Notes under the pieces: generated by a model
Told to the model about the DNA's origin: nothing
The model's database searches: none
Seen by the model: only the letters and a program-made list of their open reading frames with translations
Shown here: piece after piece, positions 1 to 36,564 of the stretch
How the letters are laid out: the number at the start of each line of letters is the position of its first letter
How positions within the stretch are numbered: position 1 is the stretch's first letter
Translations under genes and position numbers: made by a program
Source of the DNA: a bacterium
GTDB lineage: Bacteria; UBP14; UBA6098; JAFGQG01
Assembly (NCBI GenBank): GCA_016930435.1
Contig: JAFGGQ010000117.1
Coordinates: 1 to 36,564 of the forward strand
DNA length: 36,564 nucleotides
Direction: 5' to 3'

Positions 1-15
1 GAAATAAAGCTATTT

Positions 16-1770
16 CTATGTAATAAAACCCTTTAAATTTTTTTCAATAATCTCATATAATTTTTCAAATTCAAGGGGTTTTTCCTTTAGGAAGATTCCC
101 TTCAGGCCATCTTTAACCGCTTTCACTATGGCATGATCCGGGTCGTAACCAAAGGCGGTAATAAGCACAACGCAGGTATTGGAATTTTTGTCTTTTGCTG
201 CCTTGAAAACATCATAACCGTTTTTATGTGGCATCTTAATATCGGAAACGATGAGGTCATAATCATTATTATGAATTTTATCGATCGCTTCGCGCCCATC
301 CTTTGCCTGATCGACTTCAAATCCCTTCTTGTTAAGGAACCGGGCGATTCCCATCCGGATGATATCATCATCGTCAGCTACCAGCAGTTTTTTTCCCTGG
401 CATAGTTTATCCAGGGCGGAAACCCTCTTGAAAGTCCTTTCCACAGAGATTTCCGGAATATTGATCATGGGAAGGTCGCCGATATAATCGACATCTTCGA
501 GCTTGTTGGAGGGATCCGTCAACTGCTTTGTAATATCGCGGATCTTTAGTACCGAAGACCGGAGTTCAGTGAGGATATCATTTACTTCCTCCTGATTAAT
601 ATTCTCATTATCTTGCCATTTAGCCGCTCCGAAAATATCTTCCAATGTTTTTTCCAGGGTTATGATCTCCTGGAGATAATTATTCACCCTGTGGGTTAGT
701 CCAATGATCACCTTATGAACAATCATCCTTTTTTCCATCTCGATCACTTTTTCCTGAAGGGCAAGTATTTCCCTGAGGTCCTTTCCTATCCATTCTGTTC
801 CTATCAGATTATTATCTTCATCATAGAGCAGTGAGGCGGATACACTGACCGGGATAATCTCACCGGAAGCAGTTCTCATTCGGGTATCCTTATTCCTTAA
901 CTGGCCTTCTTTATTTAGTATGCCGAGCGCTTCCCCGGCCTCTTTTTCAGAAGCGAAAATAGCCGCTATCGGGGTCTCTTTTAAATCTGTTGCCTGATAG
1001 CCCAGGATTTTTTCCGCGCTTCTGTTGAATACCACAAAATTCCCATCATAATTTCCGGAGAATATAATGTCGCTGGAGCTTTGGATCAGCTTTTCAAAAT
1101 AATTCTCTGCTTGAGCCAGGTCTTCATATAGCTGGTTTCGTTCTATTATTGAAGCCGCTTCCCTGGCAAACAACTCCAGCACCTTCAGTGATTCATCGGT
1201 CGGCTTCAAACCGTCATAAGGATCGTCAACAGAAAGGACTCCTAATATCTTTCCCTTTTTATTTTTAAGGGGAATAAAGAGCATATCATTTGGATGCCAG
1301 CCCTTGAATTGATCCGCTTCAATATGGCTGGGCAGTCCCTTGATGCGGGAAGCCAATTCGGTATCGTGTCGGATATAATAGGAACGGCTTATTCGGTAAG
1401 CGGGTGAAAAGATTGCCTTCCAAATCTCCGGGGCAAGAGGCGGGGAGTTTTTATGCGCTTCAATCTCTTCGCTTGTCAAACCGCCGTAACCGACGCTTAC
1501 GCGGTTCCAATCTTCATCGAATAAAGAGATAATTGCCCGGTGGAATAATCGAGCCAACAGAATCCCCCGGGCGATTAAACCCAATTCATCACCCAGAGTC
1601 AACTTCTCCTGTAGTTTTTTAGAAACCGAAAACAGGATAAACAGCTGGTGTGTTTTATTGATCAGATTTCGCTTCTCCTGCTGGGCAAGCACCGTCGATT
1701 GCTTCAGGGAGCGCTTTAATTCACGAATCTCTTTCTGCAATTGATTTTTTTGAACGCCATTCTTTTTCAT
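16..1770 (-). CDS. GAF-PAS sensor protein with kinase-like helices and C-terminal receiver domain, lacking an ATPase domain
   Basis: This is a predicted cytoplasmic signalling protein with no signal peptide or membrane segment. A coiled N-terminus (about residues 5-45) leads into a GAF-like sensor domain (about 45-225) and a PAS domain (about 228-345). A helical segment follows with an H-box-like GLTHRVNNYLQ (His near 364), and then a receiver domain (about 465-585). The receiver keeps the acidic cluster VADDDD, the phospho-acceptor Asp in VSDIKMP (near 514), LITAFG, and a KP near the end. What is missing is the HATPase domain (N, G1, G2 boxes), and the residue after the H-box His is Arg instead of the usual Glu or Asp. 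It is therefore unlikely to be an autonomous histidine kinase. It may be a receiver-containing scaffold or phosphotransfer protein. An in-frame TTG lies 12 bases upstream at 1782. I prefer the ATG at 1770, which follows a GGCGGGA stretch. Numbering above counts from the TTG. Confidence 0.8.
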   Translation of the reverse strand: MKKNGVQKNQLQKEIRELKRSLKQSTVLAQQEKRNLINKTHQLFILFSVSKKLQEKLTLGDELGLIARGILLARLFHRAIISLFDEDWNRVSVGYGGLTSEEIEAHKNSPPLAPEIWKAIFSPAYRISRSYYIRHDTELASRIKGLPSHIEADQFKGWHPNDMLFIPLKNKKGKILGVLSVDDPYDGLKPTDESLKVLELFAREAASIIERNQLYEDLAQAENYFEKLIQSSSDIIFSGNYDGNFVVFNRSAEKILGYQATDLKETPIAAIFASEKEAGEALGILNKEGQLRNKDTRMRTASGEIIPVSVSASLLYDEDNNLIGTEWIGKDLREILALQEKVIEMEKRMIVHKVIIGLTHRVNNYLQEIITLEKTLEDIFGAAKWQDNENINQEEVNDILTELRSSVLKIRDITKQLTDPSNKLEDVDYIGDLPMINIPEISVERTFKRVSALDKLCQGKKLLVADDDDIIRMGIARFLNKKGFEVDQAKDGREAIDKIHNNDYDLIVSDIKMPHKNGYDVFKAAKDKNSNTCVVLITAFGYDPDHAIVKAVKDGLKGIFLKEKPLEFEKLYEIIEKNLKGFIT

Positions 1771-1797
1771 TTTTCCCGCCAAAATAACTATTGATAC

Positions 1798-1825
1798 ATA
1801 GTATAGAAATATCTCTTTCCCGCAA
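1798..1825 (-). promoter_or_regulatory. weak candidate promoter for the GAF-PAS-receiver gene
   Basis: Reading the minus strand, TTGCGG (1825-1820) and TACTAT (1803-1798) are separated by 16 bases, about 28 bases before the ATG at 1770. The match to a housekeeping promoter is modest. It is listed because the 16-base spacing is the same as in the better promoters of this window. Confidence 0.25.
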
Positions 1826-1922
1826 GGGTTTTTTAGCTTCTCCCTCCATAAATCAGGATATAATTCCGCAACTTTTTCATAGTAGAATTAATAGCGGTAT
1901 TTTCAGATTCCCTATTTAAACA

Positions 1923-1950
1923 TTGACAAGAGCTTCTCCCATTCTATATT
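1923..1950 (+). promoter_or_regulatory. sigma70-type promoter for the double ABC ATPase gene
   Basis: TTGACA (1923-1928) and TATATT (1945-1950) are 16 bases apart. The predicted transcription start near 1957 leaves a leader of only about 13 bases before the ATG at 1970. No Shine-Dalgarno-like sequence is visible in it, so there is no room for a riboswitch or attenuator. Confidence 0.6.
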
Positions 1951-1969
1951 TTGTGTGCTATAAAGCAAG

Positions 1970-3448
1970 ATGATCAATCTCCATAACATATCCTTTAAAT
2001 ATCCCGGAGAAACGGAACCTGCGGTTAATGATATCAGCCTCAGCATTGCTACCGACCAGGTTATTTCCATAATTGGGGCAAATGGTTCCGGTAAAACCAC
2101 GCTTGGGCTTTTGATTGCCGGCATATTGCACCCTTCCAGCGGAAAAGTATTGGTTAAAGGACTTAATACGGTTTCTCCCGAACATCGTTTTGAGCTTCGA
2201 AAAACCATCAGTATTGTTTTTCAGAATCCTGAAGACCAGATCATCACTACTTCTATCGAAACAGAGCTTGCTTTCGGGCCCGAAAACCTGTCCTTCCCGC
2301 CTGAAATGATCAGGAAGCAGTTAGCGTGGTCCATGAATTTCTTTAACTTTTCCAAACACATTCACAGTAATCCCTGTCATCTTTCGGGCGGGGAAAAAGA
2401 ACTGCTGGCCCTGGCTTCGATCTTCACAATGGCCCCTCAGGTAATTATCCTTGATGAACCAACATGCTTTCTGGACTTTCAGGGTAGGCGGAAATTTTAC
2501 AATTATATAGAAGGACTCCATCGGAAGCATGGAGTAGGAATTATCAATATTACACAGAACGAGTCTGAAACCCAGGGATGCGACCGGGTTCTGCTCCTTG
2601 AAAAAGGCCGGCTTGCTTTTGACGGAAGCCCCTCCGAAATACAGGAAACGCAAGCTTACAAACGTTTACTCAAATACAAAAGGAAAGCTGCTATTCCGGT
2701 TACAGCTACATCATCTTATAATACTCCGAACGGTGAAACTGTTATCCAGCTCCAGTCGCTTAAATTCAGCTATGGGGAGGAATCAGATTTCAAAATGGAA
2801 ATTGACCAATTAAGCTTTCAAAGGGGTCAGCCAACAGGCCTGGTAGGCTCCACCGGTTCAGGAAAAACCACGCTTCTTCAGATACTCGGTGGATTAGAAA
2901 AACCCCTATCGGGAAAGGTACTTAAAAAAGGGAGAACGGGGATACTCTTCCAATTTCCGGAAAAGCAATTGTTCAGTAAAACTGTCATCGAGGATGTTCA
3001 GTTTGGACCTCAAAACCTTGGTAATCCCAATCCCGAAACGATCGCCAGTGAATATCTCGATATAATGAATATACCGCAGGAGTACTTTCAGCGCTCACCT
3101 TTCCATCTCAGTCTGGGCGAGCAACGGAAAGTAGGGATCGCCGGTGTGCTTTCTACTCAACCCGATATCGCCCTCCTGGACGAGCCGACAATAGCTTTGG
3201 ACTCCAAATCCATTGCTATTTTGGTTAAAGTACTAAAAAAACTGATTGCCGTGGGCACCACGCTGATAATTGCCTCTCATGATATGGAGTTTCTTAACAG
3301 CCTGGTTACCAGGGTCATTTACCTTGAAAAGGGAAAAGTACGATATGACGGCACCAGGGAAGAACTGTTTTATTCCCCAAAACTAACCCGGCAACTGGGA
3401 TTATCTGATAAGATTATTCAGGAATATTATGATACGGAGATTATATAA
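1970..3448 (+). CDS. fused tandem ATPase of an energy-coupling factor (ECF) type ABC transporter
   Basis: Two complete ABC ATPase domains lie in one 492-residue chain, as in fused EcfA/CbiO-type proteins that power vitamin or metal uptake through an EcfT membrane subunit and an S component. Domain 1 has Walker A GANGSGKT (36-43), Q-loop FQNPEDQ (84-90), signature LSGGEKE (138-144) and Walker B VIILDEP (158-164). Its H-loop reads ITQN, with Gln 195 where His is usual. Domain 2 has GSTGSGKT, LSLGEQRK, IALLDEP and a normal ASHD H-loop. The FGPENL and FGPQNL stretches after the Q-loops are typical of ECF ATPases. No EcfT or S-component gene lies next to it: the upstream gene is divergent and the downstream feature is a tRNA. 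The substrate cannot be inferred. The gene has its own promoter and an almost absent leader. Confidence 0.88.
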   Translation: MINLHNISFKYPGETEPAVNDISLSIATDQVISIIGANGSGKTTLGLLIAGILHPSSGKVLVKGLNTVSPEHRFELRKTISIVFQNPEDQIITTSIETELAFGPENLSFPPEMIRKQLAWSMNFFNFSKHIHSNPCHLSGGEKELLALASIFTMAPQVIILDEPTCFLDFQGRRKFYNYIEGLHRKHGVGIINITQNESETQGCDRVLLLEKGRLAFDGSPSEIQETQAYKRLLKYKRKAAIPVTATSSYNTPNGETVIQLQSLKFSYGEESDFKMEIDQLSFQRGQPTGLVGSTGSGKTTLLQILGGLEKPLSGKVLKKGRTGILFQFPEKQLFSKTVIEDVQFGPQNLGNPNPETIASEYLDIMNIPQEYFQRSPFHLSLGEQRKVGIAGVLSTQPDIALLDEPTIALDSKSIAILVKVLKKLIAVGTTLIIASHDMEFLNSLVTRVIYLEKGKVRYDGTREELFYSPKLTRQLGLSDKIIQEYYDTEII

Positions 3449-3675
3449 TCCCGTAAAATGCAGCTGATAATGTTGTATATAAGTTATATATTTGATGAAC
3501 ATGTATTTATGAGTATTACGAATTGTACAAAAAAATGCAAATTTGATCCCGGAGCCTATATTCGAATATTCTGTTTTTCGATATTTCAGTCATTATAGTT
3601 AATTGCAACTGCATTAAAAGGGTGAAATAATAATAAACCTAATTTTCATATATCGATACATGGCTGAAATTTTGC

Positions 3676-3703
3676 TTGACAAATTTTTTGCATCAAATAT
3701 TAT
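3676..3703 (+). promoter_or_regulatory. sigma70-type promoter for tRNA-Ala
   Basis: TTGACA (3676-3681) and TATTAT (3698-3703) are separated by 16 bases and end 16 bases before the tRNA. It is the only clear promoter between the ABC ATPase gene and the long protease block downstream, so that block may be partly transcribed from it. Confidence 0.6.
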
Positions 3704-3719
3704 AGTACACTAAAAATCT

Positions 3720-3792
3720 GGGGCCTTAGCTCAACTGGGAGAGCATTACGCTGGCAGCGTAATGGTTAGGGGTTCGAGTCCCCTAGGCTCCA
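3720..3792 (+). tRNA. tRNA-Ala, anticodon GGC
   Basis: The 73-base sequence folds as a complete cloverleaf. The 7-bp acceptor stem (GGGGCCT with AGGCTCC) has one G-U pair. The D arm is GCTC/GAGC, the anticodon arm TTACG/CGTAA with loop CTGGCAG, and the T arm AGGGG/CCCCT with loop TTCGAGT. The anticodon GGC reads alanine codon GCC. The discriminator base is A, and the terminal CCA is not encoded, so it must be added after transcription. The next protein gene starts 80 bases downstream with no visible terminator in between. Confidence 0.95.
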
Positions 3793-3812
3793 TTTTGTTT
3801 TTAAACGAGAAA

Positions 3813-3896
3813 AGGGGAATTAATCCAGGTTTGCAGTTATTTTTGTGATAGAACGAGAACTTTAAATTCTGTATGATAGAGATGAATAATTCCCCT
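3813..3896 (+). repeat. 10-bp perfect inverted repeat spanning the start of the PorU-like gene
   Basis: AGGGGAATTA (3813-3822) is the exact reverse complement of TAATTCCCCT (3887-3896). The arms flank both candidate start codons (3873 and 3882), and the right arm lies inside the first codons. In mRNA they could pair and enclose the translation start in a 64-base loop. Whether this regulates translation is inference. Confidence 0.45.
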
Positions 3897-6800
3897 ATCA
3901 ATAACAATAGTAAATTAACAGGGATTTTGCTTTTCAGGCATATTAAATCCATTTTATTAATGATTTTTTTAATGGCTTCCAGCTATGCCTGGTCTGCTTT
4001 GGATGTGGTTTATTCAGGAAGTGGACTCCTGGAATTCAGTCTGTCCCCGCCGGAACCGCAACTCCTGGAAACCATAATAGAAGGTGACCAATATTACCAG
4101 GTATCAATGGAGGGTTATAATCTTATTTCCAAACCGGGTTCCCCCATTCTCCCTTACAGGGTGATCAGTTTCGGTATCCCCTTCGATTCTGAGATATTAA
4201 TTGAGGTAGATTCCGTTTCCTTTATAGAAATGGAAGATATCAAAGTGCTTCCTAATGATACGGTGGTAGGGTTTTCGGAAGAAGCTATCCTGGAGCAGCG
4301 GTCAATGTTCAAATCTGACCCTGATATTTATGAAAAACCGGAATTCTTCCCTGAGCAATGGTATCGGTTCCAGACCACCGAATTTCGTTCACAGAGGCTC
4401 GGCCAAATTACAATTTATCCCGTCCGGTTTAGTCCCAGCCGGGAAAAGTTAACTATTTTAAGATATATCAGTTTTGAAATCCGGTTTAGTACTTCCCCAA
4501 AAGGCGGATATATTGATGAAGGCGAGCTGGAAGCAGTTCTGAAAAACCTGTTGATCAATTATGAGCAGGCTCGGAATTTCCGCTACCAGGCCCCCCGGCA
4601 GGATGGGCTAAAGAACCCCTTTGGTTATTCGGACCAATGGTATAAGCTTTACATCGAAAATGATGGGATTTATCAGTTGACCTACACATACCTTATGAAT
4701 AATGGCATTGACCCTTCCTCTATCGACTATTCAACCCTTCGGGTCTTTAATGGCGGTGGCAAAGAGCTCGATGCCAGCCTGCCGGTTCTGGATCAGGAGT
4801 TTATGGAAGTGCCCATCTATACCGTTGGCGATCAGGATGGCAATTTCGATGCTCAGGATTATCTTCTATTCTGGGGAAGCGCTGCCGATGGTTGGGAAAT
4901 GCAGCCGGACGGAGATTTTCGTTACTACTATCATTTCCTGGAGGACCAGAATGTTTACTGGCTGACCTTTAATACACTTTTTCCTTCAGACCCACTTAGG
5001 ATGGAGATAGTTAGCACTGCATTCACTTCGGATTCCGCCCTGGACAAGGGTTGGTATCTCAAACACTGGGAATATGATTATGTATGGAAGGACAACATGG
5101 ATTGGTACTGGGGACAGTTCCAGACTAAAACATTCTGGTTGAATGATGAGAGAATCAGGGAAGGTGAGGCAGCCCACTTGTTCTCAAGGTTTCTGGGAGA
5201 TGCCATTGAAGTTAATGGTACAAATGCTGTTTTTGACCGGGACATTTATGGGCATACATCAGAAGCACTACAGCCGGGTAATAATCAGATTGAGATATTT
5301 TATTTTACCGTTAAAAACCTTGAATATTTTCAAATTGAGTATCAGATCAACCTGCAGGCGCAGGATGGCATCCTTGATTTCGCCTATCGCGATTCACTGG
5401 AAACACCGGGCTTCAGGGTTTCCGGTTTCACTGAACCACCACTGGTATTCCAGATAAGGGACCGTTTGCAGGTCCGAAAATTTGAGAACCTGCAGTCCGA
5501 AGGCTCTTCCTATATATTTAGTGACACTATGGAATGCGCCCGGTATTACTGCTTGACCGAGGGGCAATTTAAAAACCCGGCGAGAATTGAGCCAGCAATC
5601 CTCGCCGGACTTCGGGATACTTCTAATGCTGGGCAATATGTAATATTGACTCCGGAAGTACTTGATCCTTCGGAGCTGGCAGAATTCAGGCGGTCCTACA
5701 ATGGCTATTCAGTATTTACTGCCACCCTGGAACAGGTCTATGATGAGTTCGGTTGGGGTTTAAAAGACCTCACCGCTATTCGGAATTTCTTTAGATACGC
5801 TTATTATTATTGGGAACGGGCTCCCGAATATGCAGTATTCATAGGCGATGGCCATTATGATTACAACAATGTACTCAATACACCGCCGGTCTATTTTCCA
5901 CCCTGCGGCAAGGATTCCCGCTTTTCAGATGATTGGTATTGCCGGGTTACCACCAGTAATTCTATCCCGGATATCGCCCCCGGCAGGATTCCTGCCAATT
6001 CCCAAACCGAGCTTAACACCATGATCCGGAAGATTAAGGGCTACGAAAATGAACCGGAACTGGGCGAATGGCGCATCAAATTCATGCTTTGCGCCGATGA
6101 TGAATACCAGGGTAATATGATGGATAACCCCTTCTATGAAAGGCATACCAAGGATACTGATGGCTTGTGGAGCTATATCCCCAGCATAGCTGAGATAGTG
6201 CCTCTTTATCTGATAGAATATCCCCGTATCAGTTCCGGCTATAAACCTGCAGCCCGGGACGACTTCATTAAGCTAATTAACCAGGGCGTTCTCATGTTGA
6301 ACTGGTTAGGCCATGGCAACTACCACCTCCTTTCACACGAATCACTGTTCGACAGCAATGTAGAGATCCCGCTATTGGAAAATGCCAACAAATTACCGCT
6401 CCTAATTGCCGCATCATGTGAAGTAGGATTATATCACTATCCCTTCCGGCAATGCATCTCTGAGGAAATGTTCCGTAAAAGCGGCGGTGGGACTATCGGC
6501 TCGATCGGCTCCACAATCCGGACCAATGCATCTTCCAACCGTAACTTAAATTACAGCATATACCATCATTTGTTTATGGGCGAAGAATCTTTGCCTTTGG
6601 GCTGGGCGCTGGCTAACGGCAAATCGGAAGCCGATGACCAGAGTTTCAGCTATATTCTATTTGGGGATCCCGCTACCCGTATTGCCTTTCCCGGCATAGA
6701 AGTCCTAATCGACTCTATGACCCCTGCTTATATCCCAGCCGGAGGTACGGTTTCGTTCAAGGGAAGTATTCATAAAAACGGGGGGTTTTATCCCCAGTTC

Positions 6801-7748
6801 GAGGGAACTGCGCTCGTAAAGGTTTTCGATTCTCAGTACCAAAAAACCTATGTTTCTCCCGATTACACGGACACAGATCCTCCCAGGGAAATATCGGTTA
6901 CTTACAAAAAAAGCGGCAACCTGCTTTTTAACGGGGAATCCGTTGTGGAAGGCGGCAGGTTCGAGTGCGAATTTATCGTTCCCCAGGATGTTTACTGGGG
7001 GGATTCTTTAGCCAAGATACTGGTCTATGCTTACAGTGACACCGAAGATGCCATAGGAGGAAAGGATTCCTTGCTGGTTAGTGGAAGTGATAGCAATATC
7101 TGTACCACTGATTCCATTAGCCCCCTGCTCTCAATTTGGCTGGAAAATGAGAATTTCCAGTCCGGGGATTATGTGAGCAGCAGTCCTAAGCTGCACTGCA
7201 CTATTTCCGACTCCAGCGGAATCAACATTACAGGGGCTCTGGGGCATGCACTTGTATTGATCCTCGACGAGAACAATCTGAACACTATTAACCTGTCCTC
7301 TGAATTTAAGTATTCACTTAATAGCCATACCAATGGTATTGTTGAATATCAATTGTCAGGCCTTAGCCCCGGTGAGCATTCAATTTACCTGAAAGTGTGG
7401 GATAACTGCGGGAATTCAACAACCGAAATAATCTATTTTCAGGTCAGCGAATCCGAACTTGTTATTGATCAACTTTTACCTTATCCCAATCCCTTTCGAA
7501 CAGATACTTATATCACCTTCAACCTGACATCCCCAGCTGAAGTAGAGATCTCTATTTTCACCTTATCTGGCAGACTGGTGAAAAAAATAAAAAATATAAC
7601 TTCACAAATCGGTTTTAATAATATATATTGGGACGGAAATGATAAGGACGGCGAAACTATAGCCAACGGCGTATATTTGGTGAAAGTTTTAGCTCAAAAT
7701 AGCCAGAATGAAGTTATTGAATACACAAAACTTGGAAAAGTAAAATAA
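3873..7748 (+). CDS. PorU-like C25 (gingipain-family) cysteine protease with T9SS-type C-terminal domain
   Basis: A 1291-residue secreted protein. A hydrophobic signal-type stretch occupies about residues 26-42 after a long N-region, so translation may start later than 3873. The segment around residue 250 (QWYKLYIENDGIYQLTY, then GIDPSSID and NGGG) matches the region before the protease domain in PorU sortases. The C25 domain follows, with GDGHYDYNN, catalytic-type His 814 in GHG and Cys 849 in AASCEVG, spaced as in gingipains. The last 80 or so residues form a FlgD-like Ig/sorting domain (PYPNPF, DGETIANGVYLVKV, ending KLGKVK). In known systems PorU removes the sorting signal of T9SS cargo and attaches the cargo to the surface. 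Length and the PorV-like gene 28 bases downstream support a sortase role, but a secreted C25 protease that is itself cargo is possible. No clear ribosome binding site precedes the start. Confidence 0.82.
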   Translation: MIEMNNSPINNNSKLTGILLFRHIKSILLMIFLMASSYAWSALDVVYSGSGLLEFSLSPPEPQLLETIIEGDQYYQVSMEGYNLISKPGSPILPYRVISFGIPFDSEILIEVDSVSFIEMEDIKVLPNDTVVGFSEEAILEQRSMFKSDPDIYEKPEFFPEQWYRFQTTEFRSQRLGQITIYPVRFSPSREKLTILRYISFEIRFSTSPKGGYIDEGELEAVLKNLLINYEQARNFRYQAPRQDGLKNPFGYSDQWYKLYIENDGIYQLTYTYLMNNGIDPSSIDYSTLRVFNGGGKELDASLPVLDQEFMEVPIYTVGDQDGNFDAQDYLLFWGSAADGWEMQPDGDFRYYYHFLEDQNVYWLTFNTLFPSDPLRMEIVSTAFTSDSALDKGWYLKHWEYDYVWKDNMDWYWGQFQTKTFWLNDERIREGEAAHLFSRFLGDAIEVNGTNAVFDRDIYGHTSEALQPGNNQIEIFYFTVKNLEYFQIEYQINLQAQDGILDFAYRDSLETPGFRVSGFTEPPLVFQIRDRLQVRKFENLQSEGSSYIFSDTMECARYYCLTEGQFKNPARIEPAILAGLRDTSNAGQYVILTPEVLDPSELAEFRRSYNGYSVFTATLEQVYDEFGWGLKDLTAIRNFFRYAYYYWERAPEYAVFIGDGHYDYNNVLNTPPVYFPPCGKDSRFSDDWYCRVTTSNSIPDIAPGRIPANSQTELNTMIRKIKGYENEPELGEWRIKFMLCADDEYQGNMMDNPFYERHTKDTDGLWSYIPSIAEIVPLYLIEYPRISSGYKPAARDDFIKLINQGVLMLNWLGHGNYHLLSHESLFDSNVEIPLLENANKLPLLIAASCEVGLYHYPFRQCISEEMFRKSGGGTIGSIGSTIRTNASSNRNLNYSIYHHLFMGEESLPLGWALANGKSEADDQSFSYILFGDPATRIAFPGIEVLIDSMTPAYIPAGGTVSFKGSIHKNGGFYPQFEGTALVKVFDSQYQKTYVSPDYTDTDPPREISVTYKKSGNLLFNGESVVEGGRFECEFIVPQDVYWGDSLAKILVYAYSDTEDAIGGKDSLLVSGSDSNICTTDSISPLLSIWLENENFQSGDYVSSSPKLHCTISDSSGINITGALGHALVLILDENNLNTINLSSEFKYSLNSHTNGIVEYQLSGLSPGEHSIYLKVWDNCGNSTTEIIYFQVSESELVIDQLLPYPNPFRTDTYITFNLTSPAEVEISIFTLSGRLVKKIKNITSQIGFNNIYWDGNDKDGETIANGVYLVKVLAQNSQNEVIEYTKLGKVK

Positions 7749-7776
7749 TTATTTCGAAGAATCAGGAGGTATATTT

Positions 7777-10245
7777 ATGAAGCGGTTAACCTTGTACATG
7801 ACCTTGGTTGTTCTTATGCTTATTACGGTATTGGGTTCGACGGTCTTAGCCGATCGTTCCCGGGCGGGAGTATTATTTCTTTTAATCGGGCCCGGAGCCA
7901 GGCCTACCGGCATGGGTGAAGCATTTTCGGCCATCGCCGATGATGCTACTGCTACTTACTGGAATCCCGCCGGATTAGGTTTGTATCCACTATCCAGTAA
8001 ATGGTACGATTTTAAAGCCCCTAATGGTGAAAGCATTACAGCTATGGGTTTGACCAAAGGAAGCCTCTTTCAGCAAGGCTATAAAAAACACCAATTATGG
8101 ATAGCCACCGATGAGAACCTCTACTATCTTGATAAAGAAGAATGGAAGGACCATGAAGAATATGTAACCATTGAGGGCGAAACCCTGATGGATATCATCA
8201 AATCTTATCTGACCCCCGGAAAAATTGATACTATGGAGATTATCCGCTCTATTGGTCCCAAAGTTATCGAGTTTAACAATTTAAATGTTGTCGATAATGA
8301 AAATGTCAGGGCTTTCGGGATCAATGATTCACTCCCATCGGATATCAAATTGAAAATACCCTTTTTCGCCTTTATCTCCGATAAGATAACCAGCCTTTGC
8401 ATAAGTGAAGGCAAAACCATCTGGGTAGGCAGCGAGAAGGGTCTATATAAGTATAAGGACTACTGGGAAAAGGTTTCCGAGAACGACGGTCCCGGCGACA
8501 ACTACATCAATGATGTGATCGAGGATGAAGGAGGGGGCTTATGGGTTTGCACAAAAAAGGGCCTTTTCATCAAGCGGGGAGGAAAATGGTATAAGTACAC
8601 TACTTCAGAGGGCATCCCCGGAACCGAAATTGATGAGCTATTCGTGATCTCTCCTTATAAGGCCTGGGTAAGCTCGGGCAGGAATGTGGCCTTTTTCGAT
8701 GGCAAACAATGGAACCGGGAATACAGCTATACAATAAAACCAGGCGCTACATGGTTGGAGATTGCTTCTGATATCTTCCCTGTTAAAAGCAACCGGAAAA
8801 AGGAGCTTATCGCCGCTGAATTAATGGCTGCCAACAATGTTCAAGATCCCGAATTCACACAATCACCTGTATCTGATAAAATCGTTGTACCCTACCGGCT
8901 GGCTTTTGAAGGCACCGTTAATAGCATTTATGCCGATAATAAAACCGGGAATACCTGGTTTGGATCCGAATATGGAATAAAACGGTTCGATGGGCAAGTT
9001 TGGAACTTCTATGGTTTCAGCGAGGAAAAGATCAATAGCAATACCACTTTTTTAGACTGGGTAAAAAGCAAATGGAGTGACCTTACACATACTGCTCAGG
9101 AAGAACTTGCTGAAAAAATCAGGATCTATAACCAGCTCAATGAGCAGAATATTGATGCGCAAACCATTATCGAATATCCAGCCAGTCCGGCCAGCGCTAA
9201 TATAAATGAAATAATTGAGGGACCCAGCCGGAAGATAATAATCGGTAGTGAATATGGCACCCTTGTATATAAGGAAAGTGAAGATAACTTTAAATATTAC
9301 GATCAGTCCGGCCTTCATGAAAAAGAAGCTCTCAAGATCGTTTCGATGGGAAAGGACTTCTGGTTCCAGTTCGACGATGAGATTAAGATCTACACTAAGG
9401 GGAACAAAGAGTTAACCTTTATGCATGTGCAGTGGTTACCTACTCTTGCCGATGATATCTATTATGAATTTTTCTCCAGCACCTATTACCTTGAGGGATG
9501 GGGCACCCTGGGCGGCAGCATTATTTTCATCTCCGAAGGTGAAAACATCTGGACCGATGAAAGCGGAAATGTACTGGGAACATTTCAATCCTACGAACTG
9601 GCAGTGGGATTATCTTACGGAACCGCCATACTGGATAAATTAGCGCTGGGTTTGAACTTCAAAGTTATACACAGTCATCTGGTTCCCAGGCAAGTAACCG
9701 TGGGCGGGGAACAGGGCGAAGGCGTCGCTACTGTTTTTGCCGTGGATGGCGGACTCCATTATCAGCTCCCCCTTAAAGGACTCACAATGGGCTTGACCGT
9801 TCAAAATATCGGCCCTTCCATTCATTACATTGATTATGAACAGAGAGACCCGCTCCCCAGAAATCTTAAACTGGGCCTTGCATACCGGATACTGGATTCT
9901 GATTTCAACCGCCTTACAATCGCGACTGATTTTAACAAGGACCTTATAGACCTGGGGAATGATCCTTTAAACCGGGAATTACGTGAGATGGTTAAAAATA
10001 TCGGGGTAGAATATACTTACTCTAACCTGATTTCATTGAGAGGCGGCTATCTGATAGATTACGACTATCATTACGAACCCGGCGATGATGAATGGGTAGG
10101 CACCCATTACATGACCTTTGGAGCCGGTATTAAATATTCCAACTATCAGTTTGATTTCTCCTATGTCCCGGAGCATACAGGCGCGGATGAAAGTACATTA
10201 CCCCTCTCAAACATCATGCGATTCTCATTGCTGGCAAGGTTTTAA
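7777..10245 (+). CDS. PorV-family outer-membrane protein with an inserted beta-propeller
   Basis: An 822-residue outer-membrane protein with a signal peptide (about 1-25). Residues 28-72 match the start of PorV/PorQ proteins (LLIGPGARPTGMGEAF, then DDATATYWNPAGL). The family pattern resumes only near residue 549 (HVQWLPTLADDIYYEF, EGWGTLGGSI) and continues as barrel to the terminal Phe, with PLPRNLKLGLAY and the NIGPSIHYID stretch. Between them lie about 470 extra residues with seven propeller-like repeats of the W-V/I-G/A-S/T-x-x-G-L type, near residues 107, 215, 255, 296, 393, 487 and 528. These resemble the periplasmic propellers of hybrid two-component sensors. PorV carries T9SS cargo to the PorU sortase, and the PorU-like gene ends 28 bases upstream. 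A strong AGGAGGT ribosome binding site lies at 7764-7770. The propeller insertion is unusual for PorV and could add a binding surface. Confidence 0.82.
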   Translation: MKRLTLYMTLVVLMLITVLGSTVLADRSRAGVLFLLIGPGARPTGMGEAFSAIADDATATYWNPAGLGLYPLSSKWYDFKAPNGESITAMGLTKGSLFQQGYKKHQLWIATDENLYYLDKEEWKDHEEYVTIEGETLMDIIKSYLTPGKIDTMEIIRSIGPKVIEFNNLNVVDNENVRAFGINDSLPSDIKLKIPFFAFISDKITSLCISEGKTIWVGSEKGLYKYKDYWEKVSENDGPGDNYINDVIEDEGGGLWVCTKKGLFIKRGGKWYKYTTSEGIPGTEIDELFVISPYKAWVSSGRNVAFFDGKQWNREYSYTIKPGATWLEIASDIFPVKSNRKKELIAAELMAANNVQDPEFTQSPVSDKIVVPYRLAFEGTVNSIYADNKTGNTWFGSEYGIKRFDGQVWNFYGFSEEKINSNTTFLDWVKSKWSDLTHTAQEELAEKIRIYNQLNEQNIDAQTIIEYPASPASANINEIIEGPSRKIIIGSEYGTLVYKESEDNFKYYDQSGLHEKEALKIVSMGKDFWFQFDDEIKIYTKGNKELTFMHVQWLPTLADDIYYEFFSSTYYLEGWGTLGGSIIFISEGENIWTDESGNVLGTFQSYELAVGLSYGTAILDKLALGLNFKVIHSHLVPRQVTVGGEQGEGVATVFAVDGGLHYQLPLKGLTMGLTVQNIGPSIHYIDYEQRDPLPRNLKLGLAYRILDSDFNRLTIATDFNKDLIDLGNDPLNRELREMVKNIGVEYTYSNLISLRGGYLIDYDYHYEPGDDEWVGTHYMTFGAGIKYSNYQFDFSYVPEHTGADESTLPLSNIMRFSLLARF

Positions 10246-10289
10246 TAAATTCAAACTGGTTTACAGACCTAATCCATAAACAAAAACAA

Positions 10290-13200
10290 GTGGATCATAT
10301 AATAAATAAAAAAGCTGTATTACAGGGATTGCTGATCATGGCGTTGCTATTTTCGTACGGGTTCGCCGCAGCCGGGGAATTACCTTTACCAGATCAGCAT
10401 GAATTCCCCGCCTTTCTCTCTTCCGGCAATGGTTTTACCGATCATCGCTCATCTCAAAATCTCTTTCAGCTAGATCGAGAAGTCCCCTGGGGATTGCCCC
10501 GTGCGCCCCTGAGCACCACAATACACCTCCGGATCTGCGCTATACGTGTGGAATTTCAACCTGATTCCAATCCCCGCAGTACAGGCCCCGGAATATTCGA
10601 TCTCACTCCCTCTGAACACTCACCTACCCCTTTCGATCGAACCCCTCATAATAAATACTACTTCGATTCACAGATGCAAGCCCTTTACAATTATTATCTC
10701 GCTGTGTCTGATAGCCAACTCACACTGGAATGGGATATTTATCCCGAGGAACCGGAAGCAGCTTACCGATTGCCGGACAGCATGGCTTATTACGGCCCGA
10801 GTGGCTGGTTTGGGAATAATATGCTTTACCGTTTATCCGGGTTTTTCAAGGATGGATGGAACCTAGCCTTTGATCAGGATTCCATCGATTTTCGGGATTA
10901 CGATGTATTCCTGCTTTTTCACGCCGGAGCAGACTGGCAAAATGATATCGGCTCATATTACGAAGAATGGGATCCGGAAACCTATGTTCCCAGTCCCGAC
11001 GATCTTCCAACCGCCTTCATTACCTTCTCCCAACCGGTTATAAACGGAATTATCTCGGAGGGTTTGATTATACCCGAATTCGCTTCACAGGACGGCCAGT
11101 ATATTGCTCTTAATGGCTTGCTGACACATGAATTTGGCCATCAACTTGGCCTGGTTGACCTTTATTCTACGTACAACTTCATTACCCAGGTGGGCTATTT
11201 TTCCTTGATGGATAACGGCAATCTCATCGGGGTATGGTTACCCTTCGAAGAGGAAACCCTTGCCGTTTTCGGAGCTATCCCTGCATATCCATCAGCCTGG
11301 GAACGAGCCTATCTGGGCTGGGAAACCATTACCGAATACCAATGCCAGCAGCAAACCTTTAGCCTGACAACCGGTAATCTCTTCAATACCCCTGAAGATA
11401 ATACCATAATGAAAATACCCGTCAACGAATACGAATACTTTTTAATTGAAAACCGGCAATATAATCCGGGGGGAAGCGATGTTTACCTGAAACAGGATAG
11501 CCTTACCGGTGTATTTCTTGGATTAATAGATGAGGCCGATAAATTTACGTCCAAATACGATTATCTTCTCCCGGGATCAGGTTTGCTTATCTGGCACGTT
11601 GATGAGGCGGTCGCTTACATGGATTACGTGGGGAATGGTCAAACTAACTTCGCCAATAATACTCTGCAATGGGACTGGGAAAGGTTGTTCATCGATCTGG
11701 AGGAGGCCGAAGGCCCTCAGGATTTGGGTGTGGTAATCACCTATGGAGATTCGCTGGATTTCTATCACGAGGACAATATAAGCGAGTTCAGTCCTTATAC
11801 TATTCCAAACACCAACAGCAACCTGGGGGGTTTTACCGGTCTGACCATCAGTAACATCTCCGCTCCCGGGGTGATTATGAGTTTTGATATCTCCTCACCG
11901 AACTGTAATCCCGCATCTCACAGGATCACAGGTTGGCCGCTGGAAAAACCCATAGTACTCGCTGATTTCAATGATGACGGGCAGGACGAAATCTTTACGG
12001 TAATGAGCAATTTTGTCCTGGGCTGGACCGGTGATGGAGATAAACTGATCCAAAACGCTGACACGCTTGGGATAATTGGCTTCTCAGGAGACACCGCTCT
12101 GTATCCCTTACCTACATTCTATTACCGTAATAATACCGAATTTACTATTCCCTCACTGGGCGACCTGGACGGGGATGGGACCCTGGAGGTGGCAGCAGGA
12201 GCAGATGACAGCTTTTTATATTGCTGGGAAGTGCAGGACCTTGACTCATCAGGAAGAGCTGATCTCCTTTTAGGCTTTCCATTACGCCTGCAAGGCCGCA
12301 TCTACCTGCCCCCCGTAATAGCCAATTTCGATAATTCAACATCTGAACCCGAGATATTCGTAGGTACATCGAATGGGAAATGGTACATAATCTCTGCTGA
12401 AGCCACAATAATCGATAATGGTGATATCAGGGGCGAGATCCTTGGCGTTATCCCTCGCCCGGATAATTCATTTTATATACTTGCTCAGCAATGGAAAGGA
12501 AAGCTCTTTAAATATAGCCTGGGAGATTCTCTGCTCTGGAGCATAGACCTCGATCATGGATTCCTTTCCACTTTAATAGGGGGTGATATAAACCGTGACG
12601 GGAATCTGGAGCTCGTAACCGTCAGTGAGGAGGGATACCTTTACGTTTTCGACCAGGAAGGCCAGAATTTCGGTAATTTCCCCGTGTTCTTTGAGGAGGT
12701 TTATAACCTTTCTGATCCTCTTTTCTCGGATATAAACGGAGATAGCGACCTGGAAATAATATTCAGCGCGGGTAATAAACTTCACGCTTTCTACCTTAGC
12801 GGATCAACAGTGGAGAACTTCCCTCGCTCTTTTGACAGTACCCTGATAGCTTCACCGATCACGGCTGATCTCGATGCTGATGGCGACCTGGAAATAATCG
12901 TGGGTGGAAGCAACTCCAATCTTTATGCATTTCATCATGATGGCTTACCGGTAGATGGATTCCCATTGGCTTCTGAAGGGATATGGGCTGCAGCTGCCTG
13001 GGGGAAACTTGGAGAAGGGGCATCAAACCAGGTGGTGGCAGGTTCGGTTCAGGGCATATTAATGGTTTGGGATTTTCCGCAGAGTGATGCCCCTAATTGG
13101 CCGATGTGGGGATTTTCTTCTGAACATAATCATACTTTCGATCTGACCTTGCCCGATAATCCCCCTGCTGATAACTCCCATGACCTTATAACATCTTTTT

Positions 13201-13457
13201 ACAATCACCCTAACCCCGCCCAAAACGATACTTATATCCGCTATTACCTGAACCGCCAGGCTGAGCTTACCCTCCGTATTTTCGATCAAACCGGCAATTT
13301 GATCCTGAATAAAATACTCAATGGTTTGGAATCTGAATATAACAGTTACAGATGGGATTCCACCGGAATACCCTCCGGGGTTTACATCTGTCAATTAGAA
13401 GCTAAAAATAACGATAAAACTGAAATCCATTTTTGTAAGATAGCATTAATTAAATAA
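10290..13457 (+). CDS. secreted M6-family metalloprotease with FG-GAP-like repeats and T9SS sorting domain
   Basis: A 1055-residue predicted T9SS cargo protease. The GTG start gives a good signal peptide (about 1-27). The ATG at 10338 would leave too short a one, although no ribosome binding site is visible for the GTG. The zinc site is HEFGHQLGLVD with His 280, Glu 281, His 284 and probable third ligand Asp 290, followed by a Met-turn-like SLMDNGN. This is the pattern of immune-inhibitor-A-like M6 peptidases. From about residue 553 there are at least five calcium-binding-like DxDxDGxxE repeats (near 555, 622, 764, 814 and 860), likely an FG-GAP/VCBS propeller. The final 85 residues form a sorting domain (NHPNPAQND, SGVYICQL, ending KIALIK). 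It lies 44 bases after the PorV-like gene, in the same orientation. Confidence 0.85.
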   Translation: MDHIINKKAVLQGLLIMALLFSYGFAAAGELPLPDQHEFPAFLSSGNGFTDHRSSQNLFQLDREVPWGLPRAPLSTTIHLRICAIRVEFQPDSNPRSTGPGIFDLTPSEHSPTPFDRTPHNKYYFDSQMQALYNYYLAVSDSQLTLEWDIYPEEPEAAYRLPDSMAYYGPSGWFGNNMLYRLSGFFKDGWNLAFDQDSIDFRDYDVFLLFHAGADWQNDIGSYYEEWDPETYVPSPDDLPTAFITFSQPVINGIISEGLIIPEFASQDGQYIALNGLLTHEFGHQLGLVDLYSTYNFITQVGYFSLMDNGNLIGVWLPFEEETLAVFGAIPAYPSAWERAYLGWETITEYQCQQQTFSLTTGNLFNTPEDNTIMKIPVNEYEYFLIENRQYNPGGSDVYLKQDSLTGVFLGLIDEADKFTSKYDYLLPGSGLLIWHVDEAVAYMDYVGNGQTNFANNTLQWDWERLFIDLEEAEGPQDLGVVITYGDSLDFYHEDNISEFSPYTIPNTNSNLGGFTGLTISNISAPGVIMSFDISSPNCNPASHRITGWPLEKPIVLADFNDDGQDEIFTVMSNFVLGWTGDGDKLIQNADTLGIIGFSGDTALYPLPTFYYRNNTEFTIPSLGDLDGDGTLEVAAGADDSFLYCWEVQDLDSSGRADLLLGFPLRLQGRIYLPPVIANFDNSTSEPEIFVGTSNGKWYIISAEATIIDNGDIRGEILGVIPRPDNSFYILAQQWKGKLFKYSLGDSLLWSIDLDHGFLSTLIGGDINRDGNLELVTVSEEGYLYVFDQEGQNFGNFPVFFEEVYNLSDPLFSDINGDSDLEIIFSAGNKLHAFYLSGSTVENFPRSFDSTLIASPITADLDADGDLEIIVGGSNSNLYAFHHDGLPVDGFPLASEGIWAAAAWGKLGEGASNQVVAGSVQGILMVWDFPQSDAPNWPMWGFSSEHNHTFDLTLPDNPPADNSHDLITSFYNHPNPAQNDTYIRYYLNRQAELTLRIFDQTGNLILNKILNGLESEYNSYRWDSTGIPSGVYICQLEAKNNDKTEIHFCKIALIK

Positions 13458-13472
13458 AAGGAGGCTTTTACA

Positions 13473-14384
13473 ATGAAGACCTTATTTCCCCGGATATTTT
13501 TGAGTTGTTCATTTCTCATACTGCTTTTTTCAATATCACATTCTGAGCCCCTTGTTCCGGCGGGAGAAATCCCGGAAAGCTTTAAAAAGGGCTTGTACGA
13601 TTTCCAGAAAAGCTACAACTGGGAATCCGGTGCCCTTGTTCAGATCGAAAGTAGCGGAGATAAAACTGCTCTTTTTTCATCCAGTGAAGTTAAATCGACC
13701 AAAAAAGCCTTCCTTTTTTCGCTGCTCATCCCCGGTTCAGGTGAATACTACTGTAAATCCTGGCTCAAAGGTGGCCTTTTTAGTGCGGCGGAGATAGGTT
13801 TTTGGGTGGCATACTTCAACCTTAACCAGAAGGGCTCCGACAAAACAGGCGAATACGAGACATTTGCAGATGATCATTGGAGTGAGGATAAGTACTGGAC
13901 CTGGTTAATGGGTTCAGGGAAAGACACAACCTGGTGGGAAACTCCTGAAAGCACCTGGGCAACTGAGATTCTTCCCCGCGAAAAGGATCATGACTATTAT
14001 GAAATGATCGGCAAATATGCCTGGTTTATAGTAGGCTGGGATGATTCACCGGATACTTTGATCCCTGATTGGCCCATTATGGTCTCATCGGAACGTGAAG
14101 CTTTCAAGGATAGCCTTGTTCAGATATTCAATCTGGATCTCAGCTACAACCGCTTTTACTATGCATCCTTGCGTAAGCAAGCCAATGATTTTTATTCTAC
14201 TGCCAAGTATTTTATCGGAGCTTCTATTTTAAACCACTTGCTCAGCGCATTTGATGCGGCCTGGACGGCAAAAAGACATAATGACCGCCTCGAAACAAAG
14301 TTCACAAGAGTAGAAGTAAAACCAAGAATCGCCTATCATAATGGTGAACTCTGCCCGGAAATGGTACTGGTGATCAGATTTTAA
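13473..14384 (+). CDS. envelope protein of a PG-G-EYY paralogue family (DUF5683-like), copy 1
   Basis: I do not recognise a characterised family member. The 303-residue protein has a signal peptide (about 1-24). A short hydrophobic segment carries FSLLIPGSGEYY followed by a Gly-rich membrane-like stretch (KGGLFSAAEIGFWVAYF, about 88-125). A second hydrophobic segment (FIGASILNHLLSAFDAAW) lies near residues 248-265, and the chain ends in Phe (VLVIRF), as outer-membrane barrels often do. The PGxGxxY pattern recalls DUF5683-type proteins. The central region is rich in Trp and Asp (WSEDKYWTW, KDTTWWETPESTW). AAGGAGG at 13458-13464 is a strong ribosome binding site right after the preceding stop. 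It is followed after 20 bases by a paralogue, which suggests tandem duplication and a shared envelope role. Confidence 0.7.
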   Translation: MKTLFPRIFLSCSFLILLFSISHSEPLVPAGEIPESFKKGLYDFQKSYNWESGALVQIESSGDKTALFSSSEVKSTKKAFLFSLLIPGSGEYYCKSWLKGGLFSAAEIGFWVAYFNLNQKGSDKTGEYETFADDHWSEDKYWTWLMGSGKDTTWWETPESTWATEILPREKDHDYYEMIGKYAWFIVGWDDSPDTLIPDWPIMVSSEREAFKDSLVQIFNLDLSYNRFYYASLRKQANDFYSTAKYFIGASILNHLLSAFDAAWTAKRHNDRLETKFTRVEVKPRIAYHNGELCPEMVLVIRF

Positions 14385-14404
14385 CTTAACCTGGAATATC
14401 CATT

Positions 14405-15220
14405 ATGCCTTTTTTAAAGACAAAATATCTTTTAATCACACTTTGTTTAGTCATTGTTGGTTTCTGTGCTCACCTGAGAGCAGACGGATTACCTGCTATC
14501 CCCACCGATATTTCCCTTCCCACTTCCCTTAGAAACATTAGTGCCCCATTCCCTCAAATCAGAGCATCAAGATCAACAATTACCTCCTCATTTGACGATA
14601 CCCGCAGTATATTTGAGGACAATGAGGAGGCAAGCAGTCATAAAAAAAAGGTAAGTAAGGCTCTTGTATTCTCTCTATTATTGCCGGGTGCTGGTGAATA
14701 TTATCTTGGTAACAAGAACAACGCCGCCCTCTTTTGGGTGGCTGAAGGGGCTATCTGGTTGACCTTTGCCAGCCTGCAAGTGTATGGACACTGGGAAGAA
14801 GAACGGTATATCTCCTGGGCAATCAGCCATGCCGGTATAATTACTCAGGGTAAAGATAAGGATTACTATCAAAATATCGGACTGTATGATGATATCCAGG
14901 ACTATAATTACTGGACCTATCTCTTTGAACGGGACCAGGACATGCTTTACCCTGAAACTGCTGATTGGTTCTGGAAATGGGACATGCCCGAATCCCGTTA
15001 TTACTACAGGGAACTCCGTCATAATTCCGAAAAAGCCTACCGGAATTCCAATATTGTCATCGGTGTAGCCATCTTAAATCGTTTCCTTAGCGGGATAAAT
15101 GTCCTTCGCCTGGGTCAGCAAACCGAATCTGATGATAAGCTTTTCTCCCTGCACCTCCGTTGTCATCCCACAGACCAGGGAAAGGTAGGTATCAGGATCA
15201 TTCTCTCAAAAGCTTTTTAG
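14405..15220 (+). CDS. envelope protein of the PG-G-EYY paralogue family, copy 2
   Basis: This 271-residue protein parallels its upstream neighbour along most of its length. It has a signal peptide (about 1-26), then KALVFSLLLPGAGEYYLGN and a hydrophobic ALFWVAEGAIWLTFASL (about 82-120). A central Trp/Tyr/Asp-rich part contains KDKDYYQNIGLYDD, echoing KDHDYYEMIGKYAW in copy 1. Then come RYYYRELR (YYASLRK in copy 1) and IVIGVAILNRFLSGIN (FIGASILNHLLSAFD in copy 1), with a C-terminal Phe. No function is known to me. The gene has only a weak ribosome binding site 20 bases after copy 1, so coupling to its translation is plausible. Divergence between the copies is high, so the duplication is old. 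Confidence 0.68.
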   Translation: MPFLKTKYLLITLCLVIVGFCAHLRADGLPAIPTDISLPTSLRNISAPFPQIRASRSTITSSFDDTRSIFEDNEEASSHKKKVSKALVFSLLLPGAGEYYLGNKNNAALFWVAEGAIWLTFASLQVYGHWEEERYISWAISHAGIITQGKDKDYYQNIGLYDDIQDYNYWTYLFERDQDMLYPETADWFWKWDMPESRYYYRELRHNSEKAYRNSNIVIGVAILNRFLSGINVLRLGQQTESDDKLFSLHLRCHPTDQGKVGIRIILSKAF

Positions 15221-15253
15221 ATTATAATCACTTAAATCTCACTAACTAACATT

Positions 15254-16678
15254 ATGGATCGTCAACCCTCGGTCTGCCTGATTAATCCCTGGATAACCGA
15301 TTTTGCCGCATACGATCTCTGGTCAAAGCCACTGGGCCTGCTCTATATCAATAGTTTTCTTAAATCCACTGGATTCAGAACCAGGGTAATCGATTGTCAA
15401 TCGTACGGCTTCGGAAGGTTTCCTTACTGTTTCAGGTCGCTTCATCCCCCCGGAAGAGGCCATATCAGGAAACAGAAAATTCCAAAACCCCCTATCCTGA
15501 ACACATATAAAAGGGATTATTTTCTATATGGCATTCATCCCAAGGACTTTGAATACCATTTAGGGAAAATGGCCTCCTCATTCTCCCCCGACCTGTTTTT
15601 ACTAACCTCCCAGATGACCTACTGGTACCCCGGGATTAAATACACCATCGAGTTCATTCGCAACATTTTTCCACGGATTCCCGTCTTGATCGGTGGCCTT
15701 TACGCTACCTTGCTTACTTCCCATGCCCAAAATAATTTTTCCGATTGTATTATCCTTCCCGGAAATTTTAACCAGGAGCATTTCCGAATCATCTCCCAGT
15801 TCGCGGACTCATCAATCCCCGCCAAGGTGCCTTCTAACCTTCTTGATTTTCCTTATCCATTTCATTATGATTATCCTACTTTAGATGTTCTGCCCCTCCT
15901 GACTTCCCTTGGCTGCCCTCATTCCTGCAGCATTTGCGCTTCCAGAATATTGAATCCTGTTTTTCACCAAAAAGCACCAGGAGAAGTTGTAAAGGAAATA
16001 GTCTATTATATCAAAAATTACAAAATAAAGAGCTTTGCTTTTTATGATGACGCTCTACTGAGCAATGCTGACAAACATATCATCCCGATTATGGAAGGAC
16101 TGCTGAAAAATCGCTATAAGAATATGGTATTTTACGTTCCGAATGGTCTTGAGGTAGCAAACATTGATGCATCACTAGCAAAATTACTTTATCGTTGCGG
16201 TTTTCGAGAATTAAGGCTAAGCTTTGAGGGGTTAAACACCTCTGACATATTCAATAAACCTCTAAATTTAGTGAGTTTCTGCAAAGCAGTGGGTTTTCTC
16301 ATCGAAGCCGGTTTCAGTCCCAAAGATCTCAGGGCTTATATCCTGGTAGGTCATCCCCTCCAGAAAATCGAAGATATCCTGGAATCGGTGTACTGGGTAC
16401 ATAGCCTGGGAATCAGGATCGATATTTCCCATTATGCCCTGGTTCCTGGCACTCCCGGATTTGATCAATATTCTCAGTACACAGACATTGATCCTGCAGA
16501 AGAACCACTTTTTCATAATAACACCCTTTGGAATTGGCGTTTGAAAAACCCATACCCCTGGGAAAAAGCATTCCGTAAACTGGTTAATACTCTCAACCGG
16601 GCTTATCGGGAAGGAGAGGTTCTCGACAGGACCAGTAGCGATATAAGGGAGTACTGGGAAGAATGCATTAATCCCTAA
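15254..16678 (+). CDS. B12-binding-type radical SAM protein
   Basis: A 474-residue cytoplasmic enzyme. The N-terminal 180 residues have the Rossmann-like pattern of cobalamin-binding radical SAM proteins (VCLINPW, KPLGLLYINSFLKSTGF, VLIGGLYATL). The radical SAM motif is GCPHSCSIC, with Cys 221, 225 and 228 binding the 4Fe-4S cluster. SFAFYDDALL and LRLSFEGL follow, as in the rest of the TIM barrel. It is somewhat short and has no extra Cys-rich tail. The substrate is unknown: members of this superfamily methylate or rearrange lipids, peptides and cofactors. Its position between copies of an envelope protein family, 33 bases after one and 67 before another, suggests a role in making or modifying an envelope component. 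That is inference only. Confidence 0.8.
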   Translation: MDRQPSVCLINPWITDFAAYDLWSKPLGLLYINSFLKSTGFRTRVIDCQSYGFGRFPYCFRSLHPPGRGHIRKQKIPKPPILNTYKRDYFLYGIHPKDFEYHLGKMASSFSPDLFLLTSQMTYWYPGIKYTIEFIRNIFPRIPVLIGGLYATLLTSHAQNNFSDCIILPGNFNQEHFRIISQFADSSIPAKVPSNLLDFPYPFHYDYPTLDVLPLLTSLGCPHSCSICASRILNPVFHQKAPGEVVKEIVYYIKNYKIKSFAFYDDALLSNADKHIIPIMEGLLKNRYKNMVFYVPNGLEVANIDASLAKLLYRCGFRELRLSFEGLNTSDIFNKPLNLVSFCKAVGFLIEAGFSPKDLRAYILVGHPLQKIEDILESVYWVHSLGIRIDISHYALVPGTPGFDQYSQYTDIDPAEEPLFHNNTLWNWRLKNPYPWEKAFRKLVNTLNRAYREGEVLDRTSSDIREYWEECINP

Positions 16679-16745
16679 AAATATGTTGCAGAGTTGGCAT
16701 TTTTCCTTAATTTAAAACTTAATATTAAATTTAAAAGGAGGAGAT

Positions 16746-17387
16746 ATGTTGAAAACGATAACGTTAATTTTTCTATGTTTTATCATATTATCCGTGAGTG
16801 AGGTTGTTGGCCAAGTCGGCGGTGATTACTTGAACGAAAATGCCCTGCATCCAGTTCCGCAAGCGATGACCCTGGAAGAATACCGGGATGCCAACCGCCG
16901 AATTAGTGTGGCCTTGCTTCTATCTTCGATTCCTGTGCCCGGTATGGTACATTTCTATGCTGGTGAAGCCAAAACTGGATGGTATCTGGCAGGTGCCTCC
17001 GCACTTGGCATTCTCTCCATAATCTCAGGAGCTGCCCTGATGGATGATAACGAAACCTATAAGGATACCGATTATGGAACCATTGACATCGACGGGATCC
17101 GATATGAAAAGATCCCCTATTCCCTTGAGGATACTACAATTATATATCATTTAAGAATGCTTGAGAAGGAAACCCGAATAGGCGCTGGTCAGGCCGCCCT
17201 CGTTGGATTGGGAGCAATCCTGATCGGAGGTGAGATCCTTTTCGATTGGATACACGGAATATCCATAATAGAAAAAAAACGGGATACTGTCCGTTATAAG
17301 TATGGCCGCCAAATGAGTTTAAGTCTGAAACCAGAATTCGACCCTGAAAATGCTGAACTCAGAGCAAGCCTGATCTGGGAATTTTAA
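16746..17387 (+). CDS. envelope protein distantly related to the PG-G-EYY family, copy 3
   Basis: A 213-residue protein with a signal peptide (about 1-22). The segment RISVALLLSSIPVPGMVHFY followed by AGEAKTGWYLAGASALGILSI (about 52-92) resembles the PG-motif hydrophobic region of the two proteins encoded at 13473 and 14405. A second hydrophobic segment (ALVGLGAILIGGEILFDW) and a C-terminal Phe (LIWEF) complete the same layout. It is shorter and lacks the Trp-rich central insert. A very strong AAGGAGG ribosome binding site (16735-16741) precedes it, in contrast to copy 2. Function unknown. It is the last gene of the plus-strand block and faces the papain-like gene tail to tail. The 183 bases between them hold no clear hairpin terminator. 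Confidence 0.65.
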   Translation: MLKTITLIFLCFIILSVSEVVGQVGGDYLNENALHPVPQAMTLEEYRDANRRISVALLLSSIPVPGMVHFYAGEAKTGWYLAGASALGILSIISGAALMDDNETYKDTDYGTIDIDGIRYEKIPYSLEDTTIIYHLRMLEKETRIGAGQAALVGLGAILIGGEILFDWIHGISIIEKKRDTVRYKYGRQMSLSLKPEFDPENAELRASLIWEF

Positions 17388-17570
17388 CCTATTCGCCTGT
17401 TCCAATAATAATAAGTTTAGGACATAATATTCAGTAATTTATAATCAATGAATTAGTTGCATATTTTGCAGGTTTCTTGTCATCCCGTTTAATGCAGTTG
17501 AAATTCATTAAATTGAAGTATGTTTGTTCCCAACTACTCCAAAAAGCTTACTTTAACAACAGAATCCTCT

Positions 17571-19067
17571 TTATTTAAGGTAAAAGACCTTCCCTAAATA
17601 GGAATTATGAGGAATGGATACCCGATAAAAATAGATGCCGGAACCTAAATTTACCGGTTCCCAAAGTATTTGTGTTTCCCCATCACTTGCAAAACCTTGG
17701 AAAAGGGTAAATAATTTATCACCCCATATCGAATGGATATCAACTTCAAGAGGTGTTTTGGGGGGTAATTTTAGGGATATCCTTACCATACCGTTGAATG
17801 GGTTAGGGAAGGCTTGGCAATCAATATCAATATTACTGGGAATCTCATTCTCACCGATACCGGTATTGGTAAACATAAAAACATTGTTCGAAGACCATGA
17901 ACCACAGCCATGGCTATTACATCCCCTGGAATGCCAGTAATAAAAACCAAAATCAAGGGTTTCGTCGAAGTAGTAATCACTGGAGGTAAATCCCGAGTCA
18001 GCATAGAGGATATTGTTAAAAAGGAGGTCAGTAGCAAGTTCGAACTGGTAATTCGTAGCATCAGCCACTTCTTCCCAGTTAAAGTTTATGGGGTTATGGT
18101 TAATTACAGCGCTATTGGAGGGATGGAGGAGTTCCGGGAAGCCGTATGGTGGGTAATCCGAGACTTCTACACTCATCAGATCCACTTCTATAAAGCAATT
18201 CCTCCATTTGATCTTAAAGTACCCGTTTTCTCCCCAGTCGGTTCCCCAGCTATTTTTTGCAATCCAGCAGCTATCGTTATTATCATATCCGCAAATCAGT
18301 ATTACATGTCCACCGGAGGCTTCGCCCCATGTATGTTCATAAACTCCCGACTCGTAGTAGAAGAAATCCTCGTAAACCATAAAAGAGGCTGCCAGAGGTC
18401 CTTCCAGGATGGCTTCACGAAGGGGTTCCATAGCGTAACTGAAAACCCATCTATAACTATCAATATATGTTAATCTGGTTTGCCAATCCCGGCAGCGCAG
18501 TGAGCAGTCCACAGGGTAATCAACATAAGGGGCGCATTGTTCATCTACGATACCGTTTGCTTCGATATATTCGGCAGCATAACGGTGCCACCCTCCTTCT
18601 TCGGATCCCGCATCGCTGCAATTCACAAGGTAACTTTCTGAGAGGTCCACGGGTAACTCGCTATTCCCTGCCCGGATCTTGAGTGCGGCTTCGATACAGG
18701 CGCATGCGCCGAAAGCCCAACAGCTTCCCATTCTACCCTGATCGCGAACCGGCCGTACCCAATTCTGACCTTCATAGTCTCGCCAGTCAAAGGCTTCCGG
18801 GGTATCCATTTTGCAGCTGCTACGGACCGCTTCCGGATCCTGCACCCTGAATTCAGGAATGGGCATAAGTTCAGGAATCCGTGAAGGCATTCGGGCGGTC
18901 CATTTCGCCCCCTTCTCACGGATAGAACATTGTATCTGATGCAATTTATCGAGAGAAGGGGTCAGATCATTGTTATCTTTCACCGGATCATCAGTACCTG
19001 CTAATAAAACTGTAGATAAACCCAAAGAAAATATGGTTAATAGCACATAAACGGTCTTAATGAACAT
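17571..19067 (-). CDS. secreted papain-like (C1A) cysteine protease with T9SS sorting domain
   Basis: A 498-residue predicted T9SS cargo. Signal peptide at about 1-23, short propeptide to about 92, then the papain domain (about 93-305). The oxyanion Gln 110 and catalytic Cys 116 lie in DQGRMGSCWAFG, His 254 in SGGHVILICGYD and Asn 272 in KNSWGTDWGENGYFK, so all four key residues are present. An FN3-like segment (about 311-400) contains LLHPSNSAVI. The tail is a sorting domain (AFPNPFNG, GSGIYFYRV, ending KVFYLK). I chose the ATG at 19067 because GGAGA lies 6 bases upstream and the product begins with a clean signal peptide. In-frame starts at 19079 (ATG) and 19088 (TTG) lack a convincing site. 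It lies 153 bases downstream of the beta-helix gene on the same strand but has its own candidate promoter. Confidence 0.88.
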   Translation of the reverse strand: MFIKTVYVLLTIFSLGLSTVLLAGTDDPVKDNNDLTPSLDKLHQIQCSIREKGAKWTARMPSRIPELMPIPEFRVQDPEAVRSSCKMDTPEAFDWRDYEGQNWVRPVRDQGRMGSCWAFGACACIEAALKIRAGNSELPVDLSESYLVNCSDAGSEEGGWHRYAAEYIEANGIVDEQCAPYVDYPVDCSLRCRDWQTRLTYIDSYRWVFSYAMEPLREAILEGPLAASFMVYEDFFYYESGVYEHTWGEASGGHVILICGYDNNDSCWIAKNSWGTDWGENGYFKIKWRNCFIEVDLMSVEVSDYPPYGFPELLHPSNSAVINHNPINFNWEEVADATNYQFELATDLLFNNILYADSGFTSSDYYFDETLDFGFYYWHSRGCNSHGCGSWSSNNVFMFTNTGIGENEIPSNIDIDCQAFPNPFNGMVRISLKLPPKTPLEVDIHSIWGDKLFTLFQGFASDGETQILWEPVNLGSGIYFYRVSIPHNSYLGKVFYLK

Positions 19068-19072
19068 GTTTT

Positions 19073-19077
19073 TCTCC
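19073..19077 (-). promoter_or_regulatory. ribosome binding site deciding the papain-like protease start
   Basis: GGAGA on the minus strand stands 5-6 bases before the ATG at 19067. It overlaps the alternative in-frame ATG at 19079, which favours the inner start. Confidence 0.5.
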
Positions 19078-19123
19078 ATTTCTGTCAAAATAGTACTTAT
19101 TTCAAAATTATTTTATTAATGCA

Positions 19124-19151
19124 AATATACTTTTTGGAATGAAGTAGTCAA
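19124..19151 (-). promoter_or_regulatory. sigma70-type promoter for the papain-like protease gene
   Basis: On the minus strand TTGACT (19151-19146) and TATATT (19129-19124) are 16 bases apart, the same hexamers and spacing as upstream of pcm. Transcription would begin near 19117, giving a leader of about 50 bases. Confidence 0.5.
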
Positions 19152-19220
19152 ACGATTTTTATATGTACAAAAGGCAATCTTCGAAACTCTCTTATTCAAA
19201 CCTGTAGGATGTACTTGTCT

Positions 19221-22200
19221 TTATTTCAACAGAACCGCTTTCCGAATCAGGCTCTGACCACTTGCTTCGATTAAAATAAAATAAACACCGGTAGGCACAT
19301 TTGGTTCGGTCCAAATTTCCTGATACATTCCGGGAGCAAGTTCTTGCGAAACTGGTTGGGCTATGATATTGCCTTTCACATCATAAATTCTGATAGTCAC
19401 CAATCCTGGTTGTGATACCTGATAAAAGAGACTCAGCGCGCTATTGAAGGGGTTCGGGGCAACGGTCAAACCAATATCTTCGGGTAGGTTCCGGGATTTT
19501 AATGCTATAGCTGTTACCCCTTCTCCATAGATGGTAACGACAGGGGTTCCATATTCCGTGAATACCCAAAGGCTTCCCACATAAGTCATTACAAATTCAG
19601 GGGTAAAGATGATTTCAAGCTCAAAGCTCTCTCCACTGGCCAGGTGAGGGACAGCAGCGCTTCTTAGGGTGAACACAGCAGGGTAAACCTTAAGGCTGTC
19701 CACTATTAGCGGGAATCCCCCTTCGTTACTTATGGTGATAAATCCAGATGCGGTAGAGTCCAGTCCGACCTCTTCGAAAAATATCTCTGTATCTGAAAGC
19801 GAAATTTCAGGTGGTCTAAGAGCAATTGCCTGCAGAGCAACATCCTGGGAATCCATGTCTGAAATGAACCAAATAGAACCGCTGTAAAAACCTTCCGATG
19901 CTCCACTGAACCAGACCGCAACGTGGCGGCTTTCTCCTCCTGGTAAAGCTTCAGACAATGTATCGTAAACACTAAAAGCGGGTTCGGTAGTATAAACGCG
20001 CTGGAAATGCAGGGGGAATCCCCCGCTGTTGGTAAGTTCTACATCCCGGCTTACCGGAGTACCTATCAGTACTGAATCGAAATCCAGTTCCATAGGCGAT
20101 ATAGAAAGGATTGGCGGGTTTAAGGCTAATGCCTGCACCGAAATTCCTTGTGTATCCGCATTTGAATAGAGCCATATTTCCCCCTCAAAAAAACCATCTA
20201 TTTCAGATTCAAAGTAAACCTCAAAATCCCTGGAATCACCACCCGGTATCTCCGGAAGAGTGTAATCAGATAATGCAAATGCTGAGTTATTCGATTCCAT
20301 CCGCGTTACAATCAGCGCCAGGTCACCCTCATTGGCTACAGTAATTGAGTAGGCAGACCTTTCACCCACCAGCACCGAGTCAAAGTCAACTGCATAGGTT
20401 GATAACTCCATTGCAGGAGGGAGTAAGGCAACCGCATGCAATGCCACAAATTGGGTATCGTCATTTGAATATACCCACAATGTTTCATGATATACACCTG
20501 CGGTGAAGGGGGTGAAATATATATTTACCTCACGTGAATTATATGGTTCTATTTCAAAAGAGTTTGGGTTAGCTACAAAGCTTAGTGAACTTGCCTGTAT
20601 ATCATAGACGACCAGCGTTGCTCTCCCCTGGTTTGCGATGATTATGCTTAAAGTCGTTTCCTGGAAGCAAGTAACGGTTCCAAAGTCCAGGACAGGTTCC
20701 TCAATAAACATAACAGGCTGTGGGGCATAGGCATAACCTTTAAAAGGAACATAGGTAGTCTCTTGGTCAAAAGCATTTGAGACCACTATAAAGCTATCAG
20801 CTAAGGATCCCTCATCCTCTGGGAAAAAACAAACCGGGATTGATAATGAATCACCCGGGGGGAGTGCTCCTATAACAACAGGATGTTCCAGGCCGAAACA
20901 GGTCCCGTTTAAAAAACCAAGGGATTCAAGATTCAGGGTTTCTATTCCGGTACTGTAAAGAAAAATAGTCATACATGTTGTATCCCCTGTGACAACACTA
21001 TCCCAAACGATTGGAACAGGATGGGAAAAATCCATAGAAGCAGCAATATATTCCCTTGCTCCTACATCCCATCTCCGTCCCTGGGGGCGGCGGTAACCTG
21101 AATAATCCACCGATGGAGACCATATAGTATCCCCCCAACCCAGGAAGATAAATTGAGTGCCGGCATTAACGGCGGGGGAATGCTCCGGGATGTTAAAGAG
21201 TGTGTCAAGGAACTCAGGATCATCATAGAATATACCTCCCCCCCAGTTAATAACACTGCTTTCCGAACCCGAAGAACATTCCGATTGGTTGATATCACAG
21301 TAGGCTACATAAGCGCTGCTTGACCAGTACGGATCTCCTTCCAGGAATATCTCATTTGCTGTATCTGCGCTATTCCCCCAGAACAGGTTGTTGATAACCT
21401 TCGGATCGGAGCCATCAAAGCAATATATCGCCCCTCCCTTGCGGGAATCGTTATATGTAATATTGTTGTTGAATATCAGCGGATTGGCGCGAAAACAGCA
21501 AATTGCTCCCCCATGATAAATAGACTGGTTATCATAGATGAGATTGTTGATAATACTCGGGGCAGAGCTCCCGCAATAGATGCCACCACCACTGGAAAAA
21601 GCATAATTATGAGCGATATAATTAGCCTCGATCTGTGGATTGGATGAGTAGCAATATACCCCTCCCCCATCCTCATTGGACCTGTTACCCACAATTATAT
21701 TATGACTGATTACGGCGGCCGAATTGTCATTACAAATAATACCGCAGCCAATACCGGTTCCGGCAAAATTATTAATGATCCTGTTGTTAGTGATAGTGGG
21801 TTCTGAATAACCCTGACAAAGGATACCTTTCTCGTTAGCTTCGATTGTATTGCCACGGATAAGGCCCCTGGAATTTCCCATACTAATACCCAGCCCAAGG
21901 TTATCATCTATTATATTATCCAGTATGGTCAATTCCGACTGGCTGCAGCGAAGACCTTCTTTATGATTGTACCTGATCACGCTATTTTGGATCATTGCTT
22001 CGGAATAAAAACAGCTAATTCCACCCCCGTGCGGGGAATAATTCTGGGTAATAGTATCCCCTGCAATTATAGGGGATGAATGATCCATAAATATTGCCCC
22101 TCCATGGTCCTCTCCGTAATTCAGGGCTAAGTAGCTTGATTCGATAATCGGATTGGAACCACCCTCACAGCAGATTGCCCCGCCCCGGACTGCATAACAG

Positions 22201-22667
22201 TTGAGAACGGTAAGCCGGCCTAAATATGGACTGCTTTGATAGCAATAAACACCCCCACCGTAATTATCGGGATAACTCCCTAACAGGTTGCCATATTCAA
22301 TTGTGCAATAGAACAGGGAGCATCCTGGGGCGCTTTTGTAAAATTGAAGCCCGTTATGGCCACCCGAACTGTCGGTCAGTACAATATCCTCGGCAGTAAA
22401 TATAATCGGTCTATCTGCAGTACCCAGGGCTTTCAATGTAGCCTGACTGTCAACCTCCAGTTTATAGAAACCTCTGAAAACCAATGTGCACCCAGGTTCA
22501 ACAATAAGGGTTTCCCCGCTGGGAATCCGAATATCACCGTTAATTATATATGGCGAGCCTGAAATCCTCCAAACTCCATTTACCTCACCACCGGTGATTA
22601 TAGTCTCACCTGAAACCGTAGAGATAACGCATAAAAATACTGCCAATATCAGCATTATGTTTCTCAT
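19221..22667 (-). CDS. large secreted beta-helix protein with Hydin-type Ig repeats and T9SS sorting domain
   Basis: A 1148-residue predicted surface protein. Signal peptide (about 1-20), then a right-handed parallel beta-helix (about 30-510) built from short repeats such as GGGVYCY, GGAICCEGGSNPII and GGGIYCGSSAPSIINN. Five Ig-like repeats of about 100 residues follow (about 545-1060), of the ASPM/SPD-2/Hydin or choice-of-anchor type. Their shared signatures are LDFDSVLIG, ISNEGGFPLIV and VYFTPFTAG. The last 80 residues are a sorting domain (APNPFNSAL, PTGVYFILIEASG, ending KAVLLK). No catalytic residues are evident, so a structural, adhesive or glycan-binding role is likely. The ATG at 22667 has a perfect AGGAGG site. 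An in-frame start 60 bases upstream (22727) would add a non-signal N-terminus and is rejected. Confidence 0.85.
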   Translation of the reverse strand: MRNIMLILAVFLCVISTVSGETIITGGEVNGVWRISGSPYIINGDIRIPSGETLIVEPGCTLVFRGFYKLEVDSQATLKALGTADRPIIFTAEDIVLTDSSGGHNGLQFYKSAPGCSLFYCTIEYGNLLGSYPDNYGGGVYCYQSSPYLGRLTVLNCYAVRGGAICCEGGSNPIIESSYLALNYGEDHGGAIFMDHSSPIIAGDTITQNYSPHGGGISCFYSEAMIQNSVIRYNHKEGLRCSQSELTILDNIIDDNLGLGISMGNSRGLIRGNTIEANEKGILCQGYSEPTITNNRIINNFAGTGIGCGIICNDNSAAVISHNIIVGNRSNEDGGGVYCYSSNPQIEANYIAHNYAFSSGGGIYCGSSAPSIINNLIYDNQSIYHGGAICCFRANPLIFNNNITYNDSRKGGAIYCFDGSDPKVINNLFWGNSADTANEIFLEGDPYWSSSAYVAYCDINQSECSSGSESSVINWGGGIFYDDPEFLDTLFNIPEHSPAVNAGTQFIFLGWGDTIWSPSVDYSGYRRPQGRRWDVGAREYIAASMDFSHPVPIVWDSVVTGDTTCMTIFLYSTGIETLNLESLGFLNGTCFGLEHPVVIGALPPGDSLSIPVCFFPEDEGSLADSFIVVSNAFDQETTYVPFKGYAYAPQPVMFIEEPVLDFGTVTCFQETTLSIIIANQGRATLVVYDIQASSLSFVANPNSFEIEPYNSREVNIYFTPFTAGVYHETLWVYSNDDTQFVALHAVALLPPAMELSTYAVDFDSVLVGERSAYSITVANEGDLALIVTRMESNNSAFALSDYTLPEIPGGDSRDFEVYFESEIDGFFEGEIWLYSNADTQGISVQALALNPPILSISPMELDFDSVLIGTPVSRDVELTNSGGFPLHFQRVYTTEPAFSVYDTLSEALPGGESRHVAVWFSGASEGFYSGSIWFISDMDSQDVALQAIALRPPEISLSDTEIFFEEVGLDSTASGFITISNEGGFPLIVDSLKVYPAVFTLRSAAVPHLASGESFELEIIFTPEFVMTYVGSLWVFTEYGTPVVTIYGEGVTAIALKSRNLPEDIGLTVAPNPFNSALSLFYQVSQPGLVTIRIYDVKGNIIAQPVSQELAPGMYQEIWTEPNVPTGVYFILIEASGQSLIRKAVLLK

Positions 22668-22673
22668 TTTGAT

Positions 22674-22679
22674 CCTCCT
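22674..22679 (-). promoter_or_regulatory. ribosome binding site fixing the beta-helix protein start
   Basis: AGGAGG on the minus strand lies 6 bases before the ATG at 22667. It selects this start over the longer in-frame reading that begins at 22727. Confidence 0.75.
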
Positions 22680-22729
22680 ACACCCCTTAAAGGCAATTAT
22701 GGAACTAAATTCCACATTTGATTCCACGT

Positions 22730-22754
22730 GTTAAAACAGCATTTAACAGTTAAA
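22730..22754. promoter_or_regulatory. cluster of three alternating GTTAAA/TTTAAC half-sites in the divergent ftsY/beta-helix region
   Basis: GTTAAA (22730-22735), TTTAAC (22742-22747) and GTTAAA (22749-22754) alternate in orientation, giving a palindrome TTTAAC-A-GTTAAA plus a third half-site six bases away. They lie between two divergent genes, and the last one coincides with the possible -10 of the beta-helix gene. The arrangement resembles an operator, but the region is AT-rich and no regulator is known. Confidence 0.35.
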
Positions 22755-22776
22755 TCATAAAATTTCCTGCTGACAA
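22749..22776 (-). promoter_or_regulatory. weak candidate promoter for the beta-helix protein gene
   Basis: Minus strand: TTGTCA (22776-22771) and TTTAAC (22754-22749), 16 bases apart. The -10 is a poor match. Support comes from the spacing and the position, about 80 bases upstream of the start codon. Confidence 0.3.
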
Positions 22777-22796
22777 AAGCTTTAAACTTGTATAAT
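22770..22796 (+). promoter_or_regulatory. candidate promoter for the ftsY operon
   Basis: CTGACA (22770-22775) and a perfect TATAAT (22791-22796) are 15 bases apart. Transcription near 22803 gives a leader of about 190 bases before ftsY, which is AT-rich with long A runs. A second TATAAT at 22891-22896 lacks a matching -35. The whole gap from 22668 to 22992 holds no gene that I can support. Confidence 0.4.
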
Positions 22797-22992
22797 CAAA
22801 ATAGGAACGGTGTTTAATCTGCCCGGTATCTACCCAAATTTAACACCTGCAGAACCCTTTTTGAACCCCATTTTGTCCTTATTAAAAAACTATAATATAT
22901 TATTATTTATGCAAGGAAAAAATAAAAAAATAAAATGTTTTACAAATTCTGTGAAATCTATATCTTTCAGCTTAAAAAAACGAGGGCTTTTT

Positions 22993-23919
22993 ATGGGTTT
23001 ATTCAAGAAAAAGAAACTGGAAACTTCATTAATAAAAACGCGAACCACCCTGTTAGGCAAGATCGGTGAATTAGTTGGCCTTAACCGTAATATCGACCGT
23101 GATTTTCTTGATGCGCTGGAGGAGGTTTTAATTACTTCAGACCTGGGGGTTAAAGCAACCATTGAGATAATAGAGGACCTTCAGGACAAGGTTAAACAGT
23201 CCCGCCTTCGCAGTTCTGAGGATATCTATGATGCCCTGAAAAATGAGCTGAAGCGCATCCTTATTTACCGGGACAACTCCCCTGCCGAGACCCGGTGTAG
23301 CCCTTACGTGGTTACTTTTGTAGGTGTTAACGGTACAGGAAAAACCACAAGTATCGCCAAATTTGCATACCGACTCAAACAAAGCGGGAAGCGAATTCTG
23401 CTGGTAGCTGCTGACACCTTTCGGGCAGCAGCCCAGGAGCAGTTAAGTCAATGGGCTCAAAGGTATGATATCACTGTTGTGAACAGCCAGGCTGGTTCTG
23501 ATTCGGCTGCAGTAGCCTTCGATGCATTAGAGAAGGCTCTGGCCCAGAAGTATGAATATGTACTCGTCGATACAGCAGGGCGCCTGCATACCAAGAGTAA
23601 CCTTATGGAAGAGCTCAAAAAACTTAACCGGGTAATGGCCAAAAAAATCCCCGGCGCTCCTCATGAAACCCTTCTGGTCCTGGATGCCACTACCGGTCAG
23701 AATGGAATTCAACAGGCTCTGGCCTTCAATCAGGCTTTGAATCTTACCGGTATATTTTTGACTAAATTGGATGGCACCGCTAAAGGGGGAATCGTCCTTG
23801 CCATTAAAAAGGAACTGGACATACCGGTGAAATATGTGGGCACCGGTGAAAAGATCGAAGACATGGTGGAATTCGATCCGGAAGAGTTCGTCGAGGACAT
23901 CTTCAGGGTTAAATCATGA
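22993..23919 (+). CDS. ftsY: signal recognition particle receptor FtsY
   Basis: FtsY is the membrane-associated SRP GTPase that docks ribosome-nascent chain complexes at the Sec translocon. The 308-residue form beginning MGLFKKKK holds a basic N-terminus and the N domain (about 10-95), then the G domain. The G domain shows GVNGTGKTT (111-119), DTFRAAA (141-147), DTAGR (193-197), TKLD (257-260) and GTGE (283-286). The long acidic A domain of enterobacterial FtsY is absent, as in many bacteria. I chose the ATG at 22993 because GAGGG lies 7 bases upstream. The in-frame extension back to 22810 is low-complexity and unlike FtsY. Its stop overlaps the next gene in an ATGA, indicating an operon. GTTGGQ-type Ffh features and the M domain are absent, so it is not Ffh. 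Confidence 0.95.
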
Positions 23920-26522
23920 GTATAATTAAAAGACAGATCGATGATATTCTCTATTTAGTTCAGAAACCTGAGCGATATATCGGCGGTGAAATTGGAAGCA
24001 TTAGAAAAGAGCATAAACCATCGACCCTGAAATGCGCTCTCTGCTTTCCCGAAATATACGAGATCGGAGCCTCCAATTTCGGCGGCCGGATAATCTATCA
24101 CATCGTAAATAGTCAACCTGATCTCCTCATGGAGAGATTTTATGCCCCCTGGGTAGATATGAGAGACCTTCTGTTACAGAAAAAATTGCCCCTTTTCAGT
24201 CTGGAATCCAGATCCCCTCTCTCTGAATTTGAAGTGATCGGGTTTTCCCTACATTATGAGCTCACCTTTTGCAACGTTCTGGAAATGCTTCGATTGGGGA
24301 ATATCCCTATTCTCGCTGATGAACGGATAAACACCTTTCCATTACTGATAGCGGGTGGACCAAGTGTCTTCAATCCCGAGGTCTTAGCCCCGGTCTTCGA
24401 CCTTTTTTACCTGGGTGATGCAGAAGAATCACTTCCCAATTTACTGGAGTATATTCGGACTCACAGGGAATTTGATAAGGAAAAGCTATTAGTGAACCTT
24501 GCTCAATTCCCGGGGATTTATGTCCCCCGTTTCTATAAACCGGTTTATGATGGGGATGATTTCCAGGGCATGGAATCCGATCCCGGAGTACCATTACCGG
24601 TTCGCTCTTATTATGTCCCCTCCCTGAAATCCGAAAATTACCCGGACTCCCCTATCATACCCTGGCTGGAGGTTACCCATGACCGCCTAGACGTTGAAAT
24701 AATGAGGGGTTGCACCCGAGGCTGCCGATTCTGTATGCCCGGGTTTATCTACCGGCCCCTTCGCGAAAGGGATCCCGAGGAAATAATCCATGCCATTCAG
24801 AAAGGGATTGAACTTACCGGCTGGAACGAAGTCAGCCTGCTTTCACTCTCCACCCCAGATTATTCCGCATTTGAAGAACTGGCCCCGCCACTCACCCTAC
24901 TGGCAAGGGAAAAAGTACTCTCTATCGCATCACCATCAATCAGGTCCGGAAGTGCTATGGAATACATGCTCGATCTGTTTTCCGAGAACAGGAAGAGCAC
25001 CTTGACCTTTGCCCCTGAAACAGGCAGTAAACGCCTGCAAAAAGTCATTAATAAAACTCTTGATGAAGATGACCTTATCCAATCGTTGGAACTTGCCATT
25101 AAATACGGCTGGCAGAAGCTTAAGTTATATTTCATGGTAGGTCTGCCCACCGAAACCGACGCTGACCTGTTGGAGACCGTCAGGTTAATTAAAGACCTGC
25201 AATACCATTTCAGGAAATCACGATTGCAGCTTAAGATCTCCATCGCCCCTTTCGTTCCCAAACCGCATACCCCTTTTCAATGGGAGAAACAGGCATCTGC
25301 CGAAGAAATTCAGTCCAAGTATGAAACGATTATCAATAATTTATCCTGGAACAAGCTTAACATCGATACCCGGAACCCTGATATTTCGATATTGGAGGGT
25401 GTATTAGCCCGGGGGGACCGGAGGGTATTCAAAGCCCTTTACGATGCTTGGCAGAACGGGGCTTACCTGGAGGCATGGTATGAAAGGCTGGATATATCAC
25501 TTTGGAATAATGCTTTTAAAAAAACCGGGATAGATACTGCTCACTATTTGAAAAGCCGGGATACTCATAAACCCCTTACCTGGAATCATATCTCTACAGG
25601 GGCCGATCCGGAGTATATTCTCAGGGAGCGGGAAATGGCCTTGCAGGAAAAGCTTACTCCTGATTGCAGGTCTATAGGTTGCGAAAATTGTAATAGATGT
25701 GATTACACCGCGCAAGTAATAGCCCAAAAACCCCAAAATGGAAAGGTGGTTGAACAGGCCAAATGGGGAAGGAAACCGCGTAAAAACACTAACTTGCAGG
25801 TTTACCGGGAATTATTGAGAGTTAAATACAGCAAAAGTGAAAACCTGAGGTTTCTTTCTCATCTTTCAATACTCCGATTACTTATCCAAGCCATCCGGAA
25901 AAGTGATCTTCCCATCAGTTACAGCCAGGGATATACAAGGCGGCCTAAAGTGGCTTTTTCGCCCCCATTGGCCTCCGGATTTTCAAGTCAGGCCGAATAT
26001 GTTGACCTCCAATTCTCCCAGCCCGTAGGAGAAGCTAAAATAAGGTCATTGATCCATGCCATGCCCAGAGGTATCAATATATTGACCTACATACCTATTC
26101 CCGGCAACCAAAACTCCCTGTCCGCTCAAATCTCCCATTCACTTTACCAGCTCACCATCCATAAGGATGATTATGAACCCTTCCGATCAGAATTAGAAAA
26201 TTTCAGCCAATCCGAACATATATTCATTAACTCCAAAGGTGTCTCTGTCAATACCAATCCCTATGTTTTGGATCTTAGTATTAAAAATACAGGGGAATTT
26301 TATATATTAGATTTATTGGTAGAAACCATGCCCAGCCGGACCTTAAGACCGGATTATATCCTGGAATCAGTAGGGTTCGACAAAAACCAGCTGGCTCGCA
26401 CCAGATATGAACGCCTGGAGCAACTAATAAAAAAAGACTCCAAATTCTTTACTCCTTTAGAACAATTCTGGGGGGAAATAATTGATGGAAAAATCCTTAG
26501 GAACAAGGATATTAGCTCTTAA
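23916..26522 (+). CDS. TIGR03960-type radical SAM protein fused to a DUF2344 (TIGR03936) domain
   Basis: An 868-residue fusion commonly found as a single protein in bacteria, with no settled biochemical role that I know. The N-terminal part (about 1-240) resembles a B12-binding-like Rossmann domain. The radical SAM motif GCTRGCRFC has Cys 266, 270 and 273. [13 protein letters not shown] and the [11 protein letters not shown] stretch belong to the barrel. Near residue 587 a Cys-rich [14 protein letters not shown] may hold a second metal site. The DUF2344 domain begins near 632 ([15 protein letters not shown]) and includes [17 protein letters not shown]. In other bacteria the gene often neighbours RNase E/G and ribosomal-protein genes, whereas here it sits between ftsY and rsmB. 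It overlaps ftsY by 4 bases (ATGA) and its 3' end overlaps the rsmB start by 38 bases, so translational coupling is likely. Confidence 0.88.
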
Positions 26523-27816
26523 TATTATAACGGAAGTGCTTTCCTGCCATGAATCTGCCGGGGAGCTTGTTAACTCGATGGTTCATAATTCCAATCTGGA
26601 TGACCGGGACCGCAAATTTGTTTTTAATCTAATATACGGCACCTTGAAAAATATTGCCAGAACCGACCATATCCTGGCGCAATTCTGTCATGATAACTCG
26701 ACCATCCATATAGTAGCCCGGAACATTTTAAGATTAGCGATTTACCAGCTTCTTTTTATGAACCGAACACCCCCTTATGCAATTATAAACACCTCGGTAG
26801 AAGCCAGCAAAATAATGAAAATTAGTCATCTTAAAGGTTTTATTAACGGCACCCTTCGAAATATTTCCAGAAACCTGGATAAAATTCAATACCCGGACAG
26901 GTATAAGAACCCTCCAGGCTACCTCGCCACGTATTACTCCTATCCGGAGTGGCTAATCAGGAGGTGGCTTACCAGGTTAACCCCCGGAGAAGTAGAGAAG
27001 ATCTGCGCGCGGGGGAATGAACCGGCACCCCTCTATATCCGGGTTAATTTGAACCGGACCTCTCCCGATAAACTTCAGAAACGGTTGGAGGAACAAGGCC
27101 ATATTCTTATCAGACATCCATTATTTGAAGATTTTTTCCTGATGCATAGCATGGCGGAGGTCCACCATAGCCGGGAATTTCAGGAGGGATTATTCACCTT
27201 CCAGGATCCCTTTACCAAGTTGCCCCTGCTGTTGCTGGACCCTCAACCCGGAGAGAAAGTACTGGATATTTGCTCGTTCCCGGGCGGCAAACTGGCTTAT
27301 ATCGATCAATTTATGAAGTCCGAGGGTATCCTGATCGGGATCGACAACAATATTCCTAAACTGGAGATGACAATATCCAACCTACGGCGGCTGAAATGCA
27401 ATCTGGCCCGTATTATAATCGCCGATGCTGTTGAGTTTAAGACTAACCTGAAATTTGACAAGATTTTGGTGGATGCTCCCTGTTCCAGTCTGGGAGTGTT
27501 AAGGCGATATCCGGAAGCCAAGCTATTCAGGGAAGAAGAGGATATTTTCAAATCGGCCAGGGTCCAACGCGCCATACTTCACAATGCGATTAACCTGCTC
27601 AAAAACGGAGGAAGGCTTGTATATTCCACCTGCACTTCCGAACCGGAGGAGAATCAAGCCCAGGTAGCATATTTAAAAGAACTGGGTTTTGTAACAGCAG
27701 AAATCCCGACCGGAATCCCATCGATGATGGTTAGGCCTGAGGGTTGGGTTAGCACTTTTCCCAATGATTTTAATATTGATGGAGGTTTTTCAGCTTCACT
27801 CATTAAAACCAATTGA
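26485..27816 (+). CDS. rsmB: 16S rRNA (cytosine-967-C5) methyltransferase RsmB
   Basis: RsmB methylates C967 of 16S rRNA using S-adenosylmethionine. The 443-residue product has an N-terminal NusB-like RNA-binding domain (about 5-140, with DRKFVFNLIYGTLKN and RLAIYQLLFM). The Rossmann methyltransferase domain follows: SAM-binding VLDICSFPGGK, motif IV DAPCSSLGVLRRYPE with its Cys, and motif VI YSTCTSEPEEN with the catalytic-type Cys. Length is close to the usual 430-450. I place the start at the ATG at 26485 because GGGGGA lies 8 bases upstream; an adjacent in-frame TTG at 26482 is less likely. The start is nested inside the end of the preceding gene. The following 229 bases lack a clear terminator. 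Confidence 0.92.
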   Translation: MEKSLGTRILALNIITEVLSCHESAGELVNSMVHNSNLDDRDRKFVFNLIYGTLKNIARTDHILAQFCHDNSTIHIVARNILRLAIYQLLFMNRTPPYAIINTSVEASKIMKISHLKGFINGTLRNISRNLDKIQYPDRYKNPPGYLATYYSYPEWLIRRWLTRLTPGEVEKICARGNEPAPLYIRVNLNRTSPDKLQKRLEEQGHILIRHPLFEDFFLMHSMAEVHHSREFQEGLFTFQDPFTKLPLLLLDPQPGEKVLDICSFPGGKLAYIDQFMKSEGILIGIDNNIPKLEMTISNLRRLKCNLARIIIADAVEFKTNLKFDKILVDAPCSSLGVLRRYPEAKLFREEEDIFKSARVQRAILHNAINLLKNGGRLVYSTCTSEPEENQAQVAYLKELGFVTAEIPTGIPSMMVRPEGWVSTFPNDFNIDGGFSASLIKTN

Positions 27817-27964
27817 TCTAAAGCTTAATCTGTAGTGACACATAAAAAAATGAACCCATATTTATAGGCTCTTTCAGAACTCTACCGGGAAACCCGGGTT
27901 AAAAACAAAGGGTCTCTTTAGGATAATGTTATCATTGGTTCCGCCACTTAAGGATTATATACTT

Positions 27965-27983
27965 AAGCATTAGATTAATGCTT
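27965..27983. promoter_or_regulatory. perfect palindrome at the pcm promoter, possible operator
   Basis: AAGCATTA-GAT-TAATGCTT is an uninterrupted 8-bp inverted repeat with a 3-base centre. Its right arm shares its last two bases with the -35 hexamer of the pcm promoter, a position where a bound repressor or activator would act. No regulator gene is nearby. Confidence 0.4.
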
Positions 27984-28009
27984 GACTAAGTTTTATTAAT
28001 ATATATATT
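27982..28009 (+). promoter_or_regulatory. sigma70-type promoter for the pcm operon
   Basis: TTGACT (27982-27987) and TATATT (28004-28009) are separated by 16 bases. Transcription near 28016 would read through pcm and the following genes at least to 32733, since no gap there exceeds 22 bases. Confidence 0.5.
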
Positions 28010-28045
28010 GAAACATTAAAATATTTACCAGAATATTTAAATATT

Positions 28046-28708
28046 GTGGAAAAAGATACAAAAAATGATTTTATAATCCGGCGGGGAAAAATGGTGTCTG
28101 ACCAGCTCGAGGCGCGCGGTATAAGGGACACCCGGGTTCTGGAAGCTTTTAGAAAGGTACCCCGGCATCTTTTTATGGGTGAATCGCACCGCTTTGAAGC
28201 CTATAGTGATCACCCAGTAGCCATTGGCGAGGGCCAGACCATTTCCCAACCTTACATCATTGCCCTGATGACCCAGGCGCTTGAAATCCAGCCAGAGGAC
28301 AAGGTTTTGGAAATAGGCACGGGTTCGGGATACCAAACCGCCATTCTGGCAGAACTCACCAAAAATGTCTTTTCAATCGAGACGATCCCTGTACTCGCTG
28401 AAAGGTCCCGTAAAATTCTTTTGGAACATGGTTACAATCTTATAAATTTCAAGCTTGGGGATGGCTTTTTCGGGTGGCCGGAGGAAGCTCCGTTTGACAA
28501 AATCATTATTACTGCTGCCCCACGTACCATTCCTCCCCCTCTGTTAGAGCAATTGAAGGTTGGGGGCAAGCTTGTTCTTCCCCGTGGTGATTGGACCCAG
28601 AAGCTTGTTCTGGTTGTCAAAAACGCTGATGGTAAGATCGTTGAAGAAATCCTTAGCGGCGTCATCTTCGTCCCTATGACCGGCAAAGCTCAGGAAGGAA
28701 AATATTGA
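28046..28708 (+). CDS. pcm: protein-L-isoaspartate O-methyltransferase
   Basis: Pcm methylates isoaspartyl residues in aged proteins to start their repair, using S-adenosylmethionine. The 220-residue product shows the family hallmarks: MVSDQLEARGI, VPRHLFM, IGEGQTISQPYIIALM, the SAM-binding VLEIGTGSGYQTAIL, and FDKIIITAAPRTIPPPLLEQLK. The GTG start at 28046 gives an N-terminus similar to family members that precede the MVxxQL motif by 10-15 residues, but it has no ribosome binding site. The ATG at 28091, with GGCGGGG upstream, is a credible alternative giving a 205-residue protein. It is first in a compact operon and its stop overlaps the next start in TTGA. Confidence 0.93.
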   Translation: MEKDTKNDFIIRRGKMVSDQLEARGIRDTRVLEAFRKVPRHLFMGESHRFEAYSDHPVAIGEGQTISQPYIIALMTQALEIQPEDKVLEIGTGSGYQTAILAELTKNVFSIETIPVLAERSRKILLEHGYNLINFKLGDGFFGWPEEAPFDKIIITAAPRTIPPPLLEQLKVGGKLVLPRGDWTQKLVLVVKNADGKIVEEILSGVIFVPMTGKAQEGKY

Positions 28709-29646
28709 GAAAGTTACTACTGCTTTACAGCTTCCTGCTAATATTACACGGTTTTACCGGTGCTGCAGGTATATTTGATAATGCCGGCACTTCCGCTTAT
28801 CCCTTTTTAAAACTGGACATTGGTGCGAGAGCAGCCAGTCTGGGTGGGGCTTACTCGGGTTATGCCAACTCTCCGGAAGGCTTTGCAACCAATCCGGGAG
28901 TACTTGGCTTCCAGGACAAACGAAGCGTAGTCACTACTTTCACTACCATGTACGCCTCCATAAACTCCGGTTTTCTTGCTTATTATCAGCCGCTATCATT
29001 ATGGAGAATCGGGGGTTATGTGAACTTCATGGATTATGGCAAGATGACCCGAACGGATAATAACGGACGGGAACTGGGTACCTTTGGCGCACAGGACCTT
29101 GCTTTCGCAATTTCGCTTAGCAGGGCCATCAACAGAAATTTGAGCTGGGGCGTAACCCCTAAATTAGTATATTCAGCAATAGACACTTTTAATTCCGTGG
29201 GCTTCGCCCTGGATGCCGGCGGAATGTGGGAGTTCAACCGGAAAAAGACCCGGGTCGGACTCGTTATTGCTAATATGGGATTTCAGAAAAACGGGTACAC
29301 CGATAGCCATAAGGACCCTCTCCCACTGACCGCCAAATTGGGCGGTTCCAGCCTTTTACCCGGATTGCCTATGATACTTTGCGGAGAAGTCTCCAGGGGT
29401 ATCGATGAGGATTTTAAGGTCAAGATCGGCGGTGAGATAGTCCAGTGGAAACCTCATTTTCTACTCCGTATTGGCTGGCAAAACCGGGCAAAAGTGGAGG
29501 ATGATAACGCATCAAATGAATGGTTGAATGGCCTCAATTCCGGTTTTGGCATATATTTGGGGAAATTCAGCCTGGATTATGGATTCAGTGGATTGGGAAC
29601 ACTGGGCAATATTCACCGCTTTACACTCAGCTACACCGATTTTTAG
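28705..29646 (+). CDS. PorV/PorQ-family outer-membrane protein
   Basis: A 313-residue predicted outer-membrane barrel. Signal peptide at about 1-21, then the family signature FLKLDIGARAASLGGAYSG and NSPEGFATNPGVLGF (about 33-72). Many amphipathic strands follow, and the chain ends in Phe (LSYTDF). The size and the SARAASLGG-like motif are closest to PorQ-type proteins of the T9SS, which shuttle or anchor cargo at the outer membrane. I cannot assign PorQ versus a general member of the family. The TTG start overlaps the pcm stop in TTGA and is preceded by AGGAAGGAAAA, so translation is probably coupled to pcm. It is the second member of the family in this window and, unlike the first, has no inserted propeller. 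Confidence 0.8.
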   Translation: MRKLLLLYSFLLILHGFTGAAGIFDNAGTSAYPFLKLDIGARAASLGGAYSGYANSPEGFATNPGVLGFQDKRSVVTTFTTMYASINSGFLAYYQPLSLWRIGGYVNFMDYGKMTRTDNNGRELGTFGAQDLAFAISLSRAINRNLSWGVTPKLVYSAIDTFNSVGFALDAGGMWEFNRKKTRVGLVIANMGFQKNGYTDSHKDPLPLTAKLGGSSLLPGLPMILCGEVSRGIDEDFKVKIGGEIVQWKPHFLLRIGWQNRAKVEDDNASNEWLNGLNSGFGIYLGKFSLDYGFSGLGTLGNIHRFTLSYTDF

Positions 29647-29657
29647 GGGAGCAGAAA

Positions 29658-31211
29658 ATGAGAGCCGTCACAATTGAATTAATGAAAAAACTGGACAGTC
29701 TGACCATTGAGGGACTTGGCATCCCCGGTATCGAGTTGATGGAGAAAGCCGGTGAGAACGTTGCCGCCATAGCCGAGGATCTTTTGAGGCAGATCAAGGG
29801 GAAAAAAGTCGCCATTATTTGTGGCAAGGGAAATAACGGCGGTGATGGTTGGGTAGCAGGCCGTTTCCTGCATCAGAAGCAATTCACAGTCCATTTTAAG
29901 CTGCTTGGAACGAAATCCGAGATACAGGGCGATGCCCTAACAAACCTTGAGAGAGCTATCAGACTGAATATACCCATCGAGGAGCTGGATTCACTTCCCG
30001 ACCTTCAGCAATATGATCTGATCATCGATGCTTTATTGGGCACCGGATTTACCGGTAAACCCGATGGGCTATTAGCAGAATTAATCGCTACAATCAATCA
30101 AACAGGCAAGCTGGTAGTGGCGGTGGACATGCCTTCAGGCGTCGATGGTGACACCGGTGAAATTCGTGGTGAAGCCATCAGAGCAGATACAACGGTTACT
30201 TTTGCTTATCCCAAGATGGGCCAGTTAATGTGGCCAGGCAGGAGGAATGTCGGGCGATTAGTAGTAGCGGATATTGGTATTCCCCCTGAACTGATCGGGA
30301 AAGAACCCGGTCCGGATTACCGCACTAACGACCTGGATGAACTCAAAGCACTTCTCCCTTATCGCCCGGAAGATGGGCATAAAGGGACTTTCGGTAAAGG
30401 GATAATTATTGCCGGTTCCGTTGGTTATACAGGTGCTGCTGCCATGGCCGGTGAATCATTTCTGCGCTCCGGCGCAGGATATGCAGTACTGGGCATTCCT
30501 CAGAGCTTAAACGAGGTTATGGAAACAAAACTGACCGAGGTAATCACTTATCCTTTGCCTGAAGCCCGGAAAAAAAGGGCCCTTTCGCTGAGGAGTCTGG
30601 GAGAAATCCTTAAACTATTGGATGATGCTAACAGCTTGATACTGGGTCCGGGATTATCCACTTTTCATGAGACCCGCGACCTGGTTCGCAGGTTGGTAAC
30701 CCGGGTTGAAGTACCATTTACCCTTGATGCCGACGCCCTTAACGCATTGGCATCCACCGCAGAACCCGATGCCGAGGATACCGTCTGGAGCCATATCACA
30801 TCTGCATTTGTGATGACCCCTCATTTGGGAGAGCTTTCCCGCCTGCTTAACCTTACTGTATCCCAGATCAAAGAATCCTTGTATAAGGACTGCCAGAAAT
30901 GGGCACAAAAATTCGGAGGGGTACTGGTGATCAAGGGTTCACCTACTATCATTCTCAGCCCGGACTCCCCCATTTATCTGAATCTAACTGGAAACGACGG
31001 CATGGCCACAGCCGGCAGCGGGGATGTTCTCTCCGGATTGATCGGAGGGTTTTTGGCGCAGGGACTGGGGACTCTGGAAGCTGCCCGAATGGGCGTTTAC
31101 ATCCATGGACTTGCCGGGGATATCGCCGCCAGGGACCTTAGTAAACAAGCCCTGATCGCTTCCGATATCATCAACTATATCCCAAAAGCTTTTTTACTCT
31201 TGAACGATTGA
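29658..31211 (+). CDS. nnrD: bifunctional NAD(P)H-hydrate epimerase / ADP-dependent NAD(P)H-hydrate dehydratase
   Basis: The enzyme repairs hydrated NADH and NADPH: the N-terminal half epimerises the R form and the C-terminal half dehydrates the S form using ADP. In the 517-residue product the epimerase part (about 1-215) shows GKGNNGGDGWVAGR (56-69), DALLGTGF and VVAVDMPSGVDGDTG. The ribokinase-like dehydratase part (about 225-517) shows HKGTFGKGIIIAGS, GPGLS, DADALNALA, MTPHLGELSRL and NDGMATAGSGDVLSG. I place the start at the ATG at 29658 because AGGGGAG lies about 8 bases upstream. An in-frame extension to 29520 would overlap the previous gene by over 120 bases and is rejected. It lies 11 bases after the PorV/PorQ-like gene. 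Confidence 0.94.
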   Translation: MRAVTIELMKKLDSLTIEGLGIPGIELMEKAGENVAAIAEDLLRQIKGKKVAIICGKGNNGGDGWVAGRFLHQKQFTVHFKLLGTKSEIQGDALTNLERAIRLNIPIEELDSLPDLQQYDLIIDALLGTGFTGKPDGLLAELIATINQTGKLVVAVDMPSGVDGDTGEIRGEAIRADTTVTFAYPKMGQLMWPGRRNVGRLVVADIGIPPELIGKEPGPDYRTNDLDELKALLPYRPEDGHKGTFGKGIIIAGSVGYTGAAAMAGESFLRSGAGYAVLGIPQSLNEVMETKLTEVITYPLPEARKKRALSLRSLGEILKLLDDANSLILGPGLSTFHETRDLVRRLVTRVEVPFTLDADALNALASTAEPDAEDTVWSHITSAFVMTPHLGELSRLLNLTVSQIKESLYKDCQKWAQKFGGVLVIKGSPTIILSPDSPIYLNLTGNDGMATAGSGDVLSGLIGGFLAQGLGTLEAARMGVYIHGLAGDIAARDLSKQALIASDIINYIPKAFLLLND

Positions 31212-31233
31212 AAAATTAACAAAGGAGAAAAAA

Positions 31234-32733
31234 ATGAAGAACCCGCTCAAATTTATGATCCTATGTCTAATTCTATTAATAGCATTTGCTGCAACAGCTA
31301 CTGCGCAAAGCCCTTATCCTGCAATCATTAATCCTACTGCATCAGCGCGTGGACTGACAGGCAATATATACTATAATGTTGATGCAACAACCGAACCATC
31401 ACCAGCCATAATTAGCGGCGCTACATTGAGTTACTCCACCTCGGTGCCTACGTTCACCACAGTGAATATGACCAATATTGGCACCTTCGGTTATGAATAT
31501 ACCTATGAAACCACCCAGAATCATCCTGCTACCGGAACACTTACCTATTACTTCACAACCAAGGGTTCCCCCAATTGGGCTACTGAATCTCCTAAAAATA
31601 CTGCCGACCAATGGCCTCCTAATGACGGATTGTTGGCTCAAACCTGCAACGAACCTACGGGCGATCTTGCCGGGGGTGTAACCGATAATTTTATGGACCT
31701 GACCGGTTATTATATTGGATACTCCGACACTTATATTTACGTCAGGCTGACCAATGCAGGTGGTGGGTGGCCTACCGACGGCGGTTGGTCCGGACCCTAT
31801 TATTCCTATGCCGCTGGTATTACTAATCCCGATCACCCCGAGGATAGTATATTCTACGCATTGACACTGGTCGATTTTCTCACCTATGGACCCGGATTAT
31901 ATAAACAAGTCGGCACCGGCGGGGGCTTGCCGAGCCGTCTCGGGGATATCGACTATTCAACATCCGGTAATAACCTTTATATGCGTTGTACAATAAGCTC
32001 GATTACCGGTGACGCGGATTGGGGGACCTGGCCCAGCGGCATCTTTGGCGGAGGCGCCCAAACACTTAAAATAGCTTCACTCGAAGATTTTATCCTCGCT
32101 GACGGAACCGATGGAGCAGGATTCTATCCACATACCCATACCATGAACCTTGCCGCCGCCAATACCGCTCCTGTACTCACCGATCCGGGCATTGCCAGGC
32201 TGAAATTCACCATATCCCCCGATGATATCTTTCAGGTCACATATACTGATGCTAATAATAACTGCCCTACTGTTCACAACGTCAACATCGATGGTTCCTT
32301 TTATATTTTGAGCAGTTCCGATCATAGCTACAACGATGGGGCCCTCTTTACCTACGACCATAGAGTTCCTTTTGATAATTTCTACTTCATCTTCTGCGAC
32401 GGAAAAGATACCGTGGAAACCGAGGAACTCTCAGTACCCGATGCAGTTAAAGCAAGAATCCCGGAACATTTCCTGATGGGCAATGCCTATCCCAATCCAT
32501 TCAACAGCAAAACCGAGATCAGCTTCTTTGCCGATAAATACTATTCTAAGCTTGAACTGATCATCAGCGACATAAGCGGCAGAAGGGTTGTTTCACGAAC
32601 ATTGGAAACTATTCAACCTGGCCAGAATCTCTTTTACTGGAGCCCAGAAAACTTGAATAGCGGGGTTTATTTCTATACGCTGAGAAACCAGGATTGGGTA
32701 TCATCAACCGGAAAACTGCTTTACATTAAATAG
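31234..32733 (+). CDS. secreted protein of unknown function with T9SS sorting domain
   Basis: I do not recognise the main body. The 499-residue protein has a clear signal peptide (about 1-25, ending TATAQ) and regions rich in Thr, Gly, Tyr and Pro. The middle (about 145-290) has short strands around YIGYSDTYIYVRLTNAGGGW, reminiscent of beta-sandwich carbohydrate-binding modules. A later segment (about 325-400, TYTDANNNCPTVHNVNIDG) resembles an Ig-like repeat with Asp-rich turns. The last 80 residues are a sorting domain (GNAYPNPFNSK, NSGVYFYTLR, ending KLLYIK). It is probably surface-attached or released by the T9SS. It follows nnrD by 22 bases with AAAGGAG upstream, and is probably the last gene of the pcm operon before a stem-loop. 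Confidence 0.8.
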   Translation: MKNPLKFMILCLILLIAFAATATAQSPYPAIINPTASARGLTGNIYYNVDATTEPSPAIISGATLSYSTSVPTFTTVNMTNIGTFGYEYTYETTQNHPATGTLTYYFTTKGSPNWATESPKNTADQWPPNDGLLAQTCNEPTGDLAGGVTDNFMDLTGYYIGYSDTYIYVRLTNAGGGWPTDGGWSGPYYSYAAGITNPDHPEDSIFYALTLVDFLTYGPGLYKQVGTGGGLPSRLGDIDYSTSGNNLYMRCTISSITGDADWGTWPSGIFGGGAQTLKIASLEDFILADGTDGAGFYPHTHTMNLAAANTAPVLTDPGIARLKFTISPDDIFQVTYTDANNNCPTVHNVNIDGSFYILSSSDHSYNDGALFTYDHRVPFDNFYFIFCDGKDTVETEELSVPDAVKARIPEHFLMGNAYPNPFNSKTEISFFADKYYSKLELIISDISGRRVVSRTLETIQPGQNLFYWSPENLNSGVYFYTLRNQDWVSSTGKLLYIK

Positions 32734-32756
32734 CTTTTATTCTGACTACCATTCTC

Positions 32757-32801
32757 AAGCGCAGTGAAGACCTTGTCTGATCCCGGTCTGTAGCTGCGCT
32801 T
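32757..32801 (+). terminator. two-part stem-loop before polA, possible terminator or leader structure
   Basis: AAGCGCAG (32757-32764) pairs perfectly with CTGCGCTT (32794-32801). Inside, AGACC (32768-32772) pairs with GGTCT (32785-32789), with a small internal loop. No T-run follows, so intrinsic termination is uncertain. It could also be a processing site or a 5' leader structure of polA, whose start lies 45 bases downstream. Confidence 0.4.
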
Positions 32802-32845
32802 AAGGTGTAAATTTAATAATAACCCTTTCCGGGAAAAAAATCGCC

Positions 32846-35566
32846 ATGCTCCAAAAAAAACGCATCTTTTTATTAGATGGTACTGCATTTGCATACCGGG
32901 CATATTTCAGTATGATCCGAACTCCTTTGACCAACTCAAAAGGACAGAATGTAAGCGCTGTTTATGGTACTGTGAATTCTATTCTCAAGCTGATGAGAGA
33001 TGAGAATCCGGAGTATATTGCTATTGCTTTCGATACTGCCAAACCCACCTTCCGGCATAAATTATATGCCGAATATAAATCCACCCGGGCTAAAATGCCT
33101 GAAGAATTAGGGGATCAATTACCAATCTTGAAGGAAGTAATGAGCGCCATGGGAGTACCCGTGATCGAGAAGGAGGGACTGGAGGCGGATGACCTGGTGG
33201 CAATCCTTGCCCGGGAGGCCGAAGAACAGAACTTGGAAGCCATACTGGTTACTAATGACAAGGATTTTTTCCAGTTGATAAATGAAAACATCAAGATACT
33301 GGAACCGGGGCGGGGCCAAAAACCATCCAAATGGTGGGACCTGAACAATGCCAAGGAAAAATTCGGGGTTCCCCCTCATCAGATCATTGATTTTATGGCC
33401 TTGATGGGCGACAGCAGCGATAATATTCCCGGGGTGCCCGGAATCGGCCCTAAAACAGCTCTGAAACTTATTCAGCAGTTCTCTTCATTGGACAATATAT
33501 ACCAGAACCTGGAACTGATAGACAATCCAAAACTCCGGGAGAAGCTTGAAAAAAACAGTGATTCAGCTTATCTTTCGCGCGAACTGGTGACCATTAAAAC
33601 CGACCTTAAATTAAAAATGGATCTGGAAGCCATCAAGAAGAATGAACCAGACCGTGAACGCTTGTTCGAACTCTTTAAAAATCTGGAATTCCAGTCCTTA
33701 ATGAAGCAATTTGAATTTGGGGGGTTCGAAGAAACCGATAAAAGTTGCTACAAGGCTATCAGGACTATAGAAGACCTTCAGAGTCTTGTTAAACTACTGA
33801 GTACTAAGCCCCGAATATGCCTGGATACTGAAACTACCAGTCTGGAGCCATTAAGGGCGGAGTTAGTAGGTATTTCACTGTCCCATCGCGCCAGGGAAGC
33901 TTTCTATATCCCCCTTGGACATCAAAGTCTGGAGATGTTCCCCGATGAGAAGCATTATCAAAACGTGGATTTACAGGCGGCATTAAAGGTGCTTAAACCA
34001 CTCCTGGAAAATGAAAATATCAAAAAAATCGGACAGAATATCAAATATGATATGCTTGTTCTTTCCCGGTATGGGATATCCGTGAAGGGGTTGGATTTCG
34101 ACCCTATGATCGCCTCCTACCTCCTGGAACCCAGTTCAAATCAACACGGTATGGATTACCTTGCAATGAAGTATCTGAACTACAAAACTACCACTTATAA
34201 AGAGCTTACGAAGGCAGGGAAAGGAAAACGATCATTCCCTGAAATTCCCATAGAAGAAGCTGCTAATTATTCCGGAGAGGATGCCGATATTACCCTCCGT
34301 CTGGCAGATATTTTAGCTCCCCAATTAAAGAACTTTGAGCTGGATGGTCTATTCAGGGAAATCGAATTGCCCCTTATTTATGTGCTTAAGGATATGGAAC
34401 TAACAGGGGTTAAACTGGATATACCTTTCCTTGCTGAGATGGCTGAAGACCTTAGGTTTCGGATGAAAAAACTGGAATCACAACTTTATCAGGAGGCAGG
34501 TGAACAGTTTAACATTAATTCATCCGTACAACTTAGGGATATTCTATTCAATAAATTCAGATTACCTGTAATCAAAAAAGTTAAAACCGGTCCGTCCACC
34601 GATGTGGAAGTGCTTCAAAAGCTAAAGGACGAACACCCGATCCCCAGGCTTATTCTGGAATACCGTGAATACGCCAAACTGCAAAATACTTATGTGGAGG
34701 CCCTGCCAAAACTGCTTCATCCGGAAACCGGCAAGATCCACACCTCTTTTAACCAGACTATCGCATCTACCGGACGGCTCTCCTCCAGCAATCCAAATCT
34801 TCAGAACATTCCTATCAGGGGTGAATACGGCCGTGAAATCCGAAGAGCATTCATCCCCTCATCGGAGGGTAATGTGCTGCTGTCAGCGGATTATTCACAG
34901 GTCGAACTCAGGATCATGGCTCACATAAGCGGTGATGATAATCTCAGAAGGGCTTTCCGTGAAGGCAAGGATATTCACTCCTATACCGCTTCACTCATCC
35001 TTCATAAACCCTTAAAAGAAATCGATTCCAGTGACCGCAGAATAGCCAAAACCGTTAACTTCGGTATTATTTATGGTATTTCCGGATTTGGGCTTTCAGA
35101 ACGCCTAAGAATGGATATCAAAGTCGCAAATACCTTTATAGAAAAATACTTCGAGCGCTATCCCGGCGTCAAAACCTATATGGATAATACAATCAAACAA
35201 GCTCATGAAGATGGTTACGTTACAACCATCTTCAGGCGCAGGCGGTATCTCCCCGAGTTGATGGGCAACAACCGCCAACAGATATCTATGGGGGAAAGAG
35301 TAGCAATAAATGCTCCTATTCAGGGCTCCGCCGCAGACCTTATCAAGATCGCAATGATCAATATTCACCGTAAACTCAGAAAATTCAATATGAAGACCAG
35401 GATGATCATCCAGGTACACGATGAACTTCTCTTCGATATTCCGGAAAATGAACTTCCCGCAGTGCAGGACCTTATTAGAACGGAAATGGAACATGCCGCT
35501 GAACTGGATGTGCCTTTGAAGGTTGACATAGGTGTCGGGAAGAACTGGCTTGAGGCTCACAGTTAG
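32846..35566 (+). CDS. polA: DNA polymerase I
   Basis: Repair and Okazaki-fragment polymerase, 906 residues, the usual length. The 5' nuclease domain (about 1-295) contains DGTAFAYRAYF, EADDLVAILA, TNDKDFFQLI and GDSSDNIPGVPGIGPKTA. The 3'-5' exonuclease domain (about 300-490) keeps its acidic residues: Asp 327 and Glu 329 in LDTETTSL, then GQNIKYDMLVL and YSGEDADITLRL. Proofreading is therefore probably intact, unlike in some bacterial homologues. The polymerase domain shows motif A DYSQVELRIMAHISGD (Asp 682), motif B RRIAKTVNFGIIYGISGFGL and motif C QVHDELLFDIP (Asp 859). The ribosome binding site is weak, and a stem-loop lies just upstream. rdgB follows after 9 bases. Confidence 0.97.
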   Translation: MLQKKRIFLLDGTAFAYRAYFSMIRTPLTNSKGQNVSAVYGTVNSILKLMRDENPEYIAIAFDTAKPTFRHKLYAEYKSTRAKMPEELGDQLPILKEVMSAMGVPVIEKEGLEADDLVAILAREAEEQNLEAILVTNDKDFFQLINENIKILEPGRGQKPSKWWDLNNAKEKFGVPPHQIIDFMALMGDSSDNIPGVPGIGPKTALKLIQQFSSLDNIYQNLELIDNPKLREKLEKNSDSAYLSRELVTIKTDLKLKMDLEAIKKNEPDRERLFELFKNLEFQSLMKQFEFGGFEETDKSCYKAIRTIEDLQSLVKLLSTKPRICLDTETTSLEPLRAELVGISLSHRAREAFYIPLGHQSLEMFPDEKHYQNVDLQAALKVLKPLLENENIKKIGQNIKYDMLVLSRYGISVKGLDFDPMIASYLLEPSSNQHGMDYLAMKYLNYKTTTYKELTKAGKGKRSFPEIPIEEAANYSGEDADITLRLADILAPQLKNFELDGLFREIELPLIYVLKDMELTGVKLDIPFLAEMAEDLRFRMKKLESQLYQEAGEQFNINSSVQLRDILFNKFRLPVIKKVKTGPSTDVEVLQKLKDEHPIPRLILEYREYAKLQNTYVEALPKLLHPETGKIHTSFNQTIASTGRLSSSNPNLQNIPIRGEYGREIRRAFIPSSEGNVLLSADYSQVELRIMAHISGDDNLRRAFREGKDIHSYTASLILHKPLKEIDSSDRRIAKTVNFGIIYGISGFGLSERLRMDIKVANTFIEKYFERYPGVKTYMDNTIKQAHEDGYVTTIFRRRRYLPELMGNNRQQISMGERVAINAPIQGSAADLIKIAMINIHRKLRKFNMKTRMIIQVHDELLFDIPENELPAVQDLIRTEMEHAAELDVPLKVDIGVGKNWLEAHS

Positions 35567-35575
35567 GAAAAACCA

Positions 35576-36184
35576 ATGTTGAAGCTGGTATTAGCAACCA
35601 AGAACAAGGATAAAGTAAAAGAGATAATGGCCATACTGGGGGATCTTCCGGTAGAGATAAAATCTCAAAATGACTATCCACATATTCATGATATTGTAGA
35701 AGATGGTAATACTTATGAAGATAATGCTTTAAAGAAAGCTTCTATCTTCAATAATATAACTGGATTAACTTCCATTGCAGATGATTCAGGATTAGAAGTA
35801 GATGCTTTAAACGGAGCGCCAGGAATATTCGCCGCGCGTTATGCCGGTGATGGTGTAACTTATAGGGATAATTATGAAAAACTTCTCCGGGAACTTGAAG
35901 GTTTGCCATTCCCTGAAAGGAAGGCCCGGTTCGTCTGCATCATTGCCATCGTAACGGTAGAGCATAAGGTATATTTTTCCCGCGGATATCTTGAAGGATA
36001 CATTATTGATGAACCGCGGGGCAGCCAGGGTTTCGGTTATGATCCGGTATTCTATCTCCCGGAATATGGTCGGACCGTCGCTGAACTGGACTCGGAATTA
36101 AAAAACCGGATCAGTCACAGGGCTAAGGCCCTCCTGAAGGCTAAGGAAATAATCACCGAAAATATTTTGGGTAAAACGGTATAG
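35576..36184 (+). CDS. rdgB: non-canonical purine NTP pyrophosphatase (dITP/XTPase, RdgB/HAM1 family)
   Basis: The enzyme hydrolyses dITP, ITP and XTP to monophosphates and so keeps deaminated purines out of DNA and RNA. The 202-residue length is typical. Motifs are LATKNKDKVKEI (substrate loop), ADDSGLEVDALNGAPGIFAARYAG (with the catalytic Asp pair), GFGYDPVFYLPEYGRTVAEL and NRISHRAKAL (nucleotide binding). It starts 9 bases after the polA stop, with AGGA overlapping that stop, so the two are probably co-translated. The pairing with polA fits a shared role in DNA integrity. After its stop a weak 6-bp inverted repeat (36241-36260) is the only hairpin nearby. Confidence 0.95.
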   Translation: MLKLVLATKNKDKVKEIMAILGDLPVEIKSQNDYPHIHDIVEDGNTYEDNALKKASIFNNITGLTSIADDSGLEVDALNGAPGIFAARYAGDGVTYRDNYEKLLRELEGLPFPERKARFVCIIAIVTVEHKVYFSRGYLEGYIIDEPRGSQGFGYDPVFYLPEYGRTVAELDSELKNRISHRAKALLKAKEIITENILGKTV

Positions 36185-36564
36185 GCTGGGTGATCCCCAT
36201 TTTCCCGCTGAAGCTGGACATACCCCCTTCCTCAAGGTTGAACGTCAGTTTTCCGACGTTAGTGGATTAGTCGAATGCTGGGGGGGATAGTATTACCGCA
36301 GATGAAAGCAGGTAAATGACGGTATTATATTCTTTATTTTCCCACTTTTGCCTAAACTCAACTCTTCAGGTGAGTTGGACATATTCTCCCCACGAATTGG
36401 CGGGAACAAACATTCCCCGTACTTAAAGCTAATATGCATTATGTATTAAATCTACAGATTCTTCCCTTCCCCCCTCTCGCAGGGGGGAAGTGGCCCGAGC
36501 TTCTCGGGACGAAAGGGGGAATCAAATTGCATATATAAAATCAATCTCAAATATTGATTGTAAC
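36185..36564. other. non-coding end of window, no gene supported
   Basis: These 380 bases contain no convincing coding region; the best open frame (36316-36426) has only 36 sense codons and no ribosome binding site. They do hold AACGTC/GACGTT (36241-36246 and 36255-36260), a compound hairpin element near the end, and two similar short stretches, CTGGACATACCCCC and GTTGGACATATTCTCCCC. These hint at decayed repeated DNA. Confidence 0.5.
36457..36523. repeat. compound hairpin element resembling an interspersed intergenic repeat
   Basis: An outer pair GATTC (36457-36461) and GAATC (36519-36523) encloses two perfect hairpins. The first is CTTCCCCCC with GGGGGGAAG (36466-36474 and 36482-36490, 7-base loop). 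The second is CCCGAG with CTCGGG (36494-36499 and 36503-36508, loop CTT). The nested layout and GC-rich arms in an AT-rich spacer are typical of REP-like or miniature mobile repeats. Only this one copy is visible here. Confidence 0.5.

Follow-up and report, generated by a model that had tools for sequence, protein, structure and literature searches.

A two-gene pair of DUF5683-like envelope proteins linked to T9SS genes across several FCB phyla

The window (the whole 36,564-nucleotide stretch of DNA that was analysed) carries genes for two DUF5683-like envelope proteins, PG1 and PG2, followed by genes for a B12-type radical SAM protein and for PG3 (Table 1). All four lie on the same strand behind genes for PorU, a PorV fusion and an M6-like protein, with 15 bases between M6 and PG1 and gaps of 20, 33 and 67 bases for PG1/PG2, PG2/radical SAM and radical SAM/PG3, respectively. 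Coordinates and profile matches agree here with an earlier, sequence-only reading of this DNA, in which four genes of common direction had been described behind the PorU, PorV and M6 genes at gaps of 15-67 bases and a radical SAM gene had been placed between PG2 and PG3; the open reading frame at this position matches radical SAM and B12-binding-like N-terminal profiles.

Table 1. Genes of the block in the window, and protein X from other phyla.
Feature	Position	Strand	Evidence
PorU, T9SS sortase, C25 family with CTD	3873-7748	+	NF033707, 625 bits (cut-off 420); Peptidase_C25, 1.4e-68
PorV-family barrel (residues 541-821) with fused N-terminal part, Reg_prop propeller repeat	7777-10245	+	NF033709, 232.7 bits (cut-off 90); Reg_prop, 1.8e-7
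M6-like protein, FG-GAP repeats, T9SS tail	10290-13457	+	NF052323, 395 bits (below cut-off of 600); zinc motif HEFGHQLGLVD intact
PG1, DUF5683-like envelope protein, 303 aa	13473-14384	+	DUF5683 matches among orthologues
PG2, DUF5683-like envelope protein, PG1 paralogue, 271 aa	14405-15220	+	hhalign to PG1
B12-type radical SAM protein, 474 aa, family-specific insertion	15254-16678	+	Distribution and contexts of the family
PG3, 213 aa, signal-peptide-like start and three further hydrophobic segments	16746-17387	+	Profile comparisons with PG1 and PG2
X protein, between M6-like gene and PG1 in other phyla	L148 7879-10908; L145 7544-10759; L146 6997-10053		

The PorU sortase and the PorV shuttle of a T9SS are both present in the window, each above its cut-off (NF033707 and NF033709); the PorV equivalog NF033710 gave 154.3 bits on the same barrel, below its cut-off of 250. 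CTD-bearing cargo is present as well, with Por_Secre_tail matches in the ORFs at 10290, 3873, 17571 (-), 19221 (-) and 31234, those at 3873 and 17571 being under the Pfam gathering score. The gene downstream of the block is convergent and encodes a papain-family protein with a weak T9SS tail. A NosD/HYDIN-Ig protein has a T9SS tail match as well; the two are encoded at 17571-22727 on the - strand and are likely cargo adjoining the block.

The N-terminal part of the PorV fusion comprises ~530 aa, and the fusion measures 806-827 aa throughout the host phylum; stand-alone PorV proteins of 348-451 aa are found in the other phyla read. Further features of the window are a tRNA gene (3720-3792) a short way upstream of porU, one ORF encoding two ABC ATPase domains, both of energy-coupling-factor type (1970-3448), and a second radical SAM protein, in which Radical_SAM_N2 and DUF2344 domains were recognised (23916-26522). 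A search for 16S rRNA in the window genome gave no hit.

Gene order in the host phylum and in other phyla

The host phylum was sampled with 17 genomes from four families (f1 to f4), including the window genome (G000) and its f1 relative (G011). Profile searches found PG2 in 16 of the 17 genomes and PG1 in 15, with at least one of the two in every genome; PG1 was missing from G003, where none was found, and from G013, where the match was to its PG2 only. The full order PorU, PorV fusion, M6, PG1, PG2 is present in seven genomes (G000, G011, G014, G015, G016, G001 and G002), and M6-PG1-PG2 stands at a contig end in G012. Conservation of gene order, which had been named as a check on the sequence-only reading, was found for this PorU-to-PG2 core in three of the four families (f1, f2 and f4), but the radical SAM gene and PG3 belong to the block only in G000 and G011.

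Of the 15 genomes in which PG1 was found, 11 have M6 immediately ahead of it (ten by reading, G008 by coordinates). Elsewhere, an ORF separates the two (G005), a divergent gene takes the place of M6 upstream of PG1 (G009), M6 and PG1 are found on different contigs (G004), or 616 bases are all that is visible upstream of PG1 (G010). Family f3 is exceptional, as an ORF of 1064-1518 aa splits PG1 from PG2 in G005, G009 and G010.

The PG1 profile was also run against 19 genomes from other groups, and matched in 12 at E up to 0.001 and in 10 at <1e-20. All of these 10 genomes contain the M6-like family. The family was not found in seven of the 19, where PG1 was represented by one weak match confined to the hairpin (G029, 1.8e-4). 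The pair lies behind PorV, the M6-like gene and a further gene, X, in KSB1-type and Latescibacterota genomes; in Marinimicrobia PG1 is present at that place and PG2 is absent.

Ten stretches from other phyla were read, leaving out G032, whose weak PG1 match is located where the M6 contig ends. The series PorV-M6-X-PG1 occurs on one contig in five of them (G019, G020, G023, G027, G028), with an extra ORF of 236 aa between M6 and X in G023. In G030 the series is M6-X-PG1, and in G025 X stands before PG1 where the contig ends. The G024 and G031 stretches open with PG1; in G018, PG1 is located at a contig end, and M6 is missing from the 4.5 kb upstream of it. PG2 directly follows PG1 in seven of the ten (G020, G023, G024, G027, G028, G030, G031); in G019 and G025 other genes follow PG1, and in two Marinimicrobia stretches no PG2 adjoins it. 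X, which is absent from the window's block, is a conserved protein of ~1000 aa; its domain matches are to Peptidase_MA and the PD40 propeller, joined in a single copy by one to Omp85. Its copies in L140, L143 and L144 match by BLAST, while that in L147 was assigned by size and place only.

The motif HEFGH of the M6-like protein is kept in nine host-phylum sequences including that of the window. Five full-length orthologues of other phyla (L144-L148) are without HExxH, a loss which matches the 'inactivated' in the name of the NCBI family NF052323 (T9SS-dependent M6-like inactivated metalloprotease). The window protein is related to NF052323 at both ends of the profile, but it stays below the cut-off and has an intact zinc motif where the relatives in other phyla have lost theirs; six other genomes contain an M6-like protein over the 600 bits. 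Taken together, PG1 and PG2 form a conserved two-gene pair, linked to T9SS genes across several FCB phyla and not previously named.

PG1 and PG2 and the DUF5683 family

That PG1 and PG2 are paralogues, as the sequence-only reading had it, was borne out by hhalign comparison of the two profiles (99.7%, E 1.5e-25) and again with deeper alignments including other phyla (99.8%, 2e-30). Both proteins have signal-peptide-like N-termini. They share with DUF5683 (PF18935) a PG-turn hairpin, a helix behind it that bears an acidic residue, and an aromatic-rich strand at the C-terminus. The window copies do not reach the gathering score of this family (26.7), with 21.5 bits for PG1 and 12.9 bits for PG2; at E up to 0.1, DUF5683 matched 13 of 13 PG1 orthologues and 8 of 16 PG2 orthologues (best E 6.7e-6). 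A canonical DUF5683 protein of 169 aa is encoded elsewhere in the window genome (L098 14627-15136, G000:C122; 61.6 bits), and the profiles of PG1 (95.9%, 6.4e-9) and PG2 (93.1%, 3.1e-7) align with it in the hairpin region only. Because the window copies are below the gathering score, PG1 and PG2 are classed here as relatives within the DUF5683 superfamily and not as members. They differ from DUF5683 in an extra Trp/Tyr-rich middle region, in the restriction of the match to the hairpin, and in being tied to T9SS genes.

A C-terminal Phe had been ascribed to PG1, PG2 and PG3 alike. This holds for PG2 (15 of 16) and partly for PG1, of which 13 C-termini comprise six Phe and four Trp, with one of the other three cut by a contig end; it does not hold for the complete PG3 relatives L107 and L108.

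A first model of PG1 (pLDDT 57.7) gave nothing in a fold search. The second model, based on 19 sequences, reached a mean pLDDT of 73.9 with core helices >90. It predicts a half helix (76-85), a Pro-Gly turn, helices at 97-135 and 225-275, and strands at 279-289 and 292-302; the Trp/Tyr-rich middle part lies between the hairpin and the second long helix, and the closing two-stranded beta-hairpin usually ends in Phe or Trp. The best Foldseek hit of this model was the periplasmic domain of GldM, which was not significant (E 0.32, TM-score 0.13), and VIA returned unrelated helical proteins (best Z 6.9 on 103 residues). Sequence searches of the PDB gave no match for PG1 at E up to 1 and chance-level matches only for PG2 and PG3. 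As far as the model goes, the fold searches neither show a new fold nor exclude a known one. Hydropathy of PG1 is weak, with no 19-residue window >1.2 past the signal peptide.

PG1 was aligned in A4 (10 of the 13 PG1 orthologues and 9 others) and PG2 in A5 (8 of the 16 PG2 orthologues and 6 others). All 19 PG1 sequences have Glu at position 107 (E107), and all 14 PG2 sequences have Glu or Asp at the corresponding position. Since the canonical DUF5683 protein of the window genome also has Glu at the equivalent position, the comparison favours a structural role for this residue.

In view of this kinship, PG1 and PG2 might be ordinary DUF5683-like proteins with a general role in the envelope, in which case an old and stable block would explain their T9SS neighbourhood and they would have no part in secretion. 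DUF5683 is indeed a general family, its canonical member lies on another contig of the window genome, and this member shares both the conserved acidic residue and the C-terminal aromatic-rich strand. However, the block has been broken and rebuilt, in that X may be there or missing, PorV may be fused or stand alone and large ORFs may intervene, and yet PG1 stays by M6 in several phyla. Moreover, PG1 and PG2 have a long middle region of their own, and hhalign to the canonical protein covers just 43-48 columns. We regard such a general role as unlikely, albeit deserving serious consideration.

Translocon and motor components

The T9SS has been described from Bacteroidota with a proton-driven GldLM motor. 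The window genome shares with that system PorU, a PorV-family barrel, SprA and CTD-bearing cargo, but its PorV is fused to a propeller-bearing part and its block contains the M6-like gene together with PG1 and PG2. The SprA/Sov translocon of the window genome scored 646.1 bits with its neighbours in frame, over the cut-off, and SprA (TIGR04189) was found in 27 of all 36 genomes, 25 of them over the cut-off. The nine SprA-negative genomes are the seven without the M6-like family and the drafts G008 and G011 (83% and 89% completeness). The Marinimicrobium G021 has SprA and is without PG1.

None of the profiles for the GldL/GldM motor and the GldN ring protein reached its cut-off in the 36 genomes, a difference from the Bacteroidota T9SS which is to be read with the lack of a positive control in mind: GldM was found in none, a result that without such a control does not prove it absent, GldL gave four weak matches and GldN one. 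The available parts of several reviews and surveys describe the T9SS with a GldLM motor, in Bacteroidota or in the FCB group (PMC11205867, PMC9127263, PMC4793230), and no motor analysis was found in the parts available of PMC8542988 and PMC6851124. A literature search, from which preprints and most subscription journals were left out, found no link between DUF5683 and the T9SS; one paper, on nematode receptors, was found to mention DUF5683.

One might suppose that the T9SS of FCB bacteria outside Bacteroidota operates without GldLM and GldN and that PG1/PG2, the M6-like protein and, in other phyla, X constitute a transenvelope replacement for the motor. We consider this quite improbable. Very improbable is also that PG1 and PG2 themselves replace GldL/GldM, as a membrane pair in which the invariant acidic residue of a membrane helix couples proton flow to export. 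The Gld results in a set of genomes of which 27 have SprA, and the invariance of E107 and of its acidic counterpart in PG2, would suit this idea. However, the same acidic residue is found in the canonical DUF5683 protein, the surrounding helix has only weak hydrophobicity (mean 0.84 and 0.68), and the PG1 model has no significant structural match to GldL or GldM; with no positive control ringing for the Gld families, diverged versions could have escaped detection.

The radical SAM gene, PG3 and the proposed role of the pair

The radical SAM protein has the iron-sulfur cluster motif of its superfamily, CxxxCxxC, with C221, C225 and C228 invariant in 52 of 52 family sequences; its Pfam matches to the radical SAM and B12-binding-like domains (3e-6 and 1.2e-6) are both under the gathering score. 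In this motif and in the B12-like N-terminus it resembles B12-binding radical SAM enzymes such as the Sden_1168 P-methyltransferase (NF038361). However, it scored above the cut-off of no named NCBIfam equivalog (best NF038361, 60.5 bits against 575), and represents a family of its own with a conserved NPWxTDF start. It had no match in the PDB at E up to 0.001.

Five of the 17 host-phylum genomes contain the enzyme, two of them within the block (G000, G011) and three elsewhere, with PG3 not found (G003, G005, G008). PG3 was likewise found in five, within the block in the same two and elsewhere, with the enzyme not found, in G013, G014 and G016. A scan of named genomes yielded 51 enzyme loci, in Thermodesulfobacteriota, Myxococcota, KSB1, Fidelibacterota, Aminicenantes, Omnitrophota and others. 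They had no PG1, PG2 or PG3 profile match, and the profiles of PorU, PorV fusion and M6 gave 2, 1 and 1 matches, respectively (E 1e-11 to 1e-7). Loci of the host phylum and named loci did not match at the nucleotide level. Directly upstream lies mnmE in 9 of the 51 and directly downstream an MBL-fold gene in 10, these names coming from reading of the cluster sequences and not from a family search; in several Thermodesulfobacteriota (L036 8553-11994 and similar loci) the enzyme family lies between the two. In the enzyme tree, from which the partial copies L104 and L079 and the loci L072 and L077 (no full ORF clustered) were left out, the two f1 enzymes stand on a separate 100/100 branch and do not group with those of f3 in the host phylum.

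On distribution, context and tree, the enzyme was rejected as a part of the system. Its distribution and the contexts of the 51 loci indicate that it is most likely a housekeeping B12 radical SAM enzyme, uncharacterised and with no substrate assigned, which lies in the block by chance in f1. Given the mnmE and MBL-fold neighbours, a tRNA-related substrate is possible.

PG3 had been seen as a distant third relative of PG1 and PG2, a kinship which four profile comparisons did not demonstrate. The probabilities were 0.7% with the PG1 profile, 18% with the PG2 profile, 42.5% with a deeper PG2 profile (E 2.6e-4, over 31 PG-turn columns) and 0.4% for the PG3 profile against DUF5683, and Pfam DUF5683 had no match in five of five PG3 family members at E up to 1. 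Although PG3 does have hydrophobic segments and a PG turn, such features are common, and a third paralogue was rejected as unproven. Outside f1, at L107 1501-2759 and L108 1486-2747, PG3 is followed with a 4-base overlap by an ORF of ~210 aa without Pfam match.

That the enzyme modifies the PG proteins or a lipid and that the four genes act as one module is hardly credible: the shared strand, the short gaps and the order kept in G011, where enzyme and PG3 overlap by 8 bases, would fit, but the enzyme was not found in 12 of the 17 genomes, nearly all of which have PG1 and PG2, PG3 was not found in 12 either, outside f1 each is found without the other, and the 51 named loci have other neighbours and none of the PG genes. 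An enzyme-based module is unsupported for these reasons and because enzyme and PG3 lie in the block in just two of the 17 genomes; both genes are probably late local insertions in f1 and not part of the system. Where the sequence-only reading had suggested an undescribed envelope modification or export accessory module, what stands is thus the PG1+PG2 pair, as it is found behind T9SS genes in further families and phyla; the radical SAM gene and PG3 drop out. A four-gene envelope modification module is not real.

We propose, with a probability of roughly 0.6, that PG1 and PG2 are accessory parts of the T9SS apparatus in FCB bacteria outside Bacteroidota. The proposal draws on the conserved gene order, the spread of PG1/PG2, the co-occurrence of PG1 with M6, the PorV-M6-X-PG1 linkage, the presence of SprA in 27 of 36 genomes, and the PG1 model. 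It has to be set against the rearranged f3 genomes (G005, G009, G010), G018, G021, the two Marinimicrobia without PG2, the occurrence of DUF5683 away from the T9SS, the weak hydropathy and the lack of a solved relative; linkage of the pair to the T9SS is, moreover, not function.

In such an accessory role, PG1 and PG2 would be Sec-exported envelope proteins that work jointly, probably as a hetero-oligomer. The PG-turn helical hairpin may dip into a membrane, the C-terminal beta-hairpin may face or enter the outer membrane, and the PorV shuttle, with PorU and the M6-like surface protein, could be docked or stabilised by the pair. Unrelated work would fall to the radical SAM enzyme and to PG3, whose genes were inserted further downstream in a single family. 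The pair is probably a two-protein envelope adaptor for the PorV/PorU/M6 outer-membrane apparatus, of which we are less sure than of the accessory role as such.

If translocon, sortase and shuttle work elsewhere with different conserved accessories, it becomes testable which parts of the system are essential and what powers export. PG1 and PG2 would be handles for this question and, should the proposal be true, DUF5683, to which no function has been assigned, would gain a biological setting.
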